Under the pieces are notes generated by a model. It was not told the DNA's origin. It did not search any database and saw only the letters and a list, made by a program, of their open reading frames with translations. Of a stretch of 53,747 nucleotides of DNA, positions 1 through 53,747 are shown piece by piece; within the stretch, counting starts at the first letter, position 1, and the number at the start of each line of letters is the position of its first letter. The position numbers were made by a program, and so were the translations under genes. Source of the DNA: Azonexus sp. (lineage in GTDB: Bacteria; Pseudomonadota; Gammaproteobacteria; Burkholderiales; Rhodocyclaceae); assembly GCF_023150235.1 (NCBI RefSeq), contig NZ_JAKLLH010000022.1, forward strand, positions 1 through 53,747, in the 5' to 3' direction.

Positions 1-114
1 ATCAAAACCGACGACGATATGGCGGAGATGATCACAGAACGCCATCGACGACGACTTGAAGCCATGCAATCTGCTTACGAAAATCAGGCCAAAACCCTCG
101 GGGCATCAAACTGA
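1..114 (+). CDS. 3' end of an unidentified gene
   Basis: An open frame enters from the left edge and stops with TGA at 112-114, giving a 37-residue C-terminal tail rich in Glu, Arg and Met (for example TERHRRRLEAMQSAYENQ), which looks helical. The upstream part is outside the window. I do not recognise the family. It is followed about 35 bp later by a strong inverted repeat (150-205) that resembles the ends of IS200/IS605-type elements or a REP unit, so it might be a transposon gene, but its tail does not look like the C-terminus of TnpB. Confidence 0.45.
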   Translation: MKTDDDMAEMITERHRRRLEAMQSAYENQAKTLGASN

Positions 115-149
115 TGCCGAATCTGACAAAGTAGAACTAACTCCGGTTT

Positions 150-205
150 GAAACCCCGCCCTTCAGGGCGGTGGGAGCCGACCCCGACCTGAAGGCCGGG
201 GTTTC
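150..205. repeat. 17-bp inverted repeat, IS200/IS605-end or REP-like
   Basis: GAAACCCCGCCCTTCAG at 150-166 pairs with CTGAAGGCCGGGGTTTC at 189-205 with one mismatch. Inside the left arm, CCGCCC and GGGCGG around TTCA can form a smaller alternative hairpin. Competing nested hairpins of this composition are common at subterminal ends of IS200/IS605 elements and in REP units. No transposase is visible, so it may be a remnant or may belong to an element mostly left of the window. Confidence 0.55.
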
Positions 206-255
206 AGGCGAGCGTTTTGGGAGGGGATGCAAACCCCTTCCAATACATGTTTGAC

Positions 256-277
256 CGACAGGCATGAATGCCTGTCG
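256..277. repeat. perfect 10-bp palindrome, REP-like
   Basis: CGACAGGCAT and ATGCCTGTCG flank a 2-nt spacer (GA). It lies in the 418-bp gene-free stretch 115-532 downstream of phaR and has no T-tract on either side, so it is not a normal intrinsic terminator. The rest of this stretch holds only the inverted repeat at 150-205 and the phaR terminator; I see no gene in it. Confidence 0.5.
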
Positions 278-459
278 CTAATTTCTTGCTCCCGGCGCAT
301 CACCCCGTTTTCCCCGTCACCGCTCAAGGAGAGGCGCAAGCTTCGCCAAACCGCCGCTCTGGCACCTGCTTTCTTCAGATTCGTCACACCCGGCCTCCCC
401 TCCCCTTGCCGAACCAACCGAGGACACCCACCCAAACGAGTGCGCCTCGCCGGGCGCAC

Positions 460-486
460 CAAAGAAAAAGGCCGGGAAAACCGGCC
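460..486 (-). terminator. intrinsic terminator of phaR
   Basis: On the minus strand GGCCGG-TTTTC-CCGGCC is followed by TTTTTCTTT, a compact GC stem with a U-rich tail about 46 nt after the phaR stop codon. Confidence 0.75.
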
Positions 487-532
487 CAGGAAAGATTTTT
501 CAGCACACCGCGTGCATTTTCACGGTCAACGA

Positions 533-1078
533 CTATTTTTCGTCTTTTTCAGCCACGGGCGGAAAACCGGAAAAAATATTGCGCGTCTGGCTCTGTATCT
601 GATCCTGCATTGACTGAAACATCTTTTTCGACTGATCCATATAGGCCGTCATCATGCTCTGCATTGCCGGTTGCTGAAAGTTGAGGAACTGCGCCCAGAA
701 ATCAGCCTGCATGTGGGTATTGTCGCCGTACATCGAGCGCGACTGATCCTGCATTTTCTGCTGGAAATCGACAAAAGCCTTCATGTTGTTCTCAAGATAC
801 TTCCCAAGCATGCCTTGCATGGCACTGCCGTAAAAGCGGATGAAACCCGAAAGCAGTTCGCTGGAGAACATCGGAACACCGCCAGTTTCCTCTTCGAGGA
901 TGATCTGCAGCAGGATACTGCGTGTCAGATCGTCTCCACTCTTGGCATCGAGCACCTTGAAGGACTCGAACTTCAGCACCAGATCCTTGACATCACCCAA
1001 GGTAATATATGCGCTCGTCTTGGTATCGTACAAACGGCGGTTGGGGTATTTCTTGATCAGACGAACCGGATCGGACAT
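533..1078 (-). CDS. phaR: polyhydroxyalkanoate synthesis repressor PhaR
   Basis: A 181-residue protein with the PHB/PHA accumulation-regulator DNA-binding domain at its N-terminus (KYPNRRLYDTKTSAYITL, about residues 10-27), followed by the second PHB accumulation region and a Met/Gln-rich C-terminal tail. PhaR proteins bind PHA granules and the phasin promoter, and repress phasin genes until granules form. Length and layout match the family. It is monocistronic on the minus strand, with a TATAAT box upstream (1114-1119) and its own terminator. No pha synthesis genes are in the window. The family call is firm; the exact targets are inferred. Confidence 0.93.
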   Translation of the reverse strand: MSDPVRLIKKYPNRRLYDTKTSAYITLGDVKDLVLKFESFKVLDAKSGDDLTRSILLQIILEEETGGVPMFSSELLSGFIRFYGSAMQGMLGKYLENNMKAFVDFQQKMQDQSRSMYGDNTHMQADFWAQFLNFQQPAMQSMMTAYMDQSKKMFQSMQDQIQSQTRNIFSGFPPVAEKDEK

Positions 1079-1113
1079 GCTGCAAGCCTCGGGATTTTTG
1101 TGTGCAGCGCAGC

Positions 1114-1119
1114 ATTATA
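1114..1119 (-). promoter_or_regulatory. -10 box upstream of phaR
   Basis: A perfect TATAAT reads on the minus strand 35 nt upstream of the phaR start codon. No convincing -35 hexamer is visible at 17-18 bp. Confidence 0.45.
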
Positions 1120-1230
1120 GCCGAAAAGCCAAGCACTTCCGCCTGAAGGTCGACTGCCGCCCCTGCTTGTGTCCGAAAGCACACCAAATTCGCCAGGGAG
1201 AACACGGCAAGCTGCAAAAAACCCATAAGC

Positions 1231-1262
1231 AAAAAACCCCCTGATTTCTCAGAGGGTTTTTC
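1231..1262 (-). terminator. terminator downstream of tRNA-His (bidirectional)
   Basis: Stem ACCCTCTGA / TCAGGGGGT around a GAAA loop, read on the minus strand, followed by TTTTTT. It sits 9 nt after the tRNA-His 3' end. A-rich and T-rich flanks on both sides mean it could terminate in either direction. Confidence 0.75.
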
Positions 1263-1271
1263 TTTACAACT

Positions 1272-1348
1272 TGGGGCGACATACCGGGATCGAACCGGTG
1301 ACACCTGGAATCACAATCCAGTGCTCTACCGACTGAGCTAATGCCGCC
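1272..1348 (-). tRNA. tRNA-His (GTG)
   Basis: A complete cloverleaf on the minus strand: acceptor GCGGCAT/ATGTCGC, anticodon stem CTGGA/TCCAG, loop TTGTGAT giving anticodon GTG, and T-loop TTCGATC. The extra 5' G (position -1) opposite discriminator C73, the hallmark of tRNA-His, is encoded, as is CCA. It lies just downstream of the GGDEF/EAL gene on the same strand and has its own promoter (1363-1391). Confidence 0.96.
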
Positions 1349-1362
1349 ACTGAAAGACCGAC

Positions 1363-1391
1363 ATTATAGCGACAGCACCGAATCCTGTCCA
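1363..1391 (-). promoter_or_regulatory. promoter of tRNA-His
   Basis: Minus strand TGGACA (1386-1391), a 17-bp spacer and TATAAT (1363-1368). The -10 box overlaps the stop codon of the upstream GGDEF/EAL gene, so the tRNA promoter is embedded in the end of that coding region. Confidence 0.7.
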
Positions 1392-4096
1392 GTCTTTTTT
1401 GCTGCTTTTTCTCTTTCTCCCACGCCGGTCTTTTCTCCGGGCACTGCAAAAACAGGGCCTGAGTTCTGCGGCGCGGCCGGAAGCAGGGCTGGCAGTTGAT
1501 CCGGGGCCAGCGGTCGGGCATAGAAATACCCCTGCGCCTCATCACAACCGAAGGCACGCAGCAAATCCGCCTGCAGGCGCTCCTCTACACCTTCCGCAAT
1601 CACTTTCAAGCCCAGTTTGCGTGCCATGGCGATGATTGCCTGGACGATGGCCGCATCGCGTCCACCGGCTTCGGTCAGCTCGCTGACAAAACTGCGGTCA
1701 ATCTTGATCTTGTCCAGGGGAAGACGCTTGAGGTAGGCAAGACTCGAATAGCCGGTGCCGAAATCATCGATTGCCAACCTGACGCCCATGCAGCGAAACG
1801 CAGCAAGGGTTTCAACCGCCACCTCGGCATCCTCCATCAGCATGCTTTCGGTAATCTCCAGCTCAAGACAAGCCGGCGCCAAGCCGGTTTCCTGCAGGAC
1901 CAAGGCCACCAGGTCGACTATTCCGGGCGAGGCCAGCTGCACCGCAGAGAGATTGACCGCAACAACCAGGGATTTTCCAGGAAAGTCAAAAAGTTGCGCC
2001 TGGCGGCACGATTCGCGCAGCACCCAGGCACCGATTTGACGAATCAGGCCAGTTTCCTCGGCCAGGGGAATGAAGCGTGCCGGTGAAATCCAGCCCTCAG
2101 CAGGATCGAACCAGCGCAACAAAGCCTCGACTCCGATCAGCTGTCCAGATGCCAAATCATATTGTGGCTGATAGTGCAAGCGCAGTTCGCCAGCCTCGAA
2201 AGCCTTGCGCAAGCGGGTATCCAGATCCACCCGATCAGCCGCCTTGGCGTTCATTTCCGGCTCGAAGAAGCGATAGGCATTGCGTCCGGCCGCCTTGGCT
2301 CCATGCAATGCCGCATCGGCATTTTTCAGAAGGGTTTCGATATCCTTGCCATCGTGCGGGCACAAGGCCATGCCGACACTTATTGAAAGGCGCAACTCGC
2401 GATCCTCGATACAAACCGGCAAGCTCGCCACCTCGAGCAATTGCTGCGCCATCTGAGCCAGCGCCGACACCCCACCCCGGTCAGCTGCAAGGATGATCAA
2501 TTCATCGCCCCCCTGGCGCACAAGCAAGTCATCCGCTGCCAGTACTTCGCGAATACGGGCAGCCAGTGCCTGCAAGACCCGGTCGCCAATACTGTGTCCC
2601 AGGCTGTCGTTGATATTCTTGAAATGGTCGAGATCAAGGCAAAGCAAGGCTGGATACGATGCCGGGCGACTCGCCAGCAAGCGCACCAGATGCGCCGGCA
2701 ATTGCGAAAGGTTGGGCAAACCGGTCAGGGCGTCGAATTCCGCAAGGTAACGCACCCGCTCCTCAGCCGCCTTGCGTTCGGTAACATCGCGTGCAAACCC
2801 GGCAACACCGATCGTTTCGCCACGGGCATCCCGCAAGGGAGAGCGCACATATTCGTAGTAGCGCTCGCTACCGTCGGCATGCCGCAGCTTGCCGGCCACC
2901 TCGACACGCCCCCCCGCCGTCAGGACCTCGTAATCCTGGTAACGGAAGATTGCCGCCTGTCGGGATGACCAGACATCCTCCAGCAAGAATCCGACCACCT
3001 GTTCGCGAGCTTTGCCGCAAAGTGGGAGATAGGCTTCGTTGACCGCGAGAAAACGTCCGTTGCAATCCCGTAACCAAGCCGGATCCGGAATGCTGTCGAG
3101 CAAGGTGCGCGCCCTCTGCTCGGAATCCCGGTAAGCCGCCTCCATCTCCGCCGCCAATCGCCAGGCCTGACGATAATTACGTGACCAGACACGCAACAAG
3201 GCCAGCAAGGCAATGAGGAGCAGCGACAGACAGAGCGCGTAGACCCCGGCCTTGATCCGCCATTGCGCCAGGATATCCGACGACGCCCGCCCAACCACGA
3301 TGACCAATGGCAGATTGCCAACTCGGCGGAAGACAAAACGCCGCTCCACTCCATCATCAGGCAGCACGGCCAGTTGCGCCCCCTCCGCATCGCCACGGGC
3401 GAGGAAAGCCGAGAGCGCAGGCAAGACCAGCGGTTGGCCGAGTTTTGCCTGATCGCCGTGGTGGGTAGCAATCAGGCGCATGTCCGCATCCAGGATGGCA
3501 ACAAAATCGAGTTCCTCGCCAAGCACCCGACGAAACAACTGCCCAAATTGACGAGCATTGATTGCTGCCTGCACATGCCCGACAAATACACCCTCCGCCA
3601 CCTCGAGCCTGCGGCTCAAGGTAATCACCCAGTTGTGCGTCACGCGCGCGAAAATCGGCTCGGAAAGGACCAGTCCTGCCGCGGGATCGCTCTTCAAGCG
3701 CAGGCGATAAGGGCGATCGGCGACGGTGGCCGTGGGCGGAACGCCGCCGGCATCAAAAATGAATCTCCCGTCGGCATCCGCGATGCGCAAGCTCTGGGAA
3801 TCGGGAATCCGCTGCAACCAGATCGCCAGTTGCCGGTTTGCCTCCCCAGCCGGCAACGAAGCCCAGCGAGGGTAATCACTGGCTACGGCGGAAAGGGCAA
3901 CGTCAATACGCCCGACGGTGTCCAGTACATGACGCTGCAGCATGTGACCGAGCGTCTGCAACTCCCTGTCCGCATGCGCCGTTTCGCGCCCACGGGAAAA
4001 ATAGAGATCGGAAACCAGGAGCACCACGAAGGCCAGCAAAACCAGTACGCCAACATAGGCCTGCAACCTATTTCTTGCGTACAAGCGGCGCCCCAT
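1364..4096 (-). CDS. membrane GGDEF/EAL protein with sensor and PAS domains
   Basis: A 910-residue c-di-GMP protein. The order is an N-terminal membrane segment (about 10-32), a periplasmic Cache-like sensory region of about 250 residues, a second membrane segment near 285-305, a PAS domain, a GGDEF domain and a C-terminal EAL domain. The GGDEF signature is degenerate (GGDEL, about residue 529), so cyclase activity is doubtful. The EAL domain keeps EALLRW, NLSAVQL, LEITES, IDDFGTGYSSL and AEGVE, so it should hydrolyse c-di-GMP. The start at 4096 is chosen because GGAGGAG lies 6 nt upstream; an ATG at 4117 is also in frame. The ligand of the Cache-like region is unknown. Confidence 0.88.
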   Translation of the reverse strand: MGRRLYARNRLQAYVGVLVLLAFVVLLVSDLYFSRGRETAHADRELQTLGHMLQRHVLDTVGRIDVALSAVASDYPRWASLPAGEANRQLAIWLQRIPDSQSLRIADADGRFIFDAGGVPPTATVADRPYRLRLKSDPAAGLVLSEPIFARVTHNWVITLSRRLEVAEGVFVGHVQAAINARQFGQLFRRVLGEELDFVAILDADMRLIATHHGDQAKLGQPLVLPALSAFLARGDAEGAQLAVLPDDGVERRFVFRRVGNLPLVIVVGRASSDILAQWRIKAGVYALCLSLLLIALLALLRVWSRNYRQAWRLAAEMEAAYRDSEQRARTLLDSIPDPAWLRDCNGRFLAVNEAYLPLCGKAREQVVGFLLEDVWSSRQAAIFRYQDYEVLTAGGRVEVAGKLRHADGSERYYEYVRSPLRDARGETIGVAGFARDVTERKAAEERVRYLAEFDALTGLPNLSQLPAHLVRLLASRPASYPALLCLDLDHFKNINDSLGHSIGDRVLQALAARIREVLAADDLLVRQGGDELIILAADRGGVSALAQMAQQLLEVASLPVCIEDRELRLSISVGMALCPHDGKDIETLLKNADAALHGAKAAGRNAYRFFEPEMNAKAADRVDLDTRLRKAFEAGELRLHYQPQYDLASGQLIGVEALLRWFDPAEGWISPARFIPLAEETGLIRQIGAWVLRESCRQAQLFDFPGKSLVVAVNLSAVQLASPGIVDLVALVLQETGLAPACLELEITESMLMEDAEVAVETLAAFRCMGVRLAIDDFGTGYSSLAYLKRLPLDKIKIDRSFVSELTEAGGRDAAIVQAIIAMARKLGLKVIAEGVEERLQADLLRAFGCDEAQGYFYARPLAPDQLPALLPAAPQNSGPVFAVPGEKTGVGEREKAAKKTGQDSVLSL

Positions 4097-4214
4097 CAGC
4101 GACTCCTCCATCTGCATGCCTGCCGGTTCTCCATCAGCGTTGGGTGGTTTTCGATCATAGCATGCCCGATGAAAACGACAGAAAAAGGACAGAATCCAGC
4201 TCGATTCGCCGTAC

Positions 4215-4242
4215 TTGGAGGCTTCACCTTCCGTGCTAGAAT
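4215..4242 (+). promoter_or_regulatory. promoter of tig
   Basis: TTGGAG (4215-4220), a 16-bp spacer and TAGAAT (4237-4242), with the tig start codon 45 nt downstream. It drives the tig-clpP-clpX run and lies opposite the divergent GGDEF/EAL gene. Confidence 0.55.
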
Positions 4243-4287
4243 GCCCCGTTTAATTCTCGGCTCCATAGACACAAGGAATTCAATTTC

Positions 4288-5592
4288 ATGGAAGCAACCA
4301 CCGCACAAGCCAACGAACTCGAACGCCGTCTCGACCTGTCCATCGCCATTGCCGATGTCGAGAAGGAAATGGAACAGCGCCTGAAGCGCTTGGGCAAGAA
4401 AGTCAAGATGCCTGGCTTCCGTCCGGGCAAGGTTCCGTTCAACATTGTCAAACAGCAATATGGCAACGAGACTCGCCACGAAGTCCTCGCCGAAGAACTT
4501 GACCGTGTTTTTGGCAACGCCGTAAATGAACAGAAGCTGCGCGTCGCCGGCTATCCCCAAATTCAACCCAAGACCAGCGAAAACACCACCCATCTCGAAT
4601 TCACCGCCATTTTCGAGATCTACCCCGAATTCACGCTGGGCGATCTCTCTGTCACCGAAGTCGAGCGTCCGCTCCTGGAAATCGGTGCCACTGAAATCGA
4701 CAACACCCTGGAAATCCTGCGCAAGCAGCGCGTCCGTTACGACACCGCCGACCGCGGCGCCCAGAAGGAAGACCGTGTCGTCATCGACTTCCTTGGCAAG
4801 AAGGACGGCGAGCCCTTCCAGGGTGGCCAGGCCAGCGACTACCCCTTCGTTCTCGGCCAGGGCATGATGCTCGCCGATTTCGAGCAAGCGGTTGAAGGCC
4901 TCAAGGCCGGCGAAGGCAAGACCTTCGACATGACTTTCCCGGCCGATTACTTCGCCAAGGATCTGGCGGGCCAGACCGTACAGTTTGAAATCACCGTCAA
5001 GCAGGTTCAGGCTCCCCGTCTGCCGGAAATCGATGCCGATTTCGCCAAGATGATGGGCGTTGCCGACGGCGACATCGACAAGATGCGCGCGGAAGTCGAA
5101 GCCAACCTCAAGCGCGAGGTCAAGCGCCGTATCGAGGGCAAGATCAAGGAGCAGGTCATGGAAGCCCTGCTCGCCGCCAACCCGATCACCCTTCCCAATG
5201 CCCTGGTTGAACTCGAAGTCCAGCGCCTGACCCAAGCTGCACGCCAGGATATGGAACAGCGCGGCATGCTGAACAAGGATTTCCCGATCCAGCCCGAATG
5301 GTTCGCCGACCAAGCTGTCCGTCGCGTCAAGCTGGGCCTGATCCTGGCCGAAGTGGTCAAGACCGAGAAATTGCAGGCTACCCCCGAACAGATCCGCAGC
5401 CTGGTCGAAGAAGCCGCCCAGAGCTACGAACAGCCGGAAGAAGTCGTTCGCTGGTACTATGCCCAGCCGCAACGCCTCTCCGAGGTTGAAGGTGTCGCCA
5501 TTGAAAACAATGTCGTCGCCTGGGTTCTCGGCAAGGCCAAAGTTACCGACAAGGCAGTCGCCTTCGACGAACTGATGGAACAGAAGCAGTAA
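4288..5592 (+). CDS. tig: trigger factor
   Basis: A 434-residue ribosome-associated chaperone and peptidyl-prolyl isomerase. The N-terminal ribosome-binding region contains the loop signature GFRPGKVP (about residues 44-51). The FKBP-type PPIase domain follows (about 160-240; EDRVVIDFLGKKDGEPFQGG), then the helical C-terminal chaperone arms. Length matches the family. It is the first gene of the conserved bacterial order tig-clpP-clpX-lon, which couples folding of nascent chains to the main cytosolic proteases. Confidence 0.97.
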   Translation: MEATTAQANELERRLDLSIAIADVEKEMEQRLKRLGKKVKMPGFRPGKVPFNIVKQQYGNETRHEVLAEELDRVFGNAVNEQKLRVAGYPQIQPKTSENTTHLEFTAIFEIYPEFTLGDLSVTEVERPLLEIGATEIDNTLEILRKQRVRYDTADRGAQKEDRVVIDFLGKKDGEPFQGGQASDYPFVLGQGMMLADFEQAVEGLKAGEGKTFDMTFPADYFAKDLAGQTVQFEITVKQVQAPRLPEIDADFAKMMGVADGDIDKMRAEVEANLKREVKRRIEGKIKEQVMEALLAANPITLPNALVELEVQRLTQAARQDMEQRGMLNKDFPIQPEWFADQAVRRVKLGLILAEVVKTEKLQATPEQIRSLVEEAAQSYEQPEEVVRWYYAQPQRLSEVEGVAIENNVVAWVLGKAKVTDKAVAFDELMEQKQ

Positions 5593-5619
5593 TCAACATC
5601 GCAACAGACAAGGGCTGAC

Positions 5620-6249
5620 ATGAATATCGACAACTCAAGCAACCGGGATCCGCAGGCACTGGGCCTGGTCCCAATGGTGATCGAACAGAGCGGACGCGGC
5701 GAACGCGCGTTCGACATCTATTCCCGCCTGCTGAAGGAGCGTGTGATCTTTCTTGTCGGCCCGGTCAACGATACCAGCGCCAATCTGGTCGTCGCCCAGA
5801 TGCTATTCCTGGAAGCAGAAAACCCGGACAAGGACATTCACTTCTACATCAACTCCCCCGGAGGTTCGGTAACCGCCGGGATGTCGATTTACGACACCAT
5901 GCAATTCATCAAGCCGGACGTATCGACCCTGTGTATCGGCCAGGCAGCCTCGATGGGCGCCTTCCTGCTCTGCGCAGGCGCACGGAGCAAGCGTTTCGCG
6001 CTGCCCAACTCGCGCGTGATGATCCACCAGCCGCTCGGCGGCTTCCAGGGCCAGGCATCCGATATCGCCATTCACGCCAAGGAAATCCTGTCGATCAGGG
6101 ACAAACTCAACCGCATCATGGCCGAACATACCGGCCAGCCGCTGGAACGCATCGAGAAAGATACCGATCGCGACAACTTCCTGTCCGCACAGGAAGCCGC
6201 CGACTACGGCCTGATCGACCAAGTACTGACCCGCCGCAACGCGGCCTGA
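5620..6249 (+). CDS. clpP: ATP-dependent Clp protease proteolytic subunit
   Basis: A 209-residue serine protease that forms the tetradecameric ClpP chamber. The catalytic serine lies in [11 protein letters not shown] and the histidine in MIHQPLGG; the aspartate falls in the expected C-terminal stretch. The oxyanion strand SPGGSVTAG is also present. It starts 27 nt after tig and ends 14 nt before clpX, consistent with one transcript. Confidence 0.98.
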
Positions 6250-6263
6250 ACCGAGAGGCACCG

Positions 6264-7526
6264 ATGAACAAAGGCAGCCAGGAAAAACTGCTCTATTGCT
6301 CCTTCTGCGGCAAGAGCCAGCACGAAGTCAAAAAACTCATCGCCGGTCCGTCGGTCTTCATCTGCGACGAGTGCATCGCCTTGTGCAACGACATCATCAT
6401 CGATGAAGTCCCCGCCGAGACACCGCTCTCCACTCGTGCAGAGCTGCCGACACCGCGTGAAATCCGCAGCATCCTCGACCAGTACGTGATTGGGCAGGAT
6501 CTCGCCAAGCGCATTCTCGCCGTTGCCGTTTATAACCATTACAAGCGTCTCCGCAACCCGAGCAAGGGAAGTGACGACATCGAGCTGGCGAAAAGCAACA
6601 TTCTGCTCATCGGCCCGACCGGATCGGGCAAAACCTTGCTCGCCCAGACGCTTGCCCGCTTGCTGAATGTCCCCTTCGTGATGGCCGATGCCACCACCTT
6701 GACCGAAGCCGGTTATGTTGGCGAGGATGTGGAAAACATCATCCAGAAACTGCTGCAAAAGTGCGACTACGACATTGAGCGCGCGCAGCAGGGTATTGTT
6801 TACATTGATGAAATCGACAAGATTTCACGCAAATCCGACAACCCATCGATCACCCGCGACGTCTCCGGCGAGGGCGTGCAACAAGCACTGCTCAAGCTGA
6901 TCGAGGGCACGGTTGCCTCGATTCCACCACAGGGCGGCCGCAAGCACCCGAACCAGGATTTCGTCCAGGTTGACACCACCAATATCCTCTTCATCTGTGG
7001 CGGCGCCTTCGACGGCCTGGAAAAAGTCATTCGCAATCGCTCGGAAAAGGGTGGCATCGGCTTCGGTGCTCAAGTCAGCAGCAAGGACGGCAAACAGGAC
7101 ATCGGCAAGATTTTTGCCGACGTCGAGCCGGAAGACCTGATCAAATTCGGCCTGATTCCCGAACTGATCGGCCGCCTGCCGGTGGTCGCAACGCTGCAGG
7201 AACTCGACGAAGCCGCCCTGATTCAGATTCTGACCGAGCCGAAAAATGCGCTGGTCAAGCAATATCAGAAGCTCTTCGCGATGGAAAACGTCGAACTCGA
7301 AATCCGTTCAACGGCACTCACCGCCATCGCTGCCCGCGCCCTGGAACGACGTACCGGCGCCCGCGGCCTGCGTTCGATACTCGAACATGCCCTGCTCGAC
7401 ACCATGTACGAACTCCCGGGCATGGACAATGTCTCAAAGGTCGTGATCGACGAAAACATGATCAGCGGCGACGCCGCGCCGCTCCTGATCTACACCGATC
7501 AGCCCAAGGTTTCCGGCTCGAACTGA
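6264..7526 (+). CDS. clpX: ATP-dependent Clp protease ATP-binding subunit ClpX
   Basis: A 420-residue AAA+ unfoldase that feeds substrates to ClpP. The N-terminal zinc-binding domain has CSFC and CDEC-x3-C. Walker A GPTGSGKT lies at 117-124 and Walker [10 protein letters not shown] follows. The pore loop GYVGED and the IGF-type loop that docks on ClpP ([10 protein letters not shown] region nearby) are in place. The frame is open far upstream into clpP, but the start at 6264 gives the standard zinc-domain N-terminus. Confidence 0.98.
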
Positions 7527-7549
7527 GCCGGGAATCGAAATCCGTCACA

Positions 7550-7570
7550 ACGCCCCCATGCCGGGGGCGT
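7550..7570 (+). terminator. GC hairpin between clpX and lon
   Basis: ACGCCCC and GGGGCGT arms around a short loop lie 23 nt after the clpX stop. The following AACGCTTTT is only weakly U-rich, so it is a partial terminator or mRNA-stability hairpin rather than a certain terminator. Confidence 0.45.
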
Positions 7571-7593
7571 AACGCTTTTCCAAAGGCACCAGA

Positions 7594-10008
7594 ATGTCCA
7601 ACCCCAACAGCTTCCCGGAATCCCTCACCCTGCCGTTGCTGCCATTGCGCGACGTCGTGGTTTTTCCGCACATGGTCATCCCCTTGTTCGTCGGTCGTCC
7701 AAAGTCGATCAAGGCACTTGAGGCCGGAATGGAAGGCGGCAAGCAAATTCTGCTGGTCGCACAAAAATCGGCCGCCAAGGATGAACCGGAACCTGCCGAT
7801 CTCTACCACATCGGCTGCCTGGCCAACATTCTGCAGATGTTGAAGCTGCCGGACGGCACGGTCAAAGTACTGGTGGAGGGGACACAGCGCGCCCATGTGG
7901 ACGGAGTGGAGGCGCAGGCTGCCATGTTCGTTGCCACCGCAACACCGCTTGACCAGGCTGGCAGCGACGATCACGAGATCGAAGCGCTACGCCGCGCCGT
8001 CGTCGCCCAGTTCGACCAGTTCGTCAAACTGAACAAGAAGATCCCCCCGGAAGTGCTTTCGTCGATTTCCGGGATCGAAGATGCCGGCCGTCTGGCCGAT
8101 ACCATCGCCGCCCACCTGCCGCTCAAGATCGAGCAAAAGCAGGAAGTGCTGGAAATGAACCATGTCCGCGACCGGATCGAGCGCCTGTTGTCGCAGCTCG
8201 AAGCCGAAATCGACATCCTGCAGGTCGAAAAGCGGATCCGTGGCCGGGTCAAGCGGCAAATGGAAAAGAGCCAGCGCGAGTACTACCTGAACGAACAGGT
8301 CAAGGCGATCCAGAAGGAACTCGGCGAGGGCGAAGAAGGCGCCGACCTCGAAGAGCTGGATAAAAAGATCAAAGCAGCGGGAATGAGCAAGGAAGCACTG
8401 ACCAAGGCCCAAGGTGAGTTGAAGAAACTTCGCCTGATGTCGCCGATGTCTGCCGAAGCCACCGTCGTCCGCAATTACATCGAAACCATGATTGCCTTGC
8501 CGTGGCGCAAAAAAACTCGCACCAGCAAGGACTTGGGCGAGGCGGAAAAAGTACTCGATGCCGACCACTTTGGCCTGGAAAAGGTCAAGGAACGAATTGT
8601 CGAATATCTCGCGGTGCAGCAGCGCGTCGAGAAGGTCAAGGCGCCGATCCTCTGCCTGGTCGGCCCCCCGGGGGTAGGCAAGACCTCGCTCGGCCAGTCG
8701 ATCGCCAAGGCGACCAACCGCAAATTCGTCCGCATGGCGCTGGGCGGCGTGCGTGACGAGGCCGAGATTCGCGGCCACCGCCGTACCTATATCGGCTCGA
8801 TGCCCGGCAAGATCCTGCAAAGCCTGTCCAAGGTCGGCGTCCGCAACCCGCTGTTCCTGCTCGACGAAGTCGACAAGCTCGGCCAGGATTTCCGTGGCGA
8901 TCCGTCGTCGGCCCTGCTCGAAGTACTCGACCCGGAACAGAACAATACCTTCCAGGATCACTACATCGAAGTCGACTTCGACCTCTCCGACGTGATGTTC
9001 GTCGCCACGGCCAATACCCTGAACATTCCGGCACCGCTGCTCGACCGGATGGAAGTGATCCGGCTCTCCGGGTACACCGAAGATGAAAAGCTGAATATCG
9101 CGACCCGTTACCTGCTGCCCAAGCAGCTGAAAAACAACGGCGTCAAGGCCAGCGAGCTGACCGTCGCCGAAGAAGCGATCCGCGACATCGTCCGTTACTA
9201 CACCCGCGAAGCCGGGGTGCGCGCGCTGGAACGCGAAATTTCAAAAATCTGCCGCAAGGTGGTCAAGCTGCTGGTCCTGAAAGCCAAGGACGCGCCGATC
9301 ACGGTCAACGCCGAAAATCTCGACAAATTCCTCGGCGTCCGCCGCTACAGCTTCGGCATGGCGGAAAAGGAAAACCAGGTCGGCCAGGTCACCGGACTGG
9401 CCTGGACCGAAGTCGGCGGCGAACTGCTGACCATCGAATGCGCCAACATGCCGGGCAAGGGCAACATCCTGCGCACCGGTTCGCTGGGCGACGTGATGAA
9501 GGAGTCGGTCGAAGCCGCCCGCTCGGTCGTGCGTGCCCGCGCCCGCCGACTCGGCATCAAGGATGAGGTCTTCGAGAAAACCGACCTGCACATCCACGTC
9601 CCCGAAGGCGCGACGCCCAAGGACGGCCCCTCGGCCGGTATTGCCATGACCACCGCCCTGGTCTCCTCCTACACCGGCATCCCGGTCCGTTGCGACGTCT
9701 GCATGACCGGTGAAATCACCTTGCGCGGCGAGGTTCTGGCCATTGGCGGACTCAAGGAAAAGCTGCTGGCAGCCGTTCGCGGCGGACTCAAGACGGCACT
9801 GATTCCGGAAGAGAACGTCAAGGATCTTGCCGAGATCGCCGACAACATCAAGAACCGCATCGAAATCATTCCGGTCAAGTGGATCGACCAAGTACTCGAA
9901 CGAGCCCTTGAGCGTTTCCCCGAAGCGCTGCCCGAAAGCCTGGCCGATGCCCCACCGCTGACCACCGAGAACGCCACGCTCAAAGCCAGCGAAACCATCA
10001 AGCACTGA
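7594..10008 (+). CDS. lon: endopeptidase La (Lon protease)
   Basis: An 804-residue ATP-dependent protease. The N-terminal LON substrate domain (about 12-205) is followed by a coiled-coil segment, the AAA+ module with Walker A GPPGVGKT at 357-364 and Walker B FLLDEVDK, and the C-terminal Ser-Lys protease domain. The catalytic Ser is in KDGPSAGIAM (residue 680), with the lysine in GGLKEKLLAA. Length and spacing match LonA. A strong terminator follows at 10061-10090. Confidence 0.98.
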   Translation: MSNPNSFPESLTLPLLPLRDVVVFPHMVIPLFVGRPKSIKALEAGMEGGKQILLVAQKSAAKDEPEPADLYHIGCLANILQMLKLPDGTVKVLVEGTQRAHVDGVEAQAAMFVATATPLDQAGSDDHEIEALRRAVVAQFDQFVKLNKKIPPEVLSSISGIEDAGRLADTIAAHLPLKIEQKQEVLEMNHVRDRIERLLSQLEAEIDILQVEKRIRGRVKRQMEKSQREYYLNEQVKAIQKELGEGEEGADLEELDKKIKAAGMSKEALTKAQGELKKLRLMSPMSAEATVVRNYIETMIALPWRKKTRTSKDLGEAEKVLDADHFGLEKVKERIVEYLAVQQRVEKVKAPILCLVGPPGVGKTSLGQSIAKATNRKFVRMALGGVRDEAEIRGHRRTYIGSMPGKILQSLSKVGVRNPLFLLDEVDKLGQDFRGDPSSALLEVLDPEQNNTFQDHYIEVDFDLSDVMFVATANTLNIPAPLLDRMEVIRLSGYTEDEKLNIATRYLLPKQLKNNGVKASELTVAEEAIRDIVRYYTREAGVRALEREISKICRKVVKLLVLKAKDAPITVNAENLDKFLGVRRYSFGMAEKENQVGQVTGLAWTEVGGELLTIECANMPGKGNILRTGSLGDVMKESVEAARSVVRARARRLGIKDEVFEKTDLHIHVPEGATPKDGPSAGIAMTTALVSSYTGIPVRCDVCMTGEITLRGEVLAIGGLKEKLLAAVRGGLKTALIPEENVKDLAEIADNIKNRIEIIPVKWIDQVLERALERFPEALPESLADAPPLTTENATLKASETIKH

Positions 10009-10060
10009 GCATCGTCGGGCTGGTTCGCACTTTTCCACACCGCCCTCACTCGACGATCCG

Positions 10061-10090
10061 GGCGCCGCAATCAAGCTGCGGCGCCTTTTT
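10061..10090 (+). terminator. lon terminator
   Basis: A GGCGCCGCA / TGCGGCGCC stem is followed directly by TTTTT, about 50 nt after the lon stop codon. Confidence 0.88.
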
Positions 10091-10120
10091 CATCGCCCCA
10101 TCCATTCCGTTCAAATTCTC

Positions 10121-10150
10121 TTGACACGGTAAACCAGCGGACGCTATAAA
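10121..10150 (+). promoter_or_regulatory. promoter of the HU gene
   Basis: A consensus TTGACA (10121-10126), an 18-bp spacer and TATAAA (10145-10150), about 54 nt before the HU start codon. It is one of the best sigma-70 matches in the window, as expected for an abundant nucleoid protein. Confidence 0.8.
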
Positions 10151-10203
10151 GTCGCCCGCATAAGAATTTTGCTTAATATTCACTCTTTTCCAGGACACAC
10201 CAA

Positions 10204-10476
10204 ATGAACAAGACTGAACTGATCGACCAGATCGCCACCTCCGCCGAAATTTCCAAAGCCGCAGCAGCCCGCGCGCTCGACGCCACCGTCGAAGCCGTCA
10301 AGGCGGCACTCAAGAATGGCGACACGGTCAACCTGATCGGTTTTGGCACTTTCTACGTCGGCGAACGCCCCGCCCGCACCGGCCGCAATCCGCGCACCGG
10401 CAAAACACTCGAGATCAAGGCAGCCAAGTCCCCCAAGTTCCGCGCAGGCAAAGGCCTGAAGGACGCCATCAACTAA
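10204..10476 (+). CDS. hupB: DNA-binding protein HU-beta
   Basis: A 90-residue histone-like protein. It begins [11 protein letters not shown] and carries the flexible DNA-binding arm signature [21 protein letters not shown], which inserts in the minor groove and bends DNA. Length is standard. It is monocistronic between a strong promoter and an intrinsic terminator, and its place after lon is a common bacterial order. Confidence 0.95.
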
Positions 10477-10530
10477 GACGCCTCACCAGGAGAGCCGGTA
10501 CACCGGCAGCCTCCAGCGTCCGACCCAGCA

Positions 10531-10556
10531 AAAACCCCGCCATTGCGGGGTTTTTT
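10531..10556 (+). terminator. HU gene terminator
   Basis: A CCCCGC-CATT-GCGGGG stem followed by TTTTTT, with A-rich sequence on the 5' side, about 58 nt after the stop codon. Confidence 0.88.
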
Positions 10557-10687
10557 ATCGCCTTCCGATCCACTCCACGGCCCATCGCCCCCCTCCCGGC
10601 ATGGCAAGCTTGCCGTCGCGTCACCATCGGCCCGTCTTTCCGATAATTCCCGTGCAGCATCATTTCAACCCGCAAGGAATATCGAGA

Positions 10688-11200
10688 ATGCAATCGACAG
10701 CAACAAAGACGGATCAAGACCTGCAAAATACGCCCGCGCTCAAGGAGGAAAGCAGACTTTCGTCGCTCCCCGGGCCGCAGCCAGGCGCACGCCCACGGCA
10801 ACAGAGAACAATCGCCGGCCTCCTTGCCTTAACCCTGTCACTCACCGGCTGCGCCACCTCATCGCAACACCTCACCGCCCAATACGTTTCCCCGGTGCAA
10901 TACGGGAGCTACAGCTGCGAACAACTCACTCGCGAAAGCCAGCGCATCACGCAACGGGTAAGCGAGCTTTCCGGCAGACTGGACGAAGCGGCCAGCAACG
11001 ACAAGGTTCTCATGGGCGTCGGCCTGATCCTGTTCTGGCCAGCCCTGTTCGCACTTGGCGGCACCAAGGAACAAGAGGCCGAATACAAGCGGCTCAAAGG
11101 CGAACATGACGCCATGCAAGAAGCGATCAACCTGAACAAATGCAAGCTGCCGACACCGGAAAATGCCCCCCGCCAAGCCGAGGCCAAAGCGCCGCACTGA
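10688..11200 (+). CDS. probable small lipoprotein of unknown function
   Basis: A 170-residue product from the ATG at 10688. A hydrophobic stretch ending in a lipobox-like LSLTGC lies unusually deep, after about 40 hydrophilic residues. The mature part begins with CATSSQHLTAQYVSPVQYGSYSCEQL, has a coiled-coil-like helix and a second hydrophobic segment (VLMGVGLILFWPALFALGG). Similar lipoproteins with a YVSP-x-Y motif near the N-terminus occur in proteobacteria without a known role. The long N-terminal region may mean that translation starts further in at a rare codon. It is the last gene before the mobile-element remnant, so it probably belongs to the chromosome. Confidence 0.7.
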   Translation: MQSTATKTDQDLQNTPALKEESRLSSLPGPQPGARPRQQRTIAGLLALTLSLTGCATSSQHLTAQYVSPVQYGSYSCEQLTRESQRITQRVSELSGRLDEAASNDKVLMGVGLILFWPALFALGGTKEQEAEYKRLKGEHDAMQEAINLNKCKLPTPENAPRQAEAKAPH

Positions 11201-11248
11201 GAGCCGCCGCAGCCTCCCGCGTGCCGCCGTGTCCATCCCTCGCTTCCG

Positions 11249-12553
11249 TCACCGCCCGAGCAGCGCAGCGGCGGCGTCCATCTGTTCGTGCTCGAAGGCC
11301 GGCGCGAAGTCATCCAGCTCTACCGCGCGCAATCCGACCTCCGGGCTGAGCGCGACTTGGCGCCAGCACGATACCGCGGCATGCACCTCACCCAGCACGG
11401 CCAGGGCCTGCGCCTCGTCCAGCGCGAAGTACGATGCGCGGGCCAGCAGCATCTGAACGTCGGTGATCGGCCCATCCTGCTCGGTCAGCCAGGTCTTGGA
11501 CTCCCTGTCCTTGTCCGGGAAAGGATTGATGTCGAAGGCAGGCGCAAGCCGCCAGAGCCCATGCTCCACGTGCAGGAATCCGTGGTTCTGCAGGTGATCG
11601 TCCACGTTGGTGATCAGCAGGTTGAGCACCAGGCGGCGCCAAAGCTGGCGTACATCCTCGGTGGGCGCGTGGCTGTGGGAGCGGATGGCGTCTGCGATCT
11701 CGGTATAGCTACGATCCTCCTCGCGTGAGGCCTGCAGCAGCGATGCGGCCGACTGGTAGGGAATGCGGCCGTCTTCGCTGTCGCGGTCGAACCGGCGGAT
11801 GACCGCTACCGGCACCTCGTGTCCGCTGTCACCCAGCAAGACGATGCGCGCGGGCGCGGCATCGATGCCGGCCAGCGCCGTCAGCTTGAGGGCCAGCACC
11901 TCGCCGCGCGTGACGCTTCGGGTGTCGCCCACGCTCGGAAACTTGCCGATGGCCAGCCAGCCATCCTCGTCCACCATCGTGCACTTGGGCCGCATGCCGC
12001 CGAGCGAGGTGCCCTTGCCTTGCAGGTAGCGCAAATCCTCCGCCGATTCCTGCCCGCGTTCGACGGCACGGCTGGCCTGGTAGATGTGCTCCAGCTCGAT
12101 CAGCGGCGGCGTGTTGCGCCGGCCTTTCGCGACCGTTCTGTGCCACGTCCCATCTGCATCGCGCAGGCGCAGTGCACCGACGCGGCTAAAGTCGTCGACC
12201 GCCAGCAGGTAGTCCAGCTCGGTGAGGGCCGGCAGTCCCGGATCTACCCGACGGCGCTTGGCATGGTCGCGGGCGATGATGCGTCGGCCCCAGGCATCTG
12301 GCGCGGTATCTGCGATCGCACCATGGAACACGGAATCATGGGGCGATGCGGCTTTGTGCGGCTGGTGGCCCGGCATCAACTGCAGGTCGGCCGACACGTT
12401 GAAGCACGCCGGATTGGCCAGCCAGGCCGCGTCATAGGCGAAGGCGCAGTTCTCGCGCCGTCCCTGCCGGACATAAATGAGCGAGCCGACCGGCAGGCCC
12501 GCCTTGCCGATGCACAAATGGACCTGCTGACGGATCGGGGCGACGGCAGCCAT
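11249..12553 (-). CDS. hipA: HipA-family serine/threonine kinase toxin
   Basis: 434 residues, full length for the family. Kinase landmarks are the GTSLGGMRPK loop (181-190), the catalytic NVDDHLQNHG (316-325, with Asp and Asn conserved) and the metal-binding Asp in PAFDINP (residue 341). In E. coli, HipA phosphorylates GltX and induces persistence. The gene overlaps hipB by one base (TGATG), implying translational coupling. It stands where ICEs of this type normally carry coupling-protein genes, so it was probably acquired or brought next to the tra block by rearrangement. Confidence 0.92.
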   Translation of the reverse strand: MAAVAPIRQQVHLCIGKAGLPVGSLIYVRQGRRENCAFAYDAAWLANPACFNVSADLQLMPGHQPHKAASPHDSVFHGAIADTAPDAWGRRIIARDHAKRRRVDPGLPALTELDYLLAVDDFSRVGALRLRDADGTWHRTVAKGRRNTPPLIELEHIYQASRAVERGQESAEDLRYLQGKGTSLGGMRPKCTMVDEDGWLAIGKFPSVGDTRSVTRGEVLALKLTALAGIDAAPARIVLLGDSGHEVPVAVIRRFDRDSEDGRIPYQSAASLLQASREEDRSYTEIADAIRSHSHAPTEDVRQLWRRLVLNLLITNVDDHLQNHGFLHVEHGLWRLAPAFDINPFPDKDRESKTWLTEQDGPITDVQMLLARASYFALDEAQALAVLGEVHAAVSCWRQVALSPEVGLRAVELDDFAPAFEHEQMDAAAALLGR

Positions 12554-12879
12554 CAGAGCGCTCCCGAGGTGCCGCCTGGCTTGCTGCGCACACGCTTGGG
12601 CAAGCGCTCGTCCATCAGCGTCAGGCCGATCTCGTCGTGAGCAGTATCCAGCAGATGCTCCAGCGCCTGGATTTCGCCGAAGACATGCAGCGCACGGGCG
12701 AAGAAGTGGATGGGTACGCGCACGTCACCTTTCTCCATGCGGCGCACGGTGGAAAGGGATGCCCCCATGCGCTCGGCCAGCGAAGCCTGCGAGATATGGC
12801 GGCGCCGGCGCGCCAGCGAAATGTCGCTGCCGAGCTTGTGGATGGCACGCTCGACAGGCAGGGGAATCGGGGATTCCAT
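12553..12879 (-). CDS. hipB: HipB-like antitoxin, helix-turn-helix
   Basis: 108 residues with an XRE-type HTH at about residues 13-60 (LARRRRHISQASLAERMGAS, then LSTVRRMEKGD). It binds and inhibits HipA and represses the operon in studied systems. The ATG at 12879 is preferred because GGGAG lies about 8 nt upstream; a TTG at 12894 is the alternative. The C-terminal tail (after about residue 75) is longer than in E. coli HipB. Palindromes upstream (12964-12985) are candidate operators. Confidence 0.88.
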   Translation of the reverse strand: MESPIPLPVERAIHKLGSDISLARRRRHISQASLAERMGASLSTVRRMEKGDVRVPIHFFARALHVFGEIQALEHLLDTAHDEIGLTLMDERLPKRVRSKPGGTSGAL

Positions 12880-12963
12880 GCTAATCGCTCCCAAGGGATT
12901 CTTAATGTCGGATACAGAGTTCTGTCGGGATGATTATATCAGGCGACACCAGGAAATGGCAAT

Positions 12964-12985
12964 AAATGCTCCTGTGGGAGCATTT
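12964..12985. promoter_or_regulatory. perfect 9-bp palindrome, candidate HipB operator
   Basis: AAATGCTCC and GGAGCATTT flank TGTG, in the 292-bp region between hipB (minus) and the first tra gene (plus). A weaker ACAGA-GT-TCTGT dyad lies nearby at about 12910-12923. Position between divergent units fits autoregulation of hipBA, and might also affect tra transcription. Confidence 0.55.
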
Positions 12986-13171
12986 AACCTAGATCTACGG
13001 TCCATCGAGAACTCTAATGTGGCTAAAATGGGGCGCGCTGCGCACTTCAGGCTCAATGACACTGGGCGGTGTTGCGCCATCAATCCGGTCGCACAGGAGT
13101 TCCCTTTCTCTGCTGCGCCTGAGTCGGGAGCGCCGCAGCATCAACGCCATTCACTACACGGGGGAATGGCG

Positions 13172-13561
13172 ATGGAACAAACCCGCCGACGCATTGGCAC
13201 ATGGCCGCGCGCAATGGCTGCGTTGCCGCTGGTGTTGGCCCTCTTGGTTTCGGCCGTGCGTCCGGCCATGGCCTCCGACGGTGCTCTGGAGCGCGAGCAA
13301 CTCGCAGCCCTGGCGCGTCAGATCGAGCTGGCCGACCGACTGGCCGACCATCTGGCAGCACAGGCCGCCAGCTCCTCGTCGCCAGAGCGCGTCCGCTACC
13401 ACTTCGACTACGCCCGGCTGCGCGCTGATCTGCAGCGCATCCGCGCCGGCGTGCAGGACTACCTCGTTCCGCAGCGCGCCCAGCCGCGCGATCCCGTGGC
13501 CCTCACGGGCGACTACACCCGCAGCCGCATCGCAGACGATAAGGAGGCGCCGTCGCCATGA
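13172..13561 (+). CDS. RAQPRD-family ICE protein
   Basis: 129 residues with a signal peptide (LPLVLALLVSAVRPAMA) and a helical periplasmic body. The family-naming motif RAQPRD occurs at 102-107. This small exported protein is a constant member of the ICEclc/PFGI-1 mating-pore cluster; its exact role is unknown. The start at 13172 is favoured by GGGGGA 6 nt upstream. Its stop overlaps the next start by 4 bp (ATGA). In intact elements the coupling protein gene lies upstream; here hipBA does. Confidence 0.88.
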   Translation: MEQTRRRIGTWPRAMAALPLVLALLVSAVRPAMASDGALEREQLAALARQIELADRLADHLAAQAASSSSPERVRYHFDYARLRADLQRIRAGVQDYLVPQRAQPRDPVALTGDYTRSRIADDKEAPSP

Positions 13562-13797
13562 CGCCTTCCGCCGATCAGGTCGCCGCGTTCCAGGCCAACG
13601 GCGGCTTCACGCCCGCGACCGTTTCCACCGTCGTGCTCGGCTTCGTCTTCGCCATCCTGCTGCTGTGGGGCGTATGGGCGATGTGCACCGCCTATGTCGG
13701 CTGGGCCGAACAGCGCCTGTCCCAACGCCAGTTCCTCGGTGTCATCGTGCGTTTTGTCGCGATGTACCTGGTGCTGAGCTTCTTCCTTCTGTCCTGA
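13558..13797 (+). CDS. small ICE membrane protein (TIGR03758-like)
   Basis: 79 residues with two predicted membrane segments (about 20-43 and 59-78). In ICEclc-type elements the corresponding small protein follows the RAQPRD gene and is part of the MPF-G pore set; it may be pilin-like, but this is not established. Overlap with the previous gene and short spacing to the next suggest a single operon. Confidence 0.78.
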   Translation: MTPSADQVAAFQANGGFTPATVSTVVLGFVFAILLLWGVWAMCTAYVGWAEQRLSQRQFLGVIVRFVAMYLVLSFFLLS

Positions 13798-13820
13798 CCA
13801 CCACGAAAGGGTATTCCGCC

Positions 13821-14213
13821 ATGAACGCTTCTTCCCTTGCGCATCGCGCTTCCTCCCGCTTCCCGCTGCTCACCCCGCAGCGTATTACTGCTGCACTCGC
13901 GCCGCTGGCGAGCGCAGTCGCACCGCTGTCCTCGCACGCGGCCGGCCTACCTACGATGGAAGATCCGTCGCGTGGTACGGGCAGCGGCATCATGCAGACA
14001 CTGCAGAACTACGGCTACGACATCGTGTTGCTGGTCGCACTGCTCGTGGTCGCTTCGATGTTCATCGGCGTCTGCTACCACGCCTACACGCGCTACGCGG
14101 AGATTCACACCGGCCGCGCCACCTGGGGCCAGTTCGGCCTGACCGTGGCGGTCGGCGCCATCCTGCTGGTCGTCGGCATCTGGTTGCTGACCAAGGCCAC
14201 CGGCGTGCTGTAA
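13821..14213 (+). CDS. ICE membrane protein (TIGR03745-like)
   Basis: 130 residues with a cleavable N-terminal region (ending near SSHAAGLP) and two membrane helices (about 65-90 and 107-127), a plan typical of VirB2-like pilins and small pore components. Position between the TIGR03758-like and TIGR03750-like genes is that of the conserved PFL_4702 family member. The pilin role is inference from size and topology. Confidence 0.8.
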   Translation: MNASSLAHRASSRFPLLTPQRITAALAPLASAVAPLSSHAAGLPTMEDPSRGTGSGIMQTLQNYGYDIVLLVALLVVASMFIGVCYHAYTRYAEIHTGRATWGQFGLTVAVGAILLVVGIWLLTKATGVL

Positions 14214-14225
14214 GGGCCGCAATCG

Positions 14226-14711
14226 ATGGCTGGTCCCATGGACAGTTCGCGGGACATCCCGCGCGACGGGCTCGTGACCTTTCTGCCGCACCGCCTGAAC
14301 CGGCATCCGGTGGTCGTGCGCGGGCTCACCGCCGACGAGCTGTGGGTCTGCGCGGGCCTGTCGGCCGCGGCCGGCTTCTTGGCCGGGGTGCCGTTGGCGT
14401 GGCTCACCCACAGCATCGCCATGGTCCCGACGCTGATCGTCGTGGGCATCGGCATCGGCGTCTTCGTGGGCGGGGGACTGCTGCGCCGGTACAAGCGCGG
14501 CCGGCCTGACACCTGGCTGTACCGCCAGCTCCAGTGGTCGCTCGCGCTACGCCACCCCGCGCTGGCGGCCCACGTGGGCGGTGCGCAGCTCATCGCCCGC
14601 TCGGGCTGGTGGACCACTCGGCGCCAGCGCCCCGGCCACCACGCCATACGAGCTGCGGCTGTTCCGCCCTCCGGACGGACGGCACGCGGCGACAGGAGGT
14701 CCATCCAGTGA
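14226..14711 (+). CDS. ICE protein TIGR03750-like (TraL/VirB3-like)
   Basis: 161 residues with two adjacent membrane helices (about 43-62 and 66-88) followed by the family stretch RPDTWLYRQLQW. The two-helix VirB3/TraL-like layout suggests an inner-membrane pore component working with the VirB4-like ATPase. Its stop overlaps the GTG start of the next gene (GTGA). The last 25 residues are basic and probably variable. Confidence 0.82.
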   Translation: MAGPMDSSRDIPRDGLVTFLPHRLNRHPVVVRGLTADELWVCAGLSAAAGFLAGVPLAWLTHSIAMVPTLIVVGIGIGVFVGGGLLRRYKRGRPDTWLYRQLQWSLALRHPALAAHVGGAQLIARSGWWTTRRQRPGHHAIRAAAVPPSGRTARGDRRSIQ

Positions 14712-15409
14712 GCCGATTTCGCAATGAGGTCATGCACCTGCAAGCCCACGTGAAGACGCTGCGTCTGAGCGCCGCCGCGCTGTTCGTGGTCGCGCTGCTG
14801 CTTGGCGCGGGTTGGTGGAGCGCGCCCAAGAGCCTGACCATCCACGTGCCACCCGATCTGCGCTCGGGCAGCACCCGCAAGTGGTGGGAGGTGCCGCCGG
14901 AGAGCGTCTACGCCTTCACGTTCTACATCTGGCAGCAGGCACAACGCTGGCCGACCAATGGCGATGAGGACTACCCGCGCAACCTGCGCGCACTGTCCAC
15001 CTATTTCACGCCGAGCTGTCGAGCCTTTCTGCAGCAGGACTACGAATACCGGCGCGGCAACGGCGAGCTGCGCCAGCGCGTGCGCGGCATCTACGAGATT
15101 CCGGGCCGGGGCTACGGCGACGACCCGGCATCGCGCGTACAGGTGCTGTCCGCGAACGACTGGATCGTCACGCTGGACGTGAGCGCCGACGAGTACCTGG
15201 GGTCGGAGCAGGTCAAGCGCGCGCTAGTGCGCTACGCACTGAAGGTCGTGCGCATGGACATCGACCCCGAACGCAACCCCTTCGGCTTGGCGCTGGATTG
15301 TTATGCAAATGCGCCCCAGCGCATCGAGACCCCACCGGCTCCGGCGTCCGCCGGCAAGCCCGCCACGCCCGTCAGCCCAGCCGCGCCTTTGCAGGGAGCA
15401 ACCCCATGA
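14708..15409 (+). CDS. ICE protein TIGR03746-like (TraE/VirB5- or VirB8-like position)
   Basis: 233 residues starting at GTG 14708, with AGGAGGT 7 nt upstream. One N-terminal membrane helix (about 20-38) precedes a periplasmic domain with family-type motifs VPPDLRSGSTRKWWEVPPESVYAF and FTPSCRAFLQQDYEYRRGNGELR, broken here by short linkers. The single anchor plus periplasmic domain resembles TraE/VirB8-like inner-membrane scaffold proteins. It overlaps both neighbours by 4 bp. Confidence 0.82.
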   Translation: MSRFRNEVMHLQAHVKTLRLSAAALFVVALLLGAGWWSAPKSLTIHVPPDLRSGSTRKWWEVPPESVYAFTFYIWQQAQRWPTNGDEDYPRNLRALSTYFTPSCRAFLQQDYEYRRGNGELRQRVRGIYEIPGRGYGDDPASRVQVLSANDWIVTLDVSADEYLGSEQVKRALVRYALKVVRMDIDPERNPFGLALDCYANAPQRIETPPAPASAGKPATPVSPAAPLQGATP

Positions 15410-16338
15410 AGCGACTCATCCCGTCGGCCCTGGCCGGCATGCTGTTCGGCCTGGGGCTGGTGCCTGCCGTACAGGCCATGGAGATTCTGCGCTGGGAGCG
15501 GCTGCCCCTGGCCGTGCCTCTCGTGGTCGGCCAGGAGCGCGTGGTCTTCATCGACCGCAACGTGCGCATCGGCATGCCGGCAGGCGTCGGCGAGAGCCTG
15601 CGAGTGCAAAGCGCGGGCGGCGCGATCTACCTGCGCGCGAGCAAGCCCATCCCATCCACGCGGCTGCAGCTGCAGGATGTGGAATCCGGGGCGTTGATCC
15701 TGCTCGACATCGCCGCCGAGCCGGCGAAGGCAGGCCAGGCAGCGCTGGAACCGGTGCGCATTGTCGAAGGCGAAGCGGCTCCTGCGCACTACGGCGAGCA
15801 GGCAGCCACGCCTCCGAGCACCGACGACGACACGCAGGGCGATACGCCAGCGTCGGGGCGCACGCCTGCCCACAAGCGCGAAACGCCGGTGGCCGTGGTT
15901 CTGACCCGTTTCGCGGCGCAGAACCTGTATGCACCGCTGCGGACGGTGGAACCTGTTGCCGGCATCGGCCGCGTGAACCTGCGGCGCGATCTGGCGCTGG
16001 ACACCCTGTTGCCCACACTGCCGGTACGGGCAAGGGCGCTGGAGGCCTGGCGGCTCGAAGACCAGTGGGTAACGGCCGTGCGGCTCACCAATACCACCGC
16101 ACGCGGGTTGGATCTCGACCCGCGCGCGCTGCAAGGCGATTTCGTGGCAGCGACGTTCCAGCACCCTACATTGGGGCCGGCCGGCCAGTCGTCCGATACC
16201 ACGGTGGTCTACCTCGTCACCCGCAAACATGGCCTGGCCGAGTCGCTGCTGCCAAGGATCAGCCGCATCGACGCCACCGTGAATCTACCGCCTGCCGGGG
16301 CCGCCGGCACGACCGAGGGAGCCGGCGATGAAAAGTAA
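15406..16338 (+). CDS. ICE protein TIGR03749-like (TraK-like)
   Basis: 310 residues with a Sec signal peptide (about 1-23, ending VQAM) and a beta-rich mature domain. It resembles TraK/VirB9-type secretin-associated proteins in position and topology, so it probably forms part of the outer-membrane core complex. A low-complexity acidic linker (about 140-160) splits it in two lobes. The stop overlaps the next gene by 11 bp. Confidence 0.8.
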   Translation: MKRLIPSALAGMLFGLGLVPAVQAMEILRWERLPLAVPLVVGQERVVFIDRNVRIGMPAGVGESLRVQSAGGAIYLRASKPIPSTRLQLQDVESGALILLDIAAEPAKAGQAALEPVRIVEGEAAPAHYGEQAATPPSTDDDTQGDTPASGRTPAHKRETPVAVVLTRFAAQNLYAPLRTVEPVAGIGRVNLRRDLALDTLLPTLPVRARALEAWRLEDQWVTAVRLTNTTARGLDLDPRALQGDFVAATFQHPTLGPAGQSSDTTVVYLVTRKHGLAESLLPRISRIDATVNLPPAGAAGTTEGAGDEK

Positions 16339-17806
16339 CCCGCTCCTCAAGTGGCTCTTGATCCCGATGGGGCTGCTGCTGGTCTTCGTCGGCATCAAGC
16401 TGTTCTCCAGCGAGCGGGGCGCCAAGCCCGCACCGGCCGGCGCTGCCAGCCAGCTCACACCCGAGGAAATGAAGGCACTGGGCGTCGAGGGCGACACGCC
16501 GCGCGATACCGTCGCCACGCTGGTCGCCCAGGTCAAGCAGTTGCGCAACGAGCTGCAGACCGCGCTCACCGACAACAAGAATCAGAAGGCCGAGAACGAG
16601 CGCATGCGTGCCCGCGAGGGTGCGATCGACCAGCGCATCCAGACTGCACTGGATGGCGAGCGTGGCCGTCTGCAGCAGGACCGTGACCAGGTGGCCAATG
16701 ACCGCCAGCAGACCCAGGGTCTGCTGCAAGACCTGCAGCGTCGCCTCGACGGCCTCTCCGGCAAGGGCGGCCAGGCCGATATGCCAGTCGGGCTGGGCCT
16801 GGAGGACGGCGACGGCAAGAACTTCGGCGGTAGTCAGAGCGGCGGCGCCCGCCCCAGCAGCAGCGTTGGCACCCGCTGGGTCGAGCCGGACGACGCGAAG
16901 CCGACCAAGAATGGCGGCACGACCGGCGGGCTGAACTTCCCGACGAGCTTCGGCCCGGCGCAGAAAGCCCTCTCGAACGCCGCCGATTCGGTGGCCGATA
17001 CTGGCACGCAGGCGGCCAACGCGGTGCGCCCGTCCGCCAAGCCGGTCTACACGGTGCCGTCGAACTCGACGCTGATGGGCTCAATCGCGATGACCGCGCT
17101 GATCGGGCGCGTGCCGATCGACGGCACGGTGAACGACCCGTACCCGTTCAAGGTGCTGATCGGCCCGGACAACCTGACCGCCAACGGCATCGACATTCCC
17201 GACGTGGCCGGCGCGGTTGTCAGCGGCACGGCCTCGGGCGACTGGACGCTTTCGTGCGTGCGTGGCCAGATTCGCAGCGTCACCTTCGTGTTCCAGGACG
17301 GCACGATCCGCACCGTGCCGGAGGACGGCAAGCGCGCGCAGGGCAGCGGCGGTCAAGCCAATGGCGCCAATGGCAACAGCACCACACACGGCGGCCTGGG
17401 CTGGATCAGTGATCCCTACGGCATCCCCTGCGTCTCAGGGGAGCGGCGCAGCAACGCCCAGCAGTACCTCGGCTCGCAGGCTTTGATCACCGCGGCCGGT
17501 GCCGGCGCGGCGTCGCTCATCAAGTCCAACAACGGCAGCGTTGCAGTTGTCGCCAACAGCAACGGCTCGCTCGGCACGGTCGGCATCAGCGGCAACGAGG
17601 CCATGGGCCGCATCCTGGCCGGCGGCGTGCAGGAAATGTCGCAGTGGGTCAACAAGCTCTACGGCCAGGCGTTCGCCGCGGTCTATGTACAGCCCGGCGC
17701 CAAGGTCGCCGTGCATCTGGAGCAGCCGCTCAACATCGACTACGACGCCAAGGGGCGCCGGGTCAATCACCGCATCGGAGGCGCCCATGCGTCGGATCTG
17801 GACTGA
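16328..17806 (+). CDS. ICE protein TIGR03752-like (TraB/VirB10-like)
   Basis: 492 residues. An N-terminal membrane helix (about 8-25) is followed by a coiled coil rich in Gln, Arg and Asp (about 60-145), a Gly/Pro linker and a C-terminal beta-barrel-like domain. This is the TraB/VirB10 plan, which spans inner and outer membranes and transmits ATPase energy to the pore. It lies in the conserved order between the TraK-like and lipoprotein genes. Confidence 0.85.
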   Translation: MKSNPLLKWLLIPMGLLLVFVGIKLFSSERGAKPAPAGAASQLTPEEMKALGVEGDTPRDTVATLVAQVKQLRNELQTALTDNKNQKAENERMRAREGAIDQRIQTALDGERGRLQQDRDQVANDRQQTQGLLQDLQRRLDGLSGKGGQADMPVGLGLEDGDGKNFGGSQSGGARPSSSVGTRWVEPDDAKPTKNGGTTGGLNFPTSFGPAQKALSNAADSVADTGTQAANAVRPSAKPVYTVPSNSTLMGSIAMTALIGRVPIDGTVNDPYPFKVLIGPDNLTANGIDIPDVAGAVVSGTASGDWTLSCVRGQIRSVTFVFQDGTIRTVPEDGKRAQGSGGQANGANGNSTTHGGLGWISDPYGIPCVSGERRSNAQQYLGSQALITAAGAGAASLIKSNNGSVAVVANSNGSLGTVGISGNEAMGRILAGGVQEMSQWVNKLYGQAFAAVYVQPGAKVAVHLEQPLNIDYDAKGRRVNHRIGGAHASDLD

Positions 17807-18224
17807 GGCGGCCGCGATCATGCTCGCGGTCATGGTGCTGGGCGGCTGCGCCACCAGCAAGGACCAACTGCTGCCACACGGCGACAGCACCATGCTCGAC
17901 GTCTGGCAGCAGGAGACCGGTGGGAGCGGCGCTGCCGGCGGGCAGACGGCGCGGCAACTGCTCGATGCGCGTCAGAGCCTGCGCCGCCCGCTGACCGACG
18001 CCGACGTGCAGGCAACGCCAGCCGCCAACGCCGCCTACACGCGCACGGCGAGCACCGAAATCTATCGGCAGTTCCGGCGCCTGCCGAATCCCGACCTGGT
18101 GATGTATGTGTTCCCGCACCTGGCCGGCACCGACCCGGTGCCCGTGCCCGGCTACAGCACGGTGTTTCCGCTGTATCAGCGTGTTCAGTATGCGATGCCG
18201 GGCGAGCGCGTGGAGGACTACTGA
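17787..18224 (+). CDS. ICE lipoprotein TIGR03751-like (TraV/VirB7-like)
   Basis: 145 residues with a lipobox (VLGGC, Cys at about 21). In MPF-G clusters the lipoprotein at this position is thought to stabilise the outer-membrane core, as VirB7/TraV do. It overlaps the preceding gene by 20 bp and its stop overlaps the next start by one base (TGATG), so translation is coupled. Confidence 0.82.
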   Translation: MRRIWTEAAAIMLAVMVLGGCATSKDQLLPHGDSTMLDVWQQETGGSGAAGGQTARQLLDARQSLRRPLTDADVQATPAANAAYTRTASTEIYRQFRRLPNPDLVMYVFPHLAGTDPVPVPGYSTVFPLYQRVQYAMPGERVEDY

Positions 18225-21127
18225 TGGCCTGGTCCATGCCATGGGTGCGCAAGGCAGCACCGTCCAGCACGCCTACGATCCCGTCAGCCAACATGGCCGA
18301 TGCAGCCGACGATGCCTGGGAGCGGCATGTGACCGCGCTCAGCGACGCTGGCATCCCGGAACCTGGCAGCGTGCTCGACGCGAGCCGGCGTCGGCCCGCG
18401 ACCCAGGCCGACCACGAGGCACTCTACGGCGTCGCGCCGTCGTTCGCAGACATGCTGCCCTGGGTGGAGTACCTGCCGGGCTCCAAGAGCATGCTGCTGG
18501 AGGACGGACAGTCGGTCGCAGCTTTCTTCGAGCTGGCGCCGGTGGGCACCGAAGGGCGCGAGATGGCTTGGCTGTGGCAGGCCAGGGACGCGCTGGAAAA
18601 CGCACTGCAGGACTCGTTCGACGAATTGGACGACAACCCTTGGGTGGTCCAGCTCTACGCCCAGGACGAATCGAACTGGGACAGCTACCTGCGCACGTTG
18701 GCGAGCTACGTGCGGCCGCGTGCCCAGGGCAGCGCGTTCAGTGCGTTCTACCTGCGTTTCTTTGCGCACCATTTGCGCGCCATCGCGAAGCCAGGCGGCT
18801 TGTTCGAGGACACGACGGTGACGCGCCTGCCGTGGCGCGGCCAGGCGCGGCGGGTACGCATGGTGGTCTATCGGCGCACGCCCAACGCCGCATCGGCCCG
18901 CCGCAGCCAGTCGCCCGAGCAGGCGCTGGCGACGATCTGCGACCGGCTCGTCGGCGGACTCGCGAACGCGGGTGTGAAGACCCGCCGCCTGGCTGCCGCC
19001 GACATCCACGACTGGCTGCTGCGCTGGTTCAATCCGCATCCCACGCTGCTGGGTCCGACCACCGAGGACCGGGAACGCTTCTACGCACTGACCCGCTATC
19101 CCGAGGAGGCAGAGGAAGGTGAGATCGAACTGGCAGGGGGCGACTTCGCGCAGCGGCTGTTCTTCGGCCAACCGCGCTCGGACGTGGATAACGGCACCTG
19201 GCTGTTCGACGGCCTGCCGCATCGGGTCATCGTCATGGACCGTTTGCGCATGCCGCCCGCGACGGGCCACATCACCGGCGAGACGCGCAAGGGCGGCGAT
19301 GCGGTCAACGCGCTGTTCGACCAGATGCCGGAAGATACGGTGATGTGCCTGACGCTGGTCGCCACACCGCAGGACGTGCTCGAAGCGCACCTGAACCACC
19401 TGAGCAAGAAATCCGTCGGCGAGACCTTGGCTTCCGAGCAGACCCGGCAGGACGTGCAGCAGGCGCGCGGCCTGATCGGCAGTGCGCACAAGCTCTATCG
19501 CGGCGCGCTGGCCTTCTACCTGCAGGGCCGCGATCTGCCCCAGCTCGACGCACGCGGGCTGCAACTGGTCAACGTCATGCTCAACGCCGGCCTGCAGCCA
19601 GTGCGCGAGGAAGACGAGGTGGCGCCGCTCAACAGCTATTTGCGCTGGCTGCCCTGCGTGTTCGACCCGGCCCTGGACAAGCGCCAGTGGTACACCCAGC
19701 TGATGTTCGCGCAGCACGCCGCGAACCTCGCGCCGGTGTGGGGCCGCAGCCAGGGGACGGGGCATCCGGGCATCACCTTCTTCAACCGCGGCGGCGGTCC
19801 GATCACCTTCGATCCCTTGAACCGGCTCGACCGGCAGATGAACGCGCATCTGTTCTTGTTCGGCCCCACCGGCTCGGGCAAGAGCGCGACCCTGAACAAC
19901 ATCCTGAACCAGGTGACGGCGATCTACCGGCCGCGCCTGTTCATCGTCGAGGCGGGCAACAGCTTCGGCCTGTTCGGCGACTTCGCCGCGCGCCTGGGGC
20001 TGACGGTGCATCGCGTCAAGCTCGCCCCCGGTGCGGGGGTGAGCCTCGCGCCCTTCGCCGACGCGCACCGGCTGGTGGACACGCCCAGCCAGGTGCAGAC
20101 GCTGGACGCCGACGACCTGGACGAAGACCGCGACGCGGCGGCGCAGGTCGCGGATGCGGACGAGCAGCGCGACGTGCTGGGTGAGCTGGAGATCACCGCG
20201 CGGCTGATGATCACCGGCGGCGAGGACAAGGAAGAGGCCCGCATGACGCGCGCCGATCGCAGCCTGATCCGTCAGTGCATCCTCGACGCGGCGCAGCGTT
20301 GCGTTGCCGAGAAGCGCACGGTGCTCACGCGCGACGTGCGCGATGCGCTGCGCGAGCGCGCTCGCGACGCCACGCTGCCGGAGACGCGGCGCGCCCGCCT
20401 GCTGGAGATGGCCGACGCGATGGACATGTTCTGCCAGGGTGTCGATGGCGAGATGTTCGACCGCCCCGGCACGCCGTGGCCCGAGGCGGACATCACCATC
20501 GTCGATCTGGCCACCTTCGCGCGCGAAGGCTACAACGCCCAGCTCTCGATCGCCTACATCAGCCTCATCAACACGGTGAACAACATCGCCGAGCGCGACC
20601 AGTTCCTCGGCCGGCCGATCATCAACGTCACCGATGAGGGCCACATCATCACCAAGAACCCGCTGCTCGCGCCTTACGTGGTCAAGATCACGAAGATGTG
20701 GCGCAAGCTCGGCGCCTGGTACTGGCTGGCGACGCAGAACATCGACGACCTGCCCAAGGCGGCCGAGCCGATGCTCAACATGATCGAGTGGTGGATCTGC
20801 CTGTCCATGCCACCCAATGAGGTGGAGAAGATCGCGCGCTTCCGCGAGTTGAACCCGGCGCAGAAGGCACTGATGCTGTCTGCCCGCAAGGAGGCCGGCA
20901 AGTTCACCGAAGGCGTGATCCTCTCGAAGTCGATGGAAGTGCTGTTCCGCGCGGTGCCGCCCAGCTTGTACCTGGCGCTGGCGCAGACCGAACCGGAAGA
21001 GAAGGCCGAGCGCTTCCAGCTGATGCAGCAGTACGGCATTGGTGAGCTGGATGCCGCCTTCAAGGTGGCCGAGAAGATCGACCGCGCCCGCGGCATCGAG
21101 TCGCTTGCGCTCGATGCGTTGGCGTGA
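18224..21127 (+). CDS. VirB4/TraC-like conjugative ATPase (TIGR03744-like)
   Basis: 967 residues. Walker A GPTGSGKS starts at residue 547, and a Walker B-like segment INVTDEGHII lies near 804. This is the motor ATPase that powers pilus assembly and substrate export in the mating pore. The frame is uninterrupted and of normal length, so this part of the element looks functionally intact. The next gene starts 11 nt downstream. Confidence 0.93.
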   Translation: MAWSMPWVRKAAPSSTPTIPSANMADAADDAWERHVTALSDAGIPEPGSVLDASRRRPATQADHEALYGVAPSFADMLPWVEYLPGSKSMLLEDGQSVAAFFELAPVGTEGREMAWLWQARDALENALQDSFDELDDNPWVVQLYAQDESNWDSYLRTLASYVRPRAQGSAFSAFYLRFFAHHLRAIAKPGGLFEDTTVTRLPWRGQARRVRMVVYRRTPNAASARRSQSPEQALATICDRLVGGLANAGVKTRRLAAADIHDWLLRWFNPHPTLLGPTTEDRERFYALTRYPEEAEEGEIELAGGDFAQRLFFGQPRSDVDNGTWLFDGLPHRVIVMDRLRMPPATGHITGETRKGGDAVNALFDQMPEDTVMCLTLVATPQDVLEAHLNHLSKKSVGETLASEQTRQDVQQARGLIGSAHKLYRGALAFYLQGRDLPQLDARGLQLVNVMLNAGLQPVREEDEVAPLNSYLRWLPCVFDPALDKRQWYTQLMFAQHAANLAPVWGRSQGTGHPGITFFNRGGGPITFDPLNRLDRQMNAHLFLFGPTGSGKSATLNNILNQVTAIYRPRLFIVEAGNSFGLFGDFAARLGLTVHRVKLAPGAGVSLAPFADAHRLVDTPSQVQTLDADDLDEDRDAAAQVADADEQRDVLGELEITARLMITGGEDKEEARMTRADRSLIRQCILDAAQRCVAEKRTVLTRDVRDALRERARDATLPETRRARLLEMADAMDMFCQGVDGEMFDRPGTPWPEADITIVDLATFAREGYNAQLSIAYISLINTVNNIAERDQFLGRPIINVTDEGHIITKNPLLAPYVVKITKMWRKLGAWYWLATQNIDDLPKAAEPMLNMIEWWICLSMPPNEVEKIARFRELNPAQKALMLSARKEAGKFTEGVILSKSMEVLFRAVPPSLYLALAQTEPEEKAERFQLMQQYGIGELDAAFKVAEKIDRARGIESLALDALA

Positions 21128-21138
21128 AGGAGGGAAAG

Positions 21139-21906
21139 ATGCCGCTGCCTCGTTTTGTCCGTTCCCGCCTCTTCCTCGCCGGGCTGCTGGCGAGCGCGAT
21201 GCTGCTCTCCGCAGCTGTGTGGGCTTTCCTGCACCTGTATGCCGCAAGACCCGACGAGCGTTCCGCCCGCGCGGAGTTGCCCGTCACCGCTGCGGTTCAT
21301 GTCGAGCCTGATTCATCGGCGCCAGCAGGTCCGCCCTGGCGCTACGGCCGGGCGGATGCGCGTTTCACGGTGGTCGAGTACGCCGACCTCGAATGCCCGT
21401 TCTGCCGCGCGTATTTTGTCGTACTCAAACGCTGGATCGACCAACATCCCGAGGTCGCCTGGCAATGGCATCACCTGCCGCTGTCGATGCATGAGCCCGC
21501 AGCGTCCGCAGAGGCGCGCCTGGTCGAGTGCGTCGGCCAGACCGGCGGTCACACCGCGTTCTGGCAGGCCGTGGAGTGGGTCTATGCCCATACGCGCGGC
21601 GACGGGCAGGGCTTGCCCGAGGGCCTGCGCTATCCCGACCTCACGCCCGACGCGCAGCAATGCCTCAACTCCGAGCGGCCGGATGCGGTGATCCGCGCGC
21701 AGGCGGCCAAAGCTGCCCGGCAGCACATCGCCGCCACGCCCACGCTGCGCCTGCAAGACCGCCAGTCCGGCAAGACGCTGCTGCTACGCGGGCCTGTCGA
21801 CGGTGACGCCTTGCTGTCGGCCATCGATTTGCTGGCCGCAGGGGGCACCGATGCCCCGTCAACAAAGGAAATGCCTGCCGAGCCCATCGGCGACATGCCC
21901 AGGTAG
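21139..21906 (+). CDS. DsbA/DsbG-like thiol oxidoreductase of the ICE
   Basis: 255 residues with an N-terminal membrane segment or uncleaved signal (about 10-33) and a thioredoxin-fold domain with the redox motif CPFC (86-89). Proteins of this type in conjugative clusters oxidise or isomerise disulfides in pore components, of which several here are Cys-containing periplasmic proteins. The start is chosen for AAGGAGGG about 5 nt upstream. A C-terminal tail rich in Ala and Pro is unassigned. Confidence 0.85.
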   Translation: MPLPRFVRSRLFLAGLLASAMLLSAAVWAFLHLYAARPDERSARAELPVTAAVHVEPDSSAPAGPPWRYGRADARFTVVEYADLECPFCRAYFVVLKRWIDQHPEVAWQWHHLPLSMHEPAASAEARLVECVGQTGGHTAFWQAVEWVYAHTRGDGQGLPEGLRYPDLTPDAQQCLNSERPDAVIRAQAAKAARQHIAATPTLRLQDRQSGKTLLLRGPVDGDALLSAIDLLAAGGTDAPSTKEMPAEPIGDMPR

Positions 21907-21977
21907 CCACGATCTTCAAGGCTACGACGCGGCCTGGCCGCGCTGATCGACCCCGTTCGCTTCGCATCCCTCGACGC

Positions 21978-22074
21978 GAACAGCCACTGCGCGAGCGGTG
22001 GTGGATGCCGCTGTTCCCTTATTCACATTCCCATCGTCCCTGGAGGGTTCGCCCTTCCGGGGCGGGCGTCCTCC
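21978..22074 (+). promoter_or_regulatory. structured leader upstream of radC-like gene, candidate cis-regulatory RNA
   Basis: Two hairpins lie in the 192-bp gap before the RadC-like gene. Hairpin 1 (21978-22016) has outer arms GAACAGC/GCTGTTC and an inner CCACTG/CGGTGG stem. Hairpin 2 (22042-22074) has GGAGG/CCTCC outer arms and CGCCC/GGGCG inner arms with a TTCC turn. The ribosome-binding site (GGAGG, 22088-22092) lies just after and repeats the anti-SD-like arm composition. A published radC RNA motif occurs upstream of radC-like genes in mobile elements; whether this is that motif was not tested. Confidence 0.5.
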
Positions 22075-22098
22075 CACTTCATCCTTTGGAGGTTCGCC

Positions 22099-22593
22099 AT
22101 GTCTTATACAGTTACCGACTCCCACCCGGAGTCACTGGCCCTGATCGCCACCCAGCACGAGGATTGGATCATCCAGCAGGCCATCCTCTTGCTGGAGCAC
22201 CGCATCTTCAAGGCCGGGCCTTGCCTCTCCTGTCCCGCCGCCGTGCGCGACTACCTGCGTCTGAAGCTCGTCGCCGAGCCCAACGAAGTCTTCGCCGTCA
22301 TCTTCCTGGACAGCCAGCACCGCGCGCTGGCCTACGAGCAGCTGTTCAAGGGCTCGATTGACCAGACCTCGGTGTACCCGCGGGTGGTCGTCCAGCGCGC
22401 CTTGGCCCTCAACGCCTCGGCATTGATCCTGGCGCACCAGCATCCATCGGGGATGACCGAGCCCTCGGCCGCCGATCGCGCGCTCACGGAACGGCTCAAA
22501 ACCGCCCTGGCCATGGTCGATGTCCGGGTGGTGGATCACTTCATCGTCGGTGAGGGCGCGCCGTACTCCTTTGCCGAAGCCGGTCTGCTGTAG
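22099..22593 (+). CDS. radC: RadC-like JAB/MPN domain protein
   Basis: 164 residues with the JAMM metalloprotease-like motif HQHPSG (H113, H115) and Asp126 in SAADRAL. RadC-like proteins are widespread on ICEs and plasmids; despite the name, a DNA repair role is not established. It sits inside the tra block, behind a structured leader and ahead of a terminator-like hairpin (22637-22658), so it may form its own transcription unit. Confidence 0.9.
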
Positions 22594-22636
22594 CCGCAGT
22601 CTGCATCCGGCCTCTCCACGCAGCGTCATTCAACCC

Positions 22637-22658
22637 TGCGGGAGCCTCGGCTCCCGCA
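22637..22658 (+). terminator. terminator-like hairpin after radC
   Basis: Perfect arms TGCGGGAGCC / GGCTCCCGCA around TC, followed by TTCCTTTC, about 44 nt after the radC stop. The U-tract is imperfect, so termination may be partial. Confidence 0.6.
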
Positions 22659-22769
22659 TTCCTTTCGTGGTTGCCCCAAAGCGGAATGGTTGCGGTGCGC
22701 TTTCTTTGTCGCGAACGGAGCGGCGTTGGCGTTCGATTGGGGCTTCGATCGATTTCCAGGACGCCCGCC

Positions 22770-23219
22770 ATGATGGCTCCCCATTCCTTCATCTCTCAGC
22801 GCTTGCGAGCCATCGGCACGGCCCTCGCGTCGTGGGTCGTTGTGTCGTCCGCACTCAGTACGGCGGCGACGGCGGCCGAGGTGCTCGTGATCACCGACAG
22901 CGGCCACCCCGTGCGGGTAGCGGCCGGTACGCGCGTCGTCGAACTGGACCTGCCGGCGCGCATCGAGGCCGAGTTGGCTGCAGGCATGCCGGCCGATCCC
23001 GCCCGCGCCTCCGCCATCGTGCAGCAACGCCTGCGCGAGGGTGGGCCGGACTTGCAGCGCCGCATCGGGCGCGCCTACCAGGACGTCGCGGAGGCCTGGG
23101 GCCTGGGCATCGCCAAGGTGCCCGCCGTGGTCGTCGACCGGCGCTACGTAGTTTATGGCGAGCCGGATGTTGCCCGCGCCGCGGCACGCATCGAAACCTA
23201 TCGGAGGACCCAGCCATGA
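22770..23219 (+). CDS. exported ICE protein, TIGR03757-like
   Basis: 149 residues with a signal peptide (ending near TAATAA) and a small thioredoxin-like domain (VLVITDSGHPV, then AKVPAVVVDRRYVVYG). No CxxC is present, so it is not a redox enzyme. TraW/TrbC-like proteins of F-type systems have a comparable role in pilus assembly. The stop overlaps the next gene by 4 bp. Confidence 0.82.
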   Translation: MMAPHSFISQRLRAIGTALASWVVVSSALSTAATAAEVLVITDSGHPVRVAAGTRVVELDLPARIEAELAAGMPADPARASAIVQQRLREGGPDLQRRIGRAYQDVAEAWGLGIAKVPAVVVDRRYVVYGEPDVARAAARIETYRRTQP

Positions 23220-24166
23220 TCCGCCTGCCGTCGACACCTTCGCGCCGCATGCGCGTGGCGGGCGCCTCGCTGCTGTTGGCCGGCGCAGCTTCGTCTTTCG
23301 CCCTGGACACGGCCACCATCGTGGCCTCAGCACTGTCGCCGGATTGCCTGGAGTACCGCGTCGTCGGCATCTGCTACTGGCTGTTCTGCACGCCGTTCGG
23401 CTGCTCGGTGCGCACCTCGGTGAAGGTGCGGCATTACGTGCCCGACGCAGTGGTGTCGAGCTACTCGAACACCGGCGAAAACCCGTGGATCGAAGTGCGT
23501 CCGATGAGTGTGCCCAACCCCACGGCCCGGGCCGGCGGCGATGGCACCACCAACCACGACAACGAGAACAACCTCGGCAAGTTCAAGAACGCGGACGTGA
23601 TCGGGCATCCCGCCGGCGCGGTGTTCAGCCAGTTCGCCAGCGCATCCGGCTACACCTGCCAGGGTGCGGGCACGGCCTTCATGCCGTACCTGTTGAGCAC
23701 GCTCGATACGCTGGCCTGGCGCTACAACATCCCCGAGATGGTGTACCCGGAAGCATTGATCCCCGGCATGCGCGAGATCGGCGGTCGCACGACGCTGAAC
23801 CTGTGGGGCAACGTCTATGCGCGCGGCGGCTTCCTGCACCAGACCGACGACTACAAGAGCGGCGCCGTGGTCGCTCAGCGCGCGGGCGACATCGTGACCC
23901 GCCGCGCCCAGCCGCACGTCTATCAACCGCTGCTGGCAACAGCGCGCGACGGCTACTGGCCCGCCGGCGCGCTTGTGGAGACCGACGCCTCGACCGGCAA
24001 GTGGCAGGAGCTGACGCCGACGCTCTCGACCTCCTGCGCGGTCTTCCCGCACAGCAATACGCGGGTACAGGCCCAACAGGGTGACTACGCCTGGGCGCTG
24101 TGGCGGCCCTATGCCTGCTGCCGGCGGCGCGGACAGGTGTTTCTCGGCAGCGTCGATTTCATGTGA
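23216..24166 (+). CDS. TraU-like ICE protein, TIGR03756-like
   Basis: 316 residues, exported, Cys-rich (for example GICYWLFCTPFGC). Its plan is that of TraU-type periplasmic proteins required for DNA transfer and pilus assembly in F-like systems. The many cysteines are plausible clients of the DsbG-like protein encoded at 21139. It overlaps the previous gene by 4 bp and is followed 9 nt later by the next. Confidence 0.82.
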   Translation: MIRLPSTPSRRMRVAGASLLLAGAASSFALDTATIVASALSPDCLEYRVVGICYWLFCTPFGCSVRTSVKVRHYVPDAVVSSYSNTGENPWIEVRPMSVPNPTARAGGDGTTNHDNENNLGKFKNADVIGHPAGAVFSQFASASGYTCQGAGTAFMPYLLSTLDTLAWRYNIPEMVYPEALIPGMREIGGRTTLNLWGNVYARGGFLHQTDDYKSGAVVAQRAGDIVTRRAQPHVYQPLLATARDGYWPAGALVETDASTGKWQELTPTLSTSCAVFPHSNTRVQAQQGDYAWALWRPYACCRRRGQVFLGSVDFM

Positions 24167-24175
24167 GGTGATCCG

Positions 24176-25579
24176 ATGAAGGCGTCCATTTCCCGTTTCA
24201 TTCAACGCACCAAACCCTATAGGCTGGCCGTCGCATTCGCCTGCGCCTTCACGGTAGCGGTAGGCGTCGCATGGGCGCAGACCCGCATCGACCCGAGCGG
24301 CGCGAACGTGAACGGAAGCGTCATCGGCGACGATGTGCTCTACAGCATCGGCGGCGGTCGTGCCGTGTCCATGAGCGGCGCCGGGAACATGCAAAGCATC
24401 GGCGTCGGGATCGGCTGGAACAGCAACCTGATCTGCGGAAACATGAGCATCACGACCACGCTGCAGAACCAGCTCAACGGCATCACCAACGGGTTCCAGT
24501 CGATCATGAGCACCGTGATCCAGAACGCCACCAGTGCCGTGGCATCGCTACCGGCGTTGATCATCCAGCGCGCCGATCCCGGCCTCTACAACCTGCTCAC
24601 CAACGGCGTCCTGCAGGCCCGTCTGGATTTCGACCGCTCGAAGATGACCTGCCGGGCCATCGCCAACCGGATGGCCGACATGGCCGGCGGTCAGGCCGGC
24701 TGGGACCAGCTCGCCGAGGGCATGGCACTGCGGGATGCGGTCAGCGGCAACGATGCCGTGTCGGCCATCGAGCAGGCCGAGTCGAACAGGGGCAACAACG
24801 GCGTGCCTTGGGTCGGCGGCAGCAACGCGGGCGGTTCGGGGCAGGGTTCGATCAAGGTGGTGGGCGACGTGACCCGCGCGGGCTACAACCTGCTCAACGG
24901 CCGCAGCGTCACGGACACCTCGTCGATTCCGCGCGCTTCCTGCGGCAACCGGCTGACCTGCCAGACCTGGAGCTCGCCAGATGCCGCCGCCGCCTTTGCA
25001 ACCCGCGTGCTGGGCGAGCGCGAGCAGCGCACCTGCGAGAGCTGCACGAAGACGCAGACCACGCCCGGCGTGGGGCTGACGCCGGTGATCCAGGAGGAGT
25101 ACGAGACCAAGCTGCAGGCGCTGCAGGATCTGGTGACTCGTGCGAAGCCAACGACGGTGACAAACCTGGAGGCGGCTAGTAGCAATTCGCTGCCGATCAC
25201 CCGTGGTGTGATCGAGGCCCTGCGGGACGAGCCCGACCAGGATCTGCTGGGCAAGCGCCTGGCCTCGGAGGCTGCACTCTCCAGCGTGCTGGAAAAGGCC
25301 TTGCTGTTGCAGCGCACGCTGTTGACCGGCAAGAAGGAGCCTAACGTCGCCGCCAATGAGCTGGCCGTGAAGGCGGTCGATCAGGAGAACGGCACGCTGG
25401 AGCAGGAGATCAACAACCTCAAGACCGAGCTCGAACTGCGGCGCGCTCTGGCCGGAAATTCCGCGATGGCGATCATTCAACGGCACAGCACCAGGGCTGG
25501 CGGATCGCGCGGCATCTTCGAGGGTGACACGACCCGTGACCGGCTCAAGGAAGTGCAGAAGCCGCGGGGCACGCCATGA
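24176..25579 (+). CDS. ICE protein TIGR03755-like (TraH-like position)
   Basis: 467 residues with a long signal peptide (about 1-38, ending GVAWA), a Gly/Asn-rich N-terminal domain and a C-terminal coiled coil (about 380-430). By order (after TraU-like, before TraG) it corresponds to the TraH-like outer-membrane-associated family. The four-cysteine cluster CGNRLTC...CESC is notable. It overlaps the next gene by 4 bp. Confidence 0.8.
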   Translation: MKASISRFIQRTKPYRLAVAFACAFTVAVGVAWAQTRIDPSGANVNGSVIGDDVLYSIGGGRAVSMSGAGNMQSIGVGIGWNSNLICGNMSITTTLQNQLNGITNGFQSIMSTVIQNATSAVASLPALIIQRADPGLYNLLTNGVLQARLDFDRSKMTCRAIANRMADMAGGQAGWDQLAEGMALRDAVSGNDAVSAIEQAESNRGNNGVPWVGGSNAGGSGQGSIKVVGDVTRAGYNLLNGRSVTDTSSIPRASCGNRLTCQTWSSPDAAAAFATRVLGEREQRTCESCTKTQTTPGVGLTPVIQEEYETKLQALQDLVTRAKPTTVTNLEAASSNSLPITRGVIEALRDEPDQDLLGKRLASEAALSSVLEKALLLQRTLLTGKKEPNVAANELAVKAVDQENGTLEQEINNLKTELELRRALAGNSAMAIIQRHSTRAGGSRGIFEGDTTRDRLKEVQKPRGTP

Positions 25580-25929
25580 GCATCAAGAGTTGGCTGCGGC
25601 CGGCGTGGCTGTTCAACCGCCGCGTCGGCATGGCGTTGCTGTGGGCGCTGCTGGTCGCTTGCATTGCCGTGGCCGTGAATATCGTCGGTATCGGCATCGT
25701 CGGCAGTATCGATGACTGGGAGCGCTGGCTGCGCGCGCATTCGGCGCACTTCCTGGTCTGGCGGCTGCTTGTCTACACGGTGACGGCCTATGGCTGGTGG
25801 TGGATGCGCGGGCCCCTGCGCGAGCGCGAGCCCGAGTCGGAGGCGCACCAGCGCCTGCTGCGCGTCGAGATCGCGGCCGTGGTCACCATCGTGCTGCTCG
25901 AAGCCAGCCAACTACTGCGCGCAAGCTGA
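25576..25929 (+). CDS. small two-helix membrane protein of the ICE
   Basis: 117 residues with membrane segments at about 18-42 and 58-75 and another near the C-terminus. Genes of this size stand between the TIGR03755 and traG genes in many ICEclc-like elements. Function unknown. It overlaps the upstream gene by 4 bp and is 15 nt from traG. Confidence 0.72.
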   Translation: MSIKSWLRPAWLFNRRVGMALLWALLVACIAVAVNIVGIGIVGSIDDWERWLRAHSAHFLVWRLLVYTVTAYGWWWMRGPLREREPESEAHQRLLRVEIAAVVTIVLLEASQLLRAS

Positions 25930-25944
25930 GGCGGGGAGAATGAA

Positions 25945-27462
25945 ATGACGCTCTACACCACGGACTACCTCGAGTATTACCTGACCCTGGTGGGCTGGGT
26001 GATCAACAACGGCATCTGGAACATCCTGGTGGCCAGCGGCGTGTTCGCGCTGCCGTTCGTTGCCATCGTGATCCATGAGTGGCTGCGGGCGCGGGCCGAA
26101 GGTGCGGACGAGGGCAACAAGGGCGTGCTGTCCTCGATGCGCATCGAGAACCGGGTATGGGTGGCAATCTTGGTCATCATGTTCGCCGGCATTCCCTTCA
26201 TTCCCGTCGACCTCAGCACGATCAGGTTCGACACAACCCGTTCGGTGCAGTGCCAGGTCAACGTGCCGCAGCCGGCGGACACGGGCTGGTCCAACGCCTA
26301 CACCACGCTCAACAACCAGAGCGCGCTGGTGCCGGTGTGGTGGTTCTTCATGCACGCCATCTCGAAGGCCATCACAGGCGCTGCGGTCGCGGCAATTCCC
26401 TGCGGGACCGATCTGCGTCAGATGCGCATGGACGTCGATGCCACGCGCATCAGCGATCCGGTGTTGGCTCAGGAAGTCGCCGACTTTGTCCACGACTGCT
26501 ACGGGCCGTCGCGCGCCAAGCTGTTCATGAACCGGCCGACGCTCTCCGACGATCAGATGAACGACGTGACCTGGATCGGTTCGAGCTACTTCCAGAGCAC
26601 GTCCGGCTTCTACGACACCTACCATTCGAGCACGCCACGCACGGCCTGGCCTTACGACGCAACACGAGACGCGGGCCTGGCCCAAGTGGACAGCGGCGGG
26701 GGCTATCCGACCTGCCGGCAATGGTGGTCGGATGGCGGCAGCGGGCTGCGCGCGCGCCTGCTGGCCCAGGTCGATCCGGATCTGCTTTCCCGTATCGGTC
26801 ATTGGGCAGGGTTCCTGTCGCAGAACGAGGTGAATGACTCGGTGATCCGCGCGGTCGTGTCGCCGAGCCAGCAGAAGATGAACCAGGGCGCCGTCTATAC
26901 CGACTATGGCGGTCAGATCGAGAAGACGCTTCCCAACATCGTGACCCGCGGTGCCGGCGACCTTGGGATGACCGTCGGCTCGCTGGGCTTCTTCCCGGCG
27001 ATGGATGTGGTTCGCCAGGCGTTGCCCATGGTGCTGTCGTTGCTCAAGATGGCACTGGTCATCTGCATCCCGCTGGTGCTGCTCTTCGGTACCTACGAGC
27101 TGAAAGCCCTGGTCGCGGTGAGCTGCGTGGAGTTCGCGCTGTTCTTCGTGGATTTCTGGTTCCAGCTCGCGCGCTGGCTGGACAGCACGATCCTCGATGC
27201 TCTCTACGGCTGGGGTTTCGGTGCGAATCGGCCGCACACCAACTTCGACCCGTTGATCGGCCTGAACAACGCCTTCGGCGACATGCTGTTGAATTTCGTG
27301 ATGGCGACGATGTTCATCGTGCTGCCGGGCTTTTGGGTGACCGCACTGGCCTGGGCTGGAGTTCGCGCCGGGAATGTGCTTCAGGGACTGTCGGAAGGTA
27401 CGAAATCGGCAGGTCAGGCCGGCTCAAAGGGAACAGGCATGGTGATCCGCAGTGCCAAATAG
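25945..27462 (+). CDS. traG: conjugal transfer protein TraG (N-terminal type)
   Basis: 505 residues. Several membrane segments lie in the N-terminal 100 residues and again around 355-460, with a periplasmic region between. This is the TraG_N plan, needed for pilus assembly and mating-pair stabilisation. It lacks the long C-terminal mating-stabilisation domain of F TraG, as is usual in MPF-G elements. It ends one base before the convergent DUF3742 gene. Confidence 0.85.
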   Translation: MTLYTTDYLEYYLTLVGWVINNGIWNILVASGVFALPFVAIVIHEWLRARAEGADEGNKGVLSSMRIENRVWVAILVIMFAGIPFIPVDLSTIRFDTTRSVQCQVNVPQPADTGWSNAYTTLNNQSALVPVWWFFMHAISKAITGAAVAAIPCGTDLRQMRMDVDATRISDPVLAQEVADFVHDCYGPSRAKLFMNRPTLSDDQMNDVTWIGSSYFQSTSGFYDTYHSSTPRTAWPYDATRDAGLAQVDSGGGYPTCRQWWSDGGSGLRARLLAQVDPDLLSRIGHWAGFLSQNEVNDSVIRAVVSPSQQKMNQGAVYTDYGGQIEKTLPNIVTRGAGDLGMTVGSLGFFPAMDVVRQALPMVLSLLKMALVICIPLVLLFGTYELKALVAVSCVEFALFFVDFWFQLARWLDSTILDALYGWGFGANRPHTNFDPLIGLNNAFGDMLLNFVMATMFIVLPGFWVTALAWAGVRAGNVLQGLSEGTKSAGQAGSKGTGMVIRSAK

Positions 27463-27463
27463 C

Positions 27464-27835
27464 CTACCTCTCGTCATCGAACCGAGGGTCGGGATCGTCG
27501 TTGTAGTTGATCGGATCGTAGAAGACACTGCGCTTGTGATCTGCTTGGTCGCCGATCTCCCCTTCCTCGTATTCGTCGTATGCGGAGCCCCGAGCCGCCC
27601 AAGCCGCAACCACTGAAAACGCGACCAGCAGTGCCAGCCAGAACGCGGCATAAAGCAACAGACCGAATGCAACGAGCTTGGCCGCCAGCAGCGTCGCCTT
27701 GGCTGCGCCCGGCGCCCATCCCCGCGCAAGCAGCCAGCCCTGTGCTCGCCGATCAAGATGCGCGCAGCGTCGCCACGCTCGGCCCAGCATCCGGCCGAGA
27801 CGTTCTGCGAAGGTGGTCTGTGCGGCGGTCTTCAT
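27464..27835 (-). CDS. DUF3742 family membrane protein
   Basis: 123 residues with an N-terminal basic domain (FAERLGRMLGRAWRR), a hydrophobic segment (about 48-76) and an acidic C-terminal tail. DUF3742 proteins are typically encoded in the opposite direction after traG in ICEclc-like elements, as here. The start at 27835 (MKTAAQTTFAER) is favoured by similarity of the N-terminus to the family; the frame is open to 27916. Role unknown. Confidence 0.85.
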   Translation of the reverse strand: MKTAAQTTFAERLGRMLGRAWRRCAHLDRRAQGWLLARGWAPGAAKATLLAAKLVAFGLLLYAAFWLALLVAFSVVAAWAARGSAYDEYEEGEIGDQADHKRSVFYDPINYNDDPDPRFDDER

Positions 27836-28185
27836 TTCGGCTACCTCATGGTCGTCCTGTGCTTCTTTTGATACCCGTTCGTTATTCGCTTGATTGAATC
27901 CTGCATGAGTTTTCAACCCATGAGCGAAATTCTGTGCAACGTCAAATCACGTCTGCGGCGGAAGCCGGCAAACAAGATCGTTCTGGCCTTGGCGTCGTGG
28001 CGAAAAAACAGGTGGATCGCGTGGCACGACTTCCAGGATCAGACGGCTCAGCGGGCGGAACAGCCCGGGGTTGGCGTTGGCCTCAGCATGCAGCCATGGT
28101 AAGGAATGCTGCCTGCCATGTCCATGTTTTTCACCATTATAGGCACTTTCAGCATCTGGTGAAAGCACCAATCTCAGTGAAATCC
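27836..28185. other. gene-free stretch between DUF3742 and the first AbiEi-like gene
   Basis: Short open frames cross this stretch on both strands but have no ribosome-binding sites or recognisable domains, so I do not call a gene. Its right end holds a CTTTCAGCAT copy (28147-28156) that is the exact reverse complement of ATGCTGAAAG at the AbiEi start (28222-28231), about 66 bp apart. This is the normal accessory hotspot between traG and traI. Confidence 0.5.
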
Positions 28186-28231
28186 TTGCGGAAATTTCAC
28201 GAAATGTGGTATTTTCAGCGGATGCTGAAAG
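28171..28231 (+). promoter_or_regulatory. promoter and nested dyads of the first AbiEi-like gene
   Basis: TTGCGG (28186-28191), an 18-bp spacer and TATTTT (28210-28215), extended by TGTG just upstream. The ATG at 28222 follows the -10 box by 6 nt, so the predicted mRNA starts at or next to its start codon. Two dyads overlap the promoter: GTGAAAT/ATTTCAC around the -35 and TTTCAGC/GCTGAAA around the start. They are candidate AbiEi operators. Confidence 0.6.
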
Positions 28232-29304
28232 ACCATCATCCAATGAAAGAAGCAGAAGCCCGTGCCGGCGAAGCGTTGCGGCGGCTGCTTGAGAACGTCC
28301 CGATCCTTCACATCGAAGGCATCGAGCCTGAAGCCGTATCCGGCGATTGGGAGCCAGACTTGATCGCCCGATTGCTCGTGGACGGGCGGCAGCACATGCT
28401 CATCTGCGAGTACAAGTCGAATGGTCAGCCGCGGTACGCCCGTTCTGCACTGCTGGAACTGCGGAACTACGTGGCGCAGCGAGCCCCGCAGGCAACGCCC
28501 ATCTTCATCGCGCCTTACCTCTCACCCGCAGTGAGGCAGTTGTGCGTAGAGAAGGACGTCGGCTATCTCGACCTTGAGGGAAACGCCCGAATCGCCTTCG
28601 GCGGCGTGTTCATCGAGCGTATGGTGGCGGACAAGCCCGCGGCCGAACAACGCGAACTCAAGTCGCTGTTCAGGCCGAAGTCGGCCCAGGTTCTACGCGC
28701 CATGCTGCGCGAGCCCGACCGTGCATGGCGCGTCACCGAGTTGTCGGCAATCTCCGGGGTCAGCCTGGGGCACGTCAGCAATGTGCGCACCGGCTTGATC
28801 GATCGGGAATGGGCGCGAGCGTCGGACGATGGCCTCGTCCTCTCAGAGCCGGACGCACTGCTCGACGCATGGCGAGACAGCTACACCGCACCGCCAGGTG
28901 AGCGGCTGCGGTTCTACACCCCGTTGCATGGCAGCGCGTTCGAAGATGCGGCCCGCGGCGCACTGCGCGCCGAAAGCGGCCCCGGACGCGCCGTCTTCGC
29001 CTCCTTCTCGGCAGCGCAGTGGCTCGCTCCTTACGGGCGCACCGGCACGCACTACTTCTTTGCCGATGAGGCAGGTCTTCAGAAGCTCCAGGCCGCGCTG
29101 AAGCTCGCGCCCGCCTCGAAAGGCGAGAACGTGGCCATCACCGTGTCGAAGGACTTGGGACTGCTCGCCGACACTATTGAACCTGCGCCGGGCGCGGTCT
29201 GCACGAGCCCGATCCAGACCTACCTTGATCTGTCCATTGCCGGCGAACGCGGCGCCGAGGCCGCCGAGCACTTACGCCAAGAAAGGCTCTCATGGCCCAA
29301 ATGA
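28222..29304 (+). CDS. AbiEi-family antitoxin/regulator with PD-(D/E)XK-like N-terminus
   Basis: 360 residues. The N-terminal domain has the fold signature of restriction-like nucleases: Asp46 in EPDLIAR and E63-Y-K65 in CEYKSNGQ. A winged helix follows (about 150-205, WRVTELSAISGVSLGHVSNV) and then a C-terminal domain of about 150 residues. This matches the AbiEi_2-type regulators that partner with AbiEii nucleotidyltransferases. It overlaps the nucleotidyltransferase gene by 13 bp. Whether the nuclease-like domain is active is not known. An in-frame ATG at 28243 is an alternative start. Confidence 0.78.
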   Translation: MLKDHHPMKEAEARAGEALRRLLENVPILHIEGIEPEAVSGDWEPDLIARLLVDGRQHMLICEYKSNGQPRYARSALLELRNYVAQRAPQATPIFIAPYLSPAVRQLCVEKDVGYLDLEGNARIAFGGVFIERMVADKPAAEQRELKSLFRPKSAQVLRAMLREPDRAWRVTELSAISGVSLGHVSNVRTGLIDREWARASDDGLVLSEPDALLDAWRDSYTAPPGERLRFYTPLHGSAFEDAARGALRAESGPGRAVFASFSAAQWLAPYGRTGTHYFFADEAGLQKLQAALKLAPASKGENVAITVSKDLGLLADTIEPAPGAVCTSPIQTYLDLSIAGERGAEAAEHLRQERLSWPK

Positions 29305-30161
29305 CACCCCAGGAACCACAATCGGCCGCCGAGTACGACGACCGGACGACTGCGGCAGTGAAATCGGTGCTGATCGAGATCGGCCAAATCCTTGGTAGCT
29401 TCAAGGGCAAGTTCGCCATCATCGGCGGCGCGGTTCCTTGGCTTCTGCTGGCCAACGAGGACATGCCGCATGTCGGCACGCTCGACGTGGACGTCGGCCT
29501 GGACGCGGAAGCGCTCGGCGACGGCGAATACGCGACATTGATCAGCGCGCTTCAAGGCCATGGCTATGCCCAGCGCGAGGGACTTCGGCGCTTCCAACTG
29601 GTTCGCCAGGTTCCCGCGCGCGATGATGGAGAAGCGATCGACGTCGTGGTTGATTTCCTGATGCCGCGCGACGCGGAGATCGTCAAGAACGATCCCCCTC
29701 TAATCAGCGATTTTGCCGTGCAGCGGGCCGATGGCGCCGACTTGGCGATGCGGTTCTACCAACTGGTCGCCGTGGCGGGGCCGATGCCGGACGGTGGAAC
29801 CAACCGCGTGGAGATTGCGGTGTGTTCAATCCCCGCTCTGCTGGCGATGAAAGGCCACGCACTGGCGGGCCGCTACAAACAAAAGGACGCCTACGACATC
29901 TACTACTGCGTGCGGAATTACCCTGGCGGCATCGATGTGCTGGCACAGGAATGTCGCCCCCTGCTGGGGCATCCCAGCGGTGAGCGCGGTTTCCGGCACA
30001 TCGCCGACAAGTTCGACACCTTCGAGGGTCATGGGCCTACCTGCGTGAGGCGCTTCGTCGAAGACACGCATGCGCTGGGCGATCGCACCCCCGAACAGTG
30101 GCAGCAGGACGCCTTCGGGCAGATCGACGCGCTGCTGCGCGCCATGGCGCTGCGAGGTTGA
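29292..30161 (+). CDS. AbiEii-like nucleotidyltransferase (probable toxin)
   Basis: 289 residues. Nucleotidyltransferase motifs are GGAVPW (45-50) and TLDVDVGLD with Asp65 and Asp67; a later KQKDAYDIYY segment matches AbiEii/DUF1814-type proteins. In studied type IV systems such as AbiE of Lactococcus and MenT of Mycobacterium, the enzyme modifies tRNA or other targets and blocks growth. Overlap with the regulator gene implies coupling. It is followed 11 nt later by the nuclease gene. Confidence 0.82.
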   Translation: MAQMTPQEPQSAAEYDDRTTAAVKSVLIEIGQILGSFKGKFAIIGGAVPWLLLANEDMPHVGTLDVDVGLDAEALGDGEYATLISALQGHGYAQREGLRRFQLVRQVPARDDGEAIDVVVDFLMPRDAEIVKNDPPLISDFAVQRADGADLAMRFYQLVAVAGPMPDGGTNRVEIAVCSIPALLAMKGHALAGRYKQKDAYDIYYCVRNYPGGIDVLAQECRPLLGHPSGERGFRHIADKFDTFEGHGPTCVRRFVEDTHALGDRTPEQWQQDAFGQIDALLRAMALRG

Positions 30162-30172
30162 GTCGCGCAACC

Positions 30173-31540
30173 ATGGACTACGTGCAACTTCGCAATTTGC
30201 TGGAGCCTCTGGTCACCGGGCTGAAGGATGCTGGCACCCACACCATGCTGCCGACGCTTTGCGAGGAACTGGGCCTGCCTGCGCCTGGCGCCGATGGTTC
30301 CAAGCGCGAGCGCATGACCGCCAGCTTCAATGCGGTAGCGGACACGGACCTGCCGATAGTTGCACGCAAGCTGCTGGTGCGCCACCCGCCCAACGCCACC
30401 ACGCGCAACCAGATTCAGGACATCCTCTGGAGCGACAGCCCATGTCCGCCCATCCCGAAGCGGTACCGGCGCGAGGTCGCGCGCAGGCTCAATCGCGAGG
30501 AGCTGTACGGGGATGCCCGCAGGTTCGACGAGCTGTTGGAGCGCCTGTGGATCTTGGATGCGGATGACTGGATGCACCTGCTGGGCGGGAAGCCGACGGG
30601 ATTGCGCGCTGAAATCCAGCAGCATGTCCATCGCAATCCGGAGGACTGGCCAGCCGAAACGCTGTTCGACCAGTTGGGAGCGTATGACGCCTCCGACCGG
30701 CGCTTCGCGCTGTTCCTGGAGGGACTGGCTTCGGCCGACGTGCGCCCCGACGAGGCCGCCCAACGCCACTTCGTCGCCTGCGTCAACGAGCCGCTGCGGA
30801 GTTGCGGCGTCGAGCTGCGCGAGACCGACTCGGAAGGCGGCTACCCGATCTTCACGCTGGTCCCGCAGCACGCGGCGACCAAGGGCCGGCCGAAGAATCT
30901 CATTTTCGCCTCGCCCGACAAGCCCGACCTGCGCTTTCGCGACGCGCTGGACAACGACGTCGAGATCGTCACCAATGCGGACAAGGTGCTTGTCTATGAT
31001 CGGCCCATCGGCAACGACGGGCTGCGCTGGAACGATCTGCAGCAGTGGTGGGGAGAAGCCGAGCAGATCGCCGATGCGACGCTGGCCAAGCGCTCGCTAT
31101 ACGCGCGTCTCAAGGCCAGCCTGCCACGCAACTCCCCGCCGCAAACCTTGCTGTTCGATGCCTTCTTCGAGGGATTTCGCAGTGCCGTGCCCAACCTGCC
31201 AGCGCTGCTGCCCGAAGTCTGGCTGCATTGGGACCCACGGACGGTCAAGGAGCGAGGGCCGGATGCGCTTCTGCGGTTTCGCATGGACTTTCTGCTCCTG
31301 CTGCCCCAGGGCGTTCGAGTCGTCATCGAGGTCGACGGCAAGCATCACTACGCGGACTCCACGGGCAGCGCCGACGTGCAGCGCTATTCGCAGATGGTCA
31401 AGGCCGACCGCGAACTCAAACTCGCCGGTTATGAAGTCTTTCGGTTCGGGGCAGCGGAGCTGCAGGTGCCCACGGCGAAGGCTGACGTAAAGACCTTCTT
31501 CGAGGCCCTGTTCAAACGCTACGGCGTACCGACGACCTGA
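30173..31540 (+). CDS. probable defence protein with C-terminal PD-(D/E)XK (DUF559-like) nuclease
   Basis: 455 residues. The N-terminal half is mostly helical and I recognise it only loosely as the AbiJ N-terminal type 3 domain. The C-terminal domain has Asp372 in RMDFLLL, then E386-V-D388-G-K390 in VVIEVDGKHHY, followed by a YSQMVKADRELKLAGYEVFRFG stretch (in parts), which is the DUF559/VSR-like nuclease pattern. The gene ends just before the traI leader and lies 11 nt after the nucleotidyltransferase, so it probably shares its transcript. Confidence 0.7.
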   Translation: MDYVQLRNLLEPLVTGLKDAGTHTMLPTLCEELGLPAPGADGSKRERMTASFNAVADTDLPIVARKLLVRHPPNATTRNQIQDILWSDSPCPPIPKRYRREVARRLNREELYGDARRFDELLERLWILDADDWMHLLGGKPTGLRAEIQQHVHRNPEDWPAETLFDQLGAYDASDRRFALFLEGLASADVRPDEAAQRHFVACVNEPLRSCGVELRETDSEGGYPIFTLVPQHAATKGRPKNLIFASPDKPDLRFRDALDNDVEIVTNADKVLVYDRPIGNDGLRWNDLQQWWGEAEQIADATLAKRSLYARLKASLPRNSPPQTLLFDAFFEGFRSAVPNLPALLPEVWLHWDPRTVKERGPDALLRFRMDFLLLLPQGVRVVIEVDGKHHYADSTGSADVQRYSQMVKADRELKLAGYEVFRFGAAELQVPTAKADVKTFFEALFKRYGVPTT

Positions 31541-31568
31541 CAACCCAGGCCCGTGCTGGCCCTCGATG

Positions 31569-31800
31569 CGGGCCTGGGCCAGGACTGACGACAATTCTGC
31601 AGCGCTCCGGGTTTGCCGGGGTTGCCCCATGCCGCATTGATCGTGGCGCTCCAACCCTGGCGGCCTTATACCCAAGGCTTCCATAAAAGCCAAAGGGCTG
31701 GGAAGGGGGCCAAGGGGAAAGGCCCTACCCGAAAAGGCAAAAAGGCTCCCCCGAGCAGCCCGACATCCGGGGTTTCCCATGCTCTCGCTGTTCAAACGCA
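31569..31800. repeat. traI leader, copy A (imperfect direct repeat with 34276-34523)
   Basis: Shared blocks include CTGGGCCAGG, GCCGCATTGATCGTGGCGCT and CAAGGGGAAAGGCCCTA, ending in the first codons of traI (MLSLF-x-RKR). The two copies diverge by substitutions and small indels, by eye about 20 percent, so they come from two related elements rather than a recent duplication. The repeat starts just after the nuclease gene in this copy. Confidence 0.82.
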
Positions 31801-32194
31801 AACGGGTGCCGCCCACTGCCAGCGCGTCGCCGACGCCCACATCTCCCGCCGAGCCCGGCAAAGGGCTGGTGCGACCGGAGCCGGCCGCATCGCTACTGGC
31901 GACGCCACGTCGGCAGAAGCTGCTGGAACACATCTGGCAGCGCACCTCGCTGTCGCGCCGACAGTTCGGCACGCTCTACCTCGCGCCGCTGGAGCGCTAC
32001 GCCGAGCTGGTCCAGCAGTTCCCTGCTTCGGAAAGCCACCACCATGCCTACCCGGGCGGCATGCTGGACCACGGCCTGGAGATCGTTGCCTACGCGCTCA
32101 AGCTGCGGCAATCGCACTTGCTGCCCGCTGGCGCCACGCCGGAGGCGCAGGCCGCCCAGGCAGAGGCCTGGACCGCCGGCACGGCCTACGCATC
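31779..32194 (+). pseudogene. traI: truncated relaxase traI (5' end, PFGI-1 type)
   Basis: The first 138 codons of a TraI_2-type relaxase, including the HHHAYPGGMLDHGLE segment (87-101) that begins the HD-type domain, ending at WTAGTAYA. Family members continue with LLHDIGK and several hundred more residues. Here the frame runs on into antisense of an unrelated gene. The break point is near 32190-32195. Loss of the relaxase means the element cannot start transfer without help in trans. Confidence 0.85.
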
Positions 32195-32428
32195 GGTTTC
32201 CGTGGAGACCTTCAAGTTCTTGGCGATATCCCGCAACAGCATGAAGTTCAGCTTGTCGCCAGCACTCAGGTGGATGGTCTTGCCCGTCATGGCGCCGAGC
32301 CCGATGTCTACCAGTTGCCGCAAGGCATCCGAGCGCGAACTCGCCCTGCCCGTCTGCTCCATCCAGTCGTCAATGCGCTGCAGCAGATCTTCATCTATGC
32401 GCAGTTCCAGTCGTTCAGTGCGTACCAT
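32186..32428 (-). pseudogene. 3'-truncated ribbon-helix-helix/YfbU-like gene
   Basis: 80 codons. The N-terminus (MVRTERLELRIDEDLLQRIDDW, shown in part) is a ribbon-helix-helix DNA-binding domain. It is followed by HLSAGDKLNFMLLRDIAKNL, which resembles the start of a YfbU domain. It stops at 32186, right at the traI break point, with about 130 residues of the expected YfbU domain missing. Its promoter is intact, so a short repressor-like product may still be made. Confidence 0.65.
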
Positions 32429-32458
32429 GCAAACCCCCAGAAACCCGGCAATACACCG

Positions 32459-32488
32459 TAATTACGTACAAATGTACGCACACATCAA
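32459..32488 (-). promoter_or_regulatory. promoter with internal palindrome for the RHH gene
   Basis: Minus strand TTGATG (32483-32488), an 18-bp spacer and TAATTA (32459-32464). The spacer contains the palindrome CGTAC-ATTT-GTACG (32465-32478), a fitting operator for autorepression by a ribbon-helix-helix dimer. Confidence 0.6.
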
Positions 32489-32574
32489 CCTAATATCAAT
32501 GATCTTGGGCTAACTTTCGCTGGCTGATTAAATTTGGTCTTCAAAATATCCTATAAGGCTAGTTTGCGCGATGC

Positions 32575-32624
32575 GATCCTGTAGATAAAGGATCTTTGAT
32601 TAGATTTTGTGGTATTTTTCAACC
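32575..32624 (+). promoter_or_regulatory. extended -10 promoter and dyad of the second AbiEi gene
   Basis: GTGGTATTTT (TATTTT at 32613-32618) precedes the ATG at 32625 by 6 nt, the same arrangement as at the first AbiEi-like gene. A GATCC-N10-GGATC dyad (32575-32594) lies upstream. No good -35 is present. A leaderless mRNA is predicted. Confidence 0.55.
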
Positions 32625-33383
32625 ATGGATGCAAATTCCCGTCATCAAGTAATCAAGCGCCTGCAAACGGGGCTACTCCGTGGGGCGCCGTTCGACCTGA
32701 CCACCCTGGCACCGCTTGGGGTGTCGGCTCAACTCGCCGCGCGCTACGCCGAAGGCGGCTGGCTCGTGCGCCTGGCCCACGGTGTCTATGCCTTCCCGAA
32801 CGACGACTTCGGGGTATATGGCGCGTTGAAATTCCTGCAACATCGCGTGCCAGGCCTGCACATCGGCGGCAAGAGCGCGCTGGCGCTGCAGGGCGTGCGG
32901 CATAACCTGGGTAGCCGTGACACTCTGGTGTTGTGGGGCGATGCTCGTTTCGCGCTACCGACTTGGTTCACCTCCCGTTTTCCGGCACGCTATGCTCACG
33001 CCAGCCTGTTCGACTGGCCGGATGACGCGCTTGCCAGTAAATCCGTGACCACACCTCCAGGCTTGCCCGATGGGCTACGCGTATCAACCTCCGAACGTGC
33101 CGTGCTGGAAATGCTGTACGAAGTCGGCACCAAGCAAAGCCTGGAGGAAGCGCGCAACCTTTTCGACGGCGTGCGCTCGCCGCGCAAGGACTTACTCGGC
33201 CAACTACTGGCCCACTGCACGAGCGTGAAGGCTGTGCGGCTGTTTCTCACTTGGGCGCGCGAGACCGGGCTAGTGGACGCGGACGATCTGCTGGCGCGCT
33301 ACCCGCTGCGCACGGGCAGCAACAAGCGCTGGATGAGCCGGCTTCCCGACGGAACCTTGTTGAGTCTGAACCCGCATGGATAA
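32625..33383 (+). CDS. abiEi: type IV toxin-antitoxin AbiEi-family antitoxin
   Basis: 252 residues. The N-terminal winged helix is short (about 1-70, with VSAQLAARYAEGGWLVRLAHGVYAFP in parts) and the C-terminal antitoxin domain follows, with the SERAVLEMLYEVG stretch seen in AbiEi proteins. In the S. agalactiae prototype AbiEi represses its own operon and neutralises AbiEii without direct binding. It overlaps the toxin gene by 8 bp. A TTG start at 32607 would add six residues but lies inside the proposed promoter. Confidence 0.88.
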   Translation: MDANSRHQVIKRLQTGLLRGAPFDLTTLAPLGVSAQLAARYAEGGWLVRLAHGVYAFPNDDFGVYGALKFLQHRVPGLHIGGKSALALQGVRHNLGSRDTLVLWGDARFALPTWFTSRFPARYAHASLFDWPDDALASKSVTTPPGLPDGLRVSTSERAVLEMLYEVGTKQSLEEARNLFDGVRSPRKDLLGQLLAHCTSVKAVRLFLTWARETGLVDADDLLARYPLRTGSNKRWMSRLPDGTLLSLNPHG

Positions 33384-34296
33384 AAGCTACGCAGATACCG
33401 TTCGCCTGTTGCTGACCGTCGCGCCGGACGTCTTCGCGAATGACATCTTCGCGATGAAGGGCGGCACGGCGATCAACCTGTTCGTGCAGGACATGCCACG
33501 CCTGTCGGTCGACATCGACGTGGTGTATCGACCATGGCAAACGCAGCGTGAAGAGGCGCTGGCCGGAATCAATGGTGAGCTGGCCGCCATCTCTCAGCGT
33601 GTCGCGCGGCTGGGCATCCAGACACGTCTGGTGCGCAGCAAGGATCTCGGCGACACCAAGCTGATCGTCGAGAACGACACCAGCCAGGTCAAGATCGAAG
33701 TGAACGTCGTCTTCCGCGGCACGGTGCTCCCGGTTGAACGCCAGCCCTTGAGCGCCAGGACCGGCGACCTGTTCGGTGTCGAGTTCGAGGCGCCGATTCT
33801 GGCACGCGATGAGCTGTATGCCGGCAAATTGGTGGCAGCCCTGGATCGACAGCACCCGCGCGACTTGTTCGACGTGTGGCAGCTCTACGAATCGGGCGGA
33901 CTCAGCGACGGCATGGTCGAGTGCTTCGTGCTCTACCTCGCCGGCCATAATCGGCCGCCGCATGAAGTGCTGTTCGGCAACGACAAGAACATCGCAGCGG
34001 AGTACGAGCGCGCTTTCGTCGGCATGACGGAAGTGGAGTGCTCGCTGGACACGCTGCTCGCCGCCCGTGCACAGATACGACAGGAACTGCCGCGACGCCT
34101 GACCACAAGTCACCAACAGTTCCTGCGCGGGCTAGTACGCGCCGAGCCCGACTGGTCGCTGATGCAATGCGCGCACGCAGCCGAACTGCCCGCCTTGCGG
34201 TGGAAGCTTGCCAACCTTGAGGCGTTCCGCAAACGGCGCCCGGCTGATTTCGAAGCCCAAGCCAACGCTCTCGATTCGGGACTGGGCCAGGCCTGA
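33376..34296 (+). CDS. abiEii: AbiEii/AbiGii-family nucleotidyltransferase toxin
   Basis: 306 residues. The motif KGGTAINL (28-35) and the metal-binding RLSVDIDVVY (Asp46, Asp48) match AbiEii closely. A later ARDELYAGKLVAALDRQHPRDLFDV segment (in parts) holds the family Lys and Asp. It causes bacteriostasis and abortive phage infection in studied systems. Its last codons lie inside the repeat that leads into traI copy B, so the cassette was inserted exactly at the hotspot. Confidence 0.9.
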   Translation: MDKSYADTVRLLLTVAPDVFANDIFAMKGGTAINLFVQDMPRLSVDIDVVYRPWQTQREEALAGINGELAAISQRVARLGIQTRLVRSKDLGDTKLIVENDTSQVKIEVNVVFRGTVLPVERQPLSARTGDLFGVEFEAPILARDELYAGKLVAALDRQHPRDLFDVWQLYESGGLSDGMVECFVLYLAGHNRPPHEVLFGNDKNIAAEYERAFVGMTEVECSLDTLLAARAQIRQELPRRLTTSHQQFLRGLVRAEPDWSLMQCAHAAELPALRWKLANLEAFRKRRPADFEAQANALDSGLGQA

Positions 34297-34523
34297 CGTC
34301 GATCCTGCAGCGCCGGCTTGCCGGGATTGCCCCGTGCCGCATTGATCGTGGCGCTCAATCACTGACACCCCTATACCCAAAGGCTTCCTAAAAGCCAAAA
34401 GGTTGGGGAAGGGACAAAGGAAGGGCGCCAAGGGGAAAGGCCCTATCCTGAAAAGGCCAAAAGCCTCCCCCGACCGGCCCGTCATCCGAATTCCGCCATG
34501 CTTTCGCTGTTCCACCGCAAACG
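34276..34523. repeat. traI leader, copy B (imperfect direct repeat with 31569-31800)
   Basis: The same blocks as in copy A occur in the same order (CTGGGCCAGG, GCCGCATTGATCGTGGCGCT, CAAGGGGAAAGGCCCTA) and lead to ATGCTTTCGCTGTTCCACCGC. A short GGCTT/AAGCC hairpin is visible in the middle. The copy starts inside the last codons of abiEii. Confidence 0.82.
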
Positions 34524-34545
34524 CCGGCGCCTCAAATTCGCCGAT
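34498..34545 (+). pseudogene. second traI 5' remnant
   Basis: ATG at 34498 begins MLSLFHRKRRR, the same opening as traI copy A, but the likeness ends after about 15 codons. The frame then runs antisense through the end of the integrase gene. This is a stub left by deletion of a second traI against the integrase 3' end. Confidence 0.75.
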
Positions 34546-34569
34546 CTTCTCAATTCGGTGTATCAACTT

Positions 34570-35877
34570 TCAATCGCCGGCCTGTATCAATTTACTTCCG
34601 CTGGTGACAACGGTCAGCGGCATGCTCGCCACCTCGAGCATATTCTGTTCGAACAGATCAAGGCGGTCCGCCCAGTCCTGCATCATGCGCCGTCGCTGTT
34701 CCACGTACTCGGCGTGGTTGTAGGTCGCGCTGACCTTGTTGGGATCGACGTGGGATAGTTGCGCGTCGATCCATACCTTGGGATAGCCGATCTCGTTGAG
34801 TGCGGTGGACATGGTGGCGCGCATGCCATGCCCGGTCAGCAGATCGCGATAGCCCATGCGTTTGAGCGCGTTGTTGAGCGTGTTCTCGCTGATGCGCTTC
34901 TTCATTTCACTGTCGTGGCGCAGTAGGTAGCGCTGAGCCGGTTTGAACTCTTCCAGCAAGTACCGGACGATCTCCATCGCCTGCACCGACAGCGGCACGA
35001 TGTAAGGTGGGATGTCCCGGGGCAATTGCCGCTTCTTGCGCATGTCCAGTTGAAGTTGCTTCACGACCTCGGGAGGAATCACCCACACCCCCTGATCAAG
35101 ATCGAACTGATCCGGTGTCGCCTGGCGCAATTCACCCGTGCGAACTCCCGTCAGCAGCAACAACCTCAGGCCGAGTTGTGTCTGCAGGCGACCACGGTAC
35201 TTGCGCAGGCGCTGCATGAGTTTGGCCAGATCACCCATGCGCAGGAACGGGTTGTGATTGACGGGCGGCAAGGGCAGAGCCACCACATCGAGATCGGAGG
35301 CCGGGTTCTGCTCCAGGCCAGGGACCACTACGAGGGCGTAACGGAACAACTGGTTGAACCAGGTGCGGACCTTTTCCGCCACCGACAGCGCCTTGCGCCG
35401 CTCGATTCGGGCAATCACTTCCAGCAAATCGGGCCGCTTGATCTCATAGATCGTACGTTTGCCCAAGAAGGGCAATACGTCCTTGGCAAAGACCCGGGGA
35501 AGTATCGATAGGGTGGTCTGGCGCCCCTTCTTGAGGCTGAGTTCGCGATGAGCCAACCACTTTCGGTAAATCACCTCGAAGGTGTTCTCGCCGGCAAGCT
35601 TGACCACAGCCCGTTTCTGCTTGCGATGCGTATGGGGGTTGACGCCCTTGGCGAGCAGGGCCCGGGCTTCATCGCGCAAACCCCGCGCCTCGCGAAGGGA
35701 AACCTCCGGATAGGTCCCCAGGGACATGCGCTTCTGCCGATCAAGCCAGTAGTAGCGGAAATGCCAGGCTCGGCCACCGCTGGCGCTGACCGCCAACGAG
35801 AGCCCATCGATATCGGGAAGTGTGTAGGCCTTGCCGGTAGCCTTGGCTTGCCGGATAGCCAGATCTGAGAGTGCCAT
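34570..35877 (-). CDS. int: P4-family tyrosine recombinase integrase
   Basis: 435 residues. The N-terminal arm-binding DUF4102-like domain (LSDLAIRQAKATGKAYTLPD) is followed by a SAM-like core-binding domain and a catalytic domain with the tyrosine-recombinase residues: Arg in LTGVRTGEL, His-x-x-Arg in HGMRA, His in LSH and Tyr in TYNHAEY. It is complete. Such integrases put ICEclc-like elements into tRNA-Gly genes. The start at 35877 has CAGGAG 7 nt upstream. Direct repeats in its promoter region (35967-35990) may be arm sites. Confidence 0.93.
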   Translation of the reverse strand: MALSDLAIRQAKATGKAYTLPDIDGLSLAVSASGGRAWHFRYYWLDRQKRMSLGTYPEVSLREARGLRDEARALLAKGVNPHTHRKQKRAVVKLAGENTFEVIYRKWLAHRELSLKKGRQTTLSILPRVFAKDVLPFLGKRTIYEIKRPDLLEVIARIERRKALSVAEKVRTWFNQLFRYALVVVPGLEQNPASDLDVVALPLPPVNHNPFLRMGDLAKLMQRLRKYRGRLQTQLGLRLLLLTGVRTGELRQATPDQFDLDQGVWVIPPEVVKQLQLDMRKKRQLPRDIPPYIVPLSVQAMEIVRYLLEEFKPAQRYLLRHDSEMKKRISENTLNNALKRMGYRDLLTGHGMRATMSTALNEIGYPKVWIDAQLSHVDPNKVSATYNHAEYVEQRRRMMQDWADRLDLFEQNMLEVASMPLTVVTSGSKLIQAGD

Positions 35878-35966
35878 GCGCCAGCTCCTGAACATGGGTC
35901 AGGAGCCAGATGTTCGTTTCGCAGGCCGCAGCCATCCAGCAACAATCCGCTATCAGCCGCATCCGC

Positions 35967-35990
35967 AATTGTGGACTTAATTGTGGACTT
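35967..35990. repeat. tandem 12-bp repeat between int and tRNA-Gly
   Basis: AATTGTGGACTT occurs twice head to tail, 90 bp upstream of int and about 127 bp from the tRNA 3' end. Small direct repeats beside att are typical arm-type integrase sites. No gene lies between 35878 and 36116. Confidence 0.5.
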
Positions 35991-36116
35991 AAAATGACTT
36001 GCTGCCGGTGGATTTCAGTGGACGCCACTGGACTGTCACGTCACCAAAAATCGATTATCGATCAATGGCTTGCAGAACAACCTAGACTTTCACGGAACAC
36101 CGCGGAATGTGGGTGG

Positions 36117-36190
36117 TGGAGCGGGCGATGGGAATCGAACCCACGGCTCTAGCTTGGGAAGCTAGGGTATTACCATTATACGACGCCCGC
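36117..36190 (-). tRNA. tRNA-Gly (CCC), ICE attachment site
   Basis: A complete cloverleaf on the minus strand: acceptor GCGGGCG/CGCCCGC, anticodon stem CTAGC/GCTAG with loop TTCCCAA (anticodon CCC), T-loop TTCGATT and encoded CCA. Its 3' end faces the integrase, so the element kept the tRNA intact on integration. tRNA-Gly genes are the known targets of ICEclc-type integrases. Confidence 0.95.
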
Positions 36191-36211
36191 CTCATGGCGT
36201 TTGAGGCGCAC

Positions 36212-36240
36212 ATTCTATGCACAAAACGCTCTTCAGGCAA
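36212..36240 (-). promoter_or_regulatory. promoter of tRNA-Gly
   Basis: Minus strand TTGCCT (36235-36240), a 17-bp spacer and TAGAAT (36212-36217), about 21 nt before the tRNA 5' end. Confidence 0.6.
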
Positions 36241-36259
36241 GTTGCAGCCTTGATAAACC

Positions 36260-36880
36260 CTATTCCTCGTGCAACCAGTCGAGGATCGGTTGCCATTGCT
36301 CGACGTCCCGACGGTGGCGTGCCCGTGGCGGGTCGAAGACCGTAGCGCCCGCCGCGGCGACGTTGACATAAGTTTGCGTGTTGCGAAGGTAAGCGACGAT
36401 GGGGATATCGAAATGCTGCAGAAATTCTTCGAGCATTGCCGCAGCGCGGGTTCGCGGGTCGACGCGCATGGCGACGATCCCGACCGACTGGCGGCGAGCG
36501 CGTATTTCGCTGCGAATCGAGTTCAGGAAGTCTTCGGTGGCGGCCATGTCGAACACGGAAGGCACCAGCGGTATCAGTACCTTGTCCGCGGCACGCAGAT
36601 AGTCGTTCAGCTTGTATCCTTGCAGGCCGGCAGGTGCGTCGACAATGACCCAGTCGGGCTCCTTGGGCAGGCTGGCAACGAGTTGGCTACCGGCGTAGTA
36701 ACCGGAGATCGGCGGTAGTTCGGGGTTACGGAATGCCATCCAGCGCAAGGACGACTGCTGACGGTCCAGGTCGCAAACCGTCACCGCCAGGCCCTTGCCG
36801 GCAAAATACCCGGACAGATTGGTTGCCAGCGTTGTCTTTCCCGCCCCGCCCTTGGGGTTTGCCACCAGTACCGAACGCAT
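36260..36880 (-). CDS. ParA-family ATPase
   Basis: 206 residues with the deviant Walker A KGGAGKTTLATN (10-21) and the Walker A' aspartate region (TVCDLDRQQSS). This is a minimal MinD/ParA-type ATPase without an N-terminal HTH and without a ParB partner nearby, so it more likely positions a protein complex or is an orphan partition-like protein than segregates DNA. Its start has GGAG about 6 nt upstream. It lies just outside the ICE, divergent from the IclR regulator. Confidence 0.85.
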   Translation of the reverse strand: MRSVLVANPKGGAGKTTLATNLSGYFAGKGLAVTVCDLDRQQSSLRWMAFRNPELPPISGYYAGSQLVASLPKEPDWVIVDAPAGLQGYKLNDYLRAADKVLIPLVPSVFDMAATEDFLNSIRSEIRARRQSVGIVAMRVDPRTRAAAMLEEFLQHFDIPIVAYLRNTQTYVNVAAAGATVFDPPRARHRRDVEQWQPILDWLHEE

Positions 36881-36929
36881 TTTTTCTCCAGCTCTCGTTA
36901 AGATTTACAGTCGACGATTATATTCCGAC

Positions 36930-36978
36930 AGGCGTCAGACGAATAAAATGACGCCTAGTTCACGGGTACGATACCCGT
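36930..36978. promoter_or_regulatory. two dyads between parA-like and iclR-like genes
   Basis: AGGCGTCA/TGACGCCT with 11 bp between (36930-36956), and ACGGGTA/TACCCGT around CGA (36962-36978). The second lies 40 bp before the regulator start. They are likely operators, perhaps for the adjacent IclR-type protein. Confidence 0.5.
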
Positions 36979-37017
36979 TCATCCACTCCAATAGCTGTAG
37001 ATACAAAGGCACAGAAC

Positions 37018-37836
37018 ATGGTCACCAAGGTTGCAGGCGATAGACAAGGGATTCAGTCCATCGAGGTTGGTTTTCGATTATTGAAGGTGATGTCGGCGGC
37101 CAACCGCCCGATGATGTTGCGCGATATCGCCAAGGGTGCCGGAATGCCGGCGGCCAAGGCGCATCGCTACATGGTCAGTTTCATGCGTACCGGACTGGTT
37201 GAGCAGGATGCCGCCAGCGGTCGTTACGACCTGGGGGCTTACGCGCTGGAGCTTGGGCTGTCCGGGTTGGGAAGGCTCGACCCCGTACGCCTCGCCGGCC
37301 CGATTCTGGACAATCTGTGCGAGGAAATCCAGGAGACGGTGGCGCTTGCTGTCTGGGGAAGTTATGGCGCGACCATCGTACGCATCGTGGATGCCGGCGG
37401 GCCGGTAACCATCACACTCCGCCCCGGAACCGTGCTGCCCCTGAGCAAATCCGCTACAGGACGGGCGTTTGCCGCTTTTCACCGTTCGCCGTCGATGAAA
37501 CAGAAGCTGGAGGAGGAAATCAACGCAAGCGCCCAGCAGAGCAAGACTGCGAGCACCACGGTCCGCCGGCAGATGGAAAAAATCCTGGATGAGATTCGCC
37601 AGCATGGCATCTCGCGGGCAACCGGTAGCCTGACTCCCGGCATCAACGGTTTCAGCGCGCCGGTTTACGACCATAGCGGCAGCATGGTGGCTGCCATTAC
37701 ATCCCTGGGGGCTATCGGCGAATTCGATGTGGAGTGGGACAGCCAAGTGGCAAAGACCATGCTGTCGGCAGCGAACGAGTTGTCGCTGCGCCTCGGCAAG
37801 GCAGCCGAGGAAGACTCGTCGCGGACGAGTCGCTAA
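37018..37836 (+). CDS. IclR-family transcriptional regulator
   Basis: 272 residues. An N-terminal winged helix (about 12-75, with RDIAKGAGMPAAKAHRYMVSF in parts) is followed by the IclR effector-binding domain (about 85-255, with LPLSKSATGRAFAA). The effector is not deducible; members usually control catabolism of aromatics or organic acids. No catabolic operon is adjacent. It is divergent from the ParA-like gene, with two dyads between, and its 3' end abuts the tRNA-Thr gene on the other strand. Confidence 0.9.
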   Translation: MVTKVAGDRQGIQSIEVGFRLLKVMSAANRPMMLRDIAKGAGMPAAKAHRYMVSFMRTGLVEQDAASGRYDLGAYALELGLSGLGRLDPVRLAGPILDNLCEEIQETVALAVWGSYGATIVRIVDAGGPVTITLRPGTVLPLSKSATGRAFAAFHRSPSMKQKLEEEINASAQQSKTASTTVRRQMEKILDEIRQHGISRATGSLTPGINGFSAPVYDHSGSMVAAITSLGAIGEFDVEWDSQVAKTMLSAANELSLRLGKAAEEDSSRTSR

Positions 37837-37837
37837 C

Positions 37838-37911
37838 TGGTGCCCCCGCGCGGAATCGAACCACGACCTGATGCTTACAAGGCAACTGCACGACCTTCAT
37901 GCTACGGGGGC
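37838..37911 (-). tRNA. tRNA-Thr (TGT), atypical
   Basis: Minus strand: acceptor GCCCCCG/CGGGGGC, anticodon stem GTTGC/GCATC with one T-T mismatch, loop CTTGTAA (anticodon TGT), T-arm CGTGG-TTCGATT-CCGCG and encoded ACCA. The D-arm (GCATGAAGGTCGTGC) has GG but no A at position 14, and the whole is 74 nt with CCA. A perfect -10 box (37930-37935) is upstream. It looks expressed but is not a standard housekeeping tRNA-Thr sequence. Confidence 0.75.
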
Positions 37912-37929
37912 CCGCAGCGCTGGGGGCGC

Positions 37930-37935
37930 ATTATA
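37930..37935 (-). promoter_or_regulatory. -10 box of tRNA-Thr
   Basis: A perfect TATAAT on the minus strand, 19 nt from the tRNA 5' end. It overlaps the 5' untranslated region of the divergent diguanylate cyclase gene. The -35 region is weak. Confidence 0.55.
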
Positions 37936-37958
37936 GCCCGTTCAGAGGAAAAATCGAG

Positions 37959-39782
37959 ATGACGACCAACAAAAATCCATTCGAAGTCGCCCGTGAAACG
38001 CTACGCCTGCTGGCTGCACGGCGAATCGCCCCAACACCGGACCACTATCAGACCCTGTACAACGAGATTGCCGGCGTCAAATCCGGCGAAGCCGCAACAC
38101 CGACCGGCAACAACAATGGCAACGCTTTTCCTGAAAAGCAGCTTCGTGCGCTTGCCGCCGCCTTGCCCAAGGAGGCTCCCGACCAATTGCGACTTGCCAG
38201 GCAACTGGAAGAGGCGCTTCGGGATGGCAACTGGGAAGATTACAAAAAACACCTGACTTCCTTTGTCGAGGATCTAACCGGTATTCAGCGCCTGGCCTGG
38301 GGCGAGTTGATATCCGACCTGCTGCGTCAGTGGGGAGCTCGCCACACCGGCCTGACCACGGCCCGCAAGCGGGAATCGCTGGAGCACGTACTGACTTCCA
38401 GCAGCGCCAATCCCGAAAATCTCTACAACCGGTTGCAGGCCCTGCTCCGCTCCTGGGGACAAGGACGAGAACTGGAGCCCGTCGAGGGCAATTCTCTCGA
38501 CAACAGCGATGCCAACGATACAGACACCAGCAACCGGGATGAAGGAAACGAAGCACCACTGGCGGGTAATAACCCGCATCGCTTGTTGAGCGAACTACGG
38601 GAGCTGTTTGCCTTTACGCTGGAAACAGCCGTTGCCACGCAGTTGAACGAAGACCCGCGCCTCCGCGACGATGCTCACCGCCTGGCCAACGACATCCGCA
38701 AGGCACGCGCCCCGGAAGAGCTGGAAATTTTCCTCACCCGCCTGAAGCGTTTCGTCTTCAAGCTGGAGTTGCTTGCCGAAGACCATGCCGAATTGCGGGC
38801 CAGCCTGCTCGGCCTGCTCCGCCTGCTGGTGGAAAATATCGACCAATTGGTCATCGACGACCACTGGCTGCAGGGCCAGATCGCCGTAGTGCGCGAAATC
38901 ATCGACAAGCCCTTGTCGCAACGCGCCATCGACGATGCGGAACGCCGCCTGAAGGAAGTGCTCTTCAAGCAAAGCCAGCTCAAGGCTGGCCTCAACGAGG
39001 CCAAGGAAGCAATCAAGAACATGCTGGCAGGTTTTGTCGACCACCTCGCCGACTTCGCGGAAGCAACATCCGACTACCACGACAAGATCAGCGCCTGCGC
39101 CGACAAGATCAGCGCCGCCAACGATATCAGCCAACTGGAATCGGTCATTGCCGACGTGATGCACGAAACCCGCAGCATCCAGCTGAATGCCCAGAAATCC
39201 CGCGATGAATTGCGTCTGACCCAGCAGCAGGTACGCGAATCCGAACAGCGCATACGCGAACTCGAGCAGGAGTTGGAGGAAACCAGTGTACTGGTCAGAC
39301 ACGACCAACTGACCGGCGTGCTCAACCGCCGTGGTCTGGAAGACATGTTTTCCAAGGAAGCCGCGCGTGCCGACCGGCACGAAACAACGCTGTGCATCGG
39401 TCTGCTCGACATCGACAATTTCAAGAAGCTCAACGACTCGATGGGGCACGATGCGGGCGACAAGGCCCTGGTTCACCTGGCACGGGTATGCCGTGAGTCG
39501 CTGCGACCGCAGGACAGCGTCTCCCGCTACGGCGGGGAGGAATTCGTGATTCTCCTGCCGGAAACCCTGCTTGCCGATGCCGAGCAGACCCTGGCTCGCC
39601 TGCAGCGGGATCTGACCAAACGCTTCTTCATGCACGACAACGAAAAGGTGTTGATCACTTTCAGCGCCGGCGTCGCGCAACGACGTGACGACGACACGCT
39701 GGCCACGGTCCTCAAGCGAGCCGACGAAGCGATGTATACGGCCAAGCAGAGCGGCAAGAACCGCGTCATCAGCGCCCCATGA
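37959..39782 (+). CDS. diguanylate cyclase with coiled-coil N-terminal region
   Basis: 607 residues. A soluble helical N-terminal region of about 440 residues with acidic linkers (around 185-220) and long coiled coils precedes a C-terminal GGDEF domain. The active-site motif is GGEEF (525-529), and an RPQD inhibitory site lies five residues before it, so the enzyme is probably active with product feedback. No membrane segment is seen. The N-terminus (ARETLRLLAARRIAPTPDHYQTLYNEI, in parts) is shared by related cytosolic cyclases; its signal is unknown. Confidence 0.9.
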   Translation: MTTNKNPFEVARETLRLLAARRIAPTPDHYQTLYNEIAGVKSGEAATPTGNNNGNAFPEKQLRALAAALPKEAPDQLRLARQLEEALRDGNWEDYKKHLTSFVEDLTGIQRLAWGELISDLLRQWGARHTGLTTARKRESLEHVLTSSSANPENLYNRLQALLRSWGQGRELEPVEGNSLDNSDANDTDTSNRDEGNEAPLAGNNPHRLLSELRELFAFTLETAVATQLNEDPRLRDDAHRLANDIRKARAPEELEIFLTRLKRFVFKLELLAEDHAELRASLLGLLRLLVENIDQLVIDDHWLQGQIAVVREIIDKPLSQRAIDDAERRLKEVLFKQSQLKAGLNEAKEAIKNMLAGFVDHLADFAEATSDYHDKISACADKISAANDISQLESVIADVMHETRSIQLNAQKSRDELRLTQQQVRESEQRIRELEQELEETSVLVRHDQLTGVLNRRGLEDMFSKEAARADRHETTLCIGLLDIDNFKKLNDSMGHDAGDKALVHLARVCRESLRPQDSVSRYGGEEFVILLPETLLADAEQTLARLQRDLTKRFFMHDNEKVLITFSAGVAQRRDDDTLATVLKRADEAMYTAKQSGKNRVISAP

Positions 39783-39931
39783 AAGAAACAGGCGCCGAAT
39801 TGCTCAGGCAAGCCCGGCGCCCGCTTTCCGCCACCGCACAGTGCGATGCAAGCCACTTCTTCCCACGATCCGGGCATGAACCATGCAGCCTCGATCACGG
39901 CACCGACCGCGCAAACCTGCCGATAAACCGG

Positions 39932-39937
39932 TACAAT
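39932..39937 (+). promoter_or_regulatory. -10 box of tRNA-Arg
   Basis: TACAAT, 28 nt before the tRNA 5' end, followed by GCGC as in the tRNA-Thr promoter. The -35 hexamer is weak. Confidence 0.4.
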
Positions 39938-39965
39938 GCGCGCCGTCGGCGTTTCGCCCGACCGT

Positions 39966-40040
39966 GCCTCCATAGTTAAATGGATATAACACGCCCCTCC
40001 TAAGGGCGAATTGGTGGTTCGATTCCACCTGGGGGCGCCA
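39966..40040 (+). tRNA. tRNA-Arg (CCT)
   Basis: Acceptor GCCTCCA/TGGGGGC, anticodon stem CGCCC/GGGCG with loop CTCCTAA (anticodon CCT), T-arm GGTGG-TTCGATT-CCACC, discriminator G and encoded CCA. It reads AGG codons. The tRNA ends 19 nt before the start codon of the next gene, which may share its transcript. Confidence 0.94.
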
Positions 40041-40059
40041 GCCATTGGACAGTGAAGCC

Positions 40060-40830
40060 ATGCCGCGCCCGCAAACCACCCGCCACGCCATCGATATCAG
40101 CGAAGCCGACGGCGTTCGCTACCTTCACTTCGGCTCCGGCTGGATACAAGGTGCAATGCGGATTGCACGCCCATGGTCGCTGGAACTGCCCTATACCCGC
40201 GACATGATGTTCGGCCTGCTGCTAACCGCCCCCTCCGACTGGCCGCGCAGCATTCTGCAAATCGGGCTGGGCGCCGCATCCCTCACCCGTTTCATTTACC
40301 GCCACCTTCCGGCAGCACGGCAGACGGTGGTCGAGATCAATCCTTCGGTGGAAGTCGTCGCCAGCCAGTATTTCAAGCTACCGCAAGACCCCTTGCGGCT
40401 GCGGATCGAACATGGCTGCGGCGCCGATTACCTGCTGGCCGGGGAAGCGGGGCACGATCTGATCCTGGTGGATGGTTTCGATCCTGCCGGGCGCATGGGC
40501 GCTCTTGGCACCCTGCCTTTCCTGCAGGCGGTGCGAGCCCGTTTGCGCAACGACGGATACCTGGCCATCAATCTGCTCGGACGCGACAGGCATTTCGCCA
40601 AGTTGCTCGCCTTGCTCAAAGAAGCCTTCGAGCAAAATCTCCTGATCCTTCCCAGCTGCGATAGCGGCAACGTGGTGGTTCTTGCCCGCCATCCCGAAAG
40701 CGCCGTTCCCCATGCTTTTGCAGTGCTTGAACAACGTGCCGCCGAACTTCGGCAGCAAACCCGCCTCGACCTGCGCCCGACGCTGAAGGCGCTGAAAATG
40801 GCCTGCAAAAACGAGGAACTGGTTTTCTGA
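40060..40830 (+). CDS. spermidine synthase-like protein (class I SAM-dependent fold)
   Basis: 256 residues with a spermidine-synthase-type Rossmann domain: ILQIGLGAASLTRF (SAM-binding glycine loop), VEINPSVEVVA (acidic ribose-binding loop) and DLILVDGFDPAGR. The usual substrate motif GGGDG is here GLGAA, and the N-terminal tetramerisation domain is short, so it may be a methyltransferase-like relative rather than a true polyamine synthase. The start at 40060 follows tRNA-Arg by 19 nt; a TTG at 40045 is in frame. Downstream genes are separate. Confidence 0.75.
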   Translation: MPRPQTTRHAIDISEADGVRYLHFGSGWIQGAMRIARPWSLELPYTRDMMFGLLLTAPSDWPRSILQIGLGAASLTRFIYRHLPAARQTVVEINPSVEVVASQYFKLPQDPLRLRIEHGCGADYLLAGEAGHDLILVDGFDPAGRMGALGTLPFLQAVRARLRNDGYLAINLLGRDRHFAKLLALLKEAFEQNLLILPSCDSGNVVVLARHPESAVPHAFAVLEQRAAELRQQTRLDLRPTLKALKMACKNEELVF

Positions 40831-40970
40831 GCGACGGAACCTCGGCATTGACGCCTTGTCCGATTCGGCTGCATGGGCTAGAAAGCAGATAGGCGCCACC
40901 GGTTTTCCCAGCCGTGCGTGCGATCTCTCAAAACACGCAGCCGGGCCTCATTCGTGAAGGAGTTTTTCCG

Positions 40971-41246
40971 ATGTTATCGATTCAGGACGTACTTGATTAT
41001 TGCGACCTCGATCGCGGCGAAATCGAGGCCATTGCCGAGCATGAGCACATTCCACTGACCATCGCCGCCGAGATGGGCGAGTCGCTGCTCGGCACCCCCG
41101 AGGGGGTCTGCCGCGTGCATGCGATGATCATCGAGAACATGCAGCACGCCCTCGATACCGGCCAGTACGGGCGCGCTCAGGAGCTGGTCGGCATCTATGA
41201 GCACCTGCAGCGCTGTCATCCGCTGCCCAAACCCCGCGCCTCCTGA
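40971..41246 (+). CDS. small conserved hypothetical protein
   Basis: 91 residues, helical and acidic, beginning MLSIQDVLDYCDLDRGEIEAIAEHE. A strong AAGGAG lies 9 nt upstream. I recognise no catalytic motif; the shape is of a small regulatory or adaptor protein. It is convergent with narL. Confidence 0.7.
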   Translation: MLSIQDVLDYCDLDRGEIEAIAEHEHIPLTIAAEMGESLLGTPEGVCRVHAMIIENMQHALDTGQYGRAQELVGIYEHLQRCHPLPKPRAS

Positions 41247-41297
41247 CTTCGGGCCGGGGCCGGGGCCGGCGACGCCGGGCCACCTCCCTCTTGCTTG

Positions 41298-41972
41298 CTA
41301 CCCGGCGGAGTTGCTGCGCGCCGGGCCGTAGCCGTGTTCGACGGCATAAAGGGCCACCTGTACGCGGCTGGTCATGTTCAGTTTCTTGAAAATGTTCTGC
41401 ACGTGGATTTTTACCGTGCTTTCGGCAAGGTCCAGTCGTCGGGCGATTTCTTTGTTGCTTTCGCCTTGGGCCAGGCTGGCCAGGATGTCGCGCTCGCGCG
41501 GCGAGAAGCGCTCACGGTCGGCAGGCTGGTTTTCCTGACGCGGCTGGTTGCGAACACCGGCGATCAGCTTTGCCGTCATCTGCTGTGACACCACCGACTC
41601 ACCGGAGGCCACCCGGCGCACACCGTCGATCAACATCTCGGTTTCGATGTTCTTGAGGAGATAGCCGCAGGCCCCCGAGCGCAGGGCATCCATCAAGTCC
41701 TGGGCATCTTCCGAGACGGTCAGCATCAATACGCGCACTTCCGGGATTTCTTCGGTAATGACCTTGAGTGCCTCCAGACCGGAAACACCGGGCATGTGCA
41801 GATCGAGCAGGACCACATCGGGCTTCAGCGAGCGAGCGCGCTTGATGCCCTCAAGCCCGTCACCGGCCTCGCCAACCACCTCGAATTCCTCGCTGCGCTG
41901 CAACAAGAACCTGATTCCACTGCGGAAAAGGGTGTGATCATCGACCAGCAGCACCCGTATTTTGTCGCTCAT
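41298..41972 (-). CDS. narL: nitrate/nitrite response regulator NarL
   Basis: 224 residues. The receiver domain has the acidic pair DD (11-12), the phosphoacceptor Asp57 in LLDLHMPG and Lys107-region YLLKN. A LuxR/GerE-type HTH follows (about 155-215; SNKEIARRLDLAESTVKIHVQ in parts). Same-strand placement 33 nt after narX makes a two-component pair. In E. coli NarL controls nitrate-regulated respiratory genes; here it probably controls the reductase operon just upstream. Confidence 0.9.
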   Translation of the reverse strand: MSDKIRVLLVDDHTLFRSGIRFLLQRSEEFEVVGEAGDGLEGIKRARSLKPDVVLLDLHMPGVSGLEALKVITEEIPEVRVLMLTVSEDAQDLMDALRSGACGYLLKNIETEMLIDGVRRVASGESVVSQQMTAKLIAGVRNQPRQENQPADRERFSPRERDILASLAQGESNKEIARRLDLAESTVKIHVQNIFKKLNMTSRVQVALYAVEHGYGPARSNSAG

Positions 41973-42005
41973 CTCCTACAGACTCCCGAAGTTTAGCGTT
42001 TGCGA

Positions 42006-43925
42006 TCATCGCGGACGGCGCAGTGTAACCTGCGTGCCGCCGCCAATCTTTGATGTAATCCGACATTCGCCGCCGATCCGTTCGGCGCGCTCGCGCATGA
42101 TTTTCAGTCCCACATGCCGATCCGACAAGACCTTGGCTTCGTTGACCGTATCGAACCCGACACCATCGTCTTCGACAACAATCTCGACACGCCCCTGGCT
42201 GCGATGCAGGCTGACCTGAACGTGGCTGGCCTGGGCGTGCTTGCGGATATTGGACAAGGACTCCTGCACGATGTGCATCATCTGTATCTCGTCCTCCGGC
42301 GCCAGGGGCATGCCGCCGCCCTGGCAGATGAACTCGCTGCTGATTCCGGTCTGGCGCTCGAACTTCTCCAGTGCCCCACGGATGGCCGACTCAAGATCGG
42401 CCTGATTCAGGCGGGTGCGAAAATGCAGCAGTAGCTCGCGCACGTAGTCGTAACTTTCCTGCACCCCTTCCCGCAACTGCCCGGCGATCTGCAAGGATTC
42501 GCGCAGATCCTCGTGACGCAGGGAGTCCTGCAGCAGTTGTACCTGGATGTTGAGAAAGGCCAGTCCCTGCGCAATCGAGTCGTGCAGCTCCTGCGCCAGC
42601 AGATTGCGCTCCTCGGAAACCGCGAGCTTCTTTTCCCTGGCCTTGAGACGCTGGGTCTCGATGGCACCGCCGAGGTGCTGGCCCAAGGTTTCCAGCAAAC
42701 GCACCTCCCGCTCCGACAACCCGGCCGGGCGTGAGAAATACAGGTTGAAGACGCCGAGCTGCTGCTTTTCGCAGACGATGTTGAAGGCGCTGGCGATGGA
42801 AAAACCTTCCCGCACACAAGTCATCATTTTCATCCCGACCGGAGGGTTGACCGTGTGAAAGGCAATCGGGATGCCGCTTTCGATCACCCCGCCGCATAGG
42901 CAATCGGCACAGTTCATTTCTCCTTCGCTGGCGATGAAATCATCGGACAACCCTTCGTGCGCGATGATGTAGAGCATCTCGGACTGGGGGTGATAGAGCC
43001 GGACGGCTGCGCCATTCGCTCCCAGCGCCCCGCGAATCCGGCTCAGGAATCCCTGGCAGAGGATTTCGAGCGGTGCCGGCTCGCTGAGGAAGGCGGTAAC
43101 CTCGTAGAGAATGCCGAGTTCGCGATTGCGCTCCGCCAGGCTGCGGGTTTCCGCCTCGACCCGTTGTTCCAGGGTGCCGTAAGCCTGCTGCAAATGCTCG
43201 GCCATGCGATTGAACCCGTCTGCCAGCCGCCCCAGTTCGTCGTTGCTATTGACCGGCAGGCGAACGGAAAGATCGTTGCCGGTCATGCGCTGCAAACCGG
43301 AATGCAGGATATTCACCGGACGGATGACCAGGCGAAAGAAAAAACTGATGAGCATCAGGGTGCCGGCAATCGAGAGCAGGACGAGAATCGCCTGCAAGGT
43401 ACGCAGCAGGCGGGTATCGCTGGCGTAGCTCTGTTCCATCGCCAGGACCAGGTAATTGATATTGCCGACGAAAGGTTCGAGCACCAGATCGTACTGGTCG
43501 CGCAGGGACTCCCTTCGCGTGCGCTCGGCTGACAGGAAAAGGGTAAGCAGCGGCCGCAATTGGGCATCCCAGGAGACCAGAAGCGCATCCAGTCGCTGCT
43601 TGACTTCGGCGTCACGCGGCTCGGCAAGGGGACGCGAGGGATCGCCGTGCCGCAGATCGGCGAATACCTGATCGAAACGCTGCAGTTCCAGCGCCAGTTC
43701 CTTGACGGCCCGCGGCGCGCTCTGATCGCCGAGAACCCGCGACATCAGGTAGCTGATACGGTAAAGACGCATCCGCTGGCTGCCAGCATCGTTGATGGCT
43801 GCGGCCACCCCTTCCAGTTGCCAGGAAATGGCCAGAGTGAGACCGACGGCCGCCGTTGCGACGACAAAAAAAGCAATCAGCGTACCGACAATCTTTCGCG
43901 ATAGATTTCCCGGTGGAAGCAGCAT
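42006..43925 (-). CDS. narX: nitrate/nitrite sensor histidine kinase NarX
   Basis: 639 residues. Two membrane helices (about 10-35 and 178-200) bracket a periplasmic sensor whose N-terminal segment (AINDAGSQRMRLYRISYLMSR, in parts) is a P-box-like ligand motif as in NarX/NarQ. A HAMP linker, a GAF-like domain with NCADCLCGG cysteines (about 335-345), a HisKA_3 domain with His448 in QELHDSIAQG, and a HATPase domain follow. The gene is separated from torD by 110 bp, so it may have its own promoter or read through. The ligand, nitrate or another oxyanion, is not certain. Confidence 0.9.
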   Translation of the reverse strand: MLLPPGNLSRKIVGTLIAFFVVATAAVGLTLAISWQLEGVAAAINDAGSQRMRLYRISYLMSRVLGDQSAPRAVKELALELQRFDQVFADLRHGDPSRPLAEPRDAEVKQRLDALLVSWDAQLRPLLTLFLSAERTRRESLRDQYDLVLEPFVGNINYLVLAMEQSYASDTRLLRTLQAILVLLSIAGTLMLISFFFRLVIRPVNILHSGLQRMTGNDLSVRLPVNSNDELGRLADGFNRMAEHLQQAYGTLEQRVEAETRSLAERNRELGILYEVTAFLSEPAPLEILCQGFLSRIRGALGANGAAVRLYHPQSEMLYIIAHEGLSDDFIASEGEMNCADCLCGGVIESGIPIAFHTVNPPVGMKMMTCVREGFSIASAFNIVCEKQQLGVFNLYFSRPAGLSEREVRLLETLGQHLGGAIETQRLKAREKKLAVSEERNLLAQELHDSIAQGLAFLNIQVQLLQDSLRHEDLRESLQIAGQLREGVQESYDYVRELLLHFRTRLNQADLESAIRGALEKFERQTGISSEFICQGGGMPLAPEDEIQMMHIVQESLSNIRKHAQASHVQVSLHRSQGRVEIVVEDDGVGFDTVNEAKVLSDRHVGLKIMRERAERIGGECRITSKIGGGTQVTLRRPR

Positions 43926-44035
43926 CTTGGCAGGCCCGGCAACAAGAAAACGCGAACCTTAGTCCGGTCGGGTGCAAAAATGCAAGCGGGTAGAACAAGA
44001 AATTCCCACAACATGCAACGTGCCGTGCCGGCGGG

Positions 44036-44770
44036 CTACCAGCCCGGTGCCCGCCCACCGGGCATGAAGTGAAGCGGTGTCGTTTCCGTTCGATGCCGGG
44101 TCGCCTTGGCCTCGATACGCGCCCGCAGCACCTCGGGTGCCGCCCTGGGCATGGCGGACAAGTCGCCGAGGCAATGGCGAAAGGTCTCCAGCCAAGCCTC
44201 GGTCAGAACGGCGAGGGCGGGATAAAAGGCCGTTTCGGCATGGCGAGCAACGCCGGCGGCGAAATCGGGAAACCAGTAGCCGGCATGCTCGTCGACAAAG
44301 CACGCCAGCTCCGCCGCCCTGCCCCTCCCGGGATGCGGGTAACGCAAGCGATGCACGAGATAGTCGAACTGCGTCACGAGGTGATCATCGAAGTCATGCG
44401 GCGTTCGCCGGGCCAAACCGGCTGCCGCGTACAGCGCGCGCAACTCGAACATCGGCCAGGCACAGGCAAGGTGATCGTCGGATAGATACACCGATTCGCA
44501 GGGTGAAACACCGTAGCGATGATTGAGGTAGATCGCCGCATAGTCCGCCGCCAGCCGGTCGAGTCCGGCCGGATCGGTGGGCAAGAATTCGACTGCCGCC
44601 GCCATCTGCTCGCTGGCGGGCTCGGGCTGCAAGGCCAGGCCACTGGGGAATTTTTCGCTTTTCAGCAGTCCGACCGTGGCAGCATCGATTTCGCACCGGT
44701 GTAGCCGCGCCAGTTGTTCGAGATCGTCGGCCAGGGCGGCAAAAAGGCTCGCCAGTCCGCTATCGCTCAT
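44036..44770 (-). CDS. TorD/DmsD-family chaperone
   Basis: 244 residues, all-helical TorD fold, with the DDHLVTQFDYLVHRL-type and FYPALAVLTEAWLE segments typical of the family. Such chaperones bind the Tat signal and help insert the molybdenum cofactor of the cognate reductase, here the molybdopterin protein at 45437. It overlaps the ferredoxin gene by 11 bp. The start at 44770 is the first plausible Met; an upstream frame to 44803 has no family likeness. Confidence 0.87.
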   Translation of the reverse strand: MSDSGLASLFAALADDLEQLARLHRCEIDAATVGLLKSEKFPSGLALQPEPASEQMAAAVEFLPTDPAGLDRLAADYAAIYLNHRYGVSPCESVYLSDDHLACAWPMFELRALYAAAGLARRTPHDFDDHLVTQFDYLVHRLRYPHPGRGRAAELACFVDEHAGYWFPDFAAGVARHAETAFYPALAVLTEAWLETFRHCLGDLSAMPRAAPEVLRARIEAKATRHRTETTPLHFMPGGRAPGW

Positions 44771-45437
44771 CGACCCGCCCCTTGCGGTGCGCCACGAAGG
44801 CAATCGATGGCCCGGTCAATTCCGGATTGGCCATGTGTCGCACCTGCCTGACCGGCTTTTCGCCAGGGCCGACCGCCGTCGTCGGCCAGCGTCCCTGCCA
44901 GAGATCCTCGATCGGCCCGATATCCAGCACCCGCATCATGCAGGCCATCACGCAATAGGGTTTGCGCCCCGCCTCCAGTTCGTCGATACACATATTGCAT
45001 TTCTTGACCACCCATTCCTGCGGATCCCACTGCGGTGCGCCGTAGGGGCAGGCAGCCTCGCATTTGCGGCAGCCGATGCACAGGCTGGAGTCGATATCGA
45101 CAACGCCGTTATCGCCCCGTTTCCAGATTGCACCGGTGGGGCAGGTGGGCAGGCAGGCGGGCTCGGCACAGTGATTGCAGGCCATGTTGATCTTGTAGGC
45201 ATAGACATCCGGAAAGCGCCCCCCTTCGATCGGCAGCACCCGCCGGAAGCGCGGCCCCGGCGGCAAGCCATTTTTGTCCTTGCAGGCAATTTCGCAGGCG
45301 CGACAGCCAATGCAATCGACGTTGTGATGAACGAAGCCGAGTTGTCTGGCCGGCCTGGCGGCCTGCTCCGTTTGCCGCAACTTGCGCTCGAGGGCCGCCT
45401 TCAACTCGTCGTGATCGATCTTTCGGTTGCGCGCCAT
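44760..45437 (-). CDS. four-cluster [4Fe-4S] electron-transfer subunit (DmsB-like)
   Basis: 225 residues with 16 cluster cysteines in four groups: CIGCRACEIAC, CNHCAEPACLPTC, CIGCRKCEAAC and CNMC-x11-CVMAC. This is the DmsB/NrfC type that passes electrons to the molybdenum subunit. There is no Tat signal, so it probably leaves the cell bound to its partner. It starts on the last base of the reductase stop codon (TAATG). Confidence 0.92.
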   Translation of the reverse strand: MARNRKIDHDELKAALERKLRQTEQAARPARQLGFVHHNVDCIGCRACEIACKDKNGLPPGPRFRRVLPIEGGRFPDVYAYKINMACNHCAEPACLPTCPTGAIWKRGDNGVVDIDSSLCIGCRKCEAACPYGAPQWDPQEWVVKKCNMCIDELEAGRKPYCVMACMMRVLDIGPIEDLWQGRWPTTAVGPGEKPVRQVRHMANPELTGPSIAFVAHRKGRVDER

Positions 45438-48061
45438 TATTTGTCCCGCCGGAAGATGCTGGCCCGCGAGGTGGCCTCGCTCTCCCAACCCGGTCGATGC
45501 CTGAGCGTGGTTTTCTTGAAATCGACCAGCAGGGTGTTGTAGGCAAAGGCACCTGCCGGGCTGGGTTGATCGAGGGTGAGAAAATCCGGGTTGCCGGCAC
45601 GGTCGCTACCATCCGCGGCCAGGTCCATCCAGGCGCCTTCGTGCAGCACAACGACGCCGGGCAGGCAGCGCTCGGTTGCGTATACCGGCACCACCACCCG
45701 GCCACGATCATTCCAGACCTCGACCAGATCGCCGGTCTTGACGCCCTTTTTTGCCGCATCGGCGGCGTTGACCGTGATTTCCTGCTGATAGGTCTCGCGC
45801 AGCCAGGGAATGTTGTGAAAAATCGAGTGCGTCCGCCAGCGCGGGTGCGGCGTGACCATGTGAAAAGGATATTGCCGGGCCTTTGCGTGGTTGAGCGACT
45901 CGAAGGGCTCGATCCACTTGGGGATTGCCGGAATCGGATAGCCGTACTGCGTTTTCGTCCAGTCGCGAACGGTGGCCAGGGTCGTCGACAAAATCTCGAT
46001 CTTGCCCGAGGGCGTCGGGAAAGGCTTGCCGTCGCGGATCTGCGCCTCGAAAGCGACATGCGGCCGGGGTAGCTCGAATTTATAAACGCCATATTTCTTG
46101 AAATCGGCCCAGCTCATGCTCACCCCCTGGCGCTTTTGTACCTTATCCCGCCACCAGTCGACGAGATAGGCTTCGTCGGTCGCGGCGTTATCGTGAAAAT
46201 AGCGCCGTTCCGCCTTCGGGTTATAGCGCTTGCCAAAACCATTGAGGCCGGGATCGAGTTGTTCCAGGCGGTAGGCCAGTTCGGTAAAAACCTGGAAATC
46301 GGTCTTCGCTTCGCCAAGCGGCGGAATGACCTGCGGTCGGTGGATGTAGTAATGCCCCTTGTACCAGGGCAAGGCAACGTCATGGCGCTCGAAATGCGTG
46401 GCGATGGGGAAAAGCACATCGGCCCACAAACCGGAGGGAGTGATGGTCGAATCCATGCAGACCACGAGGTCGAGTTTCCCGATTGCCGCAATTTGTTTGT
46501 TGATGTGCGTGAGTTGGTTGAACCAGTCCGAGCCGTGCCAGAAAATCGCCCGGATGTTGGGAATCACCCCGTCGAACTTGTCCGCACGCGGCCACAAGCC
46601 GAGCTCCTCGCGCTTTACCTCCGGATAATTCAGGACGCAATGCGCCCAGCGGTCGGACTTGATCGAAGCCCACCACAGATTGGCGTATTCATCGTGCGGA
46701 TAAGCCACCGATTCCGGGTGCCAGCCCTTGCCGACGCCTTCGGCGCAACCGCCGAGGACGCCGATGTTGCCGGTCATCGCCTGCACGGCGGCGGCCATCC
46801 GGTTGTACTGCTCGCCATGGCTGGCCCGCCCCGGCGCCCAGCTGGCCTTGAGTGCGGCCGGTTTGGTGGTGGCATACAGCTCGGCCAGTTTCTTGATGTC
46901 GGCAGCCGAGACGCCGCAGATGGACGCGGCCCACTCCGGCGTTTTCGGCGTCTGGTCATACCGGCCGAGGATGTAATCCTTGAAATTCTCCTGGTCCTTG
47001 AGATGCTCGGGGGTTGTCCCGGCGTCCATCCCCTGGCAGAAGCGGTCGATGAACGGCTGGTCCTGCCAGTGATTGGCGAAGATGTGGTGCGCCATGCCGG
47101 CCAGCATCGCGGCATCGGTATTGGGCTTGATCGGAATCCACCAAGCGTCGTAGGCCGCCGCCGAATCGGTGTACTGCGGGTCGACGACGACGAACTTGCA
47201 GCCGCGCTGCTTGGCCAGCCGCATGTAGTAGAAGGTATTGCCGCCGTGGAAGGTGTAAGCCGGGTTCCAGCCCCACATGATGATCAGTTTGCTGTGCGCG
47301 AAAGCATCGTCCTCGTTGCCGTCGGTAATCGTGCCGAAGGTCGTCCGCGAGCTGAAGGTCGTCCCCTGGTAGCTCGGCACCGACCAGGAATTGGTACGGC
47401 AGCCGAACATCCCGAGAAAGCGCGCGAGCAGGCCCTCGATCTGGTCCGACTTGTGCAGCACGCCATAGGACGAGCCGGCATAGGCTTGGTCGAGAATCGC
47501 CGTCGGCCCGTAGTCGCGCTTCAGCTCGACCATCTTGCGCGCCACGTAATCGAGTGCCTCGTCCCAGGAAACGCGCTTGAACTTGCCTTCGCCGCGCTCG
47601 CCGACCCGCAGCATCGGATACAGCAGGCGATCCGGTGAATACAGCCGGGTACGGTAGGAACGGCCGCGCAAGCAGGCGCGCAACTGCGGCACCTGCTCGC
47701 TCTCGAAACCGAACTTGCCGCCTTCCTGGTAACGCCCGTCGTCGGTCGACAGGCGGACGATCACATCGCCCTTCTTGTGCGCCACCAACATGTGGCGCGA
47801 GCCGCAATTGTGGTCGCAGGAAGTGACCACCGTCGTCAGCTCGTCGTCCTTCGGGTAAGGCTCGTAGGCAAAGGCCTGCGCCTGGCCGGTGTTGGCGGAG
47901 AATTCAAGCAGGCTGCCGGCGGAAGCCAGGGAGGCGCCGGCAGCCAGCGTCTTCAGGAAATTGCGCCGCGCCGGATTGAGCCGGGCCAGCCATTGCTGCG
48001 CGGGCAAGGGGTCGCACGGTTCATCGCGGTCCGCCGCCTGCGTCGGTTCTTGCCGGGTCAT
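45437..48061 (-). CDS. Tat-exported molybdopterin oxidoreductase, DMSO-reductase family
   Basis: 874 residues with a twin-arginine motif RRNFLK (32-37) and a hydrophobic stretch, so it is periplasmic. The N-terminal Fe-S motif is C82-x3-C86-x3-H90-x39-C130, with His at the third ligand, where DmsA has Cys. The rest of the DMSO reductase fold is present, including a GERGEGKFKRVSWDEAL segment and a C-terminal molydopterin-binding domain. A Ser in the SVPSYQGTT segment is the likely Mo ligand. Substrate is unknown; DMSO, TMAO, selenate, chlorate or another oxyanion are all possible. Confidence 0.88.
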   Translation of the reverse strand: MTRQEPTQAADRDEPCDPLPAQQWLARLNPARRNFLKTLAAGASLASAGSLLEFSANTGQAQAFAYEPYPKDDELTTVVTSCDHNCGSRHMLVAHKKGDVIVRLSTDDGRYQEGGKFGFESEQVPQLRACLRGRSYRTRLYSPDRLLYPMLRVGERGEGKFKRVSWDEALDYVARKMVELKRDYGPTAILDQAYAGSSYGVLHKSDQIEGLLARFLGMFGCRTNSWSVPSYQGTTFSSRTTFGTITDGNEDDAFAHSKLIIMWGWNPAYTFHGGNTFYYMRLAKQRGCKFVVVDPQYTDSAAAYDAWWIPIKPNTDAAMLAGMAHHIFANHWQDQPFIDRFCQGMDAGTTPEHLKDQENFKDYILGRYDQTPKTPEWAASICGVSAADIKKLAELYATTKPAALKASWAPGRASHGEQYNRMAAAVQAMTGNIGVLGGCAEGVGKGWHPESVAYPHDEYANLWWASIKSDRWAHCVLNYPEVKREELGLWPRADKFDGVIPNIRAIFWHGSDWFNQLTHINKQIAAIGKLDLVVCMDSTITPSGLWADVLFPIATHFERHDVALPWYKGHYYIHRPQVIPPLGEAKTDFQVFTELAYRLEQLDPGLNGFGKRYNPKAERRYFHDNAATDEAYLVDWWRDKVQKRQGVSMSWADFKKYGVYKFELPRPHVAFEAQIRDGKPFPTPSGKIEILSTTLATVRDWTKTQYGYPIPAIPKWIEPFESLNHAKARQYPFHMVTPHPRWRTHSIFHNIPWLRETYQQEITVNAADAAKKGVKTGDLVEVWNDRGRVVVPVYATERCLPGVVVLHEGAWMDLAADGSDRAGNPDFLTLDQPSPAGAFAYNTLLVDFKKTTLRHRPGWESEATSRASIFRRDK

Positions 48062-48897
48062 GGTTTTTGCCTTGATTCACGGTCGACCGTGGGTGGAGGC
48101 AAAAAACGGGCCTCGGACTCGGTCGCCCGGTCTTTTGCCCAGGCGGGCAGCGAGGATTCGCTGCCCGGCCAGGGATGACGGGGATAGGGATAGGAAAGGC
48201 GATACCAGGCTCGACCACCGTGACAGCCATGGCAAATCTCGCTGTCCTTCGCCGCCGCTGCCTCGATGGCCTCGGCCTTGAGGTAATTGACCCGGTGACG
48301 CACGCTGCGAATGCTTGCATGGCAACTCAGGCAGGAATCGCCGAAAGCAGCCTTGACCTCCGGCCACGGCCCCGGCAAGCCCATTTGTTCCGGATTCAGC
48401 CGACCGTGACACTTGAGACAAGTGCTCTCGACGTCGACCTGCTTGCGCAGGCTCCCCTGGCGTATCGCCGTTGCCGATGTTCCCGGAGCCTCATCGCGCG
48501 GCTCGTGGCCGACATGGCAGGTGTTGCAGCGCAGGTCCATCAACTCGCGCGCCAAGGGTGTTACCAGGTGGCGACGATGGAAGGTTTCCTGCTCGCCGGC
48601 ATAGGTCGATACCTCCTGATAGGCGGCGCGACGAGCCTGCGCGGGCAAGCCCGCCGGCGATTTCTCACGCACGCGGTCAAGCAGCACCTCACGATGGCAA
48701 ACCAGGCAATCCTCGTCCCGTGCCTGCAGGATCGCCGGGGCGAAATGAATGGGGTCGTAAGTTGCCCGCCAGAGATCGTGCGACCCGTCGCCTTCCCGGT
48801 TGGCCTGCCAGAGCTGCCACAGGGCGAACGGCAGGCCAAGGAGGAGTGCCGCCCGAAACAACTGCCGCAGCCGTGACGGGAAAAAGCGGAAAGGCAC
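48058..48897 (-). CDS. membrane-anchored pentaheme cytochrome c
   Basis: 279 residues with an N-terminal membrane anchor (about 10-32) and five CxxCH heme motifs (64, 124, 160, 189 and 222). It probably takes electrons from the quinol pool and replaces the DmsC-type quinol anchor that is missing here. The proteins of the NapC/NrfH family have four hemes; the fifth and the spacing suggest a different lineage. It is the first gene of the reductase operon and overlaps it by 4 bp (ATGA). Confidence 0.88.
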   Translation of the reverse strand: MPFRFFPSRLRQLFRAALLLGLPFALWQLWQANREGDGSHDLWRATYDPIHFAPAILQARDEDCLVCHREVLLDRVREKSPAGLPAQARRAAYQEVSTYAGEQETFHRRHLVTPLARELMDLRCNTCHVGHEPRDEAPGTSATAIRQGSLRKQVDVESTCLKCHGRLNPEQMGLPGPWPEVKAAFGDSCLSCHASIRSVRHRVNYLKAEAIEAAAAKDSEICHGCHGGRAWYRLSYPYPRHPWPGSESSLPAWAKDRATESEARFLPPPTVDRESRQKP

Positions 48898-48945
48898 GGG
48901 GCGCGGTGGCGGAAGAGGAGGAATATTGATCGCTGGCGGCGAATT

Positions 48946-49794
48946 TTAGCGGGCAAGCGGCCGCGCTGGATCGGCGCACCATTCGCTCCATGAACCCGGA
49001 TAAAGGCGCGACCCGGGCAGGCCGGCAATATCCATCGCCAGGAGATTGAGACAGGCCGAAACGCCGGAACCACACTGATGCACTACCTGCGCCGGCGCCT
49101 TGCCGGCAAGCAAGGCCAGCCATTCGCCGCGCAACTCGGCAGCGGATTTGAAACGACCGTCGGCTTGCAGGTTGTCTTTGAAGCAGCGATTACGCGCACC
49201 GGGAATGTGACCGCCGACAGGGTCGATGGTCTCGTTCTCGCCGCGATAGCGATCCGGAGCACGCGCATCGATCAGGCACATATCCACGGTCAACAGGTTT
49301 TTTTGCACAAAATCGGCGTCGACCGTGGCATTCGCCCGGAGCGAGGGCTGCCATGCCCCACCCGGCACCGGCGGCAATGGCGTCGCCGTTTCCAGTTTGC
49401 CACCGCTGGCCAGCCAGGCCGACCAGCCCCCATCGAGCAAGGCAACCGCTTCGTGGCCGAGGTAACGCAACAGCCACCACAAACGCCCGGCGATCATGCC
49501 CTGGGCGTCGTCATAGACCACGACCTGCGTCGTCGTTTTCAGTCCCAGGGCCACCATTCGTGCCGCGAAAAGTGCGGGCTCGGGCAAGGGATGGCGTCCG
49601 TTACGACCGTTCAAGGCCCCCGAAAGATCGCGGTCGCAATGCAGGAAATGCGCCCCCGGCAAGTGGCCTTCGGCGTAGACACGCTCACCGTGGGCAGGAT
49701 CGGCCAACTGGTGACGGACATCGATCAACAGCCAGTCCGGGTCGTCCAGATGCGCCGCCAGGGTAGCGGGATCGACGATGGTGGAATAGCTCAC
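48946..49794 (-). CDS. sulfurtransferase (rhodanese, SseA/TST type)
   Basis: 282 residues with two rhodanese domains. The N-terminal one (about 6-130) is inactive, and the C-terminal one carries the active-site loop CGSGVS (Cys about 241), which is the mercaptopyruvate sulfurtransferase type. It ends 48 nt before the cytochrome start on the same strand, so the reductase operon may start at its promoter or read through from it. It overlaps the STAS-like gene by 4 bp. Confidence 0.9.
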   Translation of the reverse strand: MSYSTIVDPATLAAHLDDPDWLLIDVRHQLADPAHGERVYAEGHLPGAHFLHCDRDLSGALNGRNGRHPLPEPALFAARMVALGLKTTTQVVVYDDAQGMIAGRLWWLLRYLGHEAVALLDGGWSAWLASGGKLETATPLPPVPGGAWQPSLRANATVDADFVQKNLLTVDMCLIDARAPDRYRGENETIDPVGGHIPGARNRCFKDNLQADGRFKSAAELRGEWLALLAGKAPAQVVHQCGSGVSACLNLLAMDIAGLPGSRLYPGSWSEWCADPARPLAR

Positions 49795-50144
49795 GCCACC
49801 TCCGCTTCAAGCCAGTTCCGGGCATCGCCGGCATCGGCGAAGACTTCGACATCGGCATTGACGAAGGTCTGCGACAGCCACGCACTCCAGGTCACCCACT
49901 GGCTATCGGTAACCACGGCCACCCGTTTGAAATCGTTGGCATGCGCACGCGAAAACCTGAGCTCTTCCCACGCAACGTCAAGCGTCAAGCCCGCCATCTG
50001 GCTGAGGTCGAAGAACAGGTCCACCGGCCCCTCGAACTGGATTTTGTAATTGACGACTTCTTCGAATTCCTTGTAATCGGCCAGCGTGAACTCGCCGAAA
50101 ACGGCCACATTGACGCGATTTTGCTGATGGTCGATGACGATCAT
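49791..50144 (-). CDS. STAS/SpoIIAA-like protein
   Basis: 117 residues with the SpoIIAA-like fold of DUF3478 proteins: VNVAVFGEFTLADYKEFEEVV, then VDLFFDLSQMAGLT and RVAVVTDSQW. No phosphorylatable Ser in the usual anti-anti-sigma place is obvious. Such proteins are sometimes lipid- or membrane-associated; role unknown. The 4-bp overlap with the sulfurtransferase gene suggests co-translation. Confidence 0.82.
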   Translation of the reverse strand: MIVIDHQQNRVNVAVFGEFTLADYKEFEEVVNYKIQFEGPVDLFFDLSQMAGLTLDVAWEELRFSRAHANDFKRVAVVTDSQWVTWSAWLSQTFVNADVEVFADAGDARNWLEAEVA

Positions 50145-50319
50145 GATCCGCTCCTGGTTGTTGTTCCATCGCCGCCACCGCCGGCGGCGACGGGCATTCG
50201 GGAATTATCTTAATCCCCCGCGCGCCCGCTGGCACGCACGACGCGCCGGCGCGGGCCACGGAAAGCCGCCGGCAGACAGGCGGCGCGGCGGCAAGGCGGC
50301 CGAGCCGCACTTCCGGCAG

Positions 50320-50775
50320 TCAGACCGCCGGCGCCTCGCCCTCTCCCGGCCAGTTCTTGATATAGCTCTTGAGCATGCGATTCTCGAAACTCTGCTCTTC
50401 CAGCACCGCCTTGGCCACGTCGAGAAAGGAAATAACCCCTTGCAGGGTCTCGCCATCCATCACCGGCAGGTAACGCGAGTGCCGGTCGATCATCAGGCGA
50501 CGCAGTTCGTTGGCTTCCATCTCGGGGAAAGCGGTGACCGGATCGGCGACCATCACTTCGCCGACCTGGATTTCCTCCGGTGCTCGCTCATGCCGGTGCA
50601 AGGCCTGGAGGATTTCGCGGAAAGTCAGCATGCCGACCATTTTTCCATCCTGCATCACGACCAGCGAACCAGCATCCAGCTCGGCCATCATGTCGATGGC
50701 CGATGCCAGGCTATGCTCGGGTGCCGTGGTATATAGCGTGCCCCCCTTCAGGCGGACGATTTCGCGAACCTGCAT
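50320..50775 (-). CDS. CBS-domain pair protein
   Basis: 151 residues made of two CBS motifs (about 8-65 and 73-130) with no attached enzyme domain. CBS pairs bind adenosyl ligands such as AMP, ATP or SAM and act as energy sensors. The start at 50775 has GGAGAG about 6 nt upstream; the longer frame to 50949 is a spurious extension. It is divergent from the BI-1/YccA gene. Confidence 0.87.
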   Translation of the reverse strand: MQVREIVRLKGGTLYTTAPEHSLASAIDMMAELDAGSLVVMQDGKMVGMLTFREILQALHRHERAPEEIQVGEVMVADPVTAFPEMEANELRRLMIDRHSRYLPVMDGETLQGVISFLDVAKAVLEEQSFENRMLKSYIKNWPGEGEAPAV

Positions 50776-50947
50776 CAGACTCTCCAGCGGGAAATGATTG
50801 GCAATGGCGTTGCATCTTAGTGCATCGGGCATGAATGCGAAAGACCGGCCAGGAGAGCAAGGAAAAGACGGCGCCGGGGCAAGGCATTGCAACCAAAACC
50901 GGGCTCCGCTAGTCTTACAGGCCAAATGGCCACCTGGAGACGCTTCC

Positions 50948-51640
50948 ATGAACTACGACCTCAGTCCCGCAACCGCTTCCGGCGCAAGTCTGTCGCCAAC
51001 GCAGAACCGGGTATTGCGCAACACCTACCTGCTGCTCGCCCTCTCGATGCTGCCGACCGTGGCCGGTGCGCTGCTCGGCATCCAGATCGGCTTTTCCTTC
51101 TTCGCCGGCAGTCCCTTCATCGGTTTTCTGGTCTTCCTCGGTGTCGCGATGGGCTTCATGTACGGCATCGAACGAAACAAGAACAGCGGACTGGGCATTG
51201 CGCTACTGCTGGCGTTCACCTTCTTCATGGGCCTCATGCTGTCACGCCTGTTGCAACTGGCCCTCGGCTTCAGCAACGGCGGCTCGATGATCGCCCTCGC
51301 CGCGGGCGGTACCGGCGCCATTTTCTTCACCATGGCCGGAATTGCCAGTGTCAGCAAGCGGGATTTCAGCAACATGGGGAAATTCCTCTTCGTCGGCCTG
51401 ATCCTTACCCTGCTCGCCGCCGTCGCCAACATCTTCTTCCAGATCCCCGCCCTGTCGCTGGCCATTTCCGCCGCCGTGGTCATGATCTTTTCCGCCTACA
51501 TCCTGTATGACATCAGCCGCATCATCCAGGGCGGAGAAGACAACTACATCAGCGCCACGCTGGCGGTGTATCTCGATGTCTACAATGTCTTCGCCAGTCT
51601 GTTGCAGCTGATCATGGCCTTCAGCGGCGAACGCGACTGA
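50948..51640 (+). CDS. Bax inhibitor-1/YccA family membrane protein
   Basis: 230 residues with seven predicted membrane helices and the BI-1 signature (YILYDISRIIQGGEDNYISATLAVYLDVYNVF, in parts). The pair of conserved Asp residues near the C-terminus supports a calcium-leak or pH-sensing channel fold. E. coli YccA modulates FtsH. It is monocistronic with a clear terminator (51667-51690). Confidence 0.92.
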   Translation: MNYDLSPATASGASLSPTQNRVLRNTYLLLALSMLPTVAGALLGIQIGFSFFAGSPFIGFLVFLGVAMGFMYGIERNKNSGLGIALLLAFTFFMGLMLSRLLQLALGFSNGGSMIALAAGGTGAIFFTMAGIASVSKRDFSNMGKFLFVGLILTLLAAVANIFFQIPALSLAISAAVVMIFSAYILYDISRIIQGGEDNYISATLAVYLDVYNVFASLLQLIMAFSGERD

Positions 51641-51666
51641 CGCCCCACCCCACGCGGCATCGCCAA

Positions 51667-51690
51667 GGCGACCTCGCGGGGTCGCCTTTT
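51667..51690 (+). terminator. terminator of the BI-1/YccA gene
   Basis: GGCGACC/GGTCGCC stem with a TCGCGG loop, followed by TTTT; AA flanks on the left give some use on the minus strand as well, for rlmD, which ends 27 nt away. Confidence 0.75.
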
Positions 51691-51716
51691 GCTTGCATTG
51701 ACCCGCGACCGCGCCG

Positions 51717-53027
51717 TCAATCCCGCTCGAAAAGCGCGAGCGACTCGACGTGCGCCGTATGCGGGAACATGTTGACAATGCCGGCCGCCTTCAAGCGATA
51801 GCCTTTGAGCACAACCAGCGCCGCCGCGTCCCGCGCCAGGGTCGCCGCGTTACATGAGACATAGACCAGGCGCCGTGGCGCCTTCTCGTCCAGAGCCTTG
51901 ACCAGTTCGATAGCGCCCTCGCGCGGCGGGTCGATCAACATCTTGTCAAAGCGCCCCAATTGACTCAGGGAGGCCTGCGTGCACTCGAAGAGATTGGCCA
52001 CGCCAAACTCGACCTGTTCCGAAAGGCCGTGGAAACGGGCGCTTTCCCGGCCGCGCTCGACCAGGCGGGGGCTGCCTTCGATACCCAGCACGCGGGCACC
52101 ACGCCGTGCGATCGGCAAAGTAAAGTTGCCCAGGCCACAGAACATGTCGGCAATTCTCTCCCCCGGACGAGGATCGAGCAGCGCCAGAGCCTTGCTCACC
52201 AGAATGCGGTTAACCGCATGATTGACCTGGGTGAAATCGCTGGGTTTGAAATCGAACTCCAGGGCAAACTCGGGCAGGGCGTAGGAAAGCCGGGGGCCAG
52301 GTAGCGGGTAGAAGCGATAAATACTCTCCGGCCCCTTCGGCTGCAGATAGAAAACGACAGCATGACGATCGGCAAATGCGCGCAGCAGGTTTTCGTCCCT
52401 TGCCGTCAGGGATTGCAGGATACGCAGGGACAAGGCGACGCAATGCTCGCCGACGGCGATTTCGAGTTGCGGCAAGCGATCCGCAATGCTCAAGGCCGAA
52501 AACAGGGTGCGCAGCGGTTCCAGTAGCGCCGACACTTCGGGCGGCAAAACCATGCAGGAACGGAGGTCGGCAATATAACTGCTGCGCCGCTCGTGAAAGC
52601 CGATCAGCATCCCCTCTTTTCCGGGAACGAGGCGCACCCCCAAGCGTGCACGATGGCGGTAGGCCCATGCCGCGCCATGGACGGGTGCAAGCATGAGTTC
52701 GGGCCGGACACGCCCTACATGCCACAAGGTATCCTCAAGCACGCGCTGCTTGACGGCCACCTGGGTCGCGGGATCGATATGCTGCATGGCACAACCGCCG
52801 CAAATATTGAAATGCGGACAGGGCGGCGCAACCCGGGCATTGGAGGGGCGCAGGACCGACACCAGTTGCGCCAGCTCATATTTGGGCTTGCGCCTGAAAC
52901 TTGCGTACTCGACGATTTCTCCCGGCAAGGCACCATCGACAAAGATGGTTTTTCCATCCTGACGGGCAATCCCTCTCGCCTCGTGATCCAGCGACTCAAT
53001 GACACCGATGGGCACGGTCGACTCCAA
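51717..53027 (-). CDS. rlmD: 23S rRNA (uracil(1939)-C(5))-methyltransferase RlmD
   Basis: 436 residues. An N-terminal TRAM domain (about 4-60) is followed by the iron-sulfur cysteine cluster CPHFNICGGC (about 70-79, with a later Cys) and a C-terminal SAM-dependent domain with the catalytic Cys in VYVSCNAATLARD and the DPPREG motif. It methylates U1939 of 23S rRNA. The family and length are standard. Confidence 0.95.
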   Translation of the reverse strand: MESTVPIGVIESLDHEARGIARQDGKTIFVDGALPGEIVEYASFRRKPKYELAQLVSVLRPSNARVAPPCPHFNICGGCAMQHIDPATQVAVKQRVLEDTLWHVGRVRPELMLAPVHGAAWAYRHRARLGVRLVPGKEGMLIGFHERRSSYIADLRSCMVLPPEVSALLEPLRTLFSALSIADRLPQLEIAVGEHCVALSLRILQSLTARDENLLRAFADRHAVVFYLQPKGPESIYRFYPLPGPRLSYALPEFALEFDFKPSDFTQVNHAVNRILVSKALALLDPRPGERIADMFCGLGNFTLPIARRGARVLGIEGSPRLVERGRESARFHGLSEQVEFGVANLFECTQASLSQLGRFDKMLIDPPREGAIELVKALDEKAPRRLVYVSCNAATLARDAAALVVLKGYRLKAAGIVNMFPHTAHVESLALFERD

Positions 53028-53170
53028 AAAAGGCCGAATTCTATCAAGCCTCCCCGGAATTCCTTCAGCGCGGCACGAAAATCAGCGGTGGGGACCGGGA
53101 AAAAGCAGATTTCCGGATAGCCGTTTCTCATACTGCAATGCAACAATAAAACTCACCCGGAGCGAAAAAT

Positions 53171-53179
53171 TGCTATAAT
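53171..53179 (+). promoter_or_regulatory. extended -10 promoter of the repeat lipoprotein gene
   Basis: TGCTATAAT (TATAAT at 53174-53179), 81 nt before the start codon. No clear -35 is present; the TG extension may suffice. Confidence 0.65.
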
Positions 53180-53260
53180 CCCGCGTCAATCAGGTCGCAC
53201 CTGGTTTCCCAACGTTTTGACGTTTCACGCTTCACGTTTCTTATCGATAAGGAAATCCCC

Positions 53261-53539
53261 ATGAACAAGTCCATCCTCGCCGCTGCCCTCCTCGCTGTCG
53301 CCCTGTCCGCTTGCGGCAAGAAGGAAGAAGCTGCTCCCGCCCCGGCTCCGGCACCTGCCGCTGCTCCGGCCGCCCCGGCCGCTGCCGCTCCGGAAGCCGC
53401 CAAGCCTGCCGAACAAGCCGGCATGGAAGCCGCCAAGCCCGCCGAACAAGCCGGCATGGAAGCCGCCAAGCCCGCCGAGCAAGCTGGCATGGAAGCCGCC
53501 AAGCCCGCCGAACAAGCCGGCATGGAAGCCAAGAAGTAA
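53261..53539 (+). CDS. small lipoprotein with four tandem 11-residue repeats
   Basis: 92 residues. A lipoprotein signal (ALLAVALSAC, Cys about 19) is followed by KKEE, an Ala/Pro-rich segment and four perfect copies of AAKPAEQAGME (46-89), ending AKK. The composition suggests an extended envelope or periplasmic spacer rather than an enzyme. The short exact DNA repeats (53396-53527) should vary in number between strains. It has its own promoter and terminator. Confidence 0.85.
   Translation: MNKSILAAALLAVALSACGKKEEAAPAPAPAPAAAPAAPAAAAPEAAKPAEQAGMEAAKPAEQAGMEAAKPAEQAGMEAAKPAEQAGMEAKK
53396..53527 (+). repeat. four tandem 33-bp repeats
   Basis: Four in-frame copies of a 33-bp unit encode AAKPAEQAGME. 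They differ at only a few third-base positions (for example CCT/CCC and GAA/GAG). The unit length is a multiple of three, so copy-number changes keep the frame. Confidence 0.9.
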
Positions 53540-53562
53540 TCCTTCTTCGCTCAATCCGGAAA

Positions 53563-53586
53563 ACGGGGCCGAGGCCCCGTTTTTTC
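53563..53586 (+). terminator. terminator of the repeat lipoprotein gene
   Basis: ACGGGGCC-GA-GGCCCCGT stem followed by TTTTT, 24 nt after the stop codon. Confidence 0.9.
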
Positions 53587-53616
53587 ATGCCCGCCCGCCA
53601 GGCACGTCAAATCGGC

Positions 53617-53687
53617 ATAGGGGGCAACTATTATAGGCTGCACCCCTGCCACACCACCCGGCATGCGGGTCCGCACCGGGCGGTTCG
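53617..53687 (-). ncRNA. domains V and VI of a group II intron (3' end)
   Basis: Read on the minus strand, GAACCGCC, a GGTGCGG-type stem with an ACCC turn, and GGTGGTGT form a 34-nt hairpin like domain V of bacterial group II introns. It is followed by a GGGG/CCCC hairpin with an unpaired A-rich side (CTATAATAG), like domain VI, and ends CCCCCTAT, matching the intron 3' AY end. The rest of the intron and any reverse transcriptase gene would lie beyond the right edge. Identified from memory of the consensus, not by a covariance search. Confidence 0.6.
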
Positions 53688-53747
53688 AGAAGTTGAGGTC
53701 ATGAGAGACGAGGCACCCTGAGTCGATCAAAGTAGGCGATGGTCAGT

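Follow-up and report, generated by a model that had tools for sequence, protein, structure and literature searches.

How two AbiE-type gene pairs, each followed by the start of a traI gene, came to lie side by side in one Azonexus contig is the question raised by this locus. The original prediction, made from the window (the whole stretch of 53,747 nucleotides that was analysed), was that two elements, or two halves of different elements, had recombined or stacked at a tRNA-Gly site and then decayed. We consider it probable that the region is what a collapse left of two ICEclc-like elements, likely once in tandem at tRNA-Gly(ccc), from which both predicted toxin-antitoxin (TA) operons were kept, each in the same type of slot.

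Pieces of two ICEclc-like elements

Sequence comparison divided the region between two parents. Positions 29910-32191 were 96.5% identical to locus L009, which carries the ICEclc-like element ICE-A, while 32191-34523 and 34610-36152 were 96.3% and 97.2% identical to locus L010, which carries the ICEclc-like ICE-B. Both records are metagenome assemblies to judge from their titles. In these other bacteria the parents adjoin tRNA-Gly(ccc) or its 3' end, and for this reason we favour a tandem that has collapsed; the predicted decay of two related elements at a tRNA-Gly site agrees with it. The features outside the TA operons are as follows (coordinates, strand where assigned, description and basis).

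13132-27462, plus: conjugation (T4SS) genes of ICE-A, RAQPRD to TraG (Pfam; collinear with the G194 element)
27464-27916, minus: DUF3742 gene of ICE-A, which bounds the slot on the left
31559-31778: left copy of the traI-upstream segment, candidate origin of transfer (repeat search, alignment, shuffles)
31779-32191, plus: start of the ICE-A traI, cut off after ~138 codons (covers positions 1-119 of the 324 in the TraI_2 profile)
32191-32192: junction 1 between ICE-A and ICE-B, ~1 bp in common (homology to ICE-A ends at 32191)
32192-32443, minus: YfbU-type gene of ICE-B, 5' remnant of ~84 codons
34267-34497: right copy of the traI-upstream segment, starting inside the AbiEii end
34498-34523, plus: traI of ICE-B, first ~9 codons only (homology to ICE-B ends at 34523)
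34524-34609: junction 2, an 86-bp filler that is an IS21-family (ISAzo17-like) end (nucleotide matches)
34570-35895, minus: integrase of ICE-B that lacks ~190 residues at its C-terminus (still matching positions 3-170 of 172 in the Phage_integrase profile)
36117-36152: att, the 3' end of tRNA-Gly(ccc), common to the ICE-B end in L010
36117-36190, minus: tRNA-Gly(ccc), integration target

As had been proposed, the conserved segment upstream of traI was present twice in diverged form (31559-31800 and 34267-34523). Between the copies, three stretches aligned without gaps (47, 106 and 52 nt, with identities of 85%, 80% and 79%) at a spacing of 2705-2718, and the copies shared the 21-mer TGCCGCATTGATCGTGGCGCT, which occurred exactly twice, at 31630 and 34335 (0 of 100 shuffles). 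The similarity extended from the last AbiEii codons (34267) to about codon 9 of traI (34523), beyond the traI start codons, and 34523, the end point given in the original prediction, is the place where homology to ICE-B stops. The segment may be an origin of transfer; a search for special DNA folding in the two copies found none (z -0.56 and 0.34). Homologous recombination at this segment might have produced the double arrangement, and the copies are indeed similar enough in places to recombine. However, the switch between the parents lies elsewhere, at 32191, within traI on one side and the YfbU-type gene on the other, and each copy is element-specific, being 96% identical to its own parent and 83% across copies. 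Recombination at the repeat is therefore extremely improbable, and for junction 1 largely refuted unless the true parents differ there from L009 and L010.

At junction 2, positions 34533-34609 were 84% identical (E 5e-15) to sequence next to istA in NC_006824, and nearly the whole filler matched six places in a congener (G071) at 91-92%. Among 75 other genomes of the genus none spanned junction 1 (five with partial matches) or junction 2 (four with partial matches), and viral contigs gave no exact match to junction 1. It might thus be thought that the assembly has put together parts of two elements that belong to different strains or loci. The 96-97% matches to two other assemblies, which a mixture of strains could produce, and the IS end, multi-copy in the congener and of a kind that can cause misjoins, would fit such an assembly artefact. 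We consider it very unlikely, however: the parents share only about one base at junction 1, which does not lie at the traI-upstream repeat where a misjoin would be expected, the IS21-family end is single-copy in the genome of the window, and this genome is rated 99.96% complete and 0.16% contaminated.

In the collapse of a tandem, which we prefer, the conjugation genes, one TA operon and the beginning of traI would come from ICE-A, and the other TA operon would derive from ICE-B together with the integrase and the end that carries att. One deletion that made no use of shared sequence would have fused traI of ICE-A at about codon 138 to the YfbU-type gene of ICE-B, and a second loss, leaving the IS21-family end behind, would have taken traI of ICE-B and the tail of the integrase. 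The identities of the pieces, the two junctions and the two truncations can be read from the sequence. The size and order of these events, like the tandem state, are what we infer, the latter because the window holds a single att (at 36117, with up to 3 mismatches allowed) and no empty integration site was found when sought in relatives by way of the flanks. There the left flank (lon, hupB) and the right flank (ParA-like, IclR) lay on different contigs; a tRNA-Val stood beside hupB in five loci examined. Tandem copies of ICEclc/PAGI-2-type elements are reported from Pseudomonas aeruginosa strain 35969 (PMC10732049).

Both traI genes are broken and the genome has no other TraI_2, so that a complete TraI relaxase is absent. 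The complete integrase and the att sites at both ends that characterise a working ICE were likewise not present. Nevertheless more survived than the hotspot cargo alone that the prediction had named. Besides the TA operons the region still has a run of RAQPRD-TraC-TraU-TraG-type conjugation genes in conserved order (Pfam), which from 13132 onwards is collinear with the G194 element. It also has one att, the greater part of the integrase, and a HipA gene accompanied by a small HTH gene. dN/dS was 0.03-0.10 for the TA genes and gave no sign of selection on them since the decay, because the dead traI piece (0.11) and the integrase (0.06) were equally low.

ICEclc/PAGI-2-type elements have a MobH relaxase and are associated with tRNA-Gly. 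The region here shares with them the order TraG, DUF3742, slot, traI, integrase and tRNA-Gly that its relatives show, but it is a composite in which both traI genes are broken. Its target is tRNA-Gly(ccc), and its end sequence differs from the 18-bp ICEclc repeat given in PMC10732049.

Two different predicted toxin-antitoxin operons

Each copy of the traI-upstream segment was preceded by an AbiE-type pair, and Pfam profile scores confirmed that the left and right pairs are different. Each of the five predicted TA genes has an open reading frame.

28146-28231: putative operator/promoter of the left module, an inverted repeat with two palindromes TTTCAGCN4GCTGAAA, 66 bp apart
28243-29304, plus: left gene 1 (ICE-A), AbiEi_2-like protein, just below the Pfam cut-off for AbiEi_2
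29292-30161, plus: left gene 2 (ICE-A), AbiEii-like nucleotidyltransferase, overlapping gene 1 (Pfam, PADLOC, homologues)
30173-31540, plus: left gene 3 (ICE-A), AbiJ_NTD3 protein (Pfam; sub-threshold C-terminal DUF559 match)
31541-31588, plus: AbiEii stop-end remnant (...ALDAGLGQD stop) that adjoins the left module here and in L009 and aligns with the right AbiEii end
32607-33383, plus: AbiEi (AbiEi_3) of ICE-B, start probably at 32625 (Pfam, PADLOC)
33376-34296, plus: AbiEii nucleotidyltransferase of ICE-B, 8-bp overlap with AbiEi (Pfam, PADLOC)

In type IV TA systems such as AbiE the toxicity of AbiEii is relieved by AbiEi without binding it. By its families the right pair would be of this kind: an AbiEi regulator (AbiEi_3, 119 bits against a cut-off of 26) and an AbiEii nucleotidyltransferase (135.4 against 22.5), both well above cut-off, form one overlapping operon that PADLOC also matches. 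The left pair has the same order of regulator and nucleotidyltransferase, with palindromes upstream, but in the window its members fall just below the Pfam cut-offs (AbiEi_2, 19.7 against 21 bits; AbiEii, 20.6 against 22.5), and the PADLOC match is weak. Homologues of the pair pass the same cut-offs (25.9 against 21 in L142; 22.7 against 22.5 in L139), and the GG and DxD residues of the nucleotidyltransferase, presumably catalytic, were invariant in all eight sequences aligned. Two further differences from AbiE are the long extra N-terminal region of the left regulator and the third gene, whose AbiJ_NTD3 match is strong (134.8 bits against 32.5). Judged by sequence, this module is probably a divergent form of AbiE that carries an extra gene. 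For the five proteins NCBIfam gave no match, and neither nucleotidyltransferase nor either AbiEi-type protein had a sequence relative in the PDB at E up to 1.

The N-terminal region of left gene 1 is possibly restriction-endonuclease-like: its homologue in L142 also has a sub-threshold Mrr_cat match, and the top PDB matches of its model (pLDDT 87.6) were nucleases. Since Foldseek gave no match for the model at E ≤ 0.001, all of these lying above that value, the suggestion is a weak one. The model of the AbiJ_NTD3 protein was poor (pLDDT 41.5) and was left out of the analysis. Genes 1 and 3 probably start at 28243 (353 aa) and 30173 (455 aa), where their relatives align.

The double palindrome preceded nine of ten modules examined, the window included, with up to 3 mismatches per site (eight with up to 2), and it stands before left-type operons also where traI and TraG were not found nearby. 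The DNA at 28120-28240 folds with a z of -5.6. Gene 3 was 93-99% identical in L009, L139 and L140, and was not found in the examined stretches of L141-L149. The left module occupies the same DUF3742-traI interval in L139, where traI is open (~667 aa), and in L140, where traI ends at the contig end; in both the AbiEii end is missing and extra DNA separates the module from traI. That an AbiEii stop end adjoins the left module both here and in L009 suggests that the module replaced a classical AbiE pair.

The interval between DUF3742 and traI in relatives

The slot was followed in 80 loci, the best by TraI similarity among at least 390 and with many near copies among them; eight without the left border were excluded. 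Predicted TA genes were present in all 72 complete intervals, invariably between DUF3742 and traI, with both AbiE genes in 46 of them. YhaV/PrlF, RES with a putative antitoxin and PIN-type pairs made up the other occupants; the queries for these came from slots of the same loci, and Pfam family names refer to representatives only. For the RES partner no Pfam match naming an antitoxin was found, and 'Xre-like' is our label. Three slots were mixed (L015, AbiE with YhaV/PrlF; L024, RES with an AbiEii piece; L064, RES with PrlF-like) and three partly broken (L041, L045, L056). In the eight excluded loci TA genes were found in six; in L049 the examined stretch has only 110 bp upstream, and L039 has traI but no match to the TA queries, TraG or DUF3742 in 10 kb upstream. 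Of the same queries, only the Xre-like one matched outside the slot in the 72 loci (E ≤ 1e-6), in 43 loci: 42 times inside the integrase gene and once (L058) near the edge of the examined stretch.

The predicted repeated occupation of this position by growth-control modules was thus borne out. The rule is stricter than the accessory hotspot that had been claimed, since the slot has predicted TA genes throughout the close relatives examined. The survey did not support the right AbiE pair as variable or occasional cargo; with both its genes in 46 of 72 intervals it is the commonest occupant. On a TraG tree built by a quick method from 67 rows, 53 of them different (65 of the 72 loci, the window and L139; seven loci with TraG missing or shorter than 380 aa were dropped), slot type changes at least 10 times. 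In the stretches examined none of the 80 loci had two traI starts, and a double arrangement is thus not the usual condition of these loci.

Of 1074 matching plasmid records, ten among the 30 listed were examined (H3-H11 and H18; H23, 92% identical over 36% of the query, was left out). A TA pair was present in six of the first seven, one weakly supported; in three more distant records an annotated gene was not seen at the slot position. H5 has traI without a TA match, and also without TraG or DUF3742 upstream. The gene annotation used for these plasmids has gaps, and in H5 and H18 one locus-tag number is missing next to traI, so a small gene may escape view there.

Possible role of the slot

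The occupants belong to TA families (PADLOC was run on the window genes), and from these families the most likely work of the slot would be to secure retention of the element by the host. A protein of AbiEi type, regulating its own expression, would restrain a nucleotidyltransferase that blocks growth, so that cells from which the element is lost would come to harm. AbiE is reported to stabilise ICESsuHN105 of Streptococcus suis (PMC11062541). That system is alike in carrying AbiE on an ICE but belongs to another element family, and there AbiE and SezAT act together, whereas here alternative TA operons share one slot.

The operons might instead be retained mainly for anti-phage defence. AbiE has been described as causing abortive infection through a TA mechanism (PMC3985639), PADLOC (a defence search) matches the right pair, and the third gene on the left is of AbiJ type. 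The other occupants, YhaV/PrlF, RES pairs and PIN pairs, are nevertheless TA families, and defence as the main role seems unlikely, if still to be reckoned with. A third possibility, which we rate as quite unlikely, is that the main effect of AbiEi proteins is on transfer, through binding close to oriT. AbiEi of ICESsuHN105 is reported to bind oriT (PMC11062541), and the constant position of the slot in 72 of 72 intervals would suit such a role. However, no copy of the left palindrome or the right promoter, taken as AbiEi operators, was found in the traI-upstream segments with up to 4 mismatches, the best operator-segment alignments were matched by 80 and 48 of 200 shuffles, and the same position is also taken by slot types that lack AbiEi.

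The slot might be an obligatory, exchangeable addiction berth beside traI in ICEclc-like elements. Alleles would compete at tRNA-Gly(ccc), an element with a different allele could not simply displace the resident, tandems would form, and collapse would keep both berths while trimming islands to TA operons. This extension is tentative and, on balance, doubtful. A dedicated TA berth would help to explain host retention of a widespread proteobacterial ICE family and would offer a simple marker for typing such elements. Swapped TA alleles on similar backbones would be a natural set for tests of addiction and element competition, and the window would preserve a tandem in its collapsed state, in which both relaxases are gone but the two berths remain.

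Related positions have been described. In ICEclc an oppositely oriented unit beside traI, ORF52324-53196, is reported to lie outside the transfer regulon (PMC9286271). A defined variable position in what is apparently the same element family is flanked by traD and RAQPRD (PMC12629846); the slot described here differs in lying between DUF3742 and traI and in holding TA genes. A YfbU-type gene stood beside the slot only in L010, L139 and L140 among the loci searched, plus the piece in the window, and its rarity there is a poor fit.

Duplicated segment upstream of traI

Two segments lying upstream of traI had been read as copies of one another, each following AbiE-type genes, and this observation as a whole was confirmed. 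They are true copies: three aligned blocks (47, 106 and 52 nt) are 79-85% identical and keep a near-constant register, and the copies have in common a 21-mer that none of 100 shuffles yielded. In the right copy the similarity runs from the last AbiEii codons (34267) to traI (34523), and this copy is preceded by a classical AbiEi/AbiEii pair. The left copy is preceded by a three-gene operon encoding an AbiEi_2-like protein, a nucleotidyltransferase and an AbiJ_NTD3 protein.

Features of the composite of ICE-A and ICE-B, two ICEclc-like elements
28243-31540: left module, three-gene operon (ICE-A)
32191: junction 1, switch from ICE-A to ICE-B
32607-34296: right pair, AbiEi/AbiEii (ICE-B)
34524-34609: junction 2, filler

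Parents and junctions of the composite

Parents were sought by scanning species genomes with the start of traI; at least 390 relatives matched, and the 80 best loci among them were used. Compared with these 80 loci, the window splits cleanly between two relatives. Positions 29910-32191 are 96.5% identical to L009, a locus in a MAG of Accumulibacter sp. SCELSE-3, while 32191-34523 and 34610-36152 are 96.3% and 97.2% identical, respectively, to L010, from a MAG of Candidatus Accumulibacter sp. 66-26. Because the L009 contig starts inside the left module, ICE-A to the left of 29910 was compared only with more distant elements. Between L009 and L010, the segments upstream of traI share only about 83% identity.

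At junction 1 the traI of ICE-A (codon ~138) meets an ICE-B gene for a YfbU-type protein, with an overlap of the parents of about 1 base. The filler of junction 2 is the end of an IS21-family element: over 77 bases it shows 84% identity to the sequence adjoining istA of an ISAzo17-like element, and the whole filler has six matches in the congener G071, at 91-92% identity. These copies lie on six contigs (L209 and others), five of the six about 50 bases from the contig start. Among 75 congeners no genome spanning either junction was found.

The integrase end of L010 bears the 36-bp 3' end of tRNA-Gly(ccc), that of ICE-A in the genome of L009 is located at tRNA-Gly(ccc), and an identical 21-bp att occurs in eight other loci among the 80. 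About 1.8 kb separate the ICE-B att in L010 (15641-17528) from the intact tRNA-Gly, as if a second small element were stacked between them. The window integrase lacks its C-terminal part, and no further TraI_2 was found in the window's genome. The original prediction, that two elements or halves of elements recombined or stacked at one tRNA-Gly site and then decayed to their hotspot cargo, is partly supported: judged from the sequences, a tandem pair collapsed by deletion best explains the composite, and the tandem state itself is what we infer. To end as such a composite is nothing unusual for stacked elements, and tandem ICEclc-type elements are already in print (PMC10732049). The ICE-B body remaining in the window comprises only the AbiE slot with the start of its neighbour, and the integrase end; as a single case this fits, and does not prove, loss up to and not into an addiction operon, on whose retention dN/dS was uninformative.

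The chromosomal genes flanking the island (10204-10700 and 36260-37836) lie on different contigs in the relatives seen, and tRNA-Val, which adjoins hupB in five relatives, was not found in the window. Together these observations suggest a rearrangement at the island.

Occupancy of the slot between DUF3742 and traI

The whole DUF3742-traI interval (the slot) is present in 72 of the 80 loci, and the counts rest on these. Both AbiE genes occupy it in 46; Pfam searches on representatives assigned the other 26 to YhaV/PrlF, RES with a partner, PIN with Phd, and a FitA-like/PIN remnant. When the genes found in non-AbiE slots were added as queries, all 72 slots contained toxin-antitoxin (TA) genes.

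Slot contents in the 72 loci after the recount
AbiE only: 45
YhaV/PrlF only: 19
RES only: 3
PIN/Phd: 1
FitA-like/PIN: 1
Mixed types: 3

Elsewhere in the 72 loci one TA query matched the integrase end (42 loci) and a spot near the edge of locus L058, and no other match of the TA queries was found. The query that matched these 42 integrase genes was the RES partner; the C-terminal part of the L010 integrase (13551-15419) aligns over 218 aa at 36% identity (110 bits) with L021 9029-9724, a putative antitoxin that accompanies the RES toxin in the slot. Most of this RES-partner-like part is gone from the window integrase.

A tree was built from 67 rows of TraG, which neighbours the slot, and along it there are at least 10 changes of slot type. 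Within the smallest well-supported group containing ICE-A, which has eight rows with ICE-A included, there are four slot types; one branch of 41 rows is AbiE throughout. As read from this tree, therefore, AbiE is retained by one large lineage, and slot contents are swapped in the lineage that includes ICE-A and ICE-B. In two loci AbiEii looks broken: in L056 (7687-9797) it is split in two by an intervening open frame, and in L024 (6139-10001) it is reduced to a piece adjoining the RES pair.

Outside the genome sample, TraI matched 1074 plasmid records, 10 of which were examined. Among the seven at the top of the list (identity 76.5-86%, covering 82% of the query), two had AbiE, two RES and a partner, one FitA-like/PIN, and another VapB and PIN matches, both sub-threshold. 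In the seventh, H5, neither TA matches nor TraG/DUF3742 were found nearby. In three more distant relatives (63-71%) the interval from DUF3742 or its counterpart to traI shows no annotated gene, in an incomplete gene table; because of that incompleteness, this is a hint that the TA-slot rule holds within the close family only.

The left module and a possible role of the slot

All three genes of the left module also lie in the DUF3742-traI interval of genomes G194 (L139, with traI open) and G114 (L140), both with additional DNA between the module and traI. Genes 1 and 2 recur in other genomes, in whose fetched stretches gene 3, traI and TraG were not found. In a sample of 399 genomes of the order, gene 1 was matched in 29, the window's own counted. 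An AbiEii stop end adjoins the left module in the window and in L009 and is not present in L139 or L140. This surviving end implies that ICE-A probably once carried a classical AbiE pair, or acquired its last codons through exchange.

Two palindromes, TTTCAGCN4GCTGAAA, lie upstream of gene 1. Both occur with at most 2 mismatches in eight of ten modules (this one counted) and with at most 3 in one more, spaced 66-68 bp apart; the tenth has a single site. Letter shuffles gave two sites in at most 1 of 500. The structure of the gene 1 protein was predicted confidently (pLDDT 87.6); matches of the model in the PDB were weak, the top ones being nucleases.

AbiEii-type proteins block growth and AbiEi binds promoter repeats. 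The left and right operons are probably TA systems that would hold the element in the host. According to PMC11062541 an AbiE stabilises an ICE in Streptococcus, and according to PMC9286271 expression of a unit beside traI of ICEclc lies outside the transfer programme, a pattern that a TA operon could also show.

A TA slot beside traI in the ICEclc-like family was not stated in the titles and abstract beginnings of the open-licence matches listed. What merits following is that TA genes strictly occupy one slot and that its alleles are exchanged among close relatives. A hotspot lying between traD and RAQPRD has already been published (PMC12629846). At the island's left edge the window holds a HipA gene and a small, HipB-like helix-turn-helix gene (11249-12894) beside RAQPRD, which borders the position called GI-Hotspot 8 in that source.
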